Origin: Jannaschia seohaensis
GTDB taxonomy: Bacteria; Pseudomonadota; Alphaproteobacteria; Rhodobacterales; Rhodobacteraceae
Direction of reading: 5' to 3'
Length of the DNA stretch: 64,000 bases
Assembly: GCF_900116765.1 (NCBI RefSeq)
Contig: NZ_UETC01000001.1
Coordinates: forward strand, 248,001 to 312,000
Shown: in pieces, positions 1-64,000 of the stretch
Layout of the letters: each line of letters begins with the position of its first letter
Numbering within the stretch: the stretch's first letter is position 1
The notes under the pieces: generated by a model
What the model was told of the DNA's origin: nothing
The model's input: the letters and a program-made list of their open reading frames with translations, nothing else
Databases searched by the model: none
Translations under genes and position numbers: made by a program

Positions 1-401
1 CGCTGCTTTGGGCGCTGCGCGACCATCTGCGCCTGACGGGGACGAAGTTCGGCTGCGGCATCGCGCAATGCGGCGCTTGTACCGTTATGCTGGACGGCTT
101 CGCGCAACGCTCCTGCGTCACGCCGATCGGCGCGCTGGAGGGCGCGACGGTCCAGACCATCGAAGGGCTGGACGGACCCGAGGCCGAGGCGGTGCAGGCC
201 GCCTGGACCGAGATCAACGTGCCGCAATGCGGCTATTGCCAGTCCGGTCAGGTCGTGTCGGCCACGTCCCTCCTGCGGGAGGTGCCCAAGCCCTCCGATC
301 AGGAGATCGACGACGCCATGGCCGGCAATCTCTGCCGCTGCGCCACCTATGCGCGCATCCGCAAGGCGATCCGCCAAGCCTCCGACAGCCTGGAGGCCTG
401 A
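1..401 (+). CDS. iorA: Isoquinoline 1-oxidoreductase alpha-type (2Fe-2S) subunit, 5' truncated
   Basis: This is the small iron-sulfur subunit of a xanthine-oxidase-type molybdenum hydroxylase. It passes electrons from the molybdenum subunit through two [2Fe-2S] clusters. The gene enters from the left edge; the reading frame is open from base 3. An N-terminal ferredoxin-like motif ([13 protein letters not shown]) is followed by the C-terminal four-helix cluster motif (CGYCQSGQ, then [13 protein letters not shown]). The stop is 3 bases before the start of the large subunit gene, so the two are one operon. About 25-30 N-terminal residues are missing beyond the window. The assignment to the IorA-like group rather than another [2Fe-2S] hydroxylase subunit rests mainly on the fused-type large subunit that follows and the absence of a FAD subunit gene. 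Confidence 0.88.
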
Positions 402-404
402 GCC

Positions 405-2579
405 ATGCATCCCATCGTCAAACCCGCCTTCGCGCCGCGCCCGACCCGCCGCGGCTTTCTCGCCGGGACCGGCGGCCTGATCCTGGGCCTGCATCTCGCG
501 CCCCAGGCCCGCGCCGAGAGCAGCGCGCCGACGGCCCCCACGCCCGGCGCCTTCGTCCCGAACGCCTTCATCCGCGTGGCCCCCGACGACACCGTGACCG
601 TGTTGGTCAAGCATATCGAGATCGGCCAGGGCGCGAATACCGGCCTGCCCCTGCTGGTCGCCGAGGAGATGGACGCCGACTGGTCCCAGATGCGGGCTGA
701 GCAGGCGCCGTCCAACCCGCAGCTTTATGCCAACGCCGCTTTCGGCATCCAGGGCACGGGCGGCTCCACCGGCCTCTCCAACAGCTACATGACCATGCGG
801 CGGGCGGGCGCGGCGGCGCGCGCCATGCTGGTCTCCGCCGCCGCCGATCTCTGGGGTGTGCCCGCCGCCGAGATCACGGTGTCGAAGGGCGTCGTCGCCC
901 ATGGCCCGACCGGCAATGAGGCCAGCTTTGGCGCCCTGGCCGAGGCCGCGGCAAAGGGTCCGGTCCCCGAGGACGTGGCGCTCAAGGATCCGGCCGACTT
1001 CACCCTGATCGGGGCCGAAGGGATCACTCGCCTGGACGCGCGGTCCAAGTCCACCGGCCAGGCCGAGTTCACCATCGACGTCTACCGCGACGGCATGCAG
1101 GTCGTCGCCATGGTGCATCCGCCGAAATTCGGAGCGACTGTCGCCTCGGTCGATGACAGCGAGGCGCTGGCAATCCCCGGCGTGCGCGCGGTGCGGCAGC
1201 TGCCCTCGGGCGTCGCCATCTATGCCGACGACACCTTCGCCGCCTTCCGCGGCCGCGATGCCGTGGTCGTGGAGTGGGACGAGAGCGCCGCCGAGACCCG
1301 CGGCACCGATGAGATCGTGGAGACCTTCACCGCCGCCGCTCGCACCGCCAGCCTCGTCGCCGAGGAAGCGGGCGATGCCGATGCGGCCTTGGCCGGGGCC
1401 GAGCGGGTGATCGAGGCGGAATATGTCTTCCCCTATCTCGCCCATGCCGCGATGGAGCCGCTCGACGGCGTCATCGAATGGGATGGCTCCGCGGCCGAGA
1501 TCTGGTCCGGGATGCAGATCCCGACCACGTCCCACGCCACGCTGGCCGGCGTCATGGGGCTGGGCCAGGAGGCCGTCACCATCAACACGATGTATACCGG
1601 TGGCAGCTTCGGGCGCCGGGCCACGCCGGACAATCACTTCGCCGCCGAGTTGGCGAATGTGGCGATGGCCGGTGGGCCGGGGGCCTACAAGCTGCTCTGG
1701 ACCCGCGAGAACGACATGCAAGGCGGCTATTACCGTCCGCTGACGGTGCATCGTCTGCGCGCGGGGCTCGATGGCGCGGGCAACATCACCGGCTGGGTGA
1801 ACCAGCTCGCCAATCAGTCGATCATGCGCGGCAGTCCCTTTGAAGCGATGATGCAGGGCGGGCTGGACCCGACGAGCTACGAGGGCGCGAACGACTTGCC
1901 CTACGAATTGCCGAACCGGCGGCTGGCCTGGGCCGAGATGCGGAGCCCGGTGCCCGTGCTCTGGTGGCGGGCGGTGGGGCATACCCATACCGCCTATGCG
2001 GTCGAGACCTTCCTCGACGAGGTGCTGGAGACCGGGGGCCGCGACCCGGTGCAGGGGCGGCTCGACATGATGCGCGCCGACCGCCCCCGCGACCGTGCCG
2101 TGCTGGAGCGGGTGGCCGAGATGGCGGGCTGGTCCGGCCCGGGCACGGGGGACCGGCGCTATGGCGTGGCCATGGCGCGCAGCTTCGGCAGCTATGTCGC
2201 GCAGGTGGCCGAGGTCGAGGACCGCGACGGCGCGCCCCATGTCACCCGCGTCTGGTGCGCCGTCGATTGCGGTCTGGCCGTGACGCCCGACGTGGTGCGC
2301 GCGCAGATGGAGGGCGGCATCGGCTATGGCCTGTCCTCGATCCTGGGCGAGGCTGTGACGTTGGAGCCGGGCGGGCGCGTCGCCCAGGTGAATTTCGACG
2401 GCTACACGCCGCTGCGCCTGCCGGAGATGCCGCGGATCGAGGTCTCGATCCTGCCCAGCGCGGAGCCGCCCAGCGGCGTGGGCGAGCCCGGCCTGCCGCC
2501 GATCGGCCCAGCGGTCGCCAATGCCTGGAGGGCGCTATCGGGCCAAGCGGTCCGCCGCCTGCCGATGCGCCCGGCCTGA
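405..2579 (+). CDS. iorB: Isoquinoline 1-oxidoreductase beta-type molybdopterin-binding subunit
   Basis: This is the catalytic large subunit of a two-subunit molybdenum hydroxylase of the IorB/aldehyde-dehydrogenase group, which hydroxylates N-heterocycles or oxidises aldehydes. It is 724 residues long, as expected for the family. The N-terminus has a twin-arginine leader (PTRRGFLAGTGG, then ALA-like LAPQARAES), so export to the periplasm by Tat is likely. Cofactor-binding stretches are visible: GGSFGRRATPDNHFAAE in the middle and GVGEPGLPPIGPAVANA near the C-terminus, the latter carrying the conserved active-site Glu. The true substrate cannot be told from sequence. No cytochrome c subunit is seen downstream; the next gene is convergent (hypE, 16 bases away). 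Confidence 0.88.
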   Translation: MHPIVKPAFAPRPTRRGFLAGTGGLILGLHLAPQARAESSAPTAPTPGAFVPNAFIRVAPDDTVTVLVKHIEIGQGANTGLPLLVAEEMDADWSQMRAEQAPSNPQLYANAAFGIQGTGGSTGLSNSYMTMRRAGAAARAMLVSAAADLWGVPAAEITVSKGVVAHGPTGNEASFGALAEAAAKGPVPEDVALKDPADFTLIGAEGITRLDARSKSTGQAEFTIDVYRDGMQVVAMVHPPKFGATVASVDDSEALAIPGVRAVRQLPSGVAIYADDTFAAFRGRDAVVVEWDESAAETRGTDEIVETFTAAARTASLVAEEAGDADAALAGAERVIEAEYVFPYLAHAAMEPLDGVIEWDGSAAEIWSGMQIPTTSHATLAGVMGLGQEAVTINTMYTGGSFGRRATPDNHFAAELANVAMAGGPGAYKLLWTRENDMQGGYYRPLTVHRLRAGLDGAGNITGWVNQLANQSIMRGSPFEAMMQGGLDPTSYEGANDLPYELPNRRLAWAEMRSPVPVLWWRAVGHTHTAYAVETFLDEVLETGGRDPVQGRLDMMRADRPRDRAVLERVAEMAGWSGPGTGDRRYGVAMARSFGSYVAQVAEVEDRDGAPHVTRVWCAVDCGLAVTPDVVRAQMEGGIGYGLSSILGEAVTLEPGGRVAQVNFDGYTPLRLPEMPRIEVSILPSAEPPSGVGEPGLPPIGPAVANAWRALSGQAVRRLPMRPA

Positions 2580-2595
2580 CGCGGGGTGCCGCGCG

Positions 2596-3639
2596 TCAGC
2601 AGATGCGCGGCAGCTGCTCCCCCACCAGCATGTCGACGATGCGCGCGCCACCGAAGGCGGTGCGCATCGTGACCGGCACGGGGCCGCGGGTGACGGCCCG
2701 GCCCACGGCGCACGCGTCCTCGCCGCCCGGCACGGCGCGCATGGCGGCGAGCGCCGACTCGGCCTCGTCCGTGGGGACGAAGACGACCAGCGCGCCCTCA
2801 TTGGCGAGGTCGAGCGGATCGAGGCCGAGGATCTCGCAGACCCCCTTCACCTCCGCCCGGATCGGCAGCGCGGCCTCGTCCAGTTCAACCGAGACCCCCG
2901 CCGTCTCCGCCATCTCGTTGAGCGCCGAGGCCAGCCCGCCCCGCGTCGCGTCCCGTGCCGCGCGGGCGTTCGGGGCGGCGGCGAGCACCGCCTCCATCAC
3001 GCCGTTCAGTGGGCGGCAGTCGCTGGCGATGTCGGTGCTGACCATCAGGTCGCCCCGCGCCGCGAGGATGGTCGCGCCGTGGTCGGCCAGCACGCCGTTG
3101 ACCAGCGCCACGTCGCCTTCGCGGATCCGCTCCGCCCGCAGATCGCGGCCCGCCCGGATCACGCCCACGCCCGAGGTGGTGATGAACAGGCCGTCGGCCG
3201 AGCCGCGCTCGACCACCTTGGTGTCGCCGGTGGCGATGCGGACGCCCGCCGCCGCCGCCTCGCGCACCATCGAGGCGACGATGCGGCGGAGCGTGGCGAA
3301 GGGCATGCCCTCCTCGATGATGAACGAGGCGGAGAGCCAGAGCGGCTCCGCCCCGCCGGCCGCCAGATCGTTGACCGTGCCGCAGACGGCGAGGGTGCCG
3401 ATATCGCCGCCGGGGAATTCCAAGGGCGTGACGACGAAACTGTCGGTCGTGAAGGCGAGGCGCGCCCCCGGTTTCGCCAGGGCGGCATGGGTCAGGCGGG
3501 CCTGGTCCTCCATGGCGTCGGGCCGGAAGGCGGCGACGAAGATCTCGTCGATCAGGTCGCGCATCGCGCGCCCGCCGCCGCCATGGGCCAGGGTGACGGT
3601 CTCGCCGCGCAGGCGGGTGATCGGGGCGGCCATGTTCAT
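2596..3639 (-). CDS. hypE: Hydrogenase maturation protein HypE (carbamoyl dehydratase)
   Basis: HypE receives a carbamoyl group from HypF on its C-terminal cysteine and dehydrates it with ATP to a thiocyanate, the source of the CN ligands of the [NiFe] active site. The protein is 347 residues and begins MNMAAPITRLRGETVTLAHG. It ends in the diagnostic Pro-Arg-Ile-Cys, with the modified cysteine as the last residue. The open frame extends about 100 codons further upstream, but that part is the hypD gene read in another frame; the chosen ATG overlaps the hypD stop as ATGA. It is the last gene of the hup/hyp cluster and appears intact. It converges on iorB. Confidence 0.95.
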   Translation of the reverse strand: MNMAAPITRLRGETVTLAHGGGGRAMRDLIDEIFVAAFRPDAMEDQARLTHAALAKPGARLAFTTDSFVVTPLEFPGGDIGTLAVCGTVNDLAAGGAEPLWLSASFIIEEGMPFATLRRIVASMVREAAAAGVRIATGDTKVVERGSADGLFITTSGVGVIRAGRDLRAERIREGDVALVNGVLADHGATILAARGDLMVSTDIASDCRPLNGVMEAVLAAAPNARAARDATRGGLASALNEMAETAGVSVELDEAALPIRAEVKGVCEILGLDPLDLANEGALVVFVPTDEAESALAAMRAVPGGEDACAVGRAVTRGPVPVTMRTAFGGARIVDMLVGEQLPRIC

Positions 3640-4784
3640 TCCGCGGCCTCCATCTGGGCGGCCCGCGCGCCGCCATAGGTCCAATAGGCCGCGCAGGCCC
3701 CCTCGGACGACACCATCAAAGCGCCCAGCGGCATGTCGGGTGTGCAGCCACGGCCGAAATGCGGGCACTCGGTCGGCTTCATCCGGCCCGTCATCACGGC
3801 CCCGCAGGCGCAGCCCTCGGGCTCCTCCACGACGCGGCGGGCGGTGACGTAGCCGATTCCGAACTTTTCCTCGGCGTCGAACCCAGCATAGACGGGCCGG
3901 ATGCGCAGACCGGACGCGTCGATCTCCCCCAGGCCGCGCCACTCGAAGGTGGGCCGGGTCTCGTAGACATCCGCGATGGCGGCGAGCGAGATCGGGTTTC
4001 CATGCTCCGGCACGACGCGGGCATATTGGTTCTCGACCTCGGCGCGCCCGTCACGGATCTGCTCCAGCACCATCAGCACGGATTGCAGCAGGTCCAGCGG
4101 CTCGAACCCGGCGACGACGATGGGCTTCCCGTAGTCTTCGGCGATGAAGTCATACGGGTGGGTGCCGATCACCATCGAGACATGGCCGGGGCCGACGAAG
4201 CCGTCGAGCGTCATATGCGGGTCGTCGAGCAGGGTCTTGATCGGCGGCGGCACGGTGATGTGGTTGCAGAAGACCGAGAAGTTGGCGATGCCTTCCCGCG
4301 CGGCGGCCTGGATCGAGAACGCGGTCGACGGCGTCGTCGTCTCGAAGCCCAGGCCGAAGAACACGACCTCCCGCTCAGGGGTGCGGCGCGCGAGTTCCAG
4401 CGCGTCGAGCGGCGAATAGACCATGCGGATATCGGCGCCCTCGGCCTTGGCCTGGAGCAGCGACTTGCGGGTGCCGGGCACGCGCATCGCGTCGCCGAAG
4501 GTGCAGAAGATCACGCCCAGGCGCTCCGCGATCTCGACGCATTCGTCGACCCGGGACATGGGCAGCACGCAGACCGGACAGCCGGGCCCGTGGATGAACT
4601 CGATCCCCTCGTGGACCAGTTTGTCGAGTCCGTAGCGAAAGATCGCGTGCGTATGCCCGCCGCAGATCTCCATGATGTGGAGGGGCTTTTCCCGGGTCGC
4701 GCCGATCTCGTCGGCCACGCGGGCGATGGCGGCCAGGACGCCCTTGGCGGCAGCCGGGTCGCGGAATTCCTCGACATATCTCAT
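3636..4784 (-). CDS. hypD: Hydrogenase maturation scaffold HypD
   Basis: HypD is the iron-sulfur scaffold that, with HypC, builds the Fe(CN)2CO unit for [NiFe]-hydrogenase. At 382 residues it is full length. The active motif CGGHTH (Cys41), the second conserved cysteine pair GPGCPVCVLP (Cys69, Cys72) and the thiol-redox stretch FCTFGDAMRVPG are present. The C-terminal [4Fe-4S] ligand region contains CACGAVMTGRMKPTECPHFG followed by GRGCTPDMP. It overlaps hypC upstream and hypE downstream by four bases each (ATGA), so the three are translationally coupled. No damage is visible. Confidence 0.96.
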   Translation of the reverse strand: MRYVEEFRDPAAAKGVLAAIARVADEIGATREKPLHIMEICGGHTHAIFRYGLDKLVHEGIEFIHGPGCPVCVLPMSRVDECVEIAERLGVIFCTFGDAMRVPGTRKSLLQAKAEGADIRMVYSPLDALELARRTPEREVVFFGLGFETTTPSTAFSIQAAAREGIANFSVFCNHITVPPPIKTLLDDPHMTLDGFVGPGHVSMVIGTHPYDFIAEDYGKPIVVAGFEPLDLLQSVLMVLEQIRDGRAEVENQYARVVPEHGNPISLAAIADVYETRPTFEWRGLGEIDASGLRIRPVYAGFDAEEKFGIGYVTARRVVEEPEGCACGAVMTGRMKPTECPHFGRGCTPDMPLGALMVSSEGACAAYWTYGGARAAQMEAAE

Positions 4785-5071
4785 TGTGCGTCCTCCAGGG
4801 CCTTCGCGCCTTCCGCCATCGCTTCCAGGGTCTCCTGCGCCTCGCCGAGGCCGCGCAGCGCTTCCAGCGTCTCGGCGGCTTCGGCTTCGTCGATGACGGC
4901 CATGGCGAAGCCGACATGGATCAGAACCCAGGCGCCGATCAGCGCATTGAGGTCAGCGCCTGCCACGGGCACGACCGAGACCTCGCGGCGGACGCCCGAG
5001 ATTTCGGCCATCGCCATCTGTCGGCTTGCGTCGGTAATGGCCACGATCTGGCCGGGGATGCCGAGGCACAT
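4781..5071 (-). CDS. hypC: Hydrogenase maturation chaperone HypC, C-terminally extended
   Basis: HypC partners HypD in carrying the Fe(CN)2CO group and then guards the hydrogenase large subunit. The N-terminus MCLGIPGQIV with the essential Cys2 is diagnostic. At 96 residues it is somewhat longer than the usual 75-90; the extra C-terminal part is an alanine/glutamate-rich helix. The beta-barrel core (VSVVPVAG, WVLIHVGFAM) is normal. It overlaps hypD by four bases. It is distinct from hupF in the same cluster, which is the second HypC-family member dedicated to HupL. Confidence 0.94.
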   Translation of the reverse strand: MCLGIPGQIVAITDASRQMAMAEISGVRREVSVVPVAGADLNALIGAWVLIHVGFAMAVIDEAEAAETLEALRGLGEAQETLEAMAEGAKALEDAQ

Positions 5072-5075
5072 GGGC

Positions 5076-6542
5076 TCAGTCCTCCTTTTGGGTGGCGTGG
5101 GGCTCGATGCCGTAGCGGTCGAGCTTGGCGCGCAGGCCGACGCGGCTGAGGCCCAGCTCGGCGGCGGCGCGCGACTTGTTCCAGGTCAGCCGGGTGAGCG
5201 TCTCGCGCAGGATGCGCATCTCCATCATCTCGACCCGGTCCTTGAGCGTGCCGTCTAATGTGCCCACATCGGCCATCCGGTCGGCGCCCGCCTCGTGCGG
5301 CGCGGCCTGGAGGATGTGGCGGGAGATCAGCTCCGGCCCCAGCGTCATGTCCTGCGCCAGGATCAGCATCCGCGTCACCTCGTTCTTGAGCTCCGGCAGG
5401 TTGCCGGGCCAGTCGTACCCCTCCAGAAATTCCAGCGCCGCCGTCGACAGGCCGCCGGCGGGCTTGCCATGTTCCGAGGCGGCGTCCTGCACGAAGCGTT
5501 CGGCCAGTAACGCGATGTCGCCGGGGCGGCCGCGCAGGGGCGGCAGGGCCAGCTCCGTGACCGAGAGGGTGAAGAACAGATCGGTGCGAAAGCGGCCCTG
5601 GGCCACCGCCTCGCGCAGATCGCGGTGGGAGCCGGCGATGACGCGGGGGGTCGCGGTCAACGTTTCGTGCCCGCCCACGGGTTGGAATGCGCCCTCGGTC
5701 AGGATGCGCAGCAGCGCGATCTGCATCTCGGGGCTGAGCGTGTCGATGCCGTTGAGGAACAGCGTGCCCCGGTCCGCCTTTTGCAGCAGCCCGACGCGCG
5801 CCTGCTGGCCGGTCGACACGCCGCGTTTCACCCCGAAGAGCTCGGCGGCGAGCGGCCCGTCGGGCAGGCCAGCGCAGTTGATCTCGTGAAAGGGGCGGTC
5901 GGCGCGCAGTGAGCCATAGTGCATCGCGCGGGCCAGGTCGGCCTTGCCGGTCCCGGGCTCGCCCGTCAGCAGGACCGGCACGTCGAAACTGGCGAATTGC
6001 CGCGCCAGGGCGATCACCGGGTTCAGCGCGGAATTCGGCCCCCGCAGCACCCGGTCGAAGCCCAGCCCCTCCTGTAAGACGCGGCGCCGGTCCTCCAGCT
6101 TTTCCGAGGCGGTGGTCCCGAGATAGCGCATCTCCAGCGTCATCCGCTCATGCTCGCGCGAGAGCTCGAACAGGCGGGCGGCGTTGCGCACCGCCATCAG
6201 GAGTTGGTCGGGATGCCAGGGCTTGGTAATGAACTGGTAGATGCCTGCGGCGTTGATCGCGTCGATCATGTCCGAGGTGTCGGTATAGCCGGTGACGATC
6301 ATGCGCACCGTCTCGGGCCAGCGGTCGCGCACCTCGGTCAAGAGTTCGATGCCGGTCTTGCCGGGCATCCGCTGGTCCGAGACGATGACCTGGACCCAGT
6401 GCTCCTCCATCAGCGCCCAGGCCTCGGCCGCGTTGGCGGCGGTGAGGACGGCGAAGTCGTCCTCCAGCGCCATCGACATGGCCATGGTCGAATGTGGCTC
6501 GTCATCGACGACCAGCACGGTGGGGAGAGAGCGGGCCGCCAT
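5076..6542 (-). CDS. hupR: Response regulator HupR, NtrC family, with degenerate ATPase motifs
   Basis: HupR is the response regulator that activates hupSL transcription and is controlled by the kinase HupT. It has a receiver domain (about residues 8-120; acidic DD13-14, phospho-acceptor Asp56 in IVSDQRMPG, Lys107 in FITKPW), an AAA+ domain (about 165-390) and a C-terminal Fis-type helix-turn-helix ([20 protein letters not shown]). The Walker A lysine is kept (GEPGTGKA, 194-201). The sigma-54 contact loop GAFTGA is replaced by GVSTGQ (241-246) and the Walker B acidic pair is replaced by Asn264-Gly265 (TLFLNG). This fits reports that R. capsulatus HupR works with sigma-70 RNA polymerase rather than sigma-54. 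The 488-residue frame is intact. It sits between hypB and hypC as in R. capsulatus. Confidence 0.93.
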
Positions 6543-7382
6543 CTAGCCGGCCGCCTTCATCGGGCGCTTGGCAGCGGCCCGGGTGGTGAGCCAGTCGATC
6601 CAGGCGGCCATCCCCTCGCCGGTGCGGGCGGAGACCCGGAGGATGTCGATCGTCGGATTCACCCGGCGCAGGTTCGCCTCATGGAGGTCGAGATCGACAT
6701 CGCAATGCGGCGCGAGGTCGATCTTGTTGAGGATGGCGAGGCTGGCGGCGGTGAACATGTCCGGATATTTCAGCGGCTTGTCCTCGCCCTCGGTTATCGA
6801 GAGGATCGCGACCTTGGCGTCCTCGCCCAAGTCGAAGGCGGCGGGGCAGACGAGGTTGCCCACATTCTCGATGAAGAGAGTGGTGCCGGGGGCGGGGTCC
6901 AGGTGGTCGAGCGCAAGGCGCACCATATGCCCGTCCAGGTGACAGCCCTTGCCGGTATTGACCTGCACGGCGGGCGCGCCGGTGGCGCGGATGCGGTCGG
7001 CGTCGTTGGTGGTCTGCTGGTCGCCCTCGATCACGGCGACGGGCGCGTCCATCGCGCGGATCGTGGCGCAGAGCAGCGTCGTCTTGCCCGAGCCGGGGGA
7101 GGAGACGAGGTTGACGGCGAGACTGCCCAGCGCGGCGAGGCGGAGTCGATTGGCGGCCGCTTAGCGGTCGTTCTGGCTCAGGATCCCGGTCTCGATCTCG
7201 ATCAGCCGTTCCTGGCTCATGCCCGGGACGGAGACGCCGGCGGGGCCGTGACCGCAATGGATGTCGCCATGCGCGTGGTGATGATGATGGTCGTGATCGT
7301 GGTCGTGACGGTGGTCGTGACGGTGATGGGCGTGGTCATGCCCTTCGACCGTGCCATCGCCGCATCCGCAAACCGTGCACAT
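6543..7382 (-). pseudogene. hypB: Hydrogenase nickel incorporation GTPase HypB, interrupted by one in-frame TAA
   Basis: HypB is the GTPase that, with HypA, delivers nickel to the hydrogenase large subunit. The reading frame starts [10 protein letters not shown] at an ATG overlapping the hypA stop, has a histidine-rich nickel-storage segment (many HD/HH repeats, residues 15-45), then ...ILSQNDR, a TAA codon at 7161-7163, and continues in the same frame with [12 protein letters not shown] and the GTPase domain: Walker [39 protein letters not shown] and the NKID motif. The stop replaces one residue (usually Tyr or Leu in relatives) in an otherwise full-length protein of about 279 residues. The first 73 codons would give only the metal-binding tail. 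An internal ATG at 7052 lies after the P-loop, so reinitiation there could not restore GTPase activity. Confidence 0.9.
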
Positions 7383-7714
7383 CAGATGACCTCCATGTCC
7401 TTGATCCTCATCTCGTCGCCCCCCTCCGGGACGAGCTTGCCGCCGCCGCAGGTCGGGCAGGGGTCCAGCCTGCCGTCGAGCTCCACCGTCTCGGCGCAAT
7501 AGAAGCAGAGCGCGCGGCCCGGCAGGTCGATCATCTCCAGCGCCGCGCCTTCGGCCTTGGAGCCGCGCATCACGACCTCCCAGGCGAAGCGCAGCGCGGG
7601 CTTCTCGACGCCGGCGAAGCGGCCGATCTCCAGCCGGACGCGGGTGACGCGCGTGACGTCCTCGCCGGCGGCGGCCTGGTCCACGACCCGGCGAATGCCT
7701 TCGCAGAGCGACAT
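7382..7714 (-). CDS. hypA: Hydrogenase nickel metallochaperone HypA, N-terminus disturbed
   Basis: HypA binds nickel and passes it to the hydrogenase large subunit together with HypB. The body is normal: MSLCEGIRR at the start, the long strand [19 protein letters not shown], two zinc-binding CxxC pairs (CFYCAET and CPTCGGG) and the end [13 protein letters not shown]. HypA proteins begin Met-His-Glu-Met-Ser-Leu, and His2 is a nickel ligand. Here the DNA reads ATGCATGGATGTCG, one base short of a frame that would encode Met-His-x-Met-Ser-Leu. As written, the frame is fused to the end of hupK and the only usable local start is the second ATG (7714), which lacks the His. The 110 residues listed match the family length minus three. 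The stop overlaps hypB by four bases. Confidence 0.88.
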
Positions 7715-8610
7715 CCATGCATGGCTGACCTCCCCCAGAGAAACGGATCTCAGCCGAACGGGGCTGCACGGGTCGAGTATGTCAAGCATCAGCGGCCCGA
7801 GACCCGCCTTGGCGGGCGGAAGCGTCGCAAGCGCGCGGTCCAGGATGCCCCCGGGCGTGAGCAGTTGGTCGGTCGGCGTGATCCGGGCGAAGTCGGTGAC
7901 GCGGCCGCACGCGACGGTCAGACTGATGCCGTAGGTACCCCGCGCGGCGGGGGCGATGGCCTCGCCGGACTGGACCTGGATCGCGGGCAGCGCGCCTGTC
8001 AGCGCCGCCTCCACGTCCCAGAGTCGGGCGGCGGCGCGCCAGAGCGGCCCCCGGCCCCGGCGCGCCTCGATCCAGCGCATCGCGGGCTTGTCCATGTGGC
8101 GCGCGGCAACCGAGTTCTCGCAGGGCGCGCCGTCGCAGAGGCGGGCGCGGTCGACCGGGGGCAGGCCTTCGGCCACGGCTTCGCCCGGGCGAAGACGTCG
8201 TCGATGCGCGCCAGGATGGCGGCGGCGCCCTGGCCCGAGGTCAGGAACGCCTCCATCGCGGCGGGCGTCTCGGGCGCGCGGCCCGCCGGTCCGAAGACGG
8301 CGCGGGCTACGGCCGGCCCCCCTTCTCGCCAATCCGGCGGGAGCGGGTGGGGTGCGCATCCGAAGAACCCCGGCCAGGTCACGAAAAGCTTGAGCAGATG
8401 GTCGCGCAGTATCTCGGTCGCGATCCCCTGGGCATCGGGCGCTTCGCCCAGCGCGGCCGCAACGGCCGCGCCCTGGGCGCAGCGGCACAGCGAGAAGATG
8501 CGCGGCAGCACCGCCCGGACCTCGGCGACGGGCCGCCCCAGCACCAGCCGGTCCACGGCCACGCCGGGCGCGGCCTGCACGGTCAGGGTAGGGTGGCCTG
8601 CGTCCAGCAT
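7715..8610 (-). pseudogene. hupK: Hydrogenase expression/formation protein HupK, frameshifted
   Basis: HupK is a HupL-related assembly protein (large-subunit-like, without the nickel ligands), proposed to be a scaffold for active-site assembly. The first part reads [12 protein letters not shown]...[12 protein letters not shown] in one frame and the rest continues in another frame from [16 protein letters not shown] through [14 protein letters not shown] to [12 protein letters not shown]...GEVSHA. The switch lies near 8187-8189 and a single added base in the short G/C run restores one frame. The 5' end overlaps hupJ by 28 bases. At the 3' end the frame runs straight into hypA without a stop; adding the one base apparently missing at 7715-7716 would create a TGA directly after SHA and free the hypA start. 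Two lesions are therefore inferred here. Confidence 0.82.
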
Positions 8611-9392
8611 CCGTCCGCTCCGACGCCGGGATGCGCCTGCGACAGAGCGCCCGTCACGACCGCGCGGCGGGTGGGCGCGGCGGGCGCCTCGGGCGGCGGC
8701 GCCAGTTCCGCCTCGCGGGCGGCGCGGATATCGGTGGCGCGGTCGGTGCCTGCGCGGTGGGCGGGGTCGAAGAGCGCCCGCATCACCGCCTCGGCCACCT
8801 CGACCGCGCTGGCCTGGTCCTTGAACTGCCCCATCGGCGAGAACAGCGAGCAGGCCTTGTAGCCGCCGATCTGCTCGCGGGTGTTCTGGATGAACTCGTA
8901 GGCCCCGGAGGGGAAGTCGATCACCTCCTTCTCGCCCGCGATCAGATCCGACCAGTCGTCGCCATCGGGCAGCAGGATCAGGTTCATGAACCACTGGCTG
9001 ACCAGCACGCCCAGGAGGTTCCCCTGATGGGCGCGGAAGCCCACGGCCTGCACCTTGAGCGCCTTGTTGACGATCGGCACGTCGCGCATCTTGCCGTGGA
9101 AGACCTCGGTGAAGTCGGCCACGAGCCGGTCGGTGACGGCCTTGACGCGGGCCGCCTCGCGCAGGGCGTCGGCCCCCGCGTCGGACAGGACCATGAATTG
9201 CGACTTGTCACCCGAGCAGGTCGGGCAGGACCAGTCATGCGGCAGGTCGGTGAAGGGTGTGCCCGGTTCGACCTGACGGAAATCGTCCCCCTGGGCTGGA
9301 TCGTAGGGCGTCCAGCAGATCTTGCACTCCATGATCGCCTGGGGGCTGATCCGGTCCTTGGCGCCCAGGAAGCTGCCTTCGAAGCCGCTCAT
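8583..9392 (-). CDS. hupJ: Hydrogenase assembly protein HupJ: rubredoxin-HybE fusion
   Basis: This 269-residue protein joins a rubredoxin (Cys23-x2-Cys26 in [10 protein letters not shown] and Cys56-x2-Cys59 in WSCPTCSGD) to a HybE/HupJ-type chaperone domain ([21 protein letters not shown], then [17 protein letters not shown] and [19 protein letters not shown]). HybE-type proteins assist hydrogenase small- and large-subunit maturation; the rubredoxin is thought to protect or provide electrons during aerobic or microaerobic assembly. In R. leguminosarum these are separate genes (hupI, hupJ), in R. capsulatus they are fused as here. The start overlaps the hupH stop (ATGA). The C-terminal tail (about 45 residues) is alanine/proline-rich and low in complexity. 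No damage is seen. Confidence 0.9.
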
Positions 9393-10210
9393 CGGATCGC
9401 CTCCAGCACGTCGCGCAGGCGTTCGGCGCTGTCCATCAGATCCTCCAGCCCGGCCTGGGCGACCTCGGGCATGTCGGTGACTTCGAACGTGTCTAGGATC
9501 AGGCTGTCCATCGAGTTGAAGAACTGCACCCGCCAGACATGGGGCAGCGCCGTCGCCCGGCAGCGGCAGTTGCCGTAGCCCCGCGACAGAATGTCGGTCG
9601 CGCCCTGGCCCAGCCGCGTCTCCAGCCAGGCGAGATCGCCCTCGGTATGCGGCAGGAGCGTCAGGTTGACGACATGCAGATCCGCGGAGTTGTGGCCCGC
9701 CGATTTGTCGTGAAGCTCTGCCAGCAGCGACGGGGCGTTGAAGACGCTCGCGTCCTTGGGCAGGTCGCGGGCGGGGAGGATCGGCTCGAAGGCGCGGCTG
9801 CGGGCGGCCTGGGGCACACGGCCCACCTCGATGGCGTCGAGCCCAGGGCCGGTGACGCCCCAGAGGCCGGCGAAGACGCTCTCCTGCACCGCGAGGGCGG
9901 GCAGGCCGCGGATTTTCATGGCGACTTCGCCCTCGCCAATGGTCTCGGCGACGAGGCGGCGGTTGGCGGGATCCAGACCGCGCAGGTCGACGGTCTCGTT
10001 GGCGCCGCCCTTGGCGACCCGGTCGGCGGCCTCCACGAGGCTCGTCAGCAGGGCCAGAGCGGGGGCCAGGCCCTCCGCGTCGTCGATCTCGGGCAGGCGG
10101 GCCGTGTAGGTCCGCATGTCGCCCGGAAGCTCCATATAGGCCAGCTCATTGTCCGGCTCGGGTTGGGAGCCGGGGCCGAAGCCGATGGGGGGCAGTTGGA
10201 AATTGTCCAT
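9389..10210 (-). CDS. hupH: Hydrogenase expression/formation protein HupH (HyaF family)
   Basis: HupH belongs to the HyaF/HupH family, which is needed for making an active uptake hydrogenase and is linked to small-subunit maturation. The protein starts MDNFQLPPIGFGPGSQ and is 273 residues, close to family length. Family-typical segments are AYMELPGDMRTY near residue 25, GEVAMKIRG and VQESVFAGLWGV in the middle, and the C-terminal ILSRGYGNCRCRATALPHVW followed by VQFFNSMDSLILDTFEV. The open frame reaches further upstream, but that part is hupG in another frame; the chosen ATG is 5 bases after the hupG stop. Confidence 0.9.
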   Translation of the reverse strand: MDNFQLPPIGFGPGSQPEPDNELAYMELPGDMRTYTARLPEIDDAEGLAPALALLTSLVEAADRVAKGGANETVDLRGLDPANRRLVAETIGEGEVAMKIRGLPALAVQESVFAGLWGVTGPGLDAIEVGRVPQAARSRAFEPILPARDLPKDASVFNAPSLLAELHDKSAGHNSADLHVVNLTLLPHTEGDLAWLETRLGQGATDILSRGYGNCRCRATALPHVWRVQFFNSMDSLILDTFEVTDMPEVAQAGLEDLMDSAERLRDVLEAIR

Positions 10211-10215
10211 GGGGC

Positions 10216-10596
10216 TCACTCCGCGGCGACGGGGGTGGAGGTCAGATGCGACAGGCGGGCGACATAGTCGTCCCAGTCGCGCACCTTGGGGATGCCGCCG
10301 ACCATCCGGCCGTCGCGGAACACGATGAGGGACGGCGTCTTGAAGACGACCGTCTCCTTGCGGAGCGCTTCCTCCATCGCGTCGCCCGCCACGGCGCAGT
10401 CGAAGCGGCGCTGGAAGGCGGCGTGCAGTTCCGGCAAGATCACGGCGACATCGGCGCTCTCGAGATTGCGCTTGGGGTCGCCGGGGACGAAGACGACATG
10501 CAGGCCGGGCCGCGAGGCCCATGCGGCGCAGGCTTCCAGCGTCTCGAAGCGGGGATATCCCAGCTCACTCGTCAGGCGGTCGATCAGGGGGTGCAT
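10216..10596 (-). CDS. hupG: Thioredoxin-like hydrogenase chaperone HupG (HyaE family)
   Basis: HupG/HyaE proteins have a thioredoxin fold without the redox cysteine pair and bind the twin-arginine leader of the hydrogenase small subunit before export. The 126 residues contain the fold-typical HVVFVPGDPKRNLESADVAV, VAGDAMEEALRKE and TPSLIVFRDGRMVGGI stretches. No CxxC is present, as is normal in this family. The gene lies between hupF (12-base gap) and hupH (5-base gap). Its natural client, the HupS leader, is frameshifted in this sequence. Confidence 0.88.
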   Translation of the reverse strand: MHPLIDRLTSELGYPRFETLEACAAWASRPGLHVVFVPGDPKRNLESADVAVILPELHAAFQRRFDCAVAGDAMEEALRKETVVFKTPSLIVFRDGRMVGGIPKVRDWDDYVARLSHLTSTPVAAE

Positions 10597-10608
10597 GGGG
10601 TCTCCTCC

Positions 10609-10929
10609 TCAGGCGGTCGTCTTGCCCGCGCTCTGCGCGGCGGCGAGATGGGGGGGCAGGCTTGGCGTGCGGGCGTGGAGGTCGGCGAACGCGCCATTCC
10701 CGTCGCCCCCCGCCATGACGGAGCGCAAGCCCTCCAGCGCATCGGCGATCAGCCGGGCCTCGTCCGCCGAGATCACTTCGCGGGCGCAGCCTAGCTGGGT
10801 CAGCACCCAGGTGCCGGGGGCGAGCGGGCCGGTCAGCGTCAGGTCGATCAGGTGCTCGGCGGTGCCGTCGGTGGCCCGGCCGGCGATGCCATCCTGGCCG
10901 AGCACTTGCATGGGGACGCCTACGCACAT
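10609..10929 (-). CDS. hupF: HypC-family hydrogenase chaperone HupF
   Basis: HupF is the second HypC-type chaperone in the cluster. It binds the HupL precursor and is reported in rhizobia to protect hydrogenase in the presence of oxygen. The start MCVGVPMQVLGQDG has the essential Cys2 after Met removal; eight codons in frame upstream are ignored because Cys must be residue 2. The core strand APGTWVLTQLGCAREVI matches HypC. It is 106 residues, longer than HypC, with a C-terminal extension typical for HupF. It lies between hupD and hupG on the same strand. Confidence 0.9.
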   Translation of the reverse strand: MCVGVPMQVLGQDGIAGRATDGTAEHLIDLTLTGPLAPGTWVLTQLGCAREVISADEARLIADALEGLRSVMAGGDGNGAFADLHARTPSLPPHLAAAQSAGKTTA

Positions 10930-10956
10930 TTGCGGCCCTCCGGTTCGGCTCACATC

Positions 10957-11565
10957 TCAGTCGGCCTGGGCCGGGAAGAACCGGGCGTCGCCGGTGCGAC
11001 AGGCCTCGGCCTCGGACGGCCGGCCCGCCTCGTAGGTATCGTGGCGGATGGAGGCATCGGCCAACTCGCCCTGCGTGGTGCCTTCGGTCGAGGGAAAGCC
11101 CCGCTCGGCCAGGAAGCGCACGGCGATCTCGACCGCCTCGGGGATGCGCGCGGCGACGGGGGCGCGGAGGTCGCCGCCGTAATCCTCCAACTCCTCCGGC
11201 TGGCAGCCGATCAGAAGCAGCGTCTCGGGGCAGTAGCCCATCAGCTCGGCCGTCGCGATCACGTCCTGAAAGCCGGTCTGATGCAGCGACATCTTCTTGG
11301 CCCCCAGAAAGCGGGGCACCTCGTCGCCCTCGACGATCTTCATGTCGCCGGGGGTGAGGCCGTAATCGACCGCGTCGAACACGACCAGCACGTTGGCGGC
11401 CTCCAGGAAGGGCAGCAGATAGAGCCCCTGCGTGCCGCCATCGAGCAGCGTCACCTCGGGGCCGAAAGCGCGGGTGGCGGCGAGATGCTCGACGCAGCGG
11501 ACGCCGAAGCCCTCGTCGGCCCAGAGCACGTTGCCGATGCCCAGGATGAGCGCGGTGTCGGTCAT
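10957..11565 (-). CDS. hupD: Hydrogenase maturation endopeptidase HupD
   Basis: HupD is the nickel-dependent endopeptidase that removes the C-terminal tail of HupL after the active-site metal is in place. The start ILGIGNVLWADEGFG carries the metal-binding Glu; LVVFDAVDYG carries the Asp; KKMSLHQTGFQDVI carries the His. At 202 residues it matches family length. A good ribosome site (GGAGGAG-like) precedes the ATG. Its predicted cleavage target is visible in hup[11 protein letters not shown] followed by a 16-residue tail. HupV, which lacks such a tail, would not be a substrate. Upstream lies a 275-base AT-rich gap, so the gene probably starts a transcript or follows a processed junction. Confidence 0.93.
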   Translation of the reverse strand: MTDTALILGIGNVLWADEGFGVRCVEHLAATRAFGPEVTLLDGGTQGLYLLPFLEAANVLVVFDAVDYGLTPGDMKIVEGDEVPRFLGAKKMSLHQTGFQDVIATAELMGYCPETLLLIGCQPEELEDYGGDLRAPVAARIPEAVEIAVRFLAERGFPSTEGTTQGELADASIRHDTYEAGRPSEAEACRTGDARFFPAQAD

Positions 11566-11840
11566 TCGGGTCTCCTCCTTCTCGGTGCGCTCTCTCCCGG
11601 AGGCGCGGCGTTGCCATCGAACTTACCGGAGGAAGGGCGAATTGGCCGGAGAATGACCGGAGCGGCTGGAGTCGAGTAAAACTAAATTATTACAGTAATT
11701 AAGGAGGAATATTGCGGGTTGCGTGAGATGCCAAAATGGCTGAACGATTGTCACTTGTCGGAAAAAAGCGACAGATAGATTTCCATAACGCAAGACGGGC
11801 GCCGCAGCGCCCATCCACTCCGCCGACGAATCGGAAGGGC
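11566..11840 (-). promoter_or_regulatory. AT-rich spacer between hupC and hupD, possible internal promoter
   Basis: This 275-base gap is the largest within the hydrogenase operon and contains no reading frame that looks like a gene. On the minus strand the order is: hupC stop, a 6-bp GC hairpin (11797-11812), then a markedly AT-rich stretch (about 11675-11790) in otherwise GC-rich DNA. That stretch includes a short perfect inverted repeat, TGTCG-8-CGACA around 11756-11773, and a palindrome ATTACAGTAAT at 11688-11698. Such a stretch could hold an internal promoter or an IHF-type bending site for hupDFGHJK-hyp transcription. No clear FNR box (TTGAT-N4-ATCAA) was found. Confidence 0.4.
11797..11812 (-). 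terminator. Candidate hairpin after hupC
   Basis: A perfect GGGCGC/GCGCCC stem with a 4-base loop lies about 30 bases beyond the hupC stop. There is no T-run directly behind it on the minus strand, so it may be a weak terminator or an mRNA-stabilising hairpin that separates the abundant hupSLC message from the maturation genes. Confidence 0.3.
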
Positions 11841-12623
11841 TCAATCCACCCGGTCGTCCTTGAACGTGCGCGTCCCCGAGATCATCGTCGACACCATGGA
11901 CTGGCGGCTCATGATGTCCTCGCGGATGGCGGCGTAGATGTGGATCATCATGAAGACGACGATGAACCACATGCCCAGATGGTGGGCCTGGTACAGCACC
12001 ATCGTGTTGCCGACCCAGGCGATCAGCGGCCCGAACAGCATGTCCGCCCAGGATCCCTGGCCCAGACCTTCGGCATAGAGCGCGAAGCCGGTCACGGTCA
12101 TGAAGGTCATGCCCACGGTCATGAACATGAACATCGCGACCTGCGCGAGCGGGTTGTGGCCCAAATATTTCCGGGGCTCGGAGTCGAGGAACATGTACCA
12201 GCGTGCCTCGAACCAGACTTCCTCCCACCAGTCCTTGCGCCAGAACGGGATGTAGAACATCTGCCGCGCATGGCTGTTGCCCGCGAAGGCCCAGTAGATG
12301 CGGCCGAAGAAGCCCACGGTCATCACCATGGCCGCCGCGAAATGGGCGAAGCGGATATAGCCGAAGAGGAACTGATGCGTGGCCTCCCCCATCTCGATGG
12401 AAGGGAGCGGCGAGCCGATCAGGTAGCCGGTCACGCAGAGCGTCAGGATTGCGGCCGCGTTGATCCAGTGCCAGAGCCGCACCGGCACCTCGTAGACATA
12501 GACCGAGGTGGCGCGTCTGACCGTGGCGCGGTCGGCATCGGTGGCGTCGCGGGTGAGCGGCGAGGTCGAGTAGACATCGACCCGTCCGCCCGCCGATGCG
12601 GGGGCGGGGACGTTATCCTTCAT
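11841..12623 (-). CDS. hupC: Ni/Fe-hydrogenase b-type cytochrome subunit HupC
   Basis: HupC is the diheme cytochrome b that anchors HupSL in the membrane and passes electrons from H2 to the quinone pool. The 260-residue protein has the four expected membrane helices, with heme-binding histidines in VPVRLWHWINAAAILTL, FAHFAAAMVMTVGFFGRIYW and YQAHHLGMWFIVVFMMIHIY. The conserved loop SHARQMFYIPFWRKDWWEEV is present. About 35 residues precede the first recognisable segment; the ATG at 12623 overlaps the small upstream gene by 11 bases. The gene is intact, unlike those for its partners hupS and hupL. Confidence 0.95.
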   Translation of the reverse strand: MKDNVPAPASAGGRVDVYSTSPLTRDATDADRATVRRATSVYVYEVPVRLWHWINAAAILTLCVTGYLIGSPLPSIEMGEATHQFLFGYIRFAHFAAAMVMTVGFFGRIYWAFAGNSHARQMFYIPFWRKDWWEEVWFEARWYMFLDSEPRKYLGHNPLAQVAMFMFMTVGMTFMTVTGFALYAEGLGQGSWADMLFGPLIAWVGNTMVLYQAHHLGMWFIVVFMMIHIYAAIREDIMSRQSMVSTMISGTRTFKDDRVD

Positions 12624-12882
12624 CGCGCACCCCCCGGAGGGCGACCAGGGCGGCCACCGCGATCAGGGCGATCCCCAGAACGAGGCCATGGGCCGAGGCG
12701 TGGGCCGCCTGGGACAGGGGGGCATGGCCGCCATGGGCGAGCGCCGCGCCGGGGGAGAGGAGCGCGAGGGCGGCGGCGAGGACGACCCGCCCCGGCCCTG
12801 CGCCGGGGCCTCTGACGGCACCGGGTGCGCGGGGGGGGGAGGTCCCGGCGCAAGGCCGGGACGCGAAGGTCTGCTTGGTCAT
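12613..12882 (-). CDS. Small membrane protein between hupL and hupC
   Basis: An 89-residue frame starts at an ATG preceded by AGGAGAGAG, ends 11 bases inside hupC and begins 14 bases after hupL, so it is probably translated with the operon. It has a low-complexity Pro/Gly/Arg-rich N-terminus (residues 1-31), a hydrophobic segment VVLAAALALLSPGAALAHGG that resembles a cleavable signal or a membrane helix, a short His-containing linker (AHGGHAP, AAHASAH) and a second helix LVLGIALIAVAALVALRG. I do not recognise a family. It is much shorter than HupE/UreJ nickel permeases (about 190 residues). A small accessory helix of the HupC membrane anchor is one possibility. Confidence 0.6.
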   Translation of the reverse strand: MTKQTFASRPCAGTSPPRAPGAVRGPGAGPGRVVLAAALALLSPGAALAHGGHAPLSQAAHASAHGLVLGIALIAVAALVALRGVRDEG

Positions 12883-12895
12883 GTCTCTCTCCTCC

Positions 12896-14694
12896 TCAGC
12901 GGACCTTGACGACGGTGGCAAGCTTGTCGCCGTCGGGCGACATGACGTGGGTCGAACAGGCGAGGCAGGGGTCGAAACTGTGTAGCGTGCGCAGCACCTC
13001 CACCGGCTCCTCGGGGCGCTCGACCACGGTGTTCATCAGGCTGGCCTCGAAGGGGCCGATATTGCCGGCCGTATCGCGGGGCGAGCCGTTCCAGGTGGTC
13101 GGCACGACGCATTGGTAATTGTCGATCCGCCCCTCCTTGACGCGCACCCAATGGCCCAGCGCGCCGCGCGGCGCTTCGGTCATGCCGACGCCCTTGGCCT
13201 CGGCGGGCCAGGTCGAGGGATCCCACTTGGCGATGTTCGCCGTGCTCTGGTCGCCGTTCATCACGTTGCGCACCAGCTTGTCGAAGAAGTGCTTTTGCAG
13301 CCGTCCGCAATATTCCGACTCGAGCGCCCGCGCCGCAGTGCGCCCCAGGGTCGAGAACACGGCCTCCAGCGGCAGGTCCATCGTCTTGAGCAGGCCGTCG
13401 ACCTGATCCTTGATGTCTTCGTGGCCCTTGGCGTAGCCGATCACGTAGCGGGCGAGCGGGCCGACCTCCATCGCGTGGCCGCGCCAGCGGGGCGCCTTGA
13501 TCCAGGAGTATTTGGCCGCCTCGTCGAGCTGCTCGATATGGGTCTTGGTGCCCTTGTGGTTCGGTCCCAGCTCGAAATTGGCCTCGGTGACGCCGTCCCA
13601 GGGATGCAGGCCCTTCCCGGGCTCTCCGTAGGTAGACCAGGAATGATCCACAAATTCCTGCACCTGCTCGGTGTCGCGCACGTCCACGTCGTGCACCGTG
13701 CTCAGGTCGCCATTGATGATCGCGCCGCGCGGGAGGTGCAGCTGTTCGGCGGAGAAGTCGTTCGGATGCTCGGGGATGTCGCCATAGGCGAGGCAGGCCT
13801 GCGACGACAGGCCCCCGCCATAGAGCCAGGTCTTGTAGAAGCCGCCGATGGCGATCACGTCCGGGATATAGACATTCTTGTTGAACTCGATGCACTTGTC
13901 GACGATCGACGACACTAGGTTCAGCCGCTCCATGTTGATCGCGCCGGTCGCGCCCACGCCGTCGATATTGATCGGGCAGGGCACGCCGCCGACCAGCCAG
14001 TTCGGATGTGGGTTCTTGCCGCCGAAGACGGCATGCACCTTCACGATCTCCTTCTGGAGGTCGAGCGCCTCCAGGTAGTGGGTCGTGGCCATCAGGTCCG
14101 CCTCGGGCGGCAGCTTATAGGCCGGGTTGTCCCAATAGCCGTTCTTGAAGAGGCCGAGCTGGCCGGATTCCACGAACTTCTTCAGCCGGTTCTGAACATC
14201 GCGGAAATAGCCGGGGGGGACGACAGCGGGTGGCTGGGCGACACGGCCTGTTGCAACTCGCTGGTCGCCTTCGGGTCCGCGCGCAGCGCGTTGACCGGGT
14301 TGACCCAGTCCAGCGCGTGCAAGTGATAGAAATGCACGATGTGGTCGTGGATCTGCAGGTTGAGCTGCATGATATTGCGGATCGAGTTCGCGATGTCCGG
14401 GATGGTGATCCCCAGCGCGTCCTCGATCGCCCGCACACTGGTCAGGGCGTGGGTGCCGGTGCAGACGCCGCAGATTCTCTCGGTGAAGGCCCAGGCGTCG
14501 CGGGGGTCGCGGCCTTTCAAAATCACTTCGAGTCCCCGCCACATTGTGCCGGTGGAGACCGCGTTGGTGATCATGTTGTTCTCGTCGACATTCACCTCGC
14601 AGCGCATATGCCCCTCGATCCGGGTCACGGGGTCGATGACGACGCGCTTGGTGGTGTTGTCGAGGGTGTAGCCGTTGGGCGTCTGGATCGCCAT
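12896..14694 (-). pseudogene. hupL: Uptake [NiFe]-hydrogenase large subunit HupL, single frameshift
   Basis: HupL holds the [NiFe] centre that splits H2. The 5' part ([18 protein letters not shown]..., about 160 codons) carries [10 protein letters not shown] and the first ligand pair in [11 protein letters not shown] (Cys75, Cys78). The rest lies in another frame from [16 protein letters not shown] to the end, with the second ligand pair in [10 protein letters not shown] and a 16-residue C-terminal tail ([16 protein letters not shown]) for HupD cleavage. The frame changes at a run of seven G (14213-14219; C on the coding strand); eight would restore a continuous protein of about 598 residues that matches the family. 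All other conserved regions are intact. As written, translation would end about 170 codons in. It lies 3 bases after hupS. Confidence 0.93.
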
Positions 14695-14697
14695 GGA

Positions 14698-15797
14698 TCA
14701 GGCCTCCTCGTTCTCTGAGACTTTGGTTTGGGTCTTCTTCTGGGCCTGCTTGAGTGCGGAGATCGCGGCGTGGGCGGCGATGCCGCCCCCAACCACGCCC
14801 GCGGCGGCGAGGCCCACCTGGTCGGCATTCGCCTCGACCCCGAACTGCGTGAGGTCCGTCACCCGGTCGTAGAACGACCCCTGATCCCAGAACCCGTCCT
14901 CGGAGCAGCCGATGCAGCCATGGCCGGACTGGATCGGGAAGGACGCCCCCTCGTTCCAGCGCACCGTGGAGCAGGCGTTGTAGGTCGTCGGGCCCTTGCA
15001 GCCCATCTTGTAGAGGCAATAGCCCTTCCGCGCCCCGTCATCGTCCCATTCCTCGACGAACTGGCCCGCGTCGAAATGGGGACGGCGGTAGCATTTGTCG
15101 TGGATGCGCTGGGAATAGAACATCGCCGGGCGGCCCTGGCGGTCGAGTTCGGGCAGGCGGTCGAAGGTCAGCATGTAGGTGATGACGCCGGTCATCACCT
15201 CGGCGATGGGCGGGCAGCCCGGCACCTTGATGATCGGCTTGTCGGTGATGACCTTGTGGACCGGCGTGGCCTGGGTCGGGTTCGGCTTGGCGGCCTGGAC
15301 GCAGCCATAGGAGGCGCAGGCTCCCCAAGAGATGACGGCCTTGGCGTGCTCGGCGGCTGTCTTGAGTTTCTCCACGAAGGGCTTGCCGCCGGAGATGCAG
15401 AACATGCCGTCCTCGGCCAGCGGCGGGTTGCCCTCGACCGCGAGGATGTAGTTGCCCTTGTAGCGCTCGATCGTGTCCATCATCGCCGCTTCGGCCTGGT
15501 GGCCCGCGGCGGCCATCAGCGTGTCGTCATAGTCCAGCGAAATCATGCTGAGGACCACGTCCTTGGCCAGCGGATGGGCCGAACGGATGAAGCTCTCGGA
15601 GCAGCAGGTGCATTCCAGCCCATGGACCCAGATGACCGGTGTGCGGGGCTTCGTTTCCATCGCATGGGCGATCTTGGGGACGAAGGCCGGGCCGAGGCCC
15701 AGCGCCGCCGCGGTCAGGGAGCAGTATTTCATGAAGCTGCGCCGGGTGATCCCCCCTGGCTGCGCATGACCTCGTAGAAGGTTTCGATCTGGTTCAA
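14698..15797 (-). CDS. hupS: Uptake [NiFe]-hydrogenase small subunit HupS, frameshift in the Tat leader
   Basis: HupS carries the three Fe-S clusters that relay electrons from HupL to HupC. The mature part is intact from [21 protein letters not shown] (proximal cluster) to [20 protein letters not shown] and the C-terminal membrane helix ([18 protein letters not shown]). The leader is split: [16 protein letters not shown] is in one frame starting at a TTG (15797) with a strong GGAGGAGGGC ribosome site, while [20 protein letters not shown] is in another. One added G in the run at 15751-15756 would give [10 protein letters not shown], the normal twin-arginine motif. As written, the ribosome would stop after about 22 codons; initiation at the internal ATG (15732) would give a protein without its Arg-Arg pair and therefore without Tat export. 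Confidence 0.92.
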
Positions 15798-15995
15798 GGC
15801 GGGCCCTCCTCCGGTTCGGGTGGGGCGCGCATGGGGTGCCCCCTCGGAGTCCAGCTTCTACGGTGTGCCGGTGTGTGCGGAAGCGATCTTGGCAGCCCTG
15901 GCGAAACGGCCGTAAGTCACCCGTAGGGCGGGGATTTTCCCCGCCGCCCCCGAATTGGGCCGGAAGCGGCGTAACCGGCTCGTCCGGTCTAGCAG
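15798..15995 (-). promoter_or_regulatory. hupSL promoter region
   Basis: This 198-base gap between hypF and hupS is where the HupR-dependent hupS promoter lies in R. capsulatus. It contains a perfect inverted repeat GGCGGGGA-TTT-TCCCCGCC at 15927-15945, about 50 bases after the hypF stop, which could terminate or attenuate the hupTUV-hypF transcript. No T-run follows it on the minus strand. I looked for the reported HupR target TTG-N5-CAA and found only an imperfect copy (TTGGGCCGGAA, 15955-15965), so the HupR site is not fixed from sequence. Confidence 0.5.
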
Positions 15996-18224
15996 TCAGC
16001 CGCTTTCCATTCGCGCCAGCGCGACGAGCGCCTGCCCGAAGGCGAGTCCGCCGTCATTGGCGGGCACCTCGCCCGGGGGGCAGAGACGCAGCCCGTCGAG
16101 CCGCGCCGTCACCCGCGCGAGCAGCGAGACGTTCTGGAAGCAGCCCCCCGACAGCGCGACCGTGTCGGTGCCCGCCGCGTCGCAGGCGGCGCGGGCGGCG
16201 CTGGCGAAGGCCTTGGCCAGCCCCGCCTCGAAGCGCGCGGCGATGGTCTCGGGCGGTGCGCCGGCGGCGAGGTCGCGGGCGAGCGCGTCGAACATCGGGG
16301 CCGGGTCGATCTCCGGGCCGAGGCCGAACGGGTAGGGGCGCGCGTCGCCGCCCCGCTCCGAGAGGGTCTGGAGCGCCATGGCCGCCTCGCCCTCGAAGCT
16401 CTGGCGCTCGGGGCAAAGCCCGAGACAGGCCGCCACCGCGTCATAGAGCCGCCCGGCGGAGGACGACAGCGGCGCGTTCACCCCCGCCATCGCGGCGGCG
16501 CGCAAGGGGGCGAGGGGCAGATGGCCGAAGAGCCGCTCCGCCAGCGCCCCATGCCCCGCCGCGTCCAGCCGGACGACGGCGTTGCGCCAGGGGTCCGCCT
16601 GAGCGCGGTCACCGCCGACCAGGGGCGCGGGGGTCAGGTGGGCGGCGCGCGCCACGCCCGCGTAGCCGCCCACCAGCACCTCTCCGCCCCAAACGGTGCC
16701 ATCGGGGCCCAGACCCAGCCCGTCGAGCACCAGCCCTACGGCCGTCGCGCCGCGCCATCCCGCTTCGCCCAGGGCGGCGGCCATATGCGCGTGGTGGTGC
16801 TGGACCTCGAAGACGGGCACCCCCAGCGCGTCGGCCCGCGCGTGCCCGTGCCGCGTGGCGCGGAACTCGGGGTGGAGGTCGACCGCCACCGCCTCGGGCG
16901 CATGGCCCAGGAGCTCGGCGAGGTCGGCATCGGCGCGCAAGAATTCCTCCAGCGTCAGCGGATCGTCGAGATCGCCCAGATGGTGCGAGAGCATCGCCTG
17001 CCCAGCCTTGGTCAGGCAGATCGCGGATTTCAGCTGCCCGCCGAAAGCCGCGACCTGGGCGTGGGGCAGGCCCGGGGGCAGTTCGAGCGTGCCGGGCACG
17101 CGCCCCCGGGCGCGGCGCAGGACCATGGGCGGCGCGGCGATCTCGACCCCGTCGTCGAGGCGGCGGGCGATCTCCCGGTCGTGCATAAGGAAGCCGTCGG
17201 CGAAGCCCGACAGCTTCTCCCGCGCCTCGTCGTCGCCGATCGCTTGAGGCTCGCCCGAGAGGTTGCCGGAGGTCATCACCAGCGGGCGACGGGCGGCGTC
17301 GAGCAGCAGATGATGCAGCGGCGTGTAGGGCAGCATCCAGCCCAGACGTCCCTGGCCCGGTGCGACCCCCTCGGGCAGAGGCGCGGCCTTGGGCAGTAGG
17401 ACGATGGGCGCGGCCGGCTCGGTGAGGCGCGCGCGGGCGGTGTCGTCCAGCACCGCATGGCGCGCGACGGTTTCGAGCGGCGCCATCAGGGCGAAAGGCT
17501 TGGCCGGACGGCGCTTGCGCTCCCGCAGGAGCGCGAGGGCGGCGGGATTGGTCGCGTCGCAGGCGAGGTGGAAGCCGCCCAGCCCCTTGATCGCCACGAT
17601 CCGGCCCGCGCGCAGCCAGCGGGCGGCCGTGGCGATGGGGTCGGCGTTCAGCCGCGCGCCGTCCGCCTCGCACCAGGCCTGCGGCCCGCAGGCGGGGCAG
17701 GCGATGGGTTGGGCGTGAAAGCGGCGGTCGGCCGGGTCTTCGTATTCCGCGCGGCAGGCGGCGCACATCTCGAAGGGGGCCATGGTGGTGCGCGCGCGGT
17801 CATAGGGCAGCGCCCGCAGGATCGTGAGGCGCGGGCCGCAATTGGTGCAGTTGGTGAACGGGTAGCCGAAGCGACGGGCGCTCGGGTCGCGGATCTCGGC
17901 GGCGCAGTCGGCGCAGGTGGCGGCGTCGGGCGTCACCCGCGTCTCGGCCCCCGCCGCGCCGCTGGCGGCGATGGTGAAGTCCCCGCAAGGAGGCAGGTCG
18001 GCGTCCGTTCCCTCGACCGCGTCGACGCGGGCGAGCGGCGGCGCTTCGGCAGCCAGCGCGGCCTCGAAGGCGGCGAGGCCCTCCCCGGCGGCTTCGACCA
18101 GCACGCCCTCGGCGTCGTTCAACACCGTTCCCGTGACCCCGTGCCGCCGGGCGAGCTCCCAGACGAAGGGGCGGAAGCCGACCCCCTGCACCTGTCCGCG
18201 CACCCGGATGCGGCGGCCCAGCAT
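15996..18224 (-). CDS. hypF: Carbamoyltransferase HypF
   Basis: HypF makes the carbamoyl group for the CN ligands from carbamoyl phosphate and ATP and hands it to HypE. All domains are present in its 742 residues: acylphosphatase (about 1-90, [18 protein letters not shown]), two zinc fingers (CADCAAEI...CTNCGP and CAACRAEY...CPACGP), a YrdC-like nucleotide-binding domain ([17 protein letters not shown]) and a Kae1-like C-terminal domain ([29 protein letters not shown]). It starts one base inside the hupV stop (TGATG), so it is coupled to hupUV. It is the longest gene of the cluster and intact, which matters when judging whether the neighbouring lesions are random errors. Confidence 0.96.
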
Positions 18225-19654
18225 CAGTGGACGGTGCAGACCATGCAGGGGTCGAAGCTGTGCACGATGTGCTGCACCGAGAGCGGCGTGTCGCAGCCTT
18301 CGGGCGCGAGCGCCCCCACCAGAGCCTGTTCCAGGGGGCCGGGCACGCCGTCCGCGTCGCGGGGCGAGAAGTTCCAGGTCGTGGGCGCCACGATCTGGTA
18401 GTTGGCGATGCGCCCGTCCTCGATGCGGATCCAGTGGCCCAGCGCGCCGCGCGCGGCTTAGGTCAGGCCGACGCCTGTCGCGGCGTCAGGCAGGGTCCAG
18501 TCGCCCATGAGGGAGTGCGAGGGGTCGACTCCCGCGACCTGCGCCTCCAGCCAGATCTGAGTGCGCGCGATCTCCAAGAGGCGTGCGGCGACCCGGGCGC
18601 GCACGCCTCCCTCGGTGGCCAAAGCCTGGGCCAGCGGGTGCCCGTCGACTGCCTGGCGCGCCAGCGCGCCGGTCTCGGCGGGGGCGCCCGCGAGGCGCGA
18701 GGCCTTGCACCAGGAATAGGCCGAATCGCGCATCTCCTCGTCCGGGACCGTCACGCCGTCGAGCGGATGCGCCGCCTCCCCCATCATCCAGCTATGGGCC
18801 AGATCCTCGCGCACGGCGTCCGCGTCGGCGGGGGTCACGGATCCCGCCTGCCACAGCCCGGCTCGCGTGGCCCGGCCCTCGGCGCCGGGATGGGCCCCCC
18901 AGCTGAGATAGCGGCGCGGGCCGACGCCCGCGGCGGCGAGCCCCAGGTCGCGGGCGATGGTCAGGAACAGGCCGACATCGCCGGTCTCCCAGGCGTCCAG
19001 GGCGTACAGCGTCTCTAGCGCGGCGAACTCCTCCAGCGGGGCGCCGAAGGTCTCCCGCTCCAGATGGCGGCGGAAGGCCCGCAGCGTGGAGGTCATACGG
19101 ACCCGGTCGCGCGCGTCCGGGGCGCGGGTGACCCCGGCCGGCTGGATGGCGAGCGTGTGGAGCCATTTGCCGCCCAGCGTGCCGGTGATGTGCATCAGCG
19201 CCGCCCGCGCCTCGACCATGGCGCGCAGGCCGGAGCCCTGGGCCGCGGTGAACCGCTCGACCGCGCGGGCGTGCCAGGGGCGTCCGGTATAGGCCGGACG
19301 CGCGAAGTCGAGCATGAAAAACAGCGTGAAATGGGTCACGTGGTCGGCCAGGTTCTCGACCCCGTGCAAGATCGCGGCCACCCGCGCGCCCATGGGCGGC
19401 ATCCGGGCCCCTGCCGCGTCGGCCAGGGCGAGGGCGGCGGCGGCGGATTGGCTGATGGAGCAGATGCCGCAGATCCGGGGCGTCACCGTCAGCGCGTCGC
19501 GCGGGTCGCGCCCGGCCATCATCGCCTCGAAGCCGCGAAACAGCGGGGAGTTGGCATAGGCGGCGGCCACGCGCCCGTCCTCGATCTCCAGCCGCACCTC
19601 CAGGTCGCCTTCGATGCGGTTGAACGGCCCGACGAGAAGGCGGTGCGCGGTCAC
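18224..19654 (-). pseudogene. hupV: Regulatory hydrogenase large subunit HupV, one in-frame TAA
   Basis: HupV is the large subunit of the H2-sensing hydrogenase that signals to HupT. It begins at a GTG overlapping the hupU stop (GTGA) and reads RLLVGPFNRIEGDLEVRLEI, then TPRICGICSISQSAAAALAL. The frame reaches GDWTLPDAATGVGLT, meets TAA at 18458-18460, and continues in the same frame with AARGALGHWIRIEDGRIANY to FDPCMVCTVH and a TGA. The stop stands where relatives have Glu, a single G-to-T change from GAA. The protein ends right at the final metal-ligand His with no tail, as expected for sensor hydrogenases that are not processed by HupD. Truncation at the TAA would remove the last 78 codons, including both C-terminal nickel ligands. 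Confidence 0.93.
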
Positions 19655-20642
19655 GAGCGCTCCCGCCGGGGTTGGGGGGCGATGCGGACGCGGTCGGCGC
19701 GGGCATTGGTGTCGATGCGCTTGGGCGTGGCGGCCTTGGAGAGCGAGGACAGCGCCATGAACCACGCCTTGGGCATGTCGGTGGGCAGGCCCACCGACAT
19801 GCCGGCGATCTTTGGCGTCTCGGTAAAGGTCGACTTGGGGCTCTCGAACTCGGGGGCGGTGCAGGCGATGCAAGGGTAGCCCCCCGCGTGCAGGAGCCGC
19901 CGCCGTTCCAGGGCCGGATGTTGCAATCGCCCACCGCCTGGGTGCCGATGCAGCCCAGATTCTCCATCAGGCAGCCCATCTCGGAGAGCTTGGTGGCCGA
20001 GGCCTTGTATTCGTAGAACTCATTCTTGGGGCAGGCGTGGTGGACGAGGTGGTCGGTATAAAAGCGGGGCCGCGCGAAGGAGTCGAGATCGGCCTCGCCC
20101 AAGGCATCGGCGGCCAGCAACAGCAGCGTCTCGGTCACCCAGTCGGGATGGGTCAGGCAGCCCGCGACGTTGATCACGGACCGGCCGGAGCGGGCGCGGA
20201 ACGACCCCGGCAGCAAGCCCCCCGCATGGGTGCCGTCGAACTGCATGCCCATCGCGCCCGAGGGGTTGCCGCCCCCCGCCGTCATCCCCCCGAACGCCGC
20301 GCAGGAGCCGATGGCGACCACGTCACGCGCGTGCGGCGCCAGCGCGGCGAGCCAGTCCATCATCGACCACCCGGTGCCCGACAGCATCTGGAAGCGCCCG
20401 GTGCCGCGCGGGCCGGTGACGACCGAGCCCTCGACGCAGAGTACATCGAGCGGGCGCGCGCCGCTCTCGATCTCGGCAAGCAGGGCGCGCACCTCGCCCC
20501 CCGACGCCTCGGAGAGGGCGGGGTGCCAGAGCAACTCGATTCCCGCATCCGCGAAGAGGTCCAGCACGTTCGGATCCTCGGCGCAGAGCAGCGACATCGT
20601 GCAGCCACCGCAGCCCGCCGATTGCAGTCAGAGCACGTTCAT
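19651..20642 (-). pseudogene. hupU: Regulatory hydrogenase small subunit HupU, early stop plus frameshift
   Basis: HupU is the Fe-S subunit of the H2 sensor. Unlike HupS it has no Tat leader, so it is cytoplasmic. From the ATG at 20642 (overlapping the hupT stop) the frame reads Met-Asn-Val-Leu-stop-LQSAGCGGCTMSLLCAE; the TGA at 20628-20630 sits where relatives have Trp (TGG). Downstream the frame is open through GSCAAFGGMTAGGGNPSG and HHACPKNEFYEYKASATKL to CNIRPWNGGGSC, then the protein continues in another frame with LLHAGGYPCIACTAPEFESP to the end. The frame change lies between about 19880 and 19905, in a G-run or a CTGC repeat. Two independent defects are therefore present. Initiation at the ATG after the proximal-cluster cysteines would lose those ligands. 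Confidence 0.92.
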
Positions 20643-21949
20643 CGCGCATCCTCCGCCAGCGGCAGCTCCAACCGGAAGACCGTGCCGCCTTCGGGCGGGC
20701 AGGCGACGGCGAGGCGGCCGCCATGCTCCTCGGCGATCTTGTTGCTGATCGACAGGCCCAGGCCGGTGCCGCGCCCGACCGGCTTGGTGGTGAAGAAGGG
20801 ATCGAAGACATGGGCGGCGATGGCGTCGGGGATGCCGGGGCCGTTGTCGCGGACCTCCAGCACGGCCAGGTCGCCGTCTCGGGCGACGGTGACCGTGATC
20901 TCGGGCCGCTCGATCGCCTCCAGCGCGTCATGGGCGTTCTGTACGAGATTCATGACGATCTGCTGCACATGGCCCGGGTTGCCGTGGACGGGCACGGGCG
21001 CGGGGGCGTCGACCCGCGGCACGGTCCCGCCGGAGCCTCGCTCGATCCAGCGTACGGCGGTGGCGGCGACCTGGCCCAGGTCGAAGCGCTCCCGCTCGCC
21101 GGTGCCGTCGGCCGACAGGCGGCGCAGGTCGGCCACGATGTCGCGCACCCGCTCGGCCCCGTCCTGCGCGCCCTCGATGGCGTGGCGCAGGTTGGGAACG
21201 GCGCGGTCCAGCTTCAGCTCGGCTCGCAGCGCGATCAGCTCGGGCCGGGTCGCGCCGGCCTCGACATGAGCGAAATAAGTCTCCAACCGGCCGACATATT
21301 TCTCCAGCGCGTGGGTATTGGCGTAGACGAAGCTGATCGGGTTGTTGAGTTCATGGGCCACGCCGGCGAGCAGCCGGCCAAGGGCGGCCATCTTCTCGTT
21401 GCGCACCAGCAGGGTCTCCGCCTCCTTGAGCTGGCGGTGGCTGGTTTCAAGCTCGGCATAGGCGGCGCGCGGCTCGCCCAGGGGGCGGCCGATCAGCACC
21501 GCGCCCTCCAACCGGCGGCGCCCGTCGAGCAGTGGCGAGAGTGCCACGTCCAGCGGCTCGCCCTCCGCCAGCCGTGCCTCGAAGGAGACGGGCCTCGGAT
21601 CGTAGCGCAGCCGGTCGAGCGCGGCGGCGACAGTGGCTCTGCCATCGGGGTCGAAGAGATCGGCCGCGGGAAGCCCCGCCGGGTCTCCGCCGATCCGGTC
21701 GGCAAGCGAGGCGGAGGCGCGGGTCACGCGCCCGTCTCGGCCCAGCACCGCCATCGCGTCGCCGACCGAGCCCAGGATCGAGCTGAGCAGCCGGCGCACC
21801 TCGTCCAGCGCGGCGTTCTGCGCCTCGAGCTTGTCCTGGTGGGAAGCCAGTTCGGAATAGGTGGTCTCGATCGCGGAGAGCACATCGGACCAGGCCGCAT
21901 CGGAGAGCGCGGCGCGCGGCGTGCTTTCGGCTTCGACCCTGATCGACAT
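20639..21949 (-). CDS. hupT: Sensor histidine kinase HupT
   Basis: HupT is the cytoplasmic kinase that receives the H2 signal from HupUV and phosphorylates HupR; in R. capsulatus the phosphorylated HupR is inactive, so HupT represses hupSL without H2. The 436-residue protein has an N-terminal helix (20-60), a PAS domain (about 60-165), a dimerisation helix with the phospho-acceptor His199 (GVAHELNNPISF), and a catalytic ATPase domain with N box (MNLVQNAHDALE), G1 (EVRDNGPGIPD), F (VFDPFFTTK) and G2 (GRGTGLGLSIS). It begins the hupTUV-hypF unit and overlaps hupU by four bases. It is intact although both sensor subunits are broken. Confidence 0.95.
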   Translation of the reverse strand: MSIRVEAESTPRAALSDAAWSDVLSAIETTYSELASHQDKLEAQNAALDEVRRLLSSILGSVGDAMAVLGRDGRVTRASASLADRIGGDPAGLPAADLFDPDGRATVAAALDRLRYDPRPVSFEARLAEGEPLDVALSPLLDGRRRLEGAVLIGRPLGEPRAAYAELETSHRQLKEAETLLVRNEKMAALGRLLAGVAHELNNPISFVYANTHALEKYVGRLETYFAHVEAGATRPELIALRAELKLDRAVPNLRHAIEGAQDGAERVRDIVADLRRLSADGTGERERFDLGQVAATAVRWIERGSGGTVPRVDAPAPVPVHGNPGHVQQIVMNLVQNAHDALEAIERPEITVTVARDGDLAVLEVRDNGPGIPDAIAAHVFDPFFTTKPVGRGTGLGLSISNKIAEEHGGRLAVACPPEGGTVFRLELPLAEDAR

Positions 21950-22023
21950 GAGGCCCCCTCCCGGCCGCTGGCGCGGCCTTAAGGGAAACGATGACCGGTC
22001 TTGCCTTGGACTTCGATCGGACG

Positions 22024-22042
22024 CCGGCGCGCAGGGCGCCGG
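22024..22042 (-). terminator. Hairpin between the hypothetical gene and hupT
   Basis: A perfect 7-bp stem CCGGCGC/GCGCCGG with a 5-base loop follows directly after the stop of the upstream minus-strand gene and 75 bases before hupT. It lacks a T-run, so it is only a candidate terminator isolating the hup operon. The remaining bases up to 21950 must contain the hupT promoter; no clear -35/-10 pair was seen. Confidence 0.4.
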
Positions 22043-22942
22043 TCAGTCGCGGGCGCCCACGCTGCCGAGCACCCCGTCGATTAGCACCGAATCGCCCACG
22101 GCCTGGCAGCCGGGCACCGTCATGGTGACAGAGCGCGGCTCCGCATCGAGGCCGGGGCCGACGCGGAACGCGGCGGCGTCGATGCTCTGGCCGCAGGTCT
22201 CGGAGGTCACGGCGGCTTCGAGGGTGAGCGCGGCGCGTACTCCCTGCGGCGCGGTGTAGACCAGCGCGCCCAGCCCGTCCGAGACGGATGGGTCGCCCAG
22301 TTGGGTAAGAAACCCGCCCATGCCCTGCATCGCGTAATCGGCGTCGCGCGGGCTTTCGGGGCCGACATGGCCGGGATCGCCCCAGGTCGCGTCGTTTTCG
22401 AAGGCGTGCAGGCCCAGACCGACGCCGCCGCCCCATTGCAGCACGGCCCGCTCATAAAGCCCGAAATCGGTGACCCAGGTCTGGAGCGTCAGCGCCTCCG
22501 CGTCCTCGACGATCACGGCGATCAGCGGCGCTTCGGCCAGGGCCGGCAGGATCAGCTCGCCCCGCCCCTCATCGTCGAGCAGCGTCGTCACGGCCAAGGG
22601 CCCCTGGACCACGTCGACGCGGCTGCGGGCGTGGCAGGGCGCGGTCATCGAGAGCGCGATGCGGGCCGCCGGTTCGGGCGCGGCCTCGGCCCGGATGGCG
22701 CAGCGCCCCTCGCCGGTGGTCGCGCGCACCCGCGGCCCGGGGCCCCGGGGCGTCGCGAAGGCGGTGTGAGAGGCGGCGTCGGTGACGTGGGTCAATTCGG
22801 ACGCGATATCGGAATTGCCCCCGGACCCCAGCAAGGCCCCCGCCAAGAGCAGGGCCCCCGTGATGAGCAATGTGAACCCGGCCACTCGGCGCAGCCTGCC
22901 GAGGAGCGGGGGCCTGTCCGCATCAGGGGGCGGCGTCGACAT
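22043..22942 (-). CDS. Conserved-looking membrane-anchored hypothetical protein
   Basis: A 299-residue protein with one membrane helix near the N-terminus (FTLLITGALLLAGALLG, about residues 28-44) and a long extracytoplasmic part. It contains four cysteines spaced as possible disulfide partners (GRCAIRA, APCHARS, SETCGQS, VPGCQAVG) and the motif-like stretches TWVTDFGLYERAVLQWGGG and GLHAFENDATWGDPGHVG. I do not recognise a family with confidence. The frame is clean, its codon use matches its neighbours, and it ends at the hairpin before hupT. Nothing links it functionally to hydrogenase. Confidence 0.7.
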   Translation of the reverse strand: MSTPPPDADRPPLLGRLRRVAGFTLLITGALLLAGALLGSGGNSDIASELTHVTDAASHTAFATPRGPGPRVRATTGEGRCAIRAEAAPEPAARIALSMTAPCHARSRVDVVQGPLAVTTLLDDEGRGELILPALAEAPLIAVIVEDAEALTLQTWVTDFGLYERAVLQWGGGVGLGLHAFENDATWGDPGHVGPESPRDADYAMQGMGGFLTQLGDPSVSDGLGALVYTAPQGVRAALTLEAAVTSETCGQSIDAAAFRVGPGLDAEPRSVTMTVPGCQAVGDSVLIDGVLGSVGARD

Positions 22943-23027
22943 CAGGGTCTCCGAAAAGGGCTATGGTCGGCATTATGTAGCTAACGATTTGGGCGATTCC
23001 GTGGTTGAATAACCGGGGCTTCGTGAA

Positions 23028-23062
23028 CGGGGGTCTAATTTTCGGCAAGATTGCCACCCCCG
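23028..23062. repeat. Inverted repeat enclosing a recurring TATTTTCGGCAAGAT-like motif
   Basis: CGGGGGT and ACCCCCG (23028-23034, 23056-23062) form a perfect 7-bp inverted repeat around CTAATTTTCGGCAAGATTGCC. A very similar core, TATTTTCGGCAAGATGA, occurs at 56574-56590 next to another GC hairpin, and a looser copy at 34226-34251. All three lie between genes. I believe such motifs are common in Rhodobacterales intergenic DNA. Confidence 0.5.
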
Positions 23063-23078
23063 AGGGAAACGCGCGGCG

Positions 23079-24065
23079 CTATTCCGATGGCACGGAGACG
23101 GAGGAAGCTTTCGCCAGCGCGGCGGGCACGGCTTCGAACACGGCGATTCCGCCGAGCACCTCGCGCATCGGGATCGGGTGGCAGGTCCGCGTCCGGATCG
23201 CGCGGGCGAAGGCCTCCAGTTCCTGCCGCTCCATCGAGACCGCGGGCCAGGTGAGGCGCGTGCGGGGGCCTTCCACCGGCGCCCAGGTCAGTTGGTTCTG
23301 GCCGCGCAGTTCCAGCCAACCGCGCGCGCCGAAGACTTGCAGCCGGAACTCCCGCGCCGTGGCCGTCTGCGTCCCGACCGTGCCGGTCGCGCCGCTGGCG
23401 AAGCGCATCATCAGCGTGGTCGTGTCATCATGGTCGATCTCGTGGACCAGCCGGGCGCTGAGCGCCGAGAGCGTGGCGACCGGACCCATCAGATGGATCA
23501 TCAGGTCGATGACGTGGATGCCTGCGGCGGCCAGCCCGCCCGCCGGGCTCTCGCCCGGAGCGAGACGCCACATCTCGGGGGTATAGACCTCGCCGACCCG
23601 GACGTCGCTGCTCATGTTGCCCTCGGCATGGAGCAGGCGGCCCAGCTCACCCGCCGCGACCCGCCGCGCCATCTCGGCGAAGGCGGGCAGGTGGCGGCGG
23701 ATATGGCCGGGCAGAAAGACGATGCCCGCCGCCTCGACCGCCGCCAGCGCCGCGCGGGCTTCGGCCAGGGTCAACGCGACCGGCTTCTCGCAGAACAGAT
23801 CCTTGCCCGCCGCCGCGACCCGCGCGATCTGTTGCGCGTGCTGCGAATGCGGCGTGGCGAGGACGACGGCATCGACCTCCGGGTCGGCGAGCACCGCGTC
23901 CAGGTCGTCGGTCAGCGCGATGCCGTGACGCGCCGCCCAGTCCGCGGCCTTGGCCGGGGAGCGGGCGACGGCGCGGGTGAAGACCACGTCCTCGGACAGG
24001 CCCTGGACCGCCTCCACCAGAATGCGGCCCCAGCGGCCCGGCCCCACCAGCGCGAGGCGGATCAC
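23079..24065 (-). CDS. Gfo/Idh/MocA family oxidoreductase
   Basis: A 328-residue NAD(P)-dependent dehydrogenase. The Rossmann start is MIRLALVGPGRWGRILVEA and the family motif FCEKPVAL is present near residue 93. The C-terminal domain has the usual mixed sheet (GNMSSDVRVGEVYTP, GGLAAAGIHVIDLMIHLMGP). Such enzymes oxidise or reduce sugar-like or imino compounds; the substrate is not clear. It is the last gene of the minus-strand catabolic operon that starts near 33110, 12 bases after the DUF3830 gene. In this setting it may reduce or oxidise a breakdown product. Confidence 0.85.
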   Translation of the reverse strand: MIRLALVGPGRWGRILVEAVQGLSEDVVFTRAVARSPAKAADWAARHGIALTDDLDAVLADPEVDAVVLATPHSQHAQQIARVAAAGKDLFCEKPVALTLAEARAALAAVEAAGIVFLPGHIRRHLPAFAEMARRVAAGELGRLLHAEGNMSSDVRVGEVYTPEMWRLAPGESPAGGLAAAGIHVIDLMIHLMGPVATLSALSARLVHEIDHDDTTTLMMRFASGATGTVGTQTATAREFRLQVFGARGWLELRGQNQLTWAPVEGPRTRLTWPAVSMERQELEAFARAIRTRTCHPIPMREVLGGIAVFEAVPAALAKASSVSVPSE

Positions 24066-24077
24066 CGTCGCGCCCTC

Positions 24078-24491
24078 TCAGGCATAGTCGAACCGAATGT
24101 CCTGCGCGCCCTCCCAGAGGACACGGTTGCCCAGCGCCATCAGGTTCTCCAGCCCCGAGGTCAGGGTGATGAAATGGTTCCCCGCGAGCTGTCCCATCTT
24201 CGACGAGAAATCGACGCCGCCATAGGCCAGCAGGATCTCGGTCTCGCTGATGCCGCCGGGATAGAGGATGATATGGCCGGGGGCCGGGTGGCTCGTGTGG
24301 TTCTCGTAGCCGACGCCGAAATCCCGGTCGCCCAGGGGGATCCAGACGCCCTCGCCCGACCAGCGGACATGGACGATCTGGCCCAGGAAGGGCATCGCGC
24401 GCTCGAAGGCGGCGCAGGTTTGCGGGGCGGCGTCGCGCTCCAGCCTTGCGTCGAAGGCATAGGGGCCTGCGGTGATCTTGAGGTCCGTCAT
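24078..24491 (-). CDS. DUF3830 family (cyclophilin-like fold) protein
   Basis: A 137-residue protein beginning MTDLKITAGPYAFDARLE with the family-type segments APQTCAAFERAMPFLGQIVH and HPAPGHIILYPGG, and ending GAQDIRFDYA. DUF3830 proteins have a cyclophilin-like barrel and no established activity; I recall them near amidohydrolases and peptidases of small-molecule catabolism. The frame extends far upstream, but that is the antisense-frame shadow of the big flavoprotein gene; the ATG at 24491 lies 14 bases after that gene's stop. Confidence 0.82.
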   Translation of the reverse strand: MTDLKITAGPYAFDARLERDAAPQTCAAFERAMPFLGQIVHVRWSGEGVWIPLGDRDFGVGYENHTSHPAPGHIILYPGGISETEILLAYGGVDFSSKMGQLAGNHFITLTSGLENLMALGNRVLWEGAQDIRFDYA

Positions 24492-24505
24492 GGGGCCTGC
24501 TCCTC

Positions 24506-27346
24506 TCAGGTGAAACGGGACATGGAAAACGCCCCGAGGTCTTGCCGCAGCCGGCCCGACAGGGCGGCGGCGGCGGCTTCGCGGCCCATCAGCGGGCCGA
24601 GGGTGTAGCCGTTGGCGGTGGCGGCGATGGTGACGCCGTCGAGGCCGGGGACGGGGCCGATCAGGGGCGCGCCGTCGATGTCGATATTCATGGCGGCCCA
24701 GCTGCGGATGACCTGGAGGCTGCCGACCTGCGGCACGGTGCGCTGGGCGACCCAGAGATTGCCTTCCAGGCTTTCGGGCAGGATCTGCGTCTGGCCGCCC
24801 GCGCCGGTGACGGCGGGCCAGGCGCCGCCGATGATGACCGAGCCGGCGGCGGTCTGCTTCATCGACAGGTGCCGGTCGGCATGGGCCAGCAGGCAGGGGA
24901 CCAGCGCCGGGCCGGGCGCGGTGACGACCATCTGGAGCGGCGCGCCCTTGATCGGCAGCTCCGCCCCGAGCATCCGCGCGAGCCCGGCCGACCAGCCGCC
25001 CGCCGCGATCAGCAGGCGGCGGGCGGTGATCCGGCCCCGGGCCGTGTCGACGGTATAGCCCTGGCCGTCGCGGGCGATGCCGCGCACCGGGGCGTTCTCC
25101 TCGATCAGCGCGCCCGCGGCCCTTGCGGCGGCGGCGAGGGGCGGGGTCGCGGCGAGAGGGTTTATCTTGCCCTCGCCTGGGCACCAGGCGGCGGCGACCA
25201 CGTCCTCGGAGATGGCGGGGGCGATGCGGCGGACCTGCGCGCCGTCGATCACCTCGGTCTGGATGCCGATGCGGGCTTCGGCGGCGGCCTTGGCCTCCAG
25301 GAAGGCGATCTGGTCGGGGTTCTCGGCCACCATCAGCCCGCCGGTCACGGCCATCTCGAAATCGGCGCCCAGCTCCGTCTCCAGGCGTTGCCAGAGGTCG
25401 ATGGACTCGGCCTGGAGCGGCAAGGTCCGCAGTTGCAGATCGCCCGACCCCACCGCCTTGCCGCCGAAATCCCAGCTGAGCAGTTGCAGATGCAGGCTGC
25501 CCGCGTTTCCGCCCGAGGCCTCGCCGTTGACCCGTCCCCGGTCGAGGCACACCACCGAGGCGCCCGCGCGGGCGGCGTGGAGTGCGGCGGAGATGCCGGT
25601 GACGCCGCCGCCGATGATCACGAGATCGGCGGAGCTTGCGCTCAGGGGGCGAGGATCGGGGCGCGCGGGGCGCGTGGCCGGGGCGCTTTCCAGGTGGCCG
25701 CCCCATTCGGGCTTTTCCAGCGCCAGCGCGCCGAGCGGCACGGGCCGGGCCGGGATCTGCGGGGCGAAGAGCGCCTCGGGCGGGGCGGGGTGCCCGGCCT
25801 CCGCCAGCAGGCGCAGCGCTTGGGGCAGGCAATAGCGGCCCTGGCAGCGGCCCATGCCGAGCCGCGTGGCGCGCTTGAGCGTGGCGGGGTCGTCCGCGCC
25901 CTGGGCTATGGCGGCGCGGACGGTGGCGGCGGTGATCTCCTCGCAGCGGCAGAGGATCGTGCCGCCGGTGGGCGTGGCGCGCGGTGGCGCGGCATAGAGC
26001 GACCAGAGGGCGGATTGGAACGCACGGGGGCGGCGCAGGTCTGCGCCGGAATCGCGCACGGGACGTCCGATATGATTCAGCGCGCCCTCGGCGCTGAGCC
26101 GGCCCTGGGCCAGCGCGATCTCGGCCCCGCCGAGCCCGCCCGCGTCGCCCGCGATCCAGACGCCAGGGGCCGGTGTGCGACCGGTTTCGTCCCGCTCCGG
26201 GCGGATGTCTCCCGTCCCGGGGTCGAGGGTGAGGGGGACACCGAGCAGGCGCGCCACCTCAAGTTGCGGCGCGAATCCGTCGCCCGCGGCCACTGTGTCG
26301 GCGGCAAAGCGGCGGGACTCTCCTGTCGCGATCTGCCGGAGCACGGCACCTTCGGCGCGGTCTTCCCCGGTGATTTCGGCCAGTTCCCAGCCTTGGAGCA
26401 CGGGCACGCGCCCGCGCAGCGCCGCGAGGCGGTAACGGGCGCCGTCCAGGGCCAGCCGGGGCGCGGCCGCGACCGCTCGCACCAGCGCCGCGCCGGGGCC
26501 GGGGCGGCCCCGTTCCGCCAGAGCGACGACACGAGCGCCGATGGCCTCCAACTCGGCGGCCAGCTGCAACCCCAGCGGTCCGTGCCCCGCGATCAGCACC
26601 CGCGTGCCCGGGGCGACGCCGTAGCGGCGGGCCAGGGTCTGCGCCGCGCCGATGGTCATCGCGCCGGGCAGGGTCCAGCCGGGCACCATGGCGGGCCGCT
26701 CATAGGCGCCGGTGGCGAGGATCACCGCGCGGACGGTCAGGTGCCAGGCGCAGTCCTCGCCGAGGGAGCGCAGGGCGAAGCCGTCCTCCTCTGGGCGCGC
26801 GAACCAGAGGCTCTGGCCCGAGAGGATCCGCGCGCCCGAGGCTTCGGCCCGCCCGCGCAGCGCCGTCCCGCGCCGGTGTTGGCGGTCGGGGGCGTGATCC
26901 CCGCGATAGCCGCCGCTGCGCGGTTTGAAATATTGGCCGCCGGACTCGCCACGTTCGTCGAGCACGATCACCCGGGCGCCGCCCTCCGCCGCCTGGATCG
27001 CCGCGGAGAGCCCGGCGGGCCCCGCGCCGATCACCGCGATATCGGCCTCCGCCCGCTCCGTGCGGGGTGGCGCCGGGGGCGTCGTGCCGGGGGTTAGGGT
27101 CCGCTCCGCCTCGCGCCGCACGTTCATGCCGGCGCGGGCCTCGACCATGCAGGCCCGGCGACCGCGCGCGCCATCCACCGTCACGAGGCAGTCATGGCAG
27201 ACTCCCATCCCGCAGAACGCCCCGCGCGGCGCGCCGCTGCGCCGGGCGCCCAGCGCGACTTGACCGGCCGCGGCGAGCGCCGCGGCGAGGCTGTCACCCG
27301 GCCGGGCGCGGACGGCCTGGCCTTCGAAGGTGAAGTCGAGCGTCAC
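24506..27346 (-). CDS. Three-in-one flavoprotein: 2Fe-2S ferredoxin + FAD/NAD oxidoreductase + DAO oxidase
   Basis: The 946-residue protein joins three modules that are separate HcnA-, HcnB- and HcnC-like subunits in hydrogen cyanide synthase, opine oxidases and D-hydroxyproline dehydrogenase. Residues 1-85 are a [2Fe-2S] domain (Cys45, Cys50, Cys53, Cys66). Residues 100-430 are a FAD/NAD(P) oxidoreductase (GAGPAG at 107-112, second dinucleotide motif GHGPLG near 254). Residues 460-515 are a BFD-type cluster site (Cys466, Cys468, Cys501, Cys506). Residues 574-946 are a D-amino-acid-oxidase-type FAD domain (VIIGGGVTGISAALHAARAG). It starts at GTG directly after the dapA-like stop. It probably oxidises a secondary amine or imino acid and passes electrons internally. 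The frame is unbroken over 2.8 kb. Confidence 0.88.
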   Translation of the reverse strand: MTLDFTFEGQAVRARPGDSLAAALAAAGQVALGARRSGAPRGAFCGMGVCHDCLVTVDGARGRRACMVEARAGMNVRREAERTLTPGTTPPAPPRTERAEADIAVIGAGPAGLSAAIQAAEGGARVIVLDERGESGGQYFKPRSGGYRGDHAPDRQHRRGTALRGRAEASGARILSGQSLWFARPEEDGFALRSLGEDCAWHLTVRAVILATGAYERPAMVPGWTLPGAMTIGAAQTLARRYGVAPGTRVLIAGHGPLGLQLAAELEAIGARVVALAERGRPGPGAALVRAVAAAPRLALDGARYRLAALRGRVPVLQGWELAEITGEDRAEGAVLRQIATGESRRFAADTVAAGDGFAPQLEVARLLGVPLTLDPGTGDIRPERDETGRTPAPGVWIAGDAGGLGGAEIALAQGRLSAEGALNHIGRPVRDSGADLRRPRAFQSALWSLYAAPPRATPTGGTILCRCEEITAATVRAAIAQGADDPATLKRATRLGMGRCQGRYCLPQALRLLAEAGHPAPPEALFAPQIPARPVPLGALALEKPEWGGHLESAPATRPARPDPRPLSASSADLVIIGGGVTGISAALHAARAGASVVCLDRGRVNGEASGGNAGSLHLQLLSWDFGGKAVGSGDLQLRTLPLQAESIDLWQRLETELGADFEMAVTGGLMVAENPDQIAFLEAKAAAEARIGIQTEVIDGAQVRRIAPAISEDVVAAAWCPGEGKINPLAATPPLAAAARAAGALIEENAPVRGIARDGQGYTVDTARGRITARRLLIAAGGWSAGLARMLGAELPIKGAPLQMVVTAPGPALVPCLLAHADRHLSMKQTAAGSVIIGGAWPAVTGAGGQTQILPESLEGNLWVAQRTVPQVGSLQVIRSWAAMNIDIDGAPLIGPVPGLDGVTIAATANGYTLGPLMGREAAAAALSGRLRQDLGAFSMSRFT

Positions 27347-28243
27347 TCAGGCCACGGCCTCGGGCAGCGCGCCCACCGCTTCCAGCGCCGCGCGCACTTC
27401 GGCCAGCTCGGCTTCGGGCAGGGGCAGGCGCGGCGGGCGGGGGGCGCCCATCGGCATCCCCATCATGTCGAGCGCGGCCTTGCTGCCCGACACGTAGCGC
27501 TGCCCGGCCACCAGCCGGATCACCGGCAGAACCTCGCGGTAGAGCGCGCGGGCGGCGGCGTAATCCTCGTCGTCGGCGGTCAGCGTGAAGAGCCGCGCCA
27601 GCTTGGCCGGCGCGATGTTGGAGCCGACCGCGACCCAGCCCTCGGCGCCCTCGACGAAGCTCTCGAAGCCCATGATCCCGCCGAACACCGTCATCCGCCC
27701 GTCGGACATATCAAGGATGTCGCGGATGCGGGTGACGTCCATCGTGGATTCCTTGATGTAGTCGATCCGCGGCAGCTTGGAGAGTTCGGCCACCAGCGGC
27801 GGGGTCAGGTCGACATTCGCCGTGGCGGGGTTGTTGTAGATCATCACCGGCGTCTTGGCCGCCTCCCCGATGCGCCCGTAATGGTGGATCAGCTCGTCCC
27901 AGGTGGGGGTCGAGTAGAAGGGCGGGATGATCATGGTGCCGTCGGCGCCCAGTTCCTCGGCCATGGCGACGTTATCTATCACCTCGTCGGTGCTCTCGGC
28001 GCCGGCGCCGATCAGGACGGGGACGCGGCCCGCGACGGTGTCGATCACGCATTTGGCGACGGCGCGGCGCTCCTCGGGGGTCAGCGACAGGAACTCGCCC
28101 GTCGATCCCAGCGGGATCAGTCCGTGGATGCCCTCGCGCACCTGCCAGTCGGTGAAACGCGCCTGCGCGTCGAGGTCGAGGCGGCCCTCGGCGTCGAAGG
28201 CGGTGACCATCACGGTATAGGTGCCGCGGAAGCCGGTCGTCAT
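27347..28243 (-). CDS. Dihydrodipicolinate synthase (DapA) family lyase/aldolase
   Basis: A 298-residue TIM-barrel enzyme of the DHDPS/N-acetylneuraminate lyase superfamily. The ligand loop LIPLGSTGEF, the catalytic Tyr region PVMIYNNPAT and the Schiff-base lysine in IDYIKESTMD are all present. Members cleave or make carbon-carbon bonds next to a keto acid, or deaminate pyrroline hydroxycarboxylates. Its place between the flavoprotein and a hydrolase in a catabolic operon argues for a degradative role rather than lysine synthesis. The start overlaps the upstream stop (ATGA). Confidence 0.85.
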   Translation of the reverse strand: MTTGFRGTYTVMVTAFDAEGRLDLDAQARFTDWQVREGIHGLIPLGSTGEFLSLTPEERRAVAKCVIDTVAGRVPVLIGAGAESTDEVIDNVAMAEELGADGTMIIPPFYSTPTWDELIHHYGRIGEAAKTPVMIYNNPATANVDLTPPLVAELSKLPRIDYIKESTMDVTRIRDILDMSDGRMTVFGGIMGFESFVEGAEGWVAVGSNIAPAKLARLFTLTADDEDYAAARALYREVLPVIRLVAGQRYVSGSKAALDMMGMPMGAPRPPRLPLPEAELAEVRAALEAVGALPEAVA

Positions 28244-29265
28244 GCTTGTGTCTCCTTCAGGGTCAGCAGGCGCAGCGGGTTGGTGCGGATCAGGCGGTCG
28301 ATCAGGTCGGGGTCGAGCCCCAGCCGCCGCATCAGCGGCACCACGTTGCGCAGGATGTGGCCGTAGCCGTGTCCGCCCCAGCCGCGCAGCCGGGTCTTGG
28401 TGCAAATGTCTTGGCTAACGAGGATCCGGTCGGCATGGCCGGCCTCTGCGAAGCGGGCGATCAGGCGGACGCGGTCGCGGTCCATGGGCAATTCGGTCTC
28501 GCCCATCCAGTAATGCGACTGCTCGATGCCGAAGAAATCCCATTCGACGCAGGCGCCGCGGTCCAGTAGGGCGGCGATTCCGCCGCCATCCGGGTGGGTG
28601 CGGTCCATGTGGCAGAGGATCGTGCGGGAGAGGGCGTGGCCCTCTTCCTCGACCAGGTCCAGGATCTCCATGCAGGCGCCGGGGGCGCGGCCCGGATGGA
28701 CCGAGAGCGCGGCGCCTGTGGCGCGCGCGGCGCGGGCGGCGGCGCGGAGCGCGCGGCGCTCGGCCTCGGTCATGGGCCAGGAGCAGCCCATCTCGCCGAT
28801 CAGCCCGGCGCGGATGGGGGTGCCGTCGAGGCCCTCGACCACCTCGGCGGTGAAGAGATCGGTGAGCGCGTCCACCTCCATCGCGCGCATCTCGGGGCTG
28901 AGATAGGCGTCGGTATAGCGTCCGGCGGCGGCCACGACATGCACGCCGGAGGCTTTCGACGCGGCGGCCAGGCCCGCCGCGTCCCGCGCCAGCCCGGCGA
29001 CGGATTGGTCCACGATCACGGACCCGCCCTCTTCGGCGAACCAGGCCAGCTCCCGGGCCGCGGCGTCCGCGTCCGTCTGGTGGGCGTTGGCCGGCGCCTC
29101 GTTCGACCGGTAATCGACTTGCCAGCGATCCTCGATCTGGATCGGCACGTCACGGTCGCCTGTCGCGCCGGGCGGCACGATGTCGAACAGGACATGCTCG
29201 TGCACCGCGACCGGACCCAGCCGGGCCGGATCGACATCGCCCAGGACTGTCCGCACCACGCCCAT
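28240..29265 (-). CDS. Phosphotriesterase (PTE) family amidohydrolase
   Basis: A 341-residue metal-dependent hydrolase. The metal-binding HEH of the family is in VAVHEHVLFD near the N-terminus, and further ligand histidines and the Asp are in ALSVHPGR, ILCHMDRTH and ILVSQDICTK. The lysine or carboxylate that usually bridges the metals appears to be Glu in IGEMGCSWP, as in several lactonase-like PTE relatives. Most members hydrolyse lactones or amides, not phosphotriesters. It lies 2 bases after the ABC ATPase gene and overlaps the lyase gene, so it is part of the same catabolic pathway. Confidence 0.83.
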   Translation of the reverse strand: MGVVRTVLGDVDPARLGPVAVHEHVLFDIVPPGATGDRDVPIQIEDRWQVDYRSNEAPANAHQTDADAAARELAWFAEEGGSVIVDQSVAGLARDAAGLAAASKASGVHVVAAAGRYTDAYLSPEMRAMEVDALTDLFTAEVVEGLDGTPIRAGLIGEMGCSWPMTEAERRALRAAARAARATGAALSVHPGRAPGACMEILDLVEEEGHALSRTILCHMDRTHPDGGGIAALLDRGACVEWDFFGIEQSHYWMGETELPMDRDRVRLIARFAEAGHADRILVSQDICTKTRLRGWGGHGYGHILRNVVPLMRRLGLDPDLIDRLIRTNPLRLLTLKETQA

Positions 29266-29267
29266 CC

Positions 29268-30080
29268 TCAGTGATGCAGGATCTTCGACAGGAACAGGCG
29301 GGTGTGCTCGCTCTTGGGGGCGGTAAAGAAGGTCTCCGGGTCGGCCTCCTCGACGATGGAGCCGTCATGCATCAGGATCACCCGATCGGCGGCGGCGCGG
29401 GCGAAGCCCATCTCGTGGGTGACCACGATCATGGTCATGCCTTGGCGCGACAGGTCGACCATCACATCCAGCACCTCCGAGATCATCTCGGGGTCCAGCG
29501 CCGAGGTCGGCTCGTCGAAGAGCATGACCTTGGGTTTCATCGCCAGCGCGCGGGCGATGGCGACGCGCTGCTGCTGCCCGCCGGAGAGCTGCCTGGGATA
29601 GGCGTTCTCCTTGTCGGGCAGGCCGACACGGGCCAGGAGCGCGCGGGCCTCGTCGCGGGCCTCGGACTTGGGCCGTTTCTGGATGCGGACGGGGCCTAGG
29701 GTGATGTTGTCGATCACGCTGATATGCGGGAACAGGTTGAAGCTCTGGAAGACCATGCCGAGGTCGCGCTGCTGCTTCGCGACCTCGCTGTCCTTCAGGG
29801 GCACGCGCTTGCCGTTCTTTTCGCGCATCCCCATCAGGTGCCCCGCGGCGCGGATGGTGCCGCCGTCGATGGTCTCCAGATGGTCGATGCAGCGGAGCAG
29901 GGTGCTCTTGCCCGAGCCGGAGCGGCCGCAGATCACGACCACCTCGCCCTGGCGCACGGTCAGCGAGACGTTTTTGAGGACATGGTTGTCGCCGAAGGTC
30001 TTCTCCACGCCTTCGATCAGCACGATGGGCTCGCCGAGGCTGCGCCCGGCGCGGGCGATCTGGGGGTCTTGCGCGGTCAT
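29268..30080 (-). CDS. Amino-acid-type ABC transporter ATP-binding protein
   Basis: A 270-residue ATPase of the polar amino acid (GlnQ/HisP) group. Walker A is GRSGSGKST, the Q loop is [12 protein letters not shown], the signature is [16 protein letters not shown], Walker B is [14 protein letters not shown] and the H loop is VTHEM. It energises uptake with the permease and binding protein encoded just upstream. Order on the strand is binding protein, permease, ATPase. It is followed after 2 bases by the PTE-family hydrolase gene. Confidence 0.93.
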
Positions 30081-30092
30081 GTCATGCCTCCC

Positions 30093-30827
30093 TTATGCGG
30101 TCCCGGCCGGTCCGGCGGCCTTCTCGATCTGTTTCTTGGCGTCGGGCGAGACGGCGGCGGCGGGACCGAAGGGTTTCTCGTAATGGGCCTCGATGCGGAC
30201 CTGGATCATGCCCCAGATGGAGACGAGCGCCAGATACCAGACGGCGGCCACCGTGTAGGCTTCGAGCACCCGGAACTCGACCTGCGCCAGCATCTGCGCC
30301 GAGCGCATCAGCTCCTCCATGGAGATCACCGAGGCGAGCGAGGTCGTCTTGAGCATTCCGTTGAACTGGTTTCCCAGCGGCGGGATGATGGTGCGCGCGG
30401 CCTGCGGCAGGATCACCAGCCACATGCGCTGCCGCCAGGTCATGCCGATCGCGCGGGAGGCGTCGGTCTGGCCCTTGTCCACCGACATGATGCCCGAGCG
30501 GATGATCTCGGCCAGATAGGCGCCCTCGTTGAGCGCGAGGCCCAGGATCGCGCTCTCGATCACCGTCAGGCGGATGCCGATCTGCGGCAGACCGGTATAG
30601 ATGATGACCAGCTGGATCAGGATCGGCGTGCCGCGGAACAGCCAGATGTAGAATTCGGCGATGTAGCGCAGGGCGCGGTTGCCATACATCTTCATCATCG
30701 CGGCCAGCACGCCCAGGCCAAGGCCAAGGATCATCGACACGACCGAGAGCCAGACCGTGGTCCAGGCGCCCCGGACCATCAGGCCGTTGGTCATGTAGGT
30801 GAAGAAGAACTCCCAGCTCCAGTTCAC
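30093..30827 (-). CDS. Amino-acid-type ABC transporter permease
   Basis: A 244-residue inner-membrane permease of the HisMQ type. Hydrophobic helices include TVWLSVVSMILGLGLGVLAA and an RGTPILIQLVIIY segment; the EAA-like coupling loop is NEGAYLAEIIRSGIMSVDKG followed by ASRAIGMTW. Only one permease gene is present, so it would act as a homodimer. About 20 charged residues form a C-terminal tail. A GC hairpin precedes the gene. Confidence 0.92.
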   Translation of the reverse strand: MNWSWEFFFTYMTNGLMVRGAWTTVWLSVVSMILGLGLGVLAAMMKMYGNRALRYIAEFYIWLFRGTPILIQLVIIYTGLPQIGIRLTVIESAILGLALNEGAYLAEIIRSGIMSVDKGQTDASRAIGMTWRQRMWLVILPQAARTIIPPLGNQFNGMLKTTSLASVISMEELMRSAQMLAQVEFRVLEAYTVAAVWYLALVSIWGMIQVRIEAHYEKPFGPAAAVSPDAKKQIEKAAGPAGTA

Positions 30828-30858
30828 GCGTGTCTCCGGGTTCGTTTGGGGGATAGGG

Positions 30859-30878
30859 CCGCGGGACGTGCCCCGCGG
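30859..30878 (-). other. Hairpin between binding-protein and permease genes
   Basis: CCGCGGG/CCCGCGG with a 6-base loop lies in the 94-base gap after the binding-protein gene. No T-run follows. Such hairpins often leave more of the binding-protein message than of the permease message. Confidence 0.4.
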
Positions 30879-30921
30879 CGGGGCCCGGCCGCGCGGGGGC
30901 GGCCAGGCTCATGTCGGGGGA

Positions 30922-31770
30922 TCACTCCGGGTTGTAGTAGATCTTGATGTCGCCTTCGTAGTCGGACCAGTGCTGGATCTGGGTCGCGCCATAGGCGCTC
31001 ATCATCTCGTTGTAAGTTCCGTCCTCGACCATATCGCGCAGCACCTGGGCGACGGCCTCGGCCAGCTCCTCGCCGGTCTCGCCGTCGAAGCCGAAGGACG
31101 AGGGCAGGCCGGGGTTGAGGCCCGAGGCGCCGACCTCGAAGGCGCCCCGCTCGGCCAGGTAGGCGGCGGTGGCGTCGGGGCCGAACACGGCCTTGACCTG
31201 GCCCGCGCCCAGCGCGGCGAAGGCATCGCCGAAGGTGTTGAAAGCCTGGATGTCCATCGACTCCATGCCCGCCTCGACCTGCGCGGCGTTGATCTCGCGG
31301 ATGAGGTTGTCGGCGAAGCCCGAGATCTCGGTGCCGACCGGCTCGCCGGCCAGATCCTCATAGCCGGTCACGCCCATCGGGTTGCCGCGCTCGACAACGA
31401 TGGCCAGCGCGTTCACCACATAGGGCACCATGCGCATGATCTTGGCGCGGTCCGGGTTGTAGTACATGCCGGTGTTGACCATGTCCCAGCGCTTTGAGGC
31501 GAGGCCGGGGATCTGCACCTCGAAGCCGACATTGGCATAGACCGGCTCCAGGCAGAGACGGCGGGCGATCTCGTTGCCGAGATCGGGGTGCAGGCCCTGC
31601 AACTCGCCATTGGCGTCGAGATACTGGCGCGGCGGCAGCGTCGCGTTGATCGACATGGTCAGCTTGCCGGGCTCGATCGTGGGCAGGTTCTCGGGGCAAT
31701 CCTGCGCGGCGGCCATGCCGGCCGTCAGGGCGAGGCCGAGCGTGGCGGCCGCGAACGTCAGTTGCTTCAT
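30922..31770 (-). CDS. Periplasmic amino-acid-type solute-binding protein
   Basis: A 282-residue type 3 extracellular binding protein. It has a signal peptide (MKQLTFAAATLGLALTAGMA, cleaved near AAA-QD), then LTMSINATLPPRQYLDANGE as the first ligand-binding strand and GLHPDLGNEIARRLC as the ARG-type motif region. The C-terminus is HWSDYEGDIKIYYNPE. It delivers the substrate of this operon. The ligand is unknown; binding-protein family alone suggests an amino-acid-like compound. The ATG at 31770 is chosen because a signal peptide starts there. Confidence 0.9.
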   Translation of the reverse strand: MKQLTFAAATLGLALTAGMAAAQDCPENLPTIEPGKLTMSINATLPPRQYLDANGELQGLHPDLGNEIARRLCLEPVYANVGFEVQIPGLASKRWDMVNTGMYYNPDRAKIMRMVPYVVNALAIVVERGNPMGVTGYEDLAGEPVGTEISGFADNLIREINAAQVEAGMESMDIQAFNTFGDAFAALGAGQVKAVFGPDATAAYLAERGAFEVGASGLNPGLPSSFGFDGETGEELAEAVAQVLRDMVEDGTYNEMMSAYGATQIQHWSDYEGDIKIYYNPE

Positions 31771-31832
31771 GTCGGTGTTCCCTTTTGTTGGAAGTGGTGG
31801 TGGGGGCGGGCCGTTCCCGGCCTCTTCGTGTG

Positions 31833-33110
31833 TCAGGAGGGCGGCGTGCTGCCGCTGCACCAGTCGGTGACGATGGCGGTGGTGACCTCGACCATCCGGC
31901 GGAAATCGGCGACGTCGATCCACTCGTCGTGGCGGTCGTTCTGCGACAGATCCCCGCCCAGGCAGCCAAGGCCCACACAGGGGATGCCCGCCTCGACGAT
32001 GGGGTTCCGGATGTCCGAGGAGGTGTGCATCGGGTTGACGTGCGGGGCGGCCCCCGTCACGCGTGAGACGGCGGCGGCGGCGGTGCGGTAGAGCGGATGA
32101 TCCGCGGCGACCTCGCCGCCGGTGACGCCGGTGACCCAGGTGATCTCGGGCGGGTGCTCCGCCAGGAAGGGGTCGGCGGCGGCGGCGCGGGCCACGGCCT
32201 CGGCGATCTCCGCCTTGACCTCCGCGATGGTCTCGCCCGGCGGGAAGGAGACGGCGCAGCCCAGCGTGCAGGTCTCGGCCATGCGCGACAGGCGTCGCAT
32301 CTCGCCCGCCGTGATGCGGGAGACGTTGATATTGGTGGCGCGGCCGACCTCGGCCTCGATCAGCGGATGGCGGATGCGGGCCGCGCGGGCCTCGGCCAGC
32401 GCCATCAGCGCGTTGCGCACCACCAGCGCCTTGTCGATCGGGTTGACGCCCAGATGGGCGAAGGCGGTGTGGCCGGGTTCGGTCGTCTCGGGCGCGCGGC
32501 CTGCGACGGTGATGCGGAACTCGATATGGCCCGAGGCGACGGCCTTGATCTCGCGCATGCCGACACCGGATTCGGCGGGGTGGAGATAAAGGGAGGCATC
32601 GGCGCGCAGCCCGTCATGGAGCAGCGCGGCCACGCCGCGGGCATAGCGCTTGGAGGGCGTCGAGGCGAGGACGGCGCGGCCCATCGGCACATTCGCCTCC
32701 GCCGCCCGTTCGAGGGCCAGGACGGCGGCGGCGCAGCCCGCCAGATCGTCGGCGACGCCCCAGCCATAGAGGCGCCCGTCGGACACGGTCCCCGCAAAGG
32801 GATCGTGAGTCCAGGCCTCGGTGCCCGCGACCGGCTCTCCGTCGGGATGGGCGAAGACCAGAAGACTGGGCAGCTCCGGATCGCCGGGCAGGGTGCCGAT
32901 GATGGCGCGGCGACGCTCGGTCGCGCGCGCGCTGTCCAGCGCGAACTCCCCCACCACCTGCACCTCGGCCGGGTCGTAGTCATGAGCGGCGACCTCGCAG
33001 CCGGCGGCGCGCAGCCGGTCCGAGATGACCTCCTGAACCGCGGCCTCCCCCTCGGCCTGGGCGGCGACGAGCGCGCGCATCAGCGCGATGGCCTTGTCTT
33101 CTTCGTCCAA
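31833..33110 (-). CDS. M20 family metallohydrolase (ArgE/DapE-like)
   Basis: First gene of the operon. It belongs to the zinc-dependent M20 deacylase/dipeptidase family. The metal-binding motif is LLVFAHPDGEPVAG and the next ligand Asp is in GWGVADDLAGCAAAVLAL; the C-terminal active-site region is PHVNPMHTSSDIRNPIVEAG. It likely removes an acyl or aminoacyl group from the imported compound. I chose the TTG at 33110 (LDEEDKAIALMRAL), 9-10 bases after GGGGGAA; an ATG at 33080 is the alternative. The longer frame upstream has no homology-like features and crosses the GntR operator. Confidence 0.82.
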   Translation of the reverse strand: MDEEDKAIALMRALVAAQAEGEAAVQEVISDRLRAAGCEVAAHDYDPAEVQVVGEFALDSARATERRRAIIGTLPGDPELPSLLVFAHPDGEPVAGTEAWTHDPFAGTVSDGRLYGWGVADDLAGCAAAVLALERAAEANVPMGRAVLASTPSKRYARGVAALLHDGLRADASLYLHPAESGVGMREIKAVASGHIEFRITVAGRAPETTEPGHTAFAHLGVNPIDKALVVRNALMALAEARAARIRHPLIEAEVGRATNINVSRITAGEMRRLSRMAETCTLGCAVSFPPGETIAEVKAEIAEAVARAAAADPFLAEHPPEITWVTGVTGGEVAADHPLYRTAAAAVSRVTGAAPHVNPMHTSSDIRNPIVEAGIPCVGLGCLGGDLSQNDRHDEWIDVADFRRMVEVTTAIVTDWCSGSTPPS

Positions 33111-33132
33111 GTCGTTCCCCCGGCGCGGCTGT

Positions 33133-33149
33133 GTATACCGTCTGTATAC
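33133..33149. promoter_or_regulatory. Candidate GntR operator in the divergent promoter region
   Basis: Two GTATAC blocks (33133-33138 and 33144-33149) separated by 5 bases lie between the divergent M20 hydrolase and gntR genes, 23 bases from the M20 start. The right block reads TGTATACA, close to the short palindromes bound by FCD-type GntR regulators. It probably controls the whole catabolic operon and possibly gntR. Confidence 0.5.
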
Positions 33150-33292
33150 AAACAGCGTCCGATGCTTTATCTTCCATTGCAAGGATTTTGTTCGTAAGCG
33201 CGCGGCGCGGGCCGTGCGGTCTGCCGGGCTTTGCCGGCTGGGGCCGCCAGACCGCCGGAATCGGCGCAACTGACACAGGACGTGCCTGGATT

Positions 33293-33961
33293 ATGAGCGT
33301 CGCAAGAAACCGAATCGATTCGTCGCCGGCCCGCGGCGCGCCCTCGACCCTGTCCGAGACGGCCTATCTGACGCTCTCGCGCATGATCCAGGAACGGGAG
33401 CTACCGGTCGGCCGCCCGGTGGTGGAGACGCAGCTGGCCGAGATGCTGGGCGTCTCGCGCACGCCCCTGCGCCAGGCGCTGCAACGGCTGGAGGCGGAGG
33501 GGCAGCTGCGGAAATCGGAGACCCGCTCCTATGTGGTGCGCCGAGTCGAGCTACGAGAATATCTCCAGAGCCTGAAGGCCCGCGAGATCCTAGAGGCCGA
33601 GGCCGCCGAGATGGCCATCGGCCGCATTGCGCCCGAGGCCCTGGAGAGCGCCCGCGCCCATCTCCATGCCGTCCAGCGGCGGCAGCCCTATGACATGCTG
33701 GCCCATTGGGCCTCCGACGACGAAGTTCACGACCTCTATATCGAGAGCTGCGGCAACGCCGTCATCCGCGACCTGCTCAAGTCGCTCCGGGTCACGACCA
33801 AGCTGTTCGAGATCGAGCGGCTGTCCGAGCGGTTGGAGCCCGACAGCAGCCAGCACGAAGCGATCCTGGACGCGTTGGAATCGGGGGACGGGGCAGCGGT
33901 TCGCGCCGCCGTGATCGCGCATCTGCGCTCCCTGGCGGAGTTCGCGGTGCGGGTTCTCTGA
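33293..33961 (+). CDS. GntR family (FCD) transcriptional regulator
   Basis: A 222-residue regulator. The winged helix-turn-helix is about residues 15-80 (LSETAYLTLSRMIQERELPV, AEMLGVSRTPLRQALQRLEA) and the all-helical FCD ligand-binding domain follows, with metal-ligand-type residues in DDEVHDLYIESCGN and SSQHEAILDALESGD. It is transcribed away from the nine-gene catabolic operon and is the natural regulator of it, responding to the substrate or an intermediate. The ATG at 33293 gives the normal N-terminus; the frame is open further upstream over non-coding DNA. Confidence 0.88.
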   Translation: MSVARNRIDSSPARGAPSTLSETAYLTLSRMIQERELPVGRPVVETQLAEMLGVSRTPLRQALQRLEAEGQLRKSETRSYVVRRVELREYLQSLKAREILEAEAAEMAIGRIAPEALESARAHLHAVQRRQPYDMLAHWASDDEVHDLYIESCGNAVIRDLLKSLRVTTKLFEIERLSERLEPDSSQHEAILDALESGDGAAVRAAVIAHLRSLAEFAVRVL

Positions 33962-34312
33962 GGCGCCGCGCTCGGGTCTGCATTCCCCCCTCGCGACCCG
34001 CGCCGGCATAGCGCGGATGGACGCCGGGGTGGCCCGCTTCGACGCCGCCCCCCGCGTCGTGTCCGAGAGCGTAACCCGGAGCGTCTGCCGCTCCGCCCTC
34101 GCTTACCCACACGACATCGCCGTCAGGCGGGGCGCCGCGTCCAGCTTGCCCGCGAGGCGCCGGTGCTGCTGCGCGCGCGCGTCCAGGGGGTGCCGGCGTC
34201 GGGCCGGTGGCAGGGGTCGCGTCGTGAGTATTTTGGGCCAGAAGAAAGGGGATGGAAGACGACGGCCCGGGCGCGCCGCCCGGTCCGGCCGGGCGGGTTG
34301 GCGGGGCCGCCG
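33962..34312. other. Intergenic region between convergent gntR and lacI-family genes
   Basis: These 351 bases lie between the ends of two convergent genes. I see no convincing gene, RNA or strong terminator. Near 34260-34312 there are GC-rich self-complementary stretches (GCCCGG/CCGGGC) that could end the lacI-family transcript, and at 34226-34251 a recurring intergenic motif. Confidence 0.5.
34226..34251 (+). repeat. Recurring intergenic motif, diverged copy
   Basis: GAGTATTTTGGGCCAGAAGAAA resembles the TATTTTCGGCAAGATGA cores at 56574 and 23037: a T-run, GG, a CA and a purine-rich end. It lies in the convergent intergenic region. The match is loose. Confidence 0.35.
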
Positions 34313-35338
34313 TTACGCGTTGCGCGGGGGGCGCATCGTGTCCCCCGGCAGGAAGGTCGGCACCAGCTCGACCCGTCGGTCCTCGCCGTCGAAAACGTAG
34401 TCCCCGGTGATGATCCGGGCGGCGACTTGCCCGGCCTCGCGCCGGCGGCTGTCCACGGTGGCCAGCCTGCGCGGAAGCCCATCGAGCAGCGAGAAGGCAT
34501 TGAAGCCCGCCAGCCCGAGCGCGCCACCCACGTCCAGACCCTTCTCCAGGCAGTAGAGCAATCCGCCCGCTCCGGTCAGGTCGTTGGTGTAGAACAGAAA
34601 ATCCACGTCCGGCGCGCGCGCGAGCAGCTCCGCCGTCATCTCCCGGCCCTTGGCGAAGCCGGACCAGCCGGAATAGGCCATCTGATCGACCACCGGGATG
34701 CCCGCCTCCGACAGGGCGCGCTCCAGCCCCTCGATCCGTTTGCGGGCGCGGTGGTCGCCATCCATCTTGGTGCCGAGCACCGCGACCCGTTCATAGCCGC
34801 GGGCGGCGATCTCGGTGCCCACCTGATAGCCCGCGCGCCAATGGCTGATGCCGACGGCTGCATCGATGGGTTCTCCGTCGACATCCATCACCTCGACCAC
34901 CGGCACACCGCAATTCGCCAGCATGGCGCGGCTGGCATCGGTATGCTCCAACCCCGCGACGATGACGCCCGAGGGCCGCCAGGACAGCATCTCGAATAGG
35001 GTCTTCTCTTCCTTGGCGGGGTCGTAATTGGTGGCGCCGATCACGGGCTGGAGCTCCGTGTCCTCCAGCACTTCCTGCACGCCGGCCAGCATTTCGGGGA
35101 AGACCAGGTTCGACAGCGAGGGGACGACGACCGCGACCAGGTTCACCCGGTTCGACGCCAGGGCTCCGGCGATCTTGTTGGGCACGTAGCCGAGCATCCG
35201 CGCGGCCTCCAACACCTTCTCGCGGGTCTTGGCGGCCACGTCGCCGCGATTGCGCAGCACCCGGCTGACGGTCATCTCGCTGACCCCCGACGCCTCCGAG
35301 ACGTCGCGCAGGGTGAGGTGCTGGTTGCGTCTGGTCAC
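34313..35338 (-). CDS. LacI family transcriptional regulator (GntR/gluconate-repressor-like)
   Basis: A 341-residue regulator. The helix-turn-helix is LTLRDVSEASGVSEMTVSRV at residues 8-27, followed by the hinge helix VPNKIAGALASNRVNLVAVV and a periplasmic-binding-protein-like sugar domain (ATNYDPAKEEKTLFEMLSWR, FLFYTNDLTGAGGLLY). The style resembles gluconate repressors. No obvious target genes lie next to it; its nearest neighbours are a convergent gntR and a tRNA. A LacI-type operator half-palindrome lies 27 bases before its start, so it may control itself. Confidence 0.88.
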   Translation of the reverse strand: MTRRNQHLTLRDVSEASGVSEMTVSRVLRNRGDVAAKTREKVLEAARMLGYVPNKIAGALASNRVNLVAVVVPSLSNLVFPEMLAGVQEVLEDTELQPVIGATNYDPAKEEKTLFEMLSWRPSGVIVAGLEHTDASRAMLANCGVPVVEVMDVDGEPIDAAVGISHWRAGYQVGTEIAARGYERVAVLGTKMDGDHRARKRIEGLERALSEAGIPVVDQMAYSGWSGFAKGREMTAELLARAPDVDFLFYTNDLTGAGGLLYCLEKGLDVGGALGLAGFNAFSLLDGLPRRLATVDSRRREAGQVAARIITGDYVFDGEDRRVELVPTFLPGDTMRPPRNA

Positions 35339-35364
35339 ACGCGCCTCCGAACGGGCTCGGTCGT

Positions 35365-35378
35365 TGGTAGCGCAACCA
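35365..35378. promoter_or_regulatory. Candidate LacI-type operator upstream of the lacI-family gene
   Basis: TGGTAGC/GCAACCA is a 14-base palindrome centred on CG with one mismatch per arm, which is the usual layout of LacI-family operators. It lies 27 bases upstream of the regulator's ATG on the minus strand, a position suited to autorepression. Confidence 0.42.
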
Positions 35379-35394
35379 CAGGGGAATGCACAAT

Positions 35395-35430
35395 CCGTTG
35401 CCAGAGCGTTGGCCGTTGCCCGAGCGTTGG
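35395..35430. repeat. 18-base tandem repeat, two copies
   Basis: CCGTTGCCAGAGCGTTGG (35395-35412) is followed directly by a copy with one change, A to C (35413-35430). It lies upstream of the lacI-family gene and 150 bases before the tRNA. It could be a doubled regulatory site or simple slippage. Confidence 0.7.
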
Positions 35431-35578
35431 CTGCGGTGGGCCGGCTTTCCGTCGCTGCGGGGGCGGTCGCGCCGGCTGCGGCGGGCCGAAGACGGGCCGG
35501 GGCGTGGCATCCGGAACCCGGACCGCATGCGCCTGCCGGTGGACAAGACCCGTGCCCGGCGGATAGTCAGGCTCCGGA

Positions 35579-35655
35579 GGTCCCGTGGCTCAACTGGATA
35601 GAGCAATCCCCTCCTAAGGGATAGGTTGCAGGTTCGAGTCCTGCCGGGATCACCA
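35579..35655 (+). tRNA. tRNA-Arg (anticodon CCT)
   Basis: A complete cloverleaf with encoded CCA. The acceptor stem is GGTCCCG pairing with CGGGATC (one G-U pair), the D arm is GCTC/GAGC, the anticodon stem-loop is ATCCC-CTCCTAA-GGGAT with CCT in the anticodon position, and the T arm is GCAGG-TTCGAGT-CCTGC. It reads the AGG codon, which is rare in this GC-rich DNA. tRNA genes are frequent integration targets, but no integrase or repeated tRNA end was seen beside it. Confidence 0.95.
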
Positions 35656-35762
35656 TTCCCTCATGCCCCTTTTGCAGCGCGCCGGGGGGCGGGCCGGTTT
35701 TCCTTTCGGCCCGGCTGATCTATCTCGCGCCGCGACCGACGACCTTATCGCCAGGATTTCCC

Positions 35763-37982
35763 ATGCCGAGCTGCGCCGCGCTCCGCCGCCTTCTTGCCCC
35801 GCTTTTTCTGATCATCGCCGTTGCGGGGCTGACCGCCGCCCCGCCGGCCGGGGCACAGAGCGTGTCTGGCGAGGCCGGGTCGGCGGCCTCCGCCGACCCC
35901 TCGCCGGCGCTCACCAATCTTATCGAGGTGCTGCGCGACGAAGCGGCGCGGGAGGCATTGATCGCCGAACTGGAGGCACTGACACCCCCTGAGGCGGCGC
36001 CGGACAGCGCCGTCCTGGACGTGGAGCAGACGCTGGCGCGCCGCTTGGCGGACGCCTCGGCCCTGCTCGTCGAGGAGACGCTGTCGACCGCGCGGACGGT
36101 CTGGCGCGATCTGCTCGGCTTCGGGCGGATTGGCGAAACCCTGTCGGCGGAGAAGCTCGACGCGATCTCCGAAGCGTGGCTGCCGCTGCTGTCGACCATC
36201 CTGTCGACGGTCGGCCTGCTCTGGCTGCTCTCGCGGCTCGCTTCGGGCGTGCTGGCGCGGGCGGATTCGACCCCGGGCGGCGACACGCTGCGGGAGACCT
36301 TGCTGGCCGTGGCGCGCAACGCGGTGCTCGACGCGGTGGTGCTGGGGCTGGCCTATGCGGCGGGCTACGTACTGGCCTATTCCGTCTTCGGCAGCAGCGG
36401 GGACATCCTGGTCGAGCAGTCGCTCTACCTCAACGCCTTCCTGGTGGCCGGGGTGGTGCGTCTGGTGCTGCGCGCCTTCGTGCGCCCGGACCGGCCGGAG
36501 GAGGCGATCTCGCATCTTTCGGTACCCATCCAACGCGTCATCTACCGGAGGGTGAAGGCGCTCAGCTGGCTGCTCGTCTACGGCATCAGCGTGGGTGTTC
36601 CGCTGGCCAATGCCTGGCTGTCGTTGGGGGCGGGGCGGTCGGTGCGGGTGCTGGCCGTGACCCTGGCCGCCATGCTGGCGCTGGTCTCGATCCGCAAGGT
36701 GGCGCGGCTGATCGAGGCTGACGGCAAGGCGGCCGCCGCGCAGGCGCCGGTCGACGGCTCGGAGGCCGAGCAGGTCGTCGGCGCGATCGGCGAAGCCTCG
36801 GTCCAGGCGGCGACCTCGGCCTGGAACCGGATCTGGCCCTGGCTTGCCTCGATCTACGTCCTGGCGGTCTGGGGCGTGGCGGTGACGCGGCCGCGCCTGA
36901 TGGGGGAGTTCGTCTGGGGCGCGACGTTGCGCACGCTGGTCGCCTGCGCGCTGCTGGTGCTCGCCTTCCGGCTGCTGCGGCATGCGCGGCGGGCGCGCGC
37001 GCCGCTGGCGGGCGTGGTGACGCGCGGCCTGCCGGCGCTCCAGAGCCGGCTCGACGTCTTCGCGCCCGCCGTCGTCCGCCTAGTCGCGCTGGTGCTGTCG
37101 GTCGGGGCGGTCGCGCTGCTGGTCGATGCGTGGACGGCGCTGGACCTGGGCGCTTGGCTTTCCAGCGCGACCGGCGCCGAGATCCTCTGGCGCGTGGCGA
37201 GCGCGGCGCTGATCCTCGCCCTGGTCGTGTTGACCTGGGCCGTGGTCGCGGCCTGGATCGACCAGCGCCTGGCGCAGGAGCTCGACGGGCCGCAGGTCAG
37301 CGCCCGTTCCCGGACGTTGCTCGCGCTGTTCCGCAACGCCTTCACCGTGGCGATCTTCATTTTCGGCCTGATGATCGTGCTGTCCCAGGTCGGGATCGAC
37401 ATCGCGCCGCTGCTGGCGGGCGCCGGCGTTCTGGGCCTGGCCATCGGCTTCGGCGCGCAGAAGCTGGTGCAGGACATCATCACCGGCGTGTTTATCCAGC
37501 TGGAGAACGCGATCAACGAGGGCGACGTGGTGACGGTCGCCGGGATCACCGGCGCCGTGGAGAAGTTGACGATCCGCTCCGTTGGCCTGCGCGACATGGG
37601 CGGGATCTATCACATCGTGCCGTTCTCTTCGGTCGACACGGTCTCCAACTTCATGCGCGGCTTCGCCTATCACGTCGAGGTCGTGGGGATCGCCTATGCC
37701 GCCGATATCGAGACCGCCAAGGCCGCCATGCAGGAAGCGTTCGAGCGTCTGCGCGCCATCCCGGAGCATGGCGAGGTGATCGTCGGCGACCTGGAGATGC
37801 AGGGGGTGATCGCCCTCTCCGAAAGCTCGGTCGATCTGCGCGCCCGCATCCGCACCCAGCCGGGCAAGCAATGGGGCGTGGGCCGGGCCTATACGGAACT
37901 GGTCAAGACGGTCTTCGACGAGCGCGGCGTGGAGATCCCGTTCCCGCATCGCAAGCTTCTGATCGAGCGCGAGGCCGACTGA
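35763..37982 (+). CDS. MscS-family mechanosensitive ion channel, large type
   Basis: A 739-residue inner-membrane channel that releases solutes on hypo-osmotic shock. It has a signal peptide (about 1-31, ending AGAQS), a short periplasmic helical region, several membrane helices (about residues 135-480) and the MscS core at the C-terminus: the pore helix region IAPLLAGAGVLGLAIGFGAQ, then KLVQDIITGVFIQLENAINE and GDVVTVAGITGAVEKLTIRS, and the cytoplasmic cage to RKLLIEREAD. It is single, 107 bases after the tRNA. A link to osmotic stress also appears at 51-54 kb (glucosylglycerol genes), but the two are far apart. Confidence 0.92.
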   Translation: MPSCAALRRLLAPLFLIIAVAGLTAAPPAGAQSVSGEAGSAASADPSPALTNLIEVLRDEAAREALIAELEALTPPEAAPDSAVLDVEQTLARRLADASALLVEETLSTARTVWRDLLGFGRIGETLSAEKLDAISEAWLPLLSTILSTVGLLWLLSRLASGVLARADSTPGGDTLRETLLAVARNAVLDAVVLGLAYAAGYVLAYSVFGSSGDILVEQSLYLNAFLVAGVVRLVLRAFVRPDRPEEAISHLSVPIQRVIYRRVKALSWLLVYGISVGVPLANAWLSLGAGRSVRVLAVTLAAMLALVSIRKVARLIEADGKAAAAQAPVDGSEAEQVVGAIGEASVQAATSAWNRIWPWLASIYVLAVWGVAVTRPRLMGEFVWGATLRTLVACALLVLAFRLLRHARRARAPLAGVVTRGLPALQSRLDVFAPAVVRLVALVLSVGAVALLVDAWTALDLGAWLSSATGAEILWRVASAALILALVVLTWAVVAAWIDQRLAQELDGPQVSARSRTLLALFRNAFTVAIFIFGLMIVLSQVGIDIAPLLAGAGVLGLAIGFGAQKLVQDIITGVFIQLENAINEGDVVTVAGITGAVEKLTIRSVGLRDMGGIYHIVPFSSVDTVSNFMRGFAYHVEVVGIAYAADIETAKAAMQEAFERLRAIPEHGEVIVGDLEMQGVIALSESSVDLRARIRTQPGKQWGVGRAYTELVKTVFDERGVEIPFPHRKLLIEREAD

Positions 37983-38115
37983 CCGCCCCTCGCGGCGTCC
38001 GGCCATAGGCGGGGCGCTGCGCAAAGCGGTGCTCATCCGCGTGCGGTGCGGCGCGCGCCCGACCGTCACTCAGTTTTCAAGAACCCGTTAGGTCGCCGTT
38101 GCCTCGACCCTTCAG

Positions 38116-38732
38116 TTGCCGCCGCAATTCGAGACCGGGGCCCGCAGCCTGCTCATCTTGGATCGCCTCACCACGCGGTTCGGCCCGGCAACGGCCGTGG
38201 ACGCCGTGTCGCTGACCGTCGACCGGCCGATGAGGATCGGTGTCATCGGGCGCTCCCGCGCGGGCAAGTCGACGCTCTTGCGGATGCTCAACCTGTTGGA
38301 GCGGCCTTCGAGCGGCACGATCCGCTTCGAGGGGCACGGCGGCCCGGTCCTGGCTGGCCGAGTGCGCTATGATCTTCCAGCCGTTCAACCTCGTGCCCCG
38401 GACGGATGTGATGTCGAACCTGCTGCATGGCAGGCTCAACCGTTGGTCGACGCGGCGGGCGCTGTTCGCGCTCTGGCTCCAGGCGGATGTGCATTGCGTC
38501 CTCGACAACCTGCCCCGTCTGGGCATCGCGGATCACGCCGCCAAGCGGGCCGAGGCCCTCTCCGGCGGCCAGCAGCAGCGCGTCGCCATCGCCTGCGCAG
38601 CTGACCACCGGCGTTGCGCGCGACATCTAGGGCGTGGGGGCGGCGTTCAGCGAGGCCGCCACCTCCACCGAGATCAGCGACACCGAGACGGTGGCCGCGG
38701 CCCTGATGCACCGCGCCGAAGCGGCCGTCTGA
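38116..38732 (+). pseudogene. phnC: Phosphonate ABC transporter ATPase PhnC, decayed
   Basis: Remnant of PhnC, the ATPase of phosphonate import. Recognisable parts are the start (LLILDRLTTRFGPATAVDAV), Walker [16 protein letters not shown], then, after a frameshift near 38350, [20 protein letters not shown] and [14 protein letters not shown]. The sequence then jumps to the family's C-terminal end (LTTGVARDI, a TAG codon, [15 protein letters not shown]), so roughly 80-90 residues with Walker B and the H loop are missing. At least one frameshift, one large deletion and one stop make it non-functional. Confidence 0.9.
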
Positions 38733-38783
38733 CATGTGCGCCTGCGCGGAGGCGGGCAGACGACAATCCAACCGGAGAGACCC

Positions 38784-39528
38784 ATGACCAAGACTTTCCT
38801 GGCCCTTGCCCCACCACCGTGATGACGTCCGCCGCCCTGGCCCGAGGCCCCGTGTCCCAGTTCAATATCGGCGTGCTGGGCGGCGTGAACGCCCAGGACC
38901 GCCTGACCGTCAATCAGTGTCTGGCCGACTACACGGCCGAGGCGTTGGGCCTCGACCCGTCGGACGTCAACATCTTCACCCCCGCCGATAGCGGCATCGC
39001 CGCGCTGTCGGACGTGCAGGGCAAGGTGTTCGGCTTCGGCGATCCGAACTCCACCTCTGGCTTTCTGATCCCTTCGGTGGAGATCCCGCAAGCCACCGGC
39101 GCTTCGATTGAGTCGGGCGGCTCTTTCGGCGAGGTCACCTTCACCGGCGGGCACGAGCAGACCATCGTCGCGGTCGCCAATGGCGATATCGACGCGGGTA
39201 TGACCTGGGCCGACGGCCTGGGCGATTGGGAGGACGGCTACAATTCGGGCGCGCTGCGCCGCGCCTCGGACGCGGGCACCGTCGACAAGACCGATCTGGT
39301 GGAGATCTGGCGCTCCAAGCCGATCCCCGAAGGTCCGGTCATCCTGCGCACCGGCCTGCACGAGGACGTCAAGGCCACGATGATCGACCTCGTCGCCAAC
39401 CTGCACGAGACCGAGCGGGACTGCCCTATGGCGTCGCTGCGGGCGAGACCCCCGGGTTCGAGACGATCACCCACCAGGCTTACGAGACCATCATCGAGGT
39501 CCGCTGCCGCGTGATCGAGGGCGGCTGA
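38784..39528 (+). pseudogene. phnD: Phosphonate-binding protein PhnD, decayed
   Basis: Remnant of the periplasmic phosphonate-binding protein. The signal peptide start MTKTFLALA is followed by a frameshift at about 38811 and continues [12 protein letters not shown] and [20 protein letters not shown]. An internal deletion joins NIFTPAD to [18 protein letters not shown], removing about 55 residues. The family core [37 protein letters not shown] and [16 protein letters not shown] is well kept. A second frameshift at about 39426 moves the end ([20 protein letters not shown]) to another frame. Good similarity with little drift suggests recent loss. Confidence 0.9.
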
Positions 39529-39603
39529 CCCCTCCGCCCCTTCCGCGCGCGGCCCCCCCCCGGGGGCGCGCGCGTCGTTCTGCCCGCCGAAAAGGGAGCC
39601 CGC

Positions 39604-40336
39604 ATGACCGCCACCGCCGATCCGACGCCCAACGGCCTCGACACCCTGCGCGCCGCCTATGCCGCGCAGCTGCGCACCAAGCGGATCTGGACCGGCATCG
39701 GCTTGCTGGTCTTCGTGCTGCTGATGGTCGCGGGCTTCCTGACCGCGAATGACCGTAACGCGGGCGGGTTCTGGCAGGGCCTGCCCAACGTTTTCGACTT
39801 CCCCGCCGACGTGGTCTAGGAGGCGGTGGCGCGCAGCGCGGAGTTGCCCAGCCTGCTGATGCGTGCGGCGCTGGCCTTTCTGGTAACCCGGGGGCTGGGT
39901 CGTGGCGCCGATCCGGCGCCTGCTCAACACGCTGCGCGCCATCCCCGAGATCGTGATCGCGCTGCACAAGATGGGCGCCTTGGGCAAGCTCTTCTCCGAG
40001 GTGGCCGAGAACGCGCCCCTGGGCGGGGTCGAGGGACTGCGCTCGGTCGGGGCGGCATGGGGCCAGCGGATGCTGTTCGGCGTGCTGCCGCAGGTGGCGC
40101 CCAATTGGCTGAGCTATGCGCTGCTCCGCTTTGAGATCAATATCCGCGCCTCGGCCATCCTGGGCTTCGTCGGCGCGGGCGGCATCGGCTACGACCTGCG
40201 CAACGCGATGGCCTGAGGGCCGAGGCGCTTCGCCGAGGCCGCCGCGATCTTCCTGCTGTCGTTCGGAACCATCGTGATCGTCGACCAGATCGGCTCGGCC
40301 ATCCGGTGCCGTCTGACCAAGGGGGTGACCCTGTGA
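39604..40336 (+). pseudogene. phnE: Phosphonate ABC transporter permease PhnE (first copy), decayed
   Basis: Remnant of a PhnE permease. The N-terminus MTATADPTPNGLDTLRAAYA and FWQGLPNVFDFPADVV is followed by TAG, then EAVARSAELPSLLMRAALAF in the same frame and, with losses, LLNTLRAIPEIVIA joined to LHKMGALGKLFSEVAENAPL. The later part RMLFGVLPQVAPNWLSYALL and ASAILGFVGAGGIGYDLRNA is normal before a TGA; the end (AAAIFLLSFGTIVIVDQIGS) is in another frame. Segments coding for membrane helices are deleted in two places. A neat GTGA overlap with the next remnant shows the original operon structure. Confidence 0.88.
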
Positions 40337-41273
40337 CCGACATGACCGCCGACCGCCCCGCGCTCTATGCCGTGGCCGACCGCCATTTCGCCCGCGCGCG
40401 CCTAGTACTGATCGGCCTGCCCGCGCTGCTGCTGGCCGATCTGGTCCGTATCTTCTTCGCCTTCGAGGGCCCGGCGCTGATCCGTGAGGCCGATGGCGGC
40501 AACGCCCGCGTGCTTGTCTCCGACATGGTGCGCCACAAGGTCCATATCACCCGCGACAACCGCAACGGCAGTATCGAGGTCGCCATCGAGGCCGGGCGTT
40601 TCATCGCCACCCGCGACCGCACCGAGGTGTTCCGCTATTTCGCCCGATGGGAGCTGTTCTTCTTCATCCTCGACAGCCCCTATCACGGACTGGGCCTGGG
40701 GGCGCTGACGGCGGCGGCGCTCTCGGGCGAGGCGGGCGCGATCTGGACCAACGACATGTGGCGCCACGGAGAGGTCGCCCGGGGCCTGTTCGAGACGATC
40801 CCGATGGCGTCCCTGGGCACGACGGGCGCGGCGATTCTCGCGCTGCCGCTGTCGTTTCTGGCCGTCCGCGGGTTCACGCCGCTCGCGGCGGTCAGGGTCG
40901 TGTCCCGCCGCCCGTTCGACTTTCTGCGCGGGGTGGACGGTCTGATCTGGACCATCGTACTCAGCCGCGCCTTCGGCCCCGGGCCGCTGACCGGCATGCT
41001 GGCGATCCTGATCGCCGAGGTCGGCACGTTCGGCAAGATGGTCTCGGAGGCGCTGGAAAACGTGGACCGCCGCCAGCTCGAGGGCATCCGGTCGAGCGGG
41101 GCGGGGGGCGGTGCTGCGCGCGCTTCGGCGTCATCCCGCAGCTTCTGCCGGTGCTGGTGGCGCAGGTGCTCTACGATCTCGAATCGAACAGCCGCAGCGC
41201 CACCGTCATCGGTGCCATCACCGGCGGTGGCGTCGGCGACGGCAGATCGCGGGGCGCTGAGTTGCGCCTGTGA
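40333..41273 (+). pseudogene. phnE: Phosphonate ABC transporter permease PhnE (second copy), decayed
   Basis: Remnant of the second, longer PhnE permease found in many alphaproteobacteria. It begins at a GTG overlapping the previous stop. HKVHITRDNRNGSIEVAIEA is followed directly by GRFIATRDRTEVFRYFARWE, so the periplasmic insert of about 90 residues is deleted. The core FDFLRGVDGLIWTIVLSRAF and GPGPLTGMLAILIAEVGTFG is intact. Near 41095 the frame shifts, and ARFGVIPQLLPVLVAQVLYD and GAITGGGVG continue in another frame, with the last 45 or so residues missing. Confidence 0.88.
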
Positions 41274-41833
41274 GGCACCTGGATGATATCCGCGACCGGT
41301 GTGTTCTGGCGCGTGCGGGGCTGGCCGGCACCCGAACGGACACGAACCGCGTTCACCGCATGGCGGGGCTTTTCCGACAAGCTGTGTCTGGACGCCCCGC
41401 CGGTCCTTGCCCGATGAGCCGGTCCGAGACCGAGGGGCCGGCGCCGGAGAACATCGAGGGAGCGCGCACGGATCTGGGCGGAGAATGGTGCCACTGCGCC
41501 CTCGGGCGGATGGGACAGAGGACATGACGCTCGCCACGGAGATCCCAATCAGTGCCATCCACGGCGAACGGAGCGCACCGGCGGGAAAGGGCATATCGAC
41601 CGCGCTTTCTCCCACCTGCGTGGTCCGCGACGCGGCTTTCCAAGGGCAGCCGGAGCCGTTCATCCTCGGACCGGGGCGCATGTCGCATCCGGGTCATCGG
41701 GCCCAAAACCGTTGTCAGAGGGCGCCCAGGGCGGCATCATGGTCCGCACAGGCACTCACTTGGGAACGTCCGGCCACGGATGTCCCTCCTCAGCCCGTGA
41801 GCGGCCCGCAGGCCAACGGAAGGGGGGAACTGC
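41274..41833. other. Intergenic region without a supported gene
   Basis: These 560 bases separate the phnE remnant from the surface-protein gene. No reading frame here has gene-like features. Around 41555-41720 short stretches in two frames (TCVVRDAAF, then VIGPKTVVRG) faintly recall a hexapeptide-repeat acyltransferase, and could be debris of another decayed gene, but the match is too weak to call. Confidence 0.45.
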
Positions 41834-42558
41834 ATGATGAGATGTGCCCGTATGAGGCGGTTGGACCGTTTCGTGACACAGGATTATCTATGGCCATTGG
41901 CGCTCACGATCACCTTGGCCAGTGGGTTCGGTCTGTTGGCCGCCGGCGCTGATGCGGCGGTGGTGTTTTCGACGGACGACCGGGCCGCATGGACGGCTGC
42001 GGCGGGAGGCGGACTGCCCGATTACGTCGAGGACTTTGCGGGCATCTCCCCAATGGAACTCTTCTGGATCCGCTTGTCCTTGGCGGATTGACCCTGCAAT
42101 CGACACGGAAACCCACGGTCGTCGTTCCGGACGGAACGTCTCTGGTGACAGACGTGGACGGCAACGTCTCGGTCAACGGCAGCAGCAATGTCCTCCATCG
42201 CATGGGCAGCTTTCCCGGGCTCGACGCTTCCGTGACATATCTGTTCGACAGGCCGATCGCGGCGTTCGGTTTCGACGTGAACCCTCATCCGGACCACGTG
42301 AACAACACCGTCGATTTCGTGACCGGCACGTCCGGAGCCGGATCCTTCGTCCTCCCGGGCAGCGACATCACCGAATTTCGCGGCAGCATTTTCGATACAC
42401 CGTTCACATCGATCACGTTCTCCATGAATTCCGTCAGCCGGGGTGCCTGGGGATCGGACAATGTCGCCGCTTTCGCGCCGGTGTCTCTGCCCGGGACGCT
42501 CGCCCTCCTGAGCTTGGGGCTGGCAGGGTTCGTCGTCACGCGGCGTAAGGCCGTCTGA
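41834..42558 (+). pseudogene. PEP-CTERM/VPLPA-CTERM-type surface protein, single frameshift
   Basis: A secreted protein with an N-terminal signal (about residues 18-36, LALTITLASGFGLLAAGADA) and a C-terminal sorting tail: VSLPGTLALLSLGLAGFVVT followed by RRK. Such tails direct processing by the exosortase system. The first part (...AAWTAAAGGGLPDYVEDFAG) lies in one frame and the rest (PNGTLLDPLVLGGLTLQS to the end) in another; one extra C in the CCCC at 42049-42053 joins them into about 240 residues. A strong ribosome site (GGAAGGGGGGAA) precedes the ATG. Function unknown. Confidence 0.78.
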
Positions 42559-42643
42559 CTGCGCGATGCGGTCTGCCGGCCGGTTTCGTTGCGAACGGCC
42601 AACCGGACGCGGGACCTCCAGGCGCCAGAACAGTCGAGTTGCC

Positions 42644-43261
42644 ATGCCCCTCCTCTCTCCGGATGCGCCCTTCCTCCACCCCGATGTCGAGATCACCGAG
42701 GATTGCCGCTTCGGCGCTTATGTCGAGATCGGGCGGGGGTCGCGCGTGGCGCATTCCAGCCTCGACGACTATTCCTATTGCGACCGCTATGCCGACATCG
42801 CCAATACGCGGATCGGCAAGTTCTCCAACATTGCGGCCCATGCCCGGATCGGCGCGACGGACCACCCGATGGAGAAGGCGTCGCTGCACCATTTCCTCTA
42901 CCGCTCCGCCGACTACTGGGACGACGCGGAGGACGACGCCGACTGGTTCGCCCATCGCCGTAGCCGCGTGGTCGTGCTGGGCCATGACACCTGGATCGGC
43001 GCGCAGGCGATGGTGAAGCCCGAGGTCACGGTGGGCCATGGCGCGGTGGTCGCGGCCGGGGCGGTCGTGACGAAAGACGTGCCGCCCTATTGGATTGTCG
43101 CGGGCGTGCCCGCGACGCCGCTCCGGCCGCGCCTGCCGGAGGACATCGCCGAGCGCCTGATCGCGCTAGCCTGGTGGGACTGGCCGCATGACCGGCTGCG
43201 GGCGGCGCTGGACGACTTCCGGACCCTCTCGGCGGAGGCGTTCCTCGACCGCTACGGGTGA
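42644..43261 (+). CDS. Hexapeptide-repeat acetyltransferase of phosphonate metabolism
   Basis: A 205-residue left-handed beta-helix acyltransferase of the type found in C-P lyase clusters. Hexapeptide turns are visible in HPDVEITEDCRFGAYVEIGR, DRYADIANTRIGKFSNIAAH and IGAQAMVKPEVTVGHGAVVA; the active-site His is likely in ARIGATDHPMEKASLHHFLY. The family is thought to acetylate aminophosphonates or a related intermediate. The ATG at 42644 starts the conserved N-terminus. It ends convergently with phnF (10-base overlap). It is the first undamaged gene after the decayed transporter. Confidence 0.87.
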   Translation: MPLLSPDAPFLHPDVEITEDCRFGAYVEIGRGSRVAHSSLDDYSYCDRYADIANTRIGKFSNIAAHARIGATDHPMEKASLHHFLYRSADYWDDAEDDADWFAHRRSRVVVLGHDTWIGAQAMVKPEVTVGHGAVVAAGAVVTKDVPPYWIVAGVPATPLRPRLPEDIAERLIALAWWDWPHDRLRAALDDFRTLSAEAFLDRYG

Positions 43262-43986
43262 TGCAGCGTCAGTGCGATGCGCGTACCGGCAAAGCGCGTG
43301 GTGCCCGCCTCCACCGGCGTGCCGTCCAGATCCGCGTTGATAGCCTCCGACACCAGCAGCGGCGCGCCCGGCTCCAGATGCAGGTGCCCCGCCTCGACCG
43401 GATCGGCCGCCGCCGCCGTGATCCGGGTCGAGACGCGGACGTAATCGGCCACGCCGCAGGCGCGCAGCGCGTCGGTGACCGAGCCGTCGCGGGCCAGCGC
43501 CCCGGGCAGGCCGGGCAGGCGCGCGGCCGGGAAGGTCGAGCGGAACAAGGCGACCGGCGCCCCGTCGGCCAAGGCGATCCCCTCGGCCACGTGGATCGCA
43601 TCGCCTGGGGTGAGGCACAGCGGCGCCGCCTCCTCCGCCGTCGCGGGCCGCGTCTCCAGGGACAGGAGGCGCTTGCCCGGCACCCGCCCCGCCGCCTCCA
43701 TCGAGCGGCGGAAGCGGGTGCGCGCGCCGATCGGGTATTCGGTCGGAGCCTCGGCCACGAAGGCGCCGGAGCCGCGGCGCGTCCGCACCAGACCCTCCTC
43801 CACCAGCGCGGCCAAGGCCCGGCGCACCGTGTGCCGGTTGACCCCAAACCGTGCCGCCAGCCGCGCCTCGGTCGGCAGCCGGTCACCGGGCCGCCGCGCG
43901 CCCTCCGCGATCTCCCGGCGGAGGAGATCGGCGATCGTGGCCCAGACCGGGCTGCCCTTTATCGAAACGTCACTGGCATCGCTCAT
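43252..43986 (-). CDS. phnF: GntR family phosphonate-operon regulator PhnF
   Basis: A 244-residue regulator with a GntR winged helix (about 15-80: GDRLPTEARLAARFGVNRHT, VRRALAALVEEGLVRTRRGS) and a UTRA ligand-binding domain (RFRRSMEAAGRVPGKRLLSL, AGHLHLEPGAPLLVSEAINA). PhnF proteins repress phosphonate genes until phosphate is limiting or substrate is present. It is divergent from phnG with a 52-base gap, which therefore holds the operator. I chose the ATG at 43986; an ATG at 44040 would add 18 residues but overlaps the phnG start codon. Confidence 0.87.
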   Translation of the reverse strand: MSDASDVSIKGSPVWATIADLLRREIAEGARRPGDRLPTEARLAARFGVNRHTVRRALAALVEEGLVRTRRGSGAFVAEAPTEYPIGARTRFRRSMEAAGRVPGKRLLSLETRPATAEEAAPLCLTPGDAIHVAEGIALADGAPVALFRSTFPAARLPGLPGALARDGSVTDALRACGVADYVRVSTRITAAAADPVEAGHLHLEPGAPLLVSEAINADLDGTPVEAGTTRFAGTRIALTLHHP

Positions 43987-44015
43987 GCGGATCGGTTTAA
44001 GGAAGGAGGTAAGAT

Positions 44016-44031
44016 TTGTCGAGTTGTCGAG
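44016..44031. promoter_or_regulatory. 8-base direct repeat in the phnF-phnG intergenic region
   Basis: TTGTCGAG occurs twice in tandem, immediately before the phnG start and between the divergent phnF and phnG genes. It is a candidate PhnF operator. A GGAAGGAGGT sequence at 44001-44010 looks like a ribosome site but lies 28 bases from the chosen phnG ATG, so an in-frame TTG at 44024 is an alternative phnG start. Confidence 0.4.
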
Positions 44032-44038
44032 ATCGCCC

Positions 44039-44467
44039 ATGACCCGCCCCGATTGGATCGGCCTTCTTTCCCGCAGCGCACCGGACGCGCTGACGGCGCT
44101 CTGGCCCGCCGTGGGGGACCTGCCCGCGCCCGACTGGCTGCGCCGCCCCGAGACCGGCAGCGTCATGGTCCGCGGCCGGACGGGCGGGACCGGCGCGGCC
44201 TTCAACCTGGGCGAAGTCACGGTGACGCGCTGCGCGCTGCGGCATGAGGGCGTCGAGGGCCACGCCTTCGTGCAGGGCCGCGACGCCGCCCACGCCACCC
44301 GCGCCGCCTGGATCGACGCGCTGATGCAGACCGACCGGGCCGAGGCGCTCGCCCGCGACGTGCTGGCGCCGCTGGCCGAGGCGGAGCGCGCCCGGCGCGA
44401 GACCCGCGCCCGCAAGGCCGAGGCCACGCGCGTCGATTTCGAGACCATGGTCCGGGGAGAAGACTGA
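44039..44467 (+). CDS. phnG: C-P lyase subunit PhnG
   Basis: PhnG is part of the PhnGHIJ core complex that starts phosphonate breakdown by coupling the substrate to ribose from ATP. The protein begins MTRPDWIGLLSRSAPDALTA and is 142 residues. Family segments are RPETGSVMVRGRTGGTGAAF and NLGEVTVTRCALRHEGVEGH, with GRDAAHATRAAWIDALMQ toward the end. The stop overlaps the phnH start by one base (TGATG). It starts an apparently intact phnGHIJKLN operon. Confidence 0.93.
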   Translation: MTRPDWIGLLSRSAPDALTALWPAVGDLPAPDWLRRPETGSVMVRGRTGGTGAAFNLGEVTVTRCALRHEGVEGHAFVQGRDAAHATRAAWIDALMQTDRAEALARDVLAPLAEAERARRETRARKAEATRVDFETMVRGED

Positions 44468-45009
44468 TGCAGCCCGCTTTCGCCGACCCGCCCGCCGACG
44501 CGGCCCGTGCCTTCCGCGCGGTCATGGAGGCCATGGCACGGCCCGGCACGCTCCGGTCGGTCGCCTCCCCCGCGCCCGAGGGCTTGTCGCCCGCCGCCGC
44601 CGCCGTGCTGCTGGTCCTGGCGGACCAGACCACGCCGGTCTGGACGCGGGCGGGCCGCGACTGGCTGATCTTCCACACCGGCGCGCCGATTGCCGCGACG
44701 CGGGCCGAGGCGACCTTTGCCGTGGGCCGCTGGGACGATCTCGCGCCCCTGACGGACTGGGACGCCGGCACGCCCGACTATCCCGACCGCAGCGCCACGC
44801 TGATCGTCGAGGTTCCGGCGCTGGACGGCCCGGGCCACCGCCTGACCGGACCCGGCATCGAGACCGAGGCGTCCCTGCCCCTGCCCGACCCGCAGGCGCT
44901 GGCCGCCAACGCGGCGCGTTATCCGCTCGGCGTGGACCTGATCCTGACCTGCGGGGAGCGGCTGGCGGCGCTGCCCCGCTCCACCCGTATCGACTTGGAG
45001 ACGCTCTGA
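44467..45009 (+). CDS. phnH: C-P lyase subunit PhnH
   Basis: PhnH is a subunit of the PhnGHIJ core complex, with a fold related to PLP-dependent transferases but without the cofactor. Its 180 residues begin MQPAFADPPADAARAFRAVM and include MARPGTLRSVASPAPEGLSP, FHTGAPIAATRAEATFAVGR and YPDRSATLIVEVPAL, then GPGIETEASLPLP and PLGVDLILTCGERLAALPRS, all typical. It overlaps phnG and phnI by one base each. Confidence 0.93.
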   Translation: MQPAFADPPADAARAFRAVMEAMARPGTLRSVASPAPEGLSPAAAAVLLVLADQTTPVWTRAGRDWLIFHTGAPIAATRAEATFAVGRWDDLAPLTDWDAGTPDYPDRSATLIVEVPALDGPGHRLTGPGIETEASLPLPDPQALAANAARYPLGVDLILTCGERLAALPRSTRIDLETL

Positions 45010-46079
45010 TGTATGTCGCGGCCAAGGGCGGCGAGGAGGCCATCGCCGCGGCCCATCGCTGGCTCGCCGAGGAACGGCGGGGGCAGGGCGCGCTGATCGA
45101 CGTGGAGCAGATCGCAAGCCAACTTGCGCTGACTGTGGCGCGGGTGATGTCCGAGGGCTCGCTCTACGACCCGGAACTGGCGGCGCTGGCGGTGCGGCAG
45201 GCGCGGGGCGATCTGATCGAAGCGGTCTTTCTGATCCGCGCCTATCGCACGACGCTGCCGCGCCTGGGGGCCTCGCGCCCCATCGATACCGGGGCCATGG
45301 CCTGCGACCGGCGCGTCTCGGCCACGTTCAAGGACGTGCCGGGCGGGCAGGTGCTGGGCCCGACCTTCGACTATACCCACCGGCTGATCGACTTCGCCGA
45401 GGCCGCAGGGGCCGACCCCGCCGCCCTGGCCGCCGCCGCGCCCGGCCGGCGGCCGCGCGTGTCGGACCATCTGGGCCGCGAAGGACTGCTGCGGGACGAG
45501 CCGCGCGACGACACGACCCCGCCCGACCTGACCCGCACGCCACTGGAGCTGCCCGCCGATCGCGCGCTGCGCCTCCAGGCCCTGGCCCGTGCGGATGAGG
45601 GCTTCCTGCTGGCGCTCGCCTATTCGACGCAGCGCGGCTACGGGCGCACCCATGCCTTCGTGGGCGAGCTGCGGATCGGCACGGTCGAGGTGGAGATCGA
45701 CCTGCCGGAGCTGGGTTTCGCCGTGGCCTTCGCCGAGATCACCGTGACCGAATGCGAGACGGTCAACCAGTTCACCGGCTCCAAGTCCGAGCCGCCCCAG
45801 TTCACGCGCGGTTATGGCCTGACGCTGGGCGCGTGCGAGCGCAAGGCGATCTCCATGTCGCTGGTCGACCGGGCGCTTCAATGGCGGGAGTTGGGCGAGG
45901 ATTGCGTCGGCGCGCCCGCGCAGGATGAGGAATTCGTATTGGCCCATGCCGACAACGTGCAGGCGACGGGCTTCCTGGAGCATATCAAGCTGCCCCATTA
46001 CGTCGACTTCCAGGCCGAGCTGGAGCTGATCCGGCGTCTGCGCCGCGAGGTGGGGCAGACGCGGGAGACGGCGGAATGA
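45009..46079 (+). CDS. phnI: C-P lyase subunit PhnI (nucleosidase)
   Basis: PhnI, with G, H and L, replaces adenine of ATP by the phosphonate to give the ribose-5'-triphosphate phosphonate. The 356-residue protein begins MYVAAKGGEEAIAAAHRWLA and contains MSEGSLYDPELAALAVRQAR, RVSATFKDVPGGQVLGPTFD, QRGYGRTHAFVGELRIGTVE and GSKSEPPQFTRGYGLTLGAC. It ends in LELIRRLRREVGQTRETAE. It is followed by 319 bases before phnJ, most of which is covered by an antisense frame. Confidence 0.94.
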   Translation: MYVAAKGGEEAIAAAHRWLAEERRGQGALIDVEQIASQLALTVARVMSEGSLYDPELAALAVRQARGDLIEAVFLIRAYRTTLPRLGASRPIDTGAMACDRRVSATFKDVPGGQVLGPTFDYTHRLIDFAEAAGADPAALAAAAPGRRPRVSDHLGREGLLRDEPRDDTTPPDLTRTPLELPADRALRLQALARADEGFLLALAYSTQRGYGRTHAFVGELRIGTVEVEIDLPELGFAVAFAEITVTECETVNQFTGSKSEPPQFTRGYGLTLGACERKAISMSLVDRALQWRELGEDCVGAPAQDEEFVLAHADNVQATGFLEHIKLPHYVDFQAELELIRRLRREVGQTRETAE

Positions 46080-46123
46080 GCGCGCGGGCGGCCTGCGCTC
46101 GGCCCGAATGGGTGCTGATGACG

Positions 46124-46369
46124 TCAGTCTCCGCCTCCCCCGTCGCCTGCGTCGCCGCCATCCGCGTCCCCTTGTTCCTCCCGGTCCCAGCCGGGGCGGG
46201 GGTCACGGCTCGACCGGCGCTCGGAGCCGTCGAGTTCGACCCAGACATAGGCGTCTCCGTCCTGCCGGAGCGAGGCCCGGCGTCGCCGGCGCCTCCGATC
46301 GGCCCGGCTGGCGAGGACGGCGACCGCCACCGCGGCGGCGACCGCGAACAAGAAGACCATGCCGTCCAT
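46124..46369 (-). CDS. Small membrane protein gene antisense between phnI and phnJ
   Basis: An 81-residue frame on the opposite strand to the phn operon, with a good ribosome site (GGAGG, 8 bases before ATG). It has one N-terminal membrane helix (MVFLFAVAAAVAVAVLAS) followed by a very basic patch (RADRRRRRRRAS), the strand-like DGDAYVWVELDGSERRS and an Asp/Gly-rich tail. No family is recognised. The gap between phnI and phnJ is unusually large for this otherwise overlapping operon, which supports a real gene. The competing plus-strand frame at 46076-46402 has no protein-like features. Confidence 0.55.
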   Translation of the reverse strand: MDGMVFLFAVAAAVAVAVLASRADRRRRRRRASLRQDGDAYVWVELDGSERRSSRDPRPGWDREEQGDADGGDAGDGGGGD

Positions 46370-46398
46370 AGATCCAACCTCCGCTCCGGGGTTCTGAG

Positions 46399-47220
46399 AT
46401 GACCGAGTACAACTTCGCCTATCTCGACGAGCCAACCAAGAAGATGATCCGCCGGGCCATCCTCAAGGGCCTCGCCGTGCCCGGCTATCAGGTGCCCTTC
46501 GCCAGCCGCGAGATGCCGATGCCCTATGGCTGGGGCACCGGCGGCGTGCAGGTGACGGCGGCCTGTCTGGTGCCCGAGGACAGGCTGAAGGTCATCGACC
46601 AGGGGGCCGACGACACGACCAACGCGGTCTCGATCCGGGCCTTCTTCGCCCGCGTGGCCGGGGTCGCGACGACCACGCGCACGCGTGAGGCGACGCTGAT
46701 CCAGACCCGCCACCGCATCCCCGAGACGCCGCTCAGCCCCGACCAGATCCTGGTCTACCAAGTGCCCATCCCCGAACCCCTGCGCTTCCTGGAGCCGCGC
46801 GAGACCGAGACGCGGCGGATGCACGCCTTGGAGGAATACGGGCTGATGCACGTCAAGCTCTACGAGGACATCGCGCGCCATGGCGCCATCGCCACCTCCT
46901 ACGCCTATCCGGCGCTGGTGAACGGGCGGCATGTCCTTGACCCTTCGCCGATCCCGCGCTTCGACAACCCCAAGCTGGAAAGCCCCGCGATCCAGCTCTT
47001 CGGCGCCGGGCGGGAGCAGCGGATCTACGCGATCCCGCCCTTCACCCGGGTGGTGTCGCTCGATTTCGAGGATCATCCCTTCGAGGCGTCCAAGGCCGAG
47101 GGGGCCTGTGCGCTCTGCGGCGCGACGACGAGCTACCTGGACGAGATCGTGGCCGACGATGCCGGAACCCGGCGGTTCCAGTGCTCGGACACGGATTACT
47201 GCGCGGAGCGGCGGGCATGA
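46399..47220 (+). CDS. phnJ: C-P lyase PhnJ (radical SAM carbon-phosphorus lyase)
   Basis: PhnJ breaks the carbon-phosphorus bond by radical SAM chemistry, releasing the hydrocarbon and 5-phosphoribosyl 1,2-cyclic phosphate. The 273-residue protein begins MTEYNFAYLDEPTKKMIRRA. The four conserved cysteines are Cys237, Cys240, Cys262 and Cys268, with the same spacing as in E. coli; the first three bind the [4Fe-4S] cluster and the last is the catalytic thiol region. PYGWGTGGVQVTAACLVPED and RFDNPKLESPAIQLFG are typical. It overlaps phnK by four bases and is intact. Confidence 0.96.
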   Translation: MTEYNFAYLDEPTKKMIRRAILKGLAVPGYQVPFASREMPMPYGWGTGGVQVTAACLVPEDRLKVIDQGADDTTNAVSIRAFFARVAGVATTTRTREATLIQTRHRIPETPLSPDQILVYQVPIPEPLRFLEPRETETRRMHALEEYGLMHVKLYEDIARHGAIATSYAYPALVNGRHVLDPSPIPRFDNPKLESPAIQLFGAGREQRIYAIPPFTRVVSLDFEDHPFEASKAEGACALCGATTSYLDEIVADDAGTRRFQCSDTDYCAERRA

Positions 47221-47993
47221 ACGCGGAAACGATGAGCGAGGCGCCGCTCTTGTCGGTGCGTGGATTGACCAAGCGCTATGGCGGGCGGATCGGCTGCGCC
47301 GAGGTCGACCTGGATCTCTGGCCCGGCGAGGTGCTGGGCATCGTGGGCGAGAGCGGATCGGGCAAGTCGACTCTGCTGGCCTGCCTCGCCGGGCATCTGG
47401 AGGCCGATGGCGGCACGGCGCGTTACGACGGTCGCGACGTGCTGACCCTGCCGGAGCCGGAGCGGCGGCGGCTGGCCCGCACCGATTGGGCCTTCGTGCA
47501 TCAGCACGCGCGCGACGGGCTGCGGATGAACGTGAGCGCCGGCGGCAATGTCGGTGAGCGGCTGATGGCCGGGGGCGCGCGGCATTACGGCGACATCCGC
47601 GCAACCGCCGAGGACTGGCTGGCCCGGGTGGAAATCGACCCCGCGCGGATCGACGACCGGCCGTCGCAATTCTCCGGGGGCATGCAGCAGCGGTTGCAGA
47701 TCGCGCGTGGGTTGGTGACGGGCCCGCGCCTCGTGCTGATGGACGAGCCGACCGGCGGGTTGGATGTCAGCGTGCAGGCGCGGCTGTTGGACCTCTTGCG
47801 CGGGCTGGTGCGGCGCATGGGGCTGGCGGCCATCGTGGTGACGCATGACATCGGGGTCGTTCGGCTCCTGGCGGATCGGCTGATGGTGATGAAGGATGGG
47901 CGCGTGGTGGAGGCTGGCTTGACCGACCGGGTGCTCGATGACCCGCAGCACGGCTATACGCAGCTGCTCGTGTCCTCGGTGCTTCCGACATGA
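47217..47993 (+). CDS. phnK: C-P lyase ATPase PhnK
   Basis: PhnK is an ABC-type ATPase that binds the C-P lyase core rather than a membrane transporter. The 258-residue protein has Walker [19 protein letters not shown] loop [20 protein letters not shown], signature [15 protein letters not shown], Walker [17 protein letters not shown] and H loop VTHDIG. The QHARDGLR stretch is characteristic for PhnK. It overlaps phnJ and phnL by four bases. Confidence 0.94.
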
Positions 47994-48673
47994 TCCAGGT
48001 CGAGGGATTGGCGAAGGATTTCGTCCTGCACAACCAGGGCGGCGCGCGCATTCCGGTGCTGCGCGCCGCGAGGCTGGAGGTCGCGCCCGGTGAATGCGTT
48101 GCGCTCACCGGCGCGTCGGGGGCGGGCAAGTCGACGCTTCTGCGCCTGTTGCAGGGGAACTACGTCCCCGGCGGCGGGACGCTGGTGGTGGCGGGGCTGG
48201 ACCTCGCCACGGCCTCGGCGCGCGAGGTGGCTGCGCTGCGGCGCGGGACGCTGGGCTATGTGTCGCAATTCCTGCGCGTCGTGCCGCGCGTCCCCGCGCT
48301 GGACGTGGTGGCCGAACCGCTGCTTGCGCTGGGCGCGCCCGAGGACGCGGCGCGGGCGCGGGCGGCGGAGCTTCTGACCCGGCTCAACCTGCCGGAGCGG
48401 CTATGGGGCCTGTCCCCCACCACCTTTTCGGGCGGAGAGCAGCAGCGGGTGAACATTGCGCGCGGCTTCGCACATCCCTATCCGGTGCTGCTGCTCGATG
48501 AGCCGACCGCCTCGCTGGACCCGGTGAACCGGGCCGTGGTGCTGGACCTGATCCGCGAAGCGAAGGCGCGGGGCGCGGCCATCGTGGGCATCTTTCACGA
48601 CGCCCCCGCGCGCGCCGCTGTCGCCGACCGGGAGGTCGATGTGACGGCCTTCTCCCCCGGGGCCGCGCCGTGA
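47990..48673 (+). CDS. phnL: C-P lyase ATPase PhnL
   Basis: PhnL is the second ABC-type ATPase of the C-P lyase pathway and binds the PhnK-bearing complex. It is 227 residues, with [20 protein letters not shown] at the start, Walker [35 protein letters not shown], signature [16 protein letters not shown] and Walker [17 protein letters not shown]. The HNQGG and [10 protein letters not shown] stretches separate it from LolD-like transporters. It overlaps phnN by a GTGA. Confidence 0.94.
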
Positions 48674-49215
48674 CCGGGCCGCGCACGCTTGCCGTGGTCG
48701 GGCCCTCCGGCGTCGGTAAGGACAGCCTGATCGCCGGGCTGGCCGCGCGCGGCCCGCGCCTGCGTCCGTTGCGCCGCGTCGTCACCCGTCCGGCGGACGA
48801 GACCGAGCCGTTCCTTTCCGTCGATCCGGCGTGCTTTGCCCGGATGGAAGCGGCGGGCGCCTTTGTCCTGAGCTGGGACGCCCATGGCCTGCGCTATGGC
48901 GTGCCGCGTGCGGAGGTAGCCGCGTTGGGCCCCGGCCAAACCGGGCTCGTCAACTTGTCCCGCGGCGTGCTGGACCGGGCGGCGGCGGTGCTGCCGGGCC
49001 TCGCCGTATTGTCGGTCACCGCGCCGGCCGATGTCCTGGCTAGGCGTCTCGCAGGGCGCGGCCGCGAGAAGGCGGCTGACATTGCCGCGCGCCTGGCAAG
49101 GCCCGCGCCCCCGATACCCGCCGGCCTGCCGGTGCTGGAACTCGACAATGGCGGGGCGCTGGAGGCGTCCGTGGACCGGGTGCTGGACTGGCTGGCTCAG
49201 GCGGCCCCTGAATGA
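48670..49215 (+). CDS. phnN: Ribose 1,5-bisphosphate phosphokinase PhnN
   Basis: PhnN phosphorylates ribose 1,5-bisphosphate to PRPP, the last step of the C-P lyase route. The 181-residue protein has a guanylate-kinase-like fold: P-loop [34 protein letters not shown] and [16 protein letters not shown], with a lid and nucleotide site in [19 protein letters not shown]. It starts at GTG, overlapping the phnL stop. The last 19 bases overlap the end of the convergent DUF1045 gene. Confidence 0.92.
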
Positions 49216-49832
49216 GCGCCGAGCGGCAGATCCTCGATCAGGTGGAAGCGGCCTTGGTCGTTTTGCCCGACCAGCGAAAGCGCGGACAGCGTATGCGGTC
49301 CCGCATGCGGGCCGAACACCGCTTCGGCCTCCGCCAGCCGCCCCTCGGCCGGGTCGGGTCCGGTCAGGGTGAGGTGCATGCGGAATTCTTCCATTACATA
49401 CGGATAGCCCCAACGTTGCAGCAGGGCGTCCTGCGCCGGGCTCAGTCCCGAGGCGCGGCGGCGGGCCAGGTCCTCCGCGCCGGGCGGGGCGCGGAAGGCG
49501 TCGAGCCCTTCGACCATGGCGGCGGCCAGACCGGCCGGGTTGTGCTCTGGTGTGAGCGCCAGGAACCGGCCCAGCCGGGCGGGGCGCAGATGACCCAGCG
49601 CGACGGGCGCCAGCCGCGCCGCGAGATCCCGCGCCGCCTGAACCAGCCCGTCGGCCTCCGTCCCCGCGGCCAAGCGGAAGGGCGGCTTGATCGTGGCGTG
49701 AAAGCCGTAGCGTGCCGGGCTATGCTGCCCCTCGCCGCGACCGGTCCGGGCGTCCCAGCCCAGCCATTCCGCGCCCGCCCGGCCAAGCGGCCCGTCCGGC
49801 AGCCAGTAGATCGCGTATCGCGCCCAATCCAT
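49197..49832 (-). CDS. DUF1045 phosphonate-operon protein (2H phosphoesterase-like)
   Basis: A 211-residue protein of the DUF1045 family found in C-P lyase clusters. It carries two H-x-T motifs (ARYGFHATIKPPFRLA and EEFRMHLTLTGPDP), the signature of 2H phosphoesterases that act on cyclic phosphates. PhnP, the usual phosphoribosyl cyclic phosphodiesterase, is not in this window, so this protein could supply that step, but this is inference. It lies opposite to the operon, convergent with phnN and divergent from phnM (20 bases apart). Confidence 0.87.
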   Translation of the reverse strand: MDWARYAIYWLPDGPLGRAGAEWLGWDARTGRGEGQHSPARYGFHATIKPPFRLAAGTEADGLVQAARDLAARLAPVALGHLRPARLGRFLALTPEHNPAGLAAAMVEGLDAFRAPPGAEDLARRRASGLSPAQDALLQRWGYPYVMEEFRMHLTLTGPDPAEGRLAEAEAVFGPHAGPHTLSALSLVGQNDQGRFHLIEDLPLGAHSGAA

Positions 49833-49852
49833 TCCGTCCTCCGGAGCCGCCC

Positions 49853-50995
49853 ATGACCGAAACCGTTCTGACCAATGCCCGCCTTATCCTGGACGACGAG
49901 GTGATCTCGGGTACGGTGGTCTTTGCCGAGGGGAGTATCGTCAGCGTCGAGACCGGGTCAACGCGCGTCGCCGGTGCGGTGGATTGCGACGGCGACCTGG
50001 TGATGCCCGGCCTGGTCGAGCTGCATACCGACAACCTGGAGCGGCATATCCAGCCGCGCCCTGCCGTCGACTGGCCCCATGCCGCCGCCATCCTCGCCCA
50101 TGACCGGGAGCTGGCCTCCTGCGGGATCACGACCGTTTTCGACGCGCTGCGGGTGGGCACGCTGCGCTCGTCCACGGGGGTCGGCTATGGCGCCTATGCG
50201 CGGGCCCTCGCGACCGAGATTCTGGCGATGCGGGCGGCTGGGGCTTTGAAGATCTCCCATCACCTGCACCTGCGGGCCGAGATTTGCAGTCAGAACCTGG
50301 TGGACGAGCTGGACAGTTTCGCGCCCGAGGACCGGGTGGGGCTCGTCAGCCTGATGGACCACACGCCGGGCCAGAGGCAATTCGCCGATACGGACAAGCT
50401 GCGCGCCTATATCCAAGGGAAGAAGGGTCTGAGCGCCGATCAGTTCGACATCTATTGCGAAGAGCTGCGCGGCTTTCAGGCGGCCCATGGCGCCGCGCAT
50501 GAGGCCGCCGCCGTCGCCGCCGCGCGCCGATTGGGCGCGGCGCTGGCCAGCCATGACGACACGACCGAGGGGCAGGTCGCCACCAGCGCGGGCCACGGTG
50601 TGGCCCTGGCGGAGTTCCCGACGACCGTCGAGGCCGCCCGCGCCTGCCGGGCGCATGGGGTCGCGGTGATGATGGGTGCGCCCAATGTCATTCGGGGCGG
50701 GTCGCATTCCGGCAACGTGGCCGCGATGGATCTCGCGGAGGCGGGCCTGCTGGACATTCTCAGTTCGGATTATGTGCCTGCCGCCCTGCTGCTCGCGGCG
50801 ATGCGTTTGGGAGAGCGCTCGGGCGACATGGCCGCCGCGGTGGCGACGGTGACCGCAGCGCCGGCGCGGGCGGTCGGTCTGACGGATCGGGGCCGGATCG
50901 CGCCGGGGCTGCGCGCGGATCTGATCCGCGTGCGGATGCGCGAAGGTTTCCCGGGGGTCGAGGCGGTCTGGTCGGAGGGCGCGCGCGTGGCGTGA
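49853..50995 (+). CDS. phnM: Alpha-D-ribose 1-methylphosphonate 5-triphosphate diphosphatase PhnM
   Basis: PhnM removes pyrophosphate from the ribosylated phosphonate before PhnJ acts. It is an amidohydrolase of 380 residues. Metal-binding parts are LVMPGLVELHTDNLERHIQP, the His pair in LKISHHLHLRAEI, ASHDDTTEGQVATSAGHGVA and the terminal Asp in DILSSDYVPAALLLAA. The ATG at 49853 is 5-10 bases after a CGGAG ribosome site. It stands apart from phnGHIJKLN because the DUF1045 gene is inserted in reverse. Confidence 0.93.
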   Translation: MTETVLTNARLILDDEVISGTVVFAEGSIVSVETGSTRVAGAVDCDGDLVMPGLVELHTDNLERHIQPRPAVDWPHAAAILAHDRELASCGITTVFDALRVGTLRSSTGVGYGAYARALATEILAMRAAGALKISHHLHLRAEICSQNLVDELDSFAPEDRVGLVSLMDHTPGQRQFADTDKLRAYIQGKKGLSADQFDIYCEELRGFQAAHGAAHEAAAVAAARRLGAALASHDDTTEGQVATSAGHGVALAEFPTTVEAARACRAHGVAVMMGAPNVIRGGSHSGNVAAMDLAEAGLLDILSSDYVPAALLLAAMRLGERSGDMAAAVATVTAAPARAVGLTDRGRIAPGLRADLIRVRMREGFPGVEAVWSEGARVA

Positions 50996-51006
50996 CCCAC
51001 GCGCGC
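50981..51006. terminator. Candidate bidirectional hairpin terminator
   Basis: GCGCGCGTGG and CCACGCGCGC form a perfect 10-bp stem with a 6-base loop at the end of phnM, spanning its stop codon, and 14 bases before the end of the convergent ggpS gene. No T-run follows on either strand. A hairpin this strong between convergent genes is likely a terminator for one or both. Confidence 0.5.
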
Positions 51007-51019
51007 GGGTGTCACGACG

Positions 51020-52510
51020 TCACTCGGCGGCGACCGGGCTCAGCGAGCGCTCGATCGAGAGCCGTCCGGGGCCCCAGCACCGCACGTCGTTGGTGGTCAC
51101 GGCCTCCCGCAGGCGGCGCATCCGGTCCCGGCGCGCTTCCTCCGGCATCGACAATGCGGCCAGGATCGCATGGTCCATCGCCTTGTGGGAGAACGGGTTG
51201 GTGATGACCGCGTCCCCCAGCTCGACCGCGGCGCCGGCGAATTCGGACAGAACCAAGACGCCGTCCCCGTCGAGGCGCGAGGCGATGAACTCCTTGCAGA
51301 CGAGGTTCATCCCGTCCGCCAGCGGCGTGATCCAGGCCACGTCCGCGGCCTGATAGTAGGCGACCAGCTCGACGAAGGGGATCGCGCGGGAGATCAGCGC
51401 GATCGGCTGCCATTCAAGCGTTCCGAAGCGGCCGTTGATGCGCCCGGCGATCTGCTCGATCTCGTTCTGGATCTCACGGTAGGCGGTCATGTTGCGGTTG
51501 GCGGCCACCGAGACATGCATCAGCCGGATCTTGCCGATGAGGTCGGGATTGGCCTCCAGCACACGCTCGAAGCTCTCCAGCTGCTGCACGCCGCCTTTGG
51601 TGTAGTCGGTTCGGCCGACCGAGAGGATCAGCTTCGCGTCGCCCAGATCCCGCCGGATCTCCTCGACGGAGGTGGCGGCCTCATCGCTCTCCGCGCGCTC
51701 CTCGATGAAGCGCACATCGACGCCCAGCGGCGTGTAGCTCACCGAGACCTCGCGATCCTCGAAGGCAAGGCGCGTCGGTACGGAGCGCTCGGTCAGGGCC
51801 GTGCCTTCGGTGATCCACTTTTCGGGCACCTTCTCGCGCTCGATCACGTCGACCTCGAAGAGGCTGCGCGCGACCGAAACGAAATTGGCGGCGAAGCGCG
51901 GGATGTGGAAGCCCACGTCGTCGCAGGCCAGTAGGCTGCGGACGATTTCCTTGCGCCAGGGCAGCACGTTGAACATGTCCGCCGCCGGGAAGGGCGTGTG
52001 GTGGAAGAAGGCGATGCGCACGTCGGGGCGCATCTCCCGCAGATAGCCGGGCACGAGCCACAGATTGTAGTCATGCACCCAGACGAGCGCGCCCTGCGCC
52101 GCCTCGGCGGCCGCCGCTTCGGCGAAGCGACGGTTCACGTCCCGGAAATTGGCCCAGTCCACCGGGTCGTAATTGTACTGCTCCTTGAAGGAGTGGAGGA
52201 TCGGCCAGAACGCCTCCTTGGAGGTGACGTGGTAGAATTCGCTGACCTGCTTGGAGGTCAGCGGCAGGCGCGAGACCGTGTAGTCGCCATAGGCGTCCGA
52301 GATCTCGATCTTCTGCTCGAATTCCGGGTTGTTCGGGTCGTCGGCGAGCTTCCAGGCGATCCAGGCCCCGTGATCCACGCTTCCGAAGAAGCTCTTGAGC
52401 GTGGGCACGATGCCGTTGGGGCTCTTGTTCTCTTTCAGGACGATCTTGCCGTCCTCTTCGACCTCCTCGTAGGGCTGCCGATGGTAGACGATGACGAGTT
52501 CCGATGACAT
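51020..52510 (-). CDS. ggpS: Glucosylglycerol-phosphate synthase
   Basis: A 496-residue GT20 glycosyltransferase, related to trehalose-6-phosphate synthase. Two things favour glucosylglycerol-phosphate synthase: the N-terminus LVIVYHRQPYEEVEEDGKIV, then SPNGIVPTLKSFF, which closely follows the cyanobacterial GgpS start as I recall it; and the operon with glycerol-3-phosphate dehydrogenase and an HAD phosphatase. Catalytic GT20 regions are VWVHDYNLWLVPGYLREM, AFFHHTPFPAADMFNVLPWR, LSVGRTDYTKGGVQQLESFE and PLADGMNLVCKEFIA. The product is the compatible solute precursor glucosylglycerol-3-phosphate. Confidence 0.85.
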   Translation of the reverse strand: MSSELVIVYHRQPYEEVEEDGKIVLKENKSPNGIVPTLKSFFGSVDHGAWIAWKLADDPNNPEFEQKIEISDAYGDYTVSRLPLTSKQVSEFYHVTSKEAFWPILHSFKEQYNYDPVDWANFRDVNRRFAEAAAAEAAQGALVWVHDYNLWLVPGYLREMRPDVRIAFFHHTPFPAADMFNVLPWRKEIVRSLLACDDVGFHIPRFAANFVSVARSLFEVDVIEREKVPEKWITEGTALTERSVPTRLAFEDREVSVSYTPLGVDVRFIEERAESDEAATSVEEIRRDLGDAKLILSVGRTDYTKGGVQQLESFERVLEANPDLIGKIRLMHVSVAANRNMTAYREIQNEIEQIAGRINGRFGTLEWQPIALISRAIPFVELVAYYQAADVAWITPLADGMNLVCKEFIASRLDGDGVLVLSEFAGAAVELGDAVITNPFSHKAMDHAILAALSMPEEARRDRMRRLREAVTTNDVRCWGPGRLSIERSLSPVAAE

Positions 52511-52522
52511 GAGCGGTCTCCT

Positions 52523-53299
52523 TCAGCTGGCCGAGAGAAGCTTGTGCGCCAGAATCGCCTCTGCGATGCCCGACACGCCAATGCCCTTGGCGATATGGAC
52601 ATGATCCTCGCCGTCGAGCTTTTCGATCAGGGCCGGCTCGGAGCCGCCGACGGCGACGGCCGGCAGGCCCAGCGCGAGCATCGACAGGTCGTTGAGCGTG
52701 TCGCCCGCGACCAGGGTGCGCGCATTCTCGACCTCGAGATGCGCCAGCAGCCGAAGGAGCGACGGCCCCTTGCTGACATCCTTGGGCAGTACGTCGAAGA
52801 AGCGGTTGTCGGAGACGAGCGCGTCGAGCCCGAGCCCCGCCACGATGTCCAGCGCCCGGCTGTCGAACCGCTCCGGGTCCATGTCGTAGCTGACGCGGTA
52901 GCGGAAACCGGTGGATTGCAGCTTGAGTCCCGAGACGGAATGCAGCGCCGCCTGGACGCGGCCGCTGGCATCGCCCCAGCGCTCGGAGATCTCCGATTCC
53001 AGCGCATCGATCGGCCGGAGCATGCCGTCGGGTTCGACTTCGGCAATGGTCGTGCCGACATCGCCGACGACATAGTCGGGCCGCGGCACGCCGCGCTTGG
53101 TGGTCAGCTCCCGGATGAAGCCCGGATCGCGCCCGGTCACGAAGATCAACCCGACACTGTCCCGGTTGGCCTGGATCCAGGAGTAGAATTTCGCGCACTC
53201 CTCGTCGGTGCCACCCAGGAAGGTGCCGTCGAGATCGGTGGCGAGCACCATCTCCTTGTCTTTGATTGCCTTGAAGGGGAAGGTTTCGTGACGGGTCAT
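52523..53299 (-). CDS. HAD-family phosphatase, probable glucosylglycerol-3-phosphate phosphatase
   Basis: A 258-residue HAD hydrolase of the sucrose-phosphate-phosphatase-like (Cof) type. Motif I is LATDLDGTFLGG, motif II is FVTGRDPG, the motif III lysine is in KDVSKGPSLLRLL and motif IV is VAGDTLNDLSMLALG. It lies just upstream of ggpS in the same order as the phosphatase and synthase domains of fused glucosylglycerol-phosphate synthase-phosphatase proteins, so dephosphorylation of glucosylglycerol-phosphate is the likely job. It overlaps gpsA by four bases and is 12 bases from ggpS. Confidence 0.83.
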   Translation of the reverse strand: MTRHETFPFKAIKDKEMVLATDLDGTFLGGTDEECAKFYSWIQANRDSVGLIFVTGRDPGFIRELTTKRGVPRPDYVVGDVGTTIAEVEPDGMLRPIDALESEISERWGDASGRVQAALHSVSGLKLQSTGFRYRVSYDMDPERFDSRALDIVAGLGLDALVSDNRFFDVLPKDVSKGPSLLRLLAHLEVENARTLVAGDTLNDLSMLALGLPAVAVGGSEPALIEKLDGEDHVHIAKGIGVSGIAEAILAHKLLSAS

Positions 53300-54438
53300 G
53301 AGATCCTTTCTGCAAGCGTTGCAATGGCTTGATCTGTTGCTGGGTGGCTGAACGCGAGATCCATTGCCCGCGGCTCAGCCTCGAGGGGCCGCGCCCAGAG
53401 CGCGGCAAAGGCGGCGCCGAGATCGGCACCATCGTGAAGGATGTGGCGCACCGTCTCGCAGATCGGCATGGAGACGCCGAGACGGCGCGCCAGATCGGTG
53501 ACGGAACGGGCGTTGACCTCGCCCTCGACCACGACGGGCCTGCCGTCGAAACAGTCGGCCCGAGAGATGCCCTGGCCCAATTGCTGACCGAGCGACATGT
53601 TGCGCGAGGTCGGGCTGGAGCAGGTCAAACATAGGTCGCCAATGCCGGAGAGGCCAGTCACCGTCTCGCGGCGACCGCCCAGCGCCTCGGCCAGGACCTT
53701 CATTTCGTCGACGCCGCGGGTGATGAGCGCGGCGCGGGTGTTCTCGGCAAAGCCCGCGCCGGTCATCATCCCGCAGGCGATGGCGATCACGTTCTTGACC
53801 GCGCCGCCGATCTCGACGCCCACGAGATCGTCGGAGACATAGGCCCGGAAGCTCTCGGTCGAGAGCGACACGGCCATGCGGACGGCGGGGCTGTCTTGCG
53901 GCGAGAGGCGGTCGGCATAGGTGAAGGGGAACGCGACGGTGGCCGAGGTCGGGTGGCCCAACGCCGTCTCCCGCGCGAAGGTCGGCCCCGAGACGCAGCC
54001 GATCGGGTGGCCGGGCAGTTCCTCTTCGGCGACCTGCGACATCAGCAGGCCGGTTTCGGCCTCGATCCCCTTGGCGCAGACCGCGATGGGGATCCCCGCG
54101 GGCGCATGCTCCGCGACCTGGCGGGACACGCTGCGGATGCTGCGCGAGGGCACGACGATCAGCGCCGCGTCGGCATTGGCCAGGGCGCCCGCCATCTCGC
54201 GCACGGCATGGAGCGTCTCGGGCAGGTCGACGCCCGGCAGCATCTCTTCGTTGCGATGCTCGCGGTTGATCGCGTCCACGACCGAAGAGTTCCGGCCCCA
54301 GAGCCGCACCGACACCCCGGACTGCGCCAGCGTCGCCGCCAGCGCCGTTCCCCAGGAGCCGGCTCCGATCACGGCGACGCGCTCGTATTTATGCGCGGGA
54401 TTGGGCGGCGTGTGTCCTGAGATCGGGTGATGCTTCAT
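53296..54438 (-). CDS. gpsA: Glycerol-3-phosphate dehydrogenase [NAD(P)+]
   Basis: GpsA reduces dihydroxyacetone phosphate to sn-glycerol-3-phosphate. Starting at the ATG at 54438 the protein has 380 residues: a short N-terminal extension, NAD site VAVIGAGSWGTALAATLAQS, AVCAKGIEAETGLLMSQVAE, the conserved CVSGPTFARETALGHPTSAT, catalytic Lys in EIGGAVKNVIAIACGMMTGA and GLSGIGDLCLTCSSPTSRNM. As first gene of the ggpS operon it would supply the acceptor for glucosylglycerol synthesis. It may be a second, stress-dedicated gpsA, since the housekeeping copy is usually elsewhere. Confidence 0.93.
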   Translation of the reverse strand: MKHHPISGHTPPNPAHKYERVAVIGAGSWGTALAATLAQSGVSVRLWGRNSSVVDAINREHRNEEMLPGVDLPETLHAVREMAGALANADAALIVVPSRSIRSVSRQVAEHAPAGIPIAVCAKGIEAETGLLMSQVAEEELPGHPIGCVSGPTFARETALGHPTSATVAFPFTYADRLSPQDSPAVRMAVSLSTESFRAYVSDDLVGVEIGGAVKNVIAIACGMMTGAGFAENTRAALITRGVDEMKVLAEALGGRRETVTGLSGIGDLCLTCSSPTSRNMSLGQQLGQGISRADCFDGRPVVVEGEVNARSVTDLARRLGVSMPICETVRHILHDGADLGAAFAALWARPLEAEPRAMDLAFSHPATDQAIATLAERIS

Positions 54439-54805
54439 GGTCGGCCTCGACGAAGATGTGAAACGGGAGGGTGCGGTCGGGAATGGGGTGGCGACACGCA
54501 GGGAGGCCGGGCGCATCGCCCGGCAGGGTCCGAAAGGACCGGAGGGAACTTACTGAGTAGCCACGAATTGAACATGCGTAGCCTAACGCAGAGATCAATG
54601 CGGCGGTTGCAAAGGAATCGCGAAGGAAAGGGTTCGGATCGGTATTTTCTGCCCTCAGTTGTTCATATGCACAAAAAACAGGCTAACTTGCCTGAGGATT
54701 CCGCGCAACCAAGTTCGCAAACGACAAGGATGTGTCGCTTTTTGACTATTCCGCCATCTGCTGTAGGTTCTGCACCGCAGCGTCAACAAAAGAGGATTAC
54801 GCCAC
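54439..54805. promoter_or_regulatory. Divergent gpsA/galU control region
   Basis: These 367 bases separate the divergent gpsA-HAD-ggpS operon and galU and contain no gene. The stretch 54570-54790 is clearly more AT-rich than its surroundings. For galU a plausible promoter is TTGACT (54742-54747), a 16-base spacer and TAGGTT (54764-54769), with a GAGG ribosome site close to the ATG. A promoter for gpsA should lie around 54560-54680 but no pair stands out. Confidence 0.55.
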
Positions 54806-55696
54806 ATGACCCACCGCGTCCGTACCGCGATCTTTCCCGTCGCCGGCCTTGGCACCCGCTTCCTTCCCGCCACCAAGGCAACCCCGAAGGAGCTCTTGCC
54901 GGTCATCGACACGCCTCTGATCCAATACGCGATCGACGAGGCGCGGGACGCGGGCGTCGAGCGGCTGGTATTCGTGAGCCATCCGTCCAAGTCTGCGATC
55001 GAGCGCCATGTGATGGACGATGCCAAGCTGCGGGCCGACCTGCGGGCGCGCGGAAAGGCCCAACTTGCGGACGACCTGCAGGCGGCGGCCTTCTGCCCGG
55101 AAAACGACGATGTCGTCTTTACCATGCAGGAAGAGCCCCTGGGCTTGGGTCATGCCGTGCTCTGCGCCCGGGAGGCCGCTCTGCCCGGTCCCGTCGCCGT
55201 GGTGCTGCCCGACGATCTGATCCTGGGCCGCGGCTGCCTGGGCGAGATGGTCGAGGCCTATGGGACGGGCGGCGCGCGCCACATGGTCGCGACCATGACC
55301 GTCGCCCAGGAGGAGACCTCGAAATACGGCATCCTCTCGGCCACGGGCGCCAACGGGCCGCTGATCCAGGCCGATGGCATGGTCGAAAAGCCCGCGCCCC
55401 AGGACGCGCCCTCCCGCGAAGCGGTCGTGGGCCGCTACATTCTGGACGAGTCGATTTTCGACGATCTCGCGCGCCAGGACCCCGGGGCGGGCGGCGAGAT
55501 TCAGTTGACCGACGCGATCTCCCGCGGGATCGAGCGGGTCGGACTGTGCGGCTTCCGGTTCAGCGGTCAGCGGTTCGATTGCGGCTCCAAGACCGGGATG
55601 CTGCGCGCGATCCTGCACCTCGCGGCGGAGGACGCGGAGTGCTGCGCCGTCCTGGAGGAGCAGGGCATGCTGACCGCCCAGGCCGACGCGGCCTAA
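54806..55696 (+). CDS. galU: UTP-glucose-1-phosphate uridylyltransferase
   Basis: GalU makes UDP-glucose from UTP and glucose-1-phosphate. The 296-residue protein begins with the nucleotide-binding signature TAIFPVAGLGTRFLPATKAT followed by PKELLPVIDTPLIQYAIDEA, with GLGHAVLCAREAA, AVVLPDDLILG, the conserved VEKPAPQDAPSREAVVGRYI and GFRFSGQRFDCGSKTGML. It is divergent from the glucosylglycerol operon and could feed it if this GgpS uses UDP-glucose; it also serves exopolysaccharide synthesis. Its stop overlaps the end of the convergent amidohydrolase gene. Confidence 0.95.
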   Translation: MTHRVRTAIFPVAGLGTRFLPATKATPKELLPVIDTPLIQYAIDEARDAGVERLVFVSHPSKSAIERHVMDDAKLRADLRARGKAQLADDLQAAAFCPENDDVVFTMQEEPLGLGHAVLCAREAALPGPVAVVLPDDLILGRGCLGEMVEAYGTGGARHMVATMTVAQEETSKYGILSATGANGPLIQADGMVEKPAPQDAPSREAVVGRYILDESIFDDLARQDPGAGGEIQLTDAISRGIERVGLCGFRFSGQRFDCGSKTGMLRAILHLAAEDAECCAVLEEQGMLTAQADAA

Positions 55697-56523
55697 GCGG
55701 CGATCCGGTAAAAACGTGCCGCCGTGCCGCCGAAGATGGCGGCGCGGTGCTCTTCCGGCCTGTCAGCCGTTATCGCCTCGGCGGCGCCCAGCCAGGCGTC
55801 ATACTCCGCCCGCAGGCGGCAGACCGGCCAGTCGGAGCCCCACATCACGCGGTCCGGCCCAAAGACGTCCAGCACATGCGCCGCATAGGGGCGCAGGTCG
55901 TCCAGGGTCCAGCCCTCGGCGGCCTCGGTGACGAGTCCCGAGAGCTTGATGCAGGCCGACGTGTCCCGGGCCAGCCGGGCGATGCCCGGCGCCCAAGTCT
56001 CGAAGCCGCCGCCCGCGATGTCCGGCTTCATGCAATGGTCGATGACCACGCGCATGTCGGGATGGCGAGTGAGCAGGCGGTGGAAATTCTCGAGATGCCG
56101 GGGGAAGCCCAGCGCGTCGAAGGTCAGGTCCAGCTCGGTGACGGCGGAATAGCCCCAGGCCACGTCGTCGCGGAGCATCCAGTGGTCATCGGGAATGTCC
56201 TGGATCATCGGGCGGACGCCGAGAAACTTCGGATGGCGCGAGAGGCGCTCCAAGGTGCGGCGCTGGCTTGGGTCTTCGAAGTCGACCCAGCCGACGACCC
56301 CCGCGATCCATTCGGTCGCATCGGCGAGGCCCAGCATGTATTCCGTCTCGTCGGTCGTGGCGGCCGCCTGGACCAGCACGGTGCGGTCGATCCCATGGCG
56401 CCGAAGGATCGGCGCCAAGTCGGCCGGCGCATATTGCCGGTCGAGGATCGGATCGCCGTCCGGCATCCAATCGTGGTCGCCCCGCAATGGCTGCCAGAGG
56501 TGGTGATGCGCGTCTATTCGCAT
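55693..56523 (-). CDS. Amidohydrolase family lactonase (fucono-/rhamnonolactonase-like)
   Basis: A 276-residue TIM-barrel hydrolase of the amidohydrolase-2 group. It begins MRIDAHHHLWQP, with the family metal-binding HxH, and contains MRVVIDHCMKPDIAGGGFET, CIKLSGLVTEA and MWGSDWPVCRL near the end, the pattern of L-fuconolactone and L-rhamnonolactone hydrolases. With the aldo/keto reductase next to it (dehydrogenase of L-fucose type) it would hydrolyse the aldonolactone. It has its own start, and a hairpin with a recurring motif separates it from the reductase gene. Confidence 0.85.
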   Translation of the reverse strand: MRIDAHHHLWQPLRGDHDWMPDGDPILDRQYAPADLAPILRRHGIDRTVLVQAAATTDETEYMLGLADATEWIAGVVGWVDFEDPSQRRTLERLSRHPKFLGVRPMIQDIPDDHWMLRDDVAWGYSAVTELDLTFDALGFPRHLENFHRLLTRHPDMRVVIDHCMKPDIAGGGFETWAPGIARLARDTSACIKLSGLVTEAAEGWTLDDLRPYAAHVLDVFGPDRVMWGSDWPVCRLRAEYDAWLGAAEAITADRPEEHRAAIFGGTAARFYRIAA

Positions 56524-56544
56524 GGCGTTTCCCGGTTGGGAGGG

Positions 56545-56590
56545 CCGGGGGCTCTGCCCCCGGACCCCCGAGGTATTTTCGGCAAGATGA
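56545..56590. repeat. GC hairpin plus TATTTTCGGCAAGATGA motif
   Basis: CCGGGGGC-TCT-GCCCCCGG (56545-56563) is a perfect 8-bp hairpin, followed by ACCCCCGAGG and the motif TATTTTCGGCAAGATGA (56574-56590). It lies between two minus-strand genes. This layout, hairpin plus motif, is one I associate with Rhodobacterales intergenic DNA, and it may be a terminator or a small REP-like element. Related copies are at 23028-23062 and 34226-34251. Confidence 0.6.
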
Positions 56591-56617
56591 GGGAGGAGCC
56601 TGTGGCGCCGAGCCCTG

Positions 56618-57643
56618 TCATGTCGGCGCGTCTTCTCGCATCAGGCCCTCGGATTTGAGGTCGGACCACAGGGAGGCGGGGATCTCGGCCCGCGCGGCCT
56701 GAAGGTTGCCCTCCATCTCGTCGGTGCCCTGGCCGCCGGGGATGACCGAGACGGTGGCCGGATGCAGCAGCGGGAACTGGAAGGCGGCGTCGACGAGGCG
56801 CACGTCATGGGACTGGCAGACCCGCTCGATGGCGGCGACGCGGTCGAGCACCTCCTGCGGGGCGATCTCGTAGTTGTAATAGGCGCCGGGCTTCGGGCCG
56901 GTGGCGAGGATGCCGCTGTTGTAAGGTCCGCCGGTCACGATGCCGATGCCGCGCGCCTCGCAGAGCGGCAGGAAGGAGGTCAGCGCCTCCTGCTCCAGCA
57001 GCGTGTAGCGGCCGGCCAGCAGGAAGAGGTCGAAATCGCCGTTCTCGGCCAGTTTCTGGCAGACTTCCCATTCGTTGACGCCCGCGCCGAAGGCTTTGAT
57101 CGCGCCCTCCTTCCGCATCTTCTCGACGGCGTGGTAGCCCGAAGAGAGCAATTGGTGGACCTTGGCGTCGACATTGGCCCGCGAACCCTGATTGGGCACG
57201 TCGATGTCGTGGAAGAACAGGACGTCGATGCGGTCGACGCCGAGGCGCTCGAAGCTGGCCTCCAGCGAGCGCATCACGCCGTCGTAGGAGTAGTCATAGA
57301 CTTCGTTGCGGGCCGGCACCTCGAACCATTTGCCATGGCCGTCGCGGGTCGCTTCGGTCGCGGGGACGAGGTAGCGGCCGACCTTGGTCGAAAGCACATA
57401 CTCGTCCCGTGGCTTGTCGCGCAGAAAGCGGTTGAGCCGCGTCTCGCTGAGGCCGAGCCCGTAGAGCGGCGCGGTGTCGTAATAGCGCACCCCGGCTTCC
57501 CAGGCGCGGGCGAGGATGGCATCGGCCTCCGCATCCGTGATCGCGCGGTAGAGATTGCCCAGCGGCGCCGTCCCGAAGCCCAGTTCGGTGAAGGTCAGGC
57601 CCCCATTGCCGAGGCGGTCCCAGTGTCTGGTCTTGAGCGTCAT
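56618..57643 (-). CDS. Aldo/keto reductase (D-threo-aldose 1-dehydrogenase-like)
   Basis: A 341-residue aldo/keto reductase. The catalytic tetrad is visible: Asp and Tyr in GVRYYDTAPLYGLGLSE, Lys in YVLSTKVGRYLVP and His in VLFFHDIDVPNQ. The N-terminus LTFTELGFGTAPLGNLYRAI and the C-terminal VSVIPGGQGTDEMEGNLQAA fit the L-fucose/D-arabinose dehydrogenase branch. It would oxidise the sugar at C1, giving the lactone for the amidohydrolase downstream. The ATG at 57643 follows AGGAGG; seven codons upstream are ignored. It is divergent from the FGGY kinase gene (72 bases apart). Confidence 0.87.
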   Translation of the reverse strand: MTLKTRHWDRLGNGGLTFTELGFGTAPLGNLYRAITDAEADAILARAWEAGVRYYDTAPLYGLGLSETRLNRFLRDKPRDEYVLSTKVGRYLVPATEATRDGHGKWFEVPARNEVYDYSYDGVMRSLEASFERLGVDRIDVLFFHDIDVPNQGSRANVDAKVHQLLSSGYHAVEKMRKEGAIKAFGAGVNEWEVCQKLAENGDFDLFLLAGRYTLLEQEALTSFLPLCEARGIGIVTGGPYNSGILATGPKPGAYYNYEIAPQEVLDRVAAIERVCQSHDVRLVDAAFQFPLLHPATVSVIPGGQGTDEMEGNLQAARAEIPASLWSDLKSEGLMREDAPT

Positions 57644-57715
57644 GCGTGTCCTCCTGGCTGACATGCTAGAATGTCGTGCGCCGGGAAGCTAGCGTTCCCG
57701 ACAGGGAGGACGCGC

Positions 57716-59191
57716 ATGACCTATCTGCTCGGGATCGATATCGGGACCTTCGAGGCGAAGGGCGTCCTGGCGCGGCCCGATGGGACGGTCGTGGCCCAGG
57801 CGACCCGGGCCCACCGGATGGAGGTGCCGCGGTCCGGCTGGGCCGAGCACGACGCGGAGACGGTCTGGTGGGACGGGCTGGTCGCGCTCTGCCGGGAACT
57901 TCTGGCGGGGCGCGACGCGGCGGAGGTGGCCTGTCTGGCGCTGAGCGGGATCGGGCCCTGCGTGCTGCCGGTGGATGCGGCGGGCGATCCGCTGGGGCCG
58001 GCGATTCTCTATGGGGTGGATGCGCGCGCTGGGGATCAGATCGCGGCGATGACCGAGCGGTTGGGCGCCGAGGCGATGCTGGAGCTGTCCGGCAACGTGC
58101 TGACGACGCAGTCGGTGGGGCCGAAGGTGCTGTGGCTGCGCCAGGAGCGGCCGGAGCTCTGGGCGAAGACGGCGGCGATCGAGACCTGCACGACCTTTCT
58201 GGTGCGGCGGTTGACCGGGGAACGGGTGCTGGATCACCATTCGGCGGGGCAGTGGACGCCGTTCTACGATGCGCGCGCCGGGGCATGGTCGGCGGAGATG
58301 TGCGCGGGCGTGGTCGATCCCGCCATGTTGCCGCGCCTGATCTGGACGACGGAGATCGCGGGCGAGGTGACGGGCGCGGCGGCCGAGGCCACGGGCCTCG
58401 CCCCCGGAACGCCGGTCACGGCGGGGACCATCGACGCGGCCGCCGAGGCGGTCAGCGTCGGCGTGCGGGATTCGGGCGACATGATGATCATGTACGGCTC
58501 CAGCATGTTCATGATCCAGGTCACGCCGGACCGGCTGGTCGCCCCCTCGCTCTGGTCGGCGCCCTGGCTGTGGCCTGACAGCTGGTGTGCGATGGCGGGG
58601 CAGGGCACCTCCGGCACGCTGACCCGCTGGTTCCGCGACCTCGCCGCGCGGGAGTTGGGCGACAACGCCTTCGCGCGGCTCGTGGAGGAGGCCGAGGCGG
58701 TGCCGCCCGGCGCCGAGGGGCTGCTTTGCCTGCCCTATTTCTCGGGGGAGCGGACGCCGATCCAGGATCCTCTGGCCAAGGGGTGTTTCTTCGGACTGAA
58801 CCTGACCCACGGGCGGGGGCACATGTTTCGCGCCCTCTGCGAAGGCGTCGCGATGGGCACGGCCCATGTGCTGGAGACCTATCGCGCGGGCGTCGCGGAC
58901 CCGGCGCGTGTGCTCGCCGTGGGCGGCGGAGTGCGCAACGCGGTCTGGTTGCAGGCGACGTCGGATTTGGGCGGGGTGGCGCAGTCCCTGTGCAGGTCGA
59001 GCGTGGGGGCGTCCTTGGGCGATGCCTTTATCGCCGGATGCGCGGTCGGAGCCTGTGCGCCTGCGGATGTGGCCGCGTGGAACCTGGTCGAGCGGGAGGT
59101 GAGGCCAGTGGCGCGGGAGGTCTATGCGCGCGCCTATCCCCTCTGGCGGGAGCTGTATGAAGGGACGAAGGCGGTGGCGCATCGCCTGTGA
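57716..59191 (+). CDS. FGGY family carbohydrate kinase
   Basis: A 491-residue sugar kinase. It has the phosphate-1 site YLLGIDIGTFEAKGVLARPD, the sugar-side SGWAEHDAETVWWDG, the adenosine-site region MYGSSMFMIQVTP and the FGGY C-terminal signature region GHMFRALCEGVAMGTAHVLE with AVGGGVRNAVWLQ. Substrate (xylulose, fuculose, ribulose or another ketose) is not decided by sequence. It is preceded by a good ribosome site (AGGGAGGA). The neighbouring ABC sugar transporter, reductase and lactonase suggest one sugar pathway. Confidence 0.9.
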   Translation: MTYLLGIDIGTFEAKGVLARPDGTVVAQATRAHRMEVPRSGWAEHDAETVWWDGLVALCRELLAGRDAAEVACLALSGIGPCVLPVDAAGDPLGPAILYGVDARAGDQIAAMTERLGAEAMLELSGNVLTTQSVGPKVLWLRQERPELWAKTAAIETCTTFLVRRLTGERVLDHHSAGQWTPFYDARAGAWSAEMCAGVVDPAMLPRLIWTTEIAGEVTGAAAEATGLAPGTPVTAGTIDAAAEAVSVGVRDSGDMMIMYGSSMFMIQVTPDRLVAPSLWSAPWLWPDSWCAMAGQGTSGTLTRWFRDLAARELGDNAFARLVEEAEAVPPGAEGLLCLPYFSGERTPIQDPLAKGCFFGLNLTHGRGHMFRALCEGVAMGTAHVLETYRAGVADPARVLAVGGGVRNAVWLQATSDLGGVAQSLCRSSVGASLGDAFIAGCAVGACAPADVAAWNLVEREVRPVAREVYARAYPLWRELYEGTKAVAHRL

Positions 59192-59210
59192 TCCGTGCGG
59201 CAGACGCCCG

Positions 59211-59513
59211 TCAGTCGCGCGCGTCGTCCTCGTCCTGGGCGGCGTCGAGTCCGCGGCGCGTCGCGGCGGTCAGCTTGATCGCGCCATGCATACAAACATC
59301 CGCGCAGAGGCCGCAGCACACGCAATCGACGCCATCGATCATAACTGGGTAGCCAAGCAGGTCCCAGGCGATGGCGCTTTGCGGACAGACTTCCACGCAG
59401 TCGCCGCAACTCACGCAAGCATCCAGCAGCGCATCGAAACGCAGGGTGCCGGGCGGCCTTCGAGCCGCGCGGGGCGGGCGGAGTGGAAAGGCGATGACCT
59501 TGGCAGTCAGCAT
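59211..59513 (-). CDS. 2[4Fe-4S] ferredoxin-type protein
   Basis: A 100-residue electron carrier. Two cluster motifs are visible: CVSCGDCVEVCPQSAI and CVCCGLCADVCMHGAI. The short N-terminal part (MLTAKVIAFPLRPPRAARRP) is basic and Pro-rich, and a charged tail follows the second cluster. The ATG at 59513 follows a GGAG ribosome site that is part of a perfect 14-base palindrome (GTGCTCC/GGAGCAC, 59517-59530), which might affect translation or bind a regulator. Partner enzymes are not evident; neighbours are a sugar kinase and an NTF2-like protein. Confidence 0.82.
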   Translation of the reverse strand: MLTAKVIAFPLRPPRAARRPPGTLRFDALLDACVSCGDCVEVCPQSAIAWDLLGYPVMIDGVDCVCCGLCADVCMHGAIKLTAATRRGLDAAQDEDDARD

Positions 59514-59802
59514 GGGGTGCTCCGGAGCACATGCGAGAGATAACCCCGAAGGGCCGTTGAGGCCGCCCGCGATCCACGTCTCCAGCGTCGATCGCCCGCA
59601 GGAAAGCCAGTCCTCGTTGGTATGCCCGTACAGACCTGCACGTCGTGGCGACAAGGGGTCGTGGGGTGTGGACCGGACCGCGGGGTGTCCCTGGAAGGAC
59701 ACTAGACCGGACGTCGTCTCTTGTCTCGCGTCCTCTGTCGCTTGTTTGACGCCCGCTACCGTGGGGGCAGGGCGCCGGCGGATGACGCGGCTGTGCTGCG
59801 CC

Positions 59803-60174
59803 CTAACGCGCGGAATGATCGAAGAAGGCCTTCATGACGATCTGCCAGTCGCCCTCATGCTTGATGATCGTCAGGTAGTCGGAGAATCGCGTGCCGAAGC
59901 ACTCATCCGCGACCTTCACCACCGCGACATCGCCGGTCAGGTCGATGGAGAGGATTTCCGAGACATAGGGTGTCCCCGGCTCCGCCGCTTCCTCGCCTTC
60001 GAGCGATCGAATGAAGGTCTCCCGGTCGAAGAACTCATAGGTCCCGTTGAAGTGGCCGGCCTGCATGCATTGCGGATGCATCGCGCGCTCCAGGAGCGCC
60101 CGTTGGCCGTAGATCATCCCCTCCAGGTAGTCCTTGACCACGCGCTCGATCGCGTCCCGTTCGTTCGTCGTCAT
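59803..60174 (-). CDS. NTF2-like (lumazine-binding-type) protein
   Basis: A 123-residue protein with an NTF2-like cone fold, of the putative lumazine-binding/SnoaL group. It starts MTTNERDAIERVVKDYLEGM and contains MHPQCMQAGHFNGTYEFFDR, ILSIDLTGDVAVVKVADECF and LTIIKHEGDWQIVMKAFFDH, all family-typical. Such proteins are small enzymes or binding modules with varied and mostly unknown roles. It stands alone between the ferredoxin and HNH genes with gaps of about 290 and 190 bases. Confidence 0.8.
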   Translation of the reverse strand: MTTNERDAIERVVKDYLEGMIYGQRALLERAMHPQCMQAGHFNGTYEFFDRETFIRSLEGEEAAEPGTPYVSEILSIDLTGDVAVVKVADECFGTRFSDYLTIIKHEGDWQIVMKAFFDHSAR

Positions 60175-60368
60175 CGATATGAGTCCTTCGACAAAGCCTC
60201 CGGGTTGGGGGCGGCGGAAGTGTAGAAACCCCGTGCCCGTCGCTCAATCCTTGGGTTTCCGGGGCCGATCCGTACCGGGTGCGCCGGTTGGACGAGGACC
60301 GGGGGGCAGCGTCTGAGGGCGCCGGTCCAAACCGAGCCGTTTCGACGGAACGCGCGGTGGTTGGCGCA

Positions 60369-60719
60369 TTATCGAAAAGAGCGCGCGATCTCGCGCATGC
60401 GCGCGTCCATCCACCGGCCGTGGGCCATCCGTCCCATGACATGAGCCCTGTGGCCCTCTGGGCATCGCGCGGTTTTCCCCTGGTGGCGGGCGCGGTTGCA
60501 GAAGAAGTGAGCCGCCACGATGTTGTCGGCGCTGTCGGCACCCCCGGCCGATCTGGGGCGGAGATGCTCCGCGGTGCAGCGCAGCCGGATCGGGTAACGC
60601 CCCTGTGCGGCTTTTCCACTGATCCTCATCCGTTCCGACCACATCGGGAGGCCGCAATAGTAGCACCGCCCTTTCTGTACCCGCATTTTCCGGTCGCGGA
60701 TGGCCTTGATGTTCGGCAT
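60369..60719 (-). CDS. HNH endonuclease family protein
   Basis: A 116-residue protein with a zinc-binding CYYCGLPMW and the HNH core AEHLRPRSAGGADSADNIVA followed by AHFFCNRARH, in which the catalytic His (in EHLRP), the Asn (in DNIVA) and the second metal His/Cys are visible. Stand-alone HNH proteins of this size occur in phages, mobile elements and as chromosomal nucleases of unknown role. No restriction methyltransferase or phage gene lies nearby. The 268 bases upstream (60720-60987) hold no gene; a short hairpin GACGGT-GAAAG-ACCGTC lies at 60960-60976. Confidence 0.8.
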   Translation of the reverse strand: MPNIKAIRDRKMRVQKGRCYYCGLPMWSERMRISGKAAQGRYPIRLRCTAEHLRPRSAGGADSADNIVAAHFFCNRARHQGKTARCPEGHRAHVMGRMAHGRWMDARMREIARSFR

Positions 60720-60987
60720 CTCGCCTCACTCCTCGTGCTGTTCGAAGAAGCGATGACGCGATGCCCGAAGGCACTCCCCGGAAAGAAGCTAAAGCTCGCG
60801 CGCTGCCCGATAGGTCGTGGCTACGCAGGCCGGTCCGAGCGGCCGAAGGGCTCGCGCGGATGTAGTCAAGCTACGGGGATGATGCTGGGCGCGGGGGGGC
60901 TCCCGTGTCAACTCATTCCGAGTGGATCGAACGCGACGGGCCGTGCCCTCTGCATAGGTGACGGTGAAAGACCGTCGGTCCCGGAGG

Positions 60988-61911
60988 TCACTTCACCGCG
61001 CCCGCTGCCATCCCCTTGATGATGAACCGCTCCAGCACGATCCCGATGATGATGAGCGGCAGGATCGCCGCGAAGCTGAGAGCCGCCATGGACCACCAGG
61101 AAATCCCCTGCGATCCCGTCTGCGACGCCACCATCACCGGCAAGGTGTTCGCGTGGGTCGAGGTCAGAAGGGCCGCGAAGAAATACTCGTTCCAGGTCAG
61201 CACCAGCGACAGGATGAAGGCCGCGACCATGCCCGGCAGGGCGATGGGCAGGATGATCGTCAGGAACGCGCCCCAGATGCCGAGGCCGTCGACCATCGCG
61301 GCCTCTTCCAGCTCGGTCGGGATGGCGGCGAACTGGTCGCGCATGATCCAGATGACGATGGGGAGCACGGTCAGCGTATAGAGCAGGATCAGGCCGATGC
61401 GGCTGTCGAGCAGGTCGAGCTCCCGGTAGAGAATCAGGAAAGGCAGGGCCAAGACGACCGGCGGCAGGATCAGCTGCGACAGGAAGAAGAACGAGATGTC
61501 GTCGTTCTTCATCGGCCCGAACCGGAAGGAAAAGCGCGACAGCCCATAGGCCGCGCAACTCCCCAGGACGACCGCCAGCAGCGAGGCGGAGACCGAGATG
61601 ATGGTGGAGTTCCAGAACCGGCGCAGGAATTCCTCTCGCGGGGTCGAGATCTGGCCGATCGTCTCGGGCGAGAGGCCGAGGGCGCGCCAGCCCAGCCACT
61701 TGGGCTCGAAATCGACATAGGGGATCATATTGCCCTGCATGACGTCCGGCGCGGCTTTGAAGCTGGTCGTGATGGTCCAGTAGATCGGGAACAGGCAGAT
61801 GATGGCCCAGGCGATCAGCAGTGCGTAGATCGCCACCTTGGAGAGCGCGAAGGGCGCGCGATAGGCGCGGTCGGATTCGCCGTCGCGGAAGATCTGGGTC
61901 TCGGTGGTCAT
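60988..61911 (-). CDS. Carbohydrate ABC transporter permease (MalG type)
   Basis: A 307-residue inner-membrane permease. It has an N-terminal cytoplasmic stretch, helices such as VAIYALLIAWAIICLFPIYW, and the EAA coupling loop AAIPTELEEAAMVDGLGIWG that contacts the ATPase. The C-terminal part ILPLIIIGIVLERFIIKGMA AG is typical of the last permease in sugar importers. It overlaps the upstream permease gene by four bases. No ATPase gene is in the window; it may lie elsewhere or be shared. Confidence 0.92.
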   Translation of the reverse strand: MTTETQIFRDGESDRAYRAPFALSKVAIYALLIAWAIICLFPIYWTITTSFKAAPDVMQGNMIPYVDFEPKWLGWRALGLSPETIGQISTPREEFLRRFWNSTIISVSASLLAVVLGSCAAYGLSRFSFRFGPMKNDDISFFFLSQLILPPVVLALPFLILYRELDLLDSRIGLILLYTLTVLPIVIWIMRDQFAAIPTELEEAAMVDGLGIWGAFLTIILPIALPGMVAAFILSLVLTWNEYFFAALLTSTHANTLPVMVASQTGSQGISWWSMAALSFAAILPLIIIGIVLERFIIKGMAAGAVK

Positions 61912-63002
61912 GTCTGCGGGCGGCTCCAGCGGGCGGTGACCTTGATGAGGACCGTCATCGCGACGACGATCACCACCAGATAGATGAAGGCCAGCATCGT
62001 GCCGTAGCCGACATTCGAACGGTCCCGGTATTCCCGGAAGATGAAGCTGGTAACGGTGTCCGTCGCGCCGCCGGGCCCGCCCGAGGTGATGTTGATGACG
62101 ATGTCGGCCAGCTTCAGCTTGAAGATGACGCGGATCAGGATCGCCGTGATCGAGACCGGCAGCATCAGCGGAAACGTCACCTCCCAAAAGCGGCGCCAGG
62201 GCGAGGCGCCGTCGACCTCGGCGGCTTCGTGCAACTCCCGCGGGATGGCCTGGAGGCCCGCGAGCAGCATGATCATCATGAAGGGGATGTAGGTCCAGGC
62301 ATCCATCATCATCATCATCAGCCGCGCGATCTCGGGCGAGCCGTAGAAGGACGGGTTCTCCCAGCCGAGTTCGCGGGCCAGCCGCGCCATCGGGCCGAAG
62401 CGGGGCTCGAACATCGACTTGCCGATCATCCAGGAGACCGCGACGGGGCTGAGCATGAGCGGCAGCAGGAACGCCACGCGGAAGAATTTGCGCGCCCGGA
62501 TATCGGCGTTGAGCAGCAGCGCGAGGCCGAAGGCGATGACGTATTCGACCAGGATCGCCGCCGTATAGAGCACCATGTTCCAGAGCGCGTTGAGGTAGAA
62601 CGGGTCCTCCATCGCCTGCCAGAAATTGTCGAACCCATTGAATTTCCTGCCATCCGGCGAGGCGAGGTTCCAGTCGCTCATCGCGATGCCCGCGCCGAAG
62701 ATCAGCGGGAAGATGACCAGCGCCCCGACGAAGAGCGCGGCGGGCAGCACGAAGAGCGTCCGCTTGCCCTGCTCGCCATAAAGGACGACCTGCGCCCAGC
62801 AGAGCAGGGTCGAGAAGACGCAGAAGGCGTAGAGCGTGGGCCGCCATGTCTCCAGGCCCAGAGACAGCAGGCCGGTCTGGTCGGCGGTCTGGACCAGGGC
62901 GGTCACGACCAGAAGCCCAAAGCCGCCCCAGATCATCATCTTGCCGCGCCGCTCGCGTGCCGGTGAAATCTCGTCGTCGGTGACGATGTGAAGTTCTGAC
63001 AT
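61908..63002 (-). CDS. Sugar ABC transporter permease (MalF type)
   Basis: The first permease of the sugar importer, 364 residues from the ATG at 63002 (MSELHIVTDDEIS). Extra N-terminal helices (MIWGGFGLLVVTALVQ, LYAFCVFSTLLCWAQVVLYG) precede the standard permease domain with coupling loop GLQAIPRELHEAAEVDGASP. In-frame ATGs at 63020 and 63011 are alternatives; I prefer 63002 because a perfect inverted repeat covers the other two. No clear ribosome site precedes any of them. It lies 243 bases from the binding-protein gene, with a strong terminator between. Confidence 0.88.
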   Translation of the reverse strand: MSELHIVTDDEISPARERRGKMMIWGGFGLLVVTALVQTADQTGLLSLGLETWRPTLYAFCVFSTLLCWAQVVLYGEQGKRTLFVLPAALFVGALVIFPLIFGAGIAMSDWNLASPDGRKFNGFDNFWQAMEDPFYLNALWNMVLYTAAILVEYVIAFGLALLLNADIRARKFFRVAFLLPLMLSPVAVSWMIGKSMFEPRFGPMARLARELGWENPSFYGSPEIARLMMMMMDAWTYIPFMMIMLLAGLQAIPRELHEAAEVDGASPWRRFWEVTFPLMLPVSITAILIRVIFKLKLADIVINITSGGPGGATDTVTSFIFREYRDRSNVGYGTMLAFIYLVVIVVAMTVLIKVTARWSRPQT

Positions 63003-63003
63003 G

Positions 63004-63026
63004 ACTGACATGCTAGTCATGTCAGT
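63004..63026. promoter_or_regulatory. Perfect 9-bp inverted repeat at the permease start
   Basis: ACTGACATG and CATGTCAGT flank CTAGT, giving a 23-base palindrome immediately before or over the start codon of the first permease gene. It could be a repressor operator or a hairpin that controls permease translation. A further TGACAT repeat lies just inside the gene. Confidence 0.5.
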
Positions 63027-63192
63027 GCGCCATTGGGAAGAGGGATCGACGTGCGATGCCCATGAAATCGGACATGTGATCCGGGGGGCGGACGGGGGAC
63101 CGCAGCGGATGGTCGGGGGCTTGGCGCATCCCGAGGTTTCCCGCTCGAAAGGACGGGGACATCACCGGGCCAGCCCCCGCGCCCCGAAGACG

Positions 63193-63224
63193 AAAAAAGC
63201 CCCGGCGGAGCGATCCGCCGGGGC
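63193..63224 (-). terminator. Rho-independent terminator after the sugar-binding-protein gene
   Basis: A perfect 11-bp stem GCCCCGGCGGA/TCCGCCGGGGC with a GCGA loop is followed on the minus strand by six T (63193-63198). It lies about 20 bases after the binding-protein stop. It probably limits transcription into the permease genes so that the binding protein is made in excess. Confidence 0.88.
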
Positions 63225-63244
63225 CGTCGCGCGGGGTCAGCCGG

Positions 63245-64000
63245 TCACAGACCCAGCGACGCCTTGTAGAGCGCGATCTGGCTGTCGCGCCCGATCTGGT
63301 CGGTGATTTCCTCCCAGGCGGCGGCGATGGCGTCCGCCGTCTCTTGCGCGCTGCCGTATTGCCCGGCGAGGCCGCGCACCAGCAGATCCTCGGCGATCGA
63401 GTAGTACTGGAAAATGCCGGGGATGCGCGGCTCGATGGCGGCGTTCGGGTGGTTGTAGCTGTCCAGGTTGGAGCCGAGATAATCCTCGATGAAGTCGCGA
63501 TCGTAGCCCGCGGCCTCCCACTCCTCGTACTGGAACTGGCTGTTCCGGTAGGGCTGGTAGCCGGACGGATAGGCCGACATCCACAGCGCGATGTCCTTGC
63601 CGCCCAGATGCGCCGCCGCTGACCAGGCCGCCTGACGGCGCAGGTCGTCATCCTGGACGCGGTTGGTCACATAGATGCCCCAGCCGATATAGGCGTTGTT
63701 GGGCGCCTCGTTGGGCGTGTTCTCCCAGGCGCCGGCGGCGGCGTTGTAGACCCGCTCCGAGCCGGGGATCGTCGAGAAGCCGACCACGTCGCCCACGACC
63801 GAGGTGTCCGAGGTGCGCGCGTTCGAGCCCACATCGCCCCACCACGCGATCAGACCGCCGGTGCCGGCCAGGAACTGCTGGAAGGCGGTCGTGTTCGGAT
63901 CGGCGTTGATCTGATCGGTCGGATAGGCGCCCTCGACCTGCATCAGGTCCATGACGTCCTGGATCGCCTGCACCCAGCCCGGATTGTTGATACGCGGCTT
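63245..64000 (-). CDS. Sugar ABC transporter substrate-binding protein, 5' end outside window
   Basis: The C-terminal 251 residues of an extracellular sugar-binding protein (type 1). The frame is open to the window edge (KPRINNPGWVQAIQDVMDLM). Typical parts are AFQQFLAGTGGLIAWWGDVG, VGFSTIPGSERVYNAAAG and NNAYIGWGIYVTNRVQDDDL, and a C-terminal helical region ending IGRDSQIALYKASLGL. The length of the tail and the neighbours place it with the two permeases. The signal peptide lies beyond the window. Confidence 0.88.
   Translation of the reverse strand, partial: KPRINNPGWVQAIQDVMDLMQVEGAYPTDQINADPNTTAFQQFLAGTGGLIAWWGDVGSNARTSDTSVVGDVVGFSTIPGSERVYNAAAGAWENTPNEAPNNAYIGWGIYVTNRVQDDDLRRQAAWSAAAHLGGKDIALWMSAYPSGYQPYRNSQFQYEEWEAAGYDRDFIEDYLGSNLDSYNHPNAAIEPRIPGIFQYYSIAEDLLVRGLAGQYGSAQETADAIAAAWEEITDQIGRDSQIALYKASLGL

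Follow-up and report, generated by a model that had tools for sequence, protein, structure and literature searches.

Probable recent pseudogenisation of an uptake [NiFe]-hydrogenase cluster and its H2 sensor in Jannaschia seohaensis

The hydrogenase genes of Jannaschia seohaensis contain eight interruptions, which raises the question of whether the cluster is decaying or its assembled sequence is faulty. The window, the whole 64,000-nucleotide stretch of DNA that was analysed, corresponds to positions 248001–312000 of a 986,580-base contig; the genome of 4.84 Mb is assembled in 37 contigs and is 99.99% complete. The cluster is located on the minus strand of the window, from 21949 to 2599, with the complete order hupT-U-V-hypF-hupS-L-C-D-F-G-H-J-K-hypA-B-hupR-hypC-D-E. 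It is composed of the following features:

20639–21949, minus strand: hupT, sensor kinase of H2 signalling, open (ORF of 436 aa, 56–60% identity to congeners)
19654–20642, minus strand: hupU, small subunit of the H2 sensor, broken twice (DNA alignment with relatives)
18227–19642, minus strand: hupV, large subunit of the H2 sensor, with a nonsense codon (one TAA within the PF00374 match; DNA alignment)
15996–18224, minus strand: hypF, open (ORF list and comparison with relatives)
14698–15797, minus strand: hupS, small subunit of the uptake hydrogenase, +2 in the Tat leader (start set by the starts of relatives)
12896–14694, minus strand: hupL, large subunit of the uptake hydrogenase, +2 near residue 152 (ORFs, PF00374, DNA alignment)
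11841–12623, minus strand: hupC, cytochrome b subunit, open (ORF list and comparison with relatives)
10957–11565, minus strand: hupD, maturation protease, open (TIGR00140, 201.8 bits, cut-off 151.8)
8583–10953, minus strand: hupF, hupG, hupH and hupJ, all open (ORFs and comparison with relatives)
7720–8610, minus strand: hupK, −1 frameshift, 3′ part fused to hypA (DNA alignment)
7382–7722, minus strand: hypA, start region shifted, N-terminal MHE lost (DNA alignment)
6543–7382, minus strand: hypB, interrupted at 7161 by a nonsense codon that precedes the P-loop GSGKTT (ORFs and alignment)
5076–6542, minus strand: hupR, response regulator of the sigma-54 type, open (ORF, profile match, relatives)
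2599–5071, minus strand: hypC, hypD and hypE, open (ORFs and comparison with relatives)

The gene order is colinear, gene for gene, with two genomes of the same genus (G003 and G018) and one of the same family (G024), and the cluster thus has the full hupTUV-hypF-hupSLCDFGHJK-hypAB-hupR-hypCDE arrangement. G029, from another genus of the family, carries all 19 hup/hyp genes in a rearranged order. The gene set, including HupT/HupR and HupUV, is that of the Rhodobacter capsulatus-type cluster, with seven of the genes broken here. Both pieces of HupL match the NiFe large-subunit family PF00374, with 543.9 and 173.6 bits. They also match NF007550, each under the whole-protein cut-off because each piece is partial. 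HupS matches TIGR00391 with 549.3 bits (cut-off 179.5), and over the pieces that align, HupS and HupL share approximately 85–93% identity with the congener proteins. The enzyme presumably belongs to hydrogenase group 1d. The nearest named HupL matches among those listed are from Paracoccaceae and other Rhodobacterales-type genomes.

The eight lesions affect hupU, hupV, hupS, hupL, hupK, hypA and hypB, and consist of three nonsense changes, all base substitutions, and five frame-breaking indels. In hupU, Trp codon 5 is changed to TGA (within 20622–20636) and one base is missing from a G run near residue 254 (within 19875–19890). A Glu codon of the relatives is TAA in hupV (within 18452–18469), upstream of the C-terminal DPCMVCTVH motif; this stop belongs to a pair of codons with several base differences from relatives. 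In the hupS leader, a G run preceding the RRSFMK motif is two bases too long (within 15745–15761). The leader begins in one frame and has its RR motif in another, leaving no continuous Tat leader, and the gene is open downstream from an internal ATG at 15732. Two additional bases in a C run of hupL near residue 152 (within 14204–14223) leave a first fragment of 170 aa, with the C-terminal frame orphaned. The catalytic subunit and both sensor subunits are thus interrupted. In hupK, a −1 shift lies near 8177–8200, the exact base being ambiguous. Another −1 in the overlap of hupK and hypA (within 7708–7723) removes the hupK stop, fuses hupK to the hypA frame and eliminates the MHE start of HypA; a 15-base insertion (within 7729–7762) is positioned just upstream. 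In hypB, a position occupied by His or Tyr in relatives is TAA (within 7155–7169), before the P-loop. The DPCMVCTVH, RRSFMK and MHE motifs presumably serve as ligand, export or nickel-binding signals. Three of the five indels are clearly in G/C runs, and the runs in hupU, hupS and hupL are 6–7 bases long.

The frame interrupted by each lesion runs open in the relatives aligned with it (G003, G018, G024 and G029), the alignments having no row from G029 at hupL and hupK and none from G024 at hupK. A chance origin of the ORF breaks is rejected because the orthologous frames continue on both sides of every lesion. An earlier sequence-only reading had proposed in-frame stops in hupU, hupV and hypB, which are seen as nonsense codons in the DNA alignments, and had suggested a comparison with the closest relatives, in which the lesions do fall where the frames of relatives are open. 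It had also described five probable single frameshifts; five frame-breaking indels are present in the genes it named, but those in hupS and hupL are +2. The shift that it placed at the hupK/hypA junction exists as a −1, and additionally fuses the two genes. The remaining hup/hyp genes are open, as it had stated, according to both ORFs and relatives.

Lesions of this kind are scarce in hup loci elsewhere. The comparison set comprised the best 80 of at least 581 hup loci found in GTDB, many of which hold only part of the cluster, and is biased towards loci with a whole N-terminus because it was retrieved with HupL residues 1–170. Together with G018, G024, G026 and G029, these loci contain three credible lesions in all: one frameshift each in hypF of locus L083 and in hupS of L084, a MAG, and a broken hupL in G029, which has lost approximately 390 internal residues and has rearranged halves. 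No other lesion was flagged in the G029 cluster (contig C12). The Rhodobacter viridis locus (L053) has 18 hup/hyp genes without a flag. Flags set aside were stops that precede the conserved start of hupV, hupK, hypB, hypC, hupR, hupF, hupS and hupC (seven checked by eye), frame changes ahead of the start of hypC (L089, L092) and hupV (L080), and hupJ flags in distant taxa, for which a different hupI/hupJ layout was assumed.

The rate of sequencing error was estimated elsewhere on the contig. A search of 520 kb against G002, G003 and G018 yielded 93 aligned gene matches, covering approximately 97.5 kb. Seventeen matches were flagged automatically, and none proved genuine upon inspection, seven as DNA and the rest as protein alignments, with two doubtful cases settled by ORF scores; each of the 17 traced back either to a reference ORF that was antisense or out of frame, or to a stop preceding the conserved start. 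The assembly therefore has no comparable lesion rate in unrelated genes, and the occurrence of all eight lesions within the 19.35-kb cluster has P = 5.6e-7 under a uniform rate. None of 42 G/C runs of 6–8 bases in the 97.5-kb control was found to be shifted. No genuine lesion was found in 26 gene matches 58–89 kb upstream of the window either; one of two flags there was a stop before the start, and the other, at a match edge, was judged from its position. Because the control consists mainly of core genes, it measures how often errors occur, not how often accessory genes are usually pseudogenes.

Further broken genes occur nearby. The genes phnC, phnD, phnE1 and phnE2, at 38.1–41.3 kb of the window, are fragmented, with deletions, stops or shifts, whereas phnG–phnM are open. 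A small gene near 42.0 kb is also frame-broken, and three more broken genes are located 26–32 kb upstream of the window. The stretch at 22–38 kb, between hup/hyp and phnCDE, had been described as free of broken genes, which fits the ORF map: eight of nine tested ORFs have Pfam matches and look open. Lesions thus group by module, hup/hyp and phnCDE. The phnCDE pseudogenes resemble hup/hyp as an accessory module that is losing function next to open genes, but their decay is deeper, with deletions, several stops and raised dN/dS.

Selection on the cluster was evaluated with a two-ratio codon model of six taxa, comparing the present lineage with the rest in four gene sets. In hupU, hupL and hupS, out-of-frame codons were masked or read anew, and some beside the hupK shift remain. 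The lineage omega is 0.0576 versus 0.054 for the broken genes (2ΔlnL 0.22), 0.0243 versus 0.027 for HupUV (0.07) and 0.0474 versus 0.0311 for HupSL (4.23), the only one of the four sets that is raised, nominally and without correction. The dN/dS of the open genes, whose calculation had been recommended, is not raised either (0.0425 versus 0.0457 without hypE, 2ΔlnL 0.26). Approximately 2.5% of random substitutions are expected to be nonsense. Three nonsense codons therefore suggest roughly 120 neutral substitutions over the approximately 18 kb that is coding, or about 0.7%, with a wide error. This is too few to move omega appreciably, and lesions and omega thus agree on a young age of the hup/hyp decay, as judged from sequence comparison. 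The phnCDE genes provide a positive control: their omega is 0.098 versus 0.026 (2ΔlnL 15.2) and, after trimming of edges and weak stretches, 0.161 versus 0.023 (31.8), so the method detects older decay. The values for phnG–M are 0.046 versus 0.029 (2ΔlnL 2.87) untrimmed and 0.060 versus 0.027 (9.6) trimmed, indicating a weaker rise in the open phn genes as well. Pseudogenes of two stages, young in hup/hyp and older in phnCDE, coexist in the window.

Sites unchanged in all other taxa provide a second, more sensitive measure, counted over 45 taxa. The broken genes have changed at 16 of 1083 such sites, compared to 3 of 1121 in the sister G003 and 1 of 1121 in G018; nine of the 16 changes are in HupL, and 41 of the 44 other taxa have at most six. 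The similarity outside the lesions, which had been called excellent, is to be qualified slightly in view of this excess. The present genome ranks third, behind L117 (Zavarzinia, 81/1119) and L050 (Albidovulum MAG, 17/1121) and ahead of L074 (15); that two taxa exceed it and one comes close counts against the pseudogenisation reading. The open hup/hyp genes have no excess (8/992 versus 9/993 in G003), and a long neutral phase is therefore not demonstrated. In a wholly neutral pathway the open genes should also have gained such changes, and this observation too counts against the pseudogenisation reading.

Could the cluster be intact and functional, with most lesions introduced by faulty sequencing or assembly, such as in a poorly covered stretch? 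The dN/dS near background would fit, as would the indels in G/C runs, where some sequencing methods err, particularly since runs of six or more bases reach approximately 1.0 per kb in the cluster versus 0.43 in the core control. The lesions found are moreover all confined to approximately 75 kb, between −32 kb and +42 kb relative to the window, which makes poor quality of this region conceivable, and individual lesion sites may include errors. Yet the control is clean, nonsense substitutions make up three of the lesions, there is an excess of invariant-site changes, the lesions fall into modules with open-looking ORFs between them, and the cluster lies inside the contig, away from its end. Sequencing error is thus an unlikely source of the lesions. 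Phase variation by slippage in G/C runs, or recoding read-through, would allow the cluster to work in part of the population, and the hupU, hupS and hupL shifts do lie in runs of G or C. However, slippage in runs could not reverse the three nonsense codons and the hypA shift, hupU is hit twice, and runs of 6–7 are too short for typical contingency tracts, which makes this explanation highly improbable.

It is also conceivable, at a slightly better though still low probability than error, that the decay is real but adaptive, the loss of the hydrogenase being selected and not merely tolerated. The hypD gene is present in just 3 of 20 genomes of the genus, including the present one, and the same three carry a hydrogenase large subunit; hupL of G029 is independently broken. 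Neither nifD nor RuBisCO has a match in the present genome (G000), G003 or G018, the two hup-bearing congeners, while RuBisCO-family matches occur in G024 and G029. The open hup/hyp genes without an invariant-site excess would also suit selected loss. Many hits, however, add no benefit because a single hit suffices for adaptive loss, and gain by transfer explains the rarity of the cluster equally well. Its flanks differ from those of G003 (contig C8) and G018 (contig C4), so that it behaves as an accessory island. In the congeners searched, the neighbours of the cluster do not lie next to each other, and a shared empty site was not found. HupL relatives occur on 103 plasmid records.

Genuine and recent pseudogenisation of the complete HupSL uptake hydrogenase cluster and its HupUV sensor is therefore the strongly favoured explanation of these sequence data. 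The early-stage decay of enzyme and sensor that had been proposed is supported by the open frames of relatives, the clean error control and the nearly unchanged lineage dN/dS. A complete HupL would not be made, as its C-terminal ligand cysteines are predicted to be out of frame; HupS would lack Tat export, the H2 sensor would be incomplete, and nickel insertion by HypA and HypB would not be normal. A search of the 4.84 Mb genome found no further large subunit of a [NiFe]-hydrogenase, its single set of PF00374 matches being confined to the cluster, and H2 oxidation and H2 sensing are therefore both probably gone. The strain would then neither oxidise nor sense H2. A first hit may have rendered the pathway neutral, after which more hits could accumulate by G/C-run slippage and point mutation, and the open hup/hyp genes may persist only because too little time has elapsed.

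Natural loss of function in an H2 sensor has a precedent. Two reports describe Rhodopseudomonas palustris CGA009 as carrying a natural hupV frameshift that makes it unable to use H2, and deletion of HoxJ as restoring its hydrogenase activity (PMC3918154, PMC13274399). One sensor gene is hit in CGA009, whereas sensor, enzyme and maturation genes are all hit here. The G029 cluster likewise has a broken hupL in an otherwise complete gene set, but with one internal loss and rearranged halves. A whole hup cluster with scattered lesions in Rhodobacteraceae was not reported in the literature searched. The present case belongs to a known class of events and is well documented, caught early with many hits.

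Surveys infer H2 use from hydrogenase genes. Here the cluster has eight disabling sites even though HupS and HupL still share approximately 85–93% identity with their counterparts in congeners, and calls of gene presence can therefore mislead. Two marine isolates with a group 1l hydrogenase, a different group from the present enzyme's, are reported to have had no substantial H2 consumption, and that report leaves open whether their enzymes had turned non-functional (PMC10305171). In the present cluster, lesions emerge well before dN/dS shifts. As a tentative proposal, members of the Rhodobacteraceae may be losing the H2-oxidation module in parallel, with the present cluster caught within approximately 1% neutral divergence of the first hit and that of G029 after a separate event. 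If so, the order and tempo of loss would be readable from relatives, and enzyme, sensor and nickel-insertion genes would all be hit before the imprint of selection fades.

Three genes are broken relative to the congener G003 at 26–32 kb upstream of window base 1 (stretches L034–L035, DNA upstream of the window; about 215.6–221.8 kb of G000:C16, the contig bearing the window). Within the window, deletions, stops or shifts break four phosphonate transporter genes, and the frames of the C-P lyase genes phnG–phnM, located downstream of them, are open. A short gene appears to be split across two frames, and its product carries a VPLPA-like sorting tail at the C-terminus.

L034–L035, upstream of window: ABC ATPase gene, 41-base gap near the 3' end relative to G003
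L034–L035, upstream of window: binding-protein gene, out-of-frame stretch and in-frame TAG relative to G003
L034–L035, upstream of window: third broken gene, frame change relative to G003
87–2579: two-gene molybdenum oxidoreductase, next to the hydrogenase cluster
38100–41300: phnC, phnD, phnE1 and phnE2, pseudogenes
41860–42560: short secreted-type protein gene, two frames meeting near 42045

The large gene of the oxidoreductase belongs, by its domain, to the xanthine/aldehyde oxidase type, and within the genus it has matches of 72–73% identity in G002 and G010 only.

The hydrogenase cluster (2599–21949) contains 20 G/C runs of at least six bases, whereas its counterpart has seven in G003, four in G018 and seven in G024. 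The density of such runs is about 1.0 per kb, versus 0.43 per kb in the control genes of this genome. The sole explanation offered for the excess is higher G+C.

In G029, from another genus of the family, the hupD–hypE block is inverted and adjoins hupT (stretch L030, G029:C12:1–20000). The hupL gene of G029 is without residues about 48–437, contains a frame change, and was lost independently.
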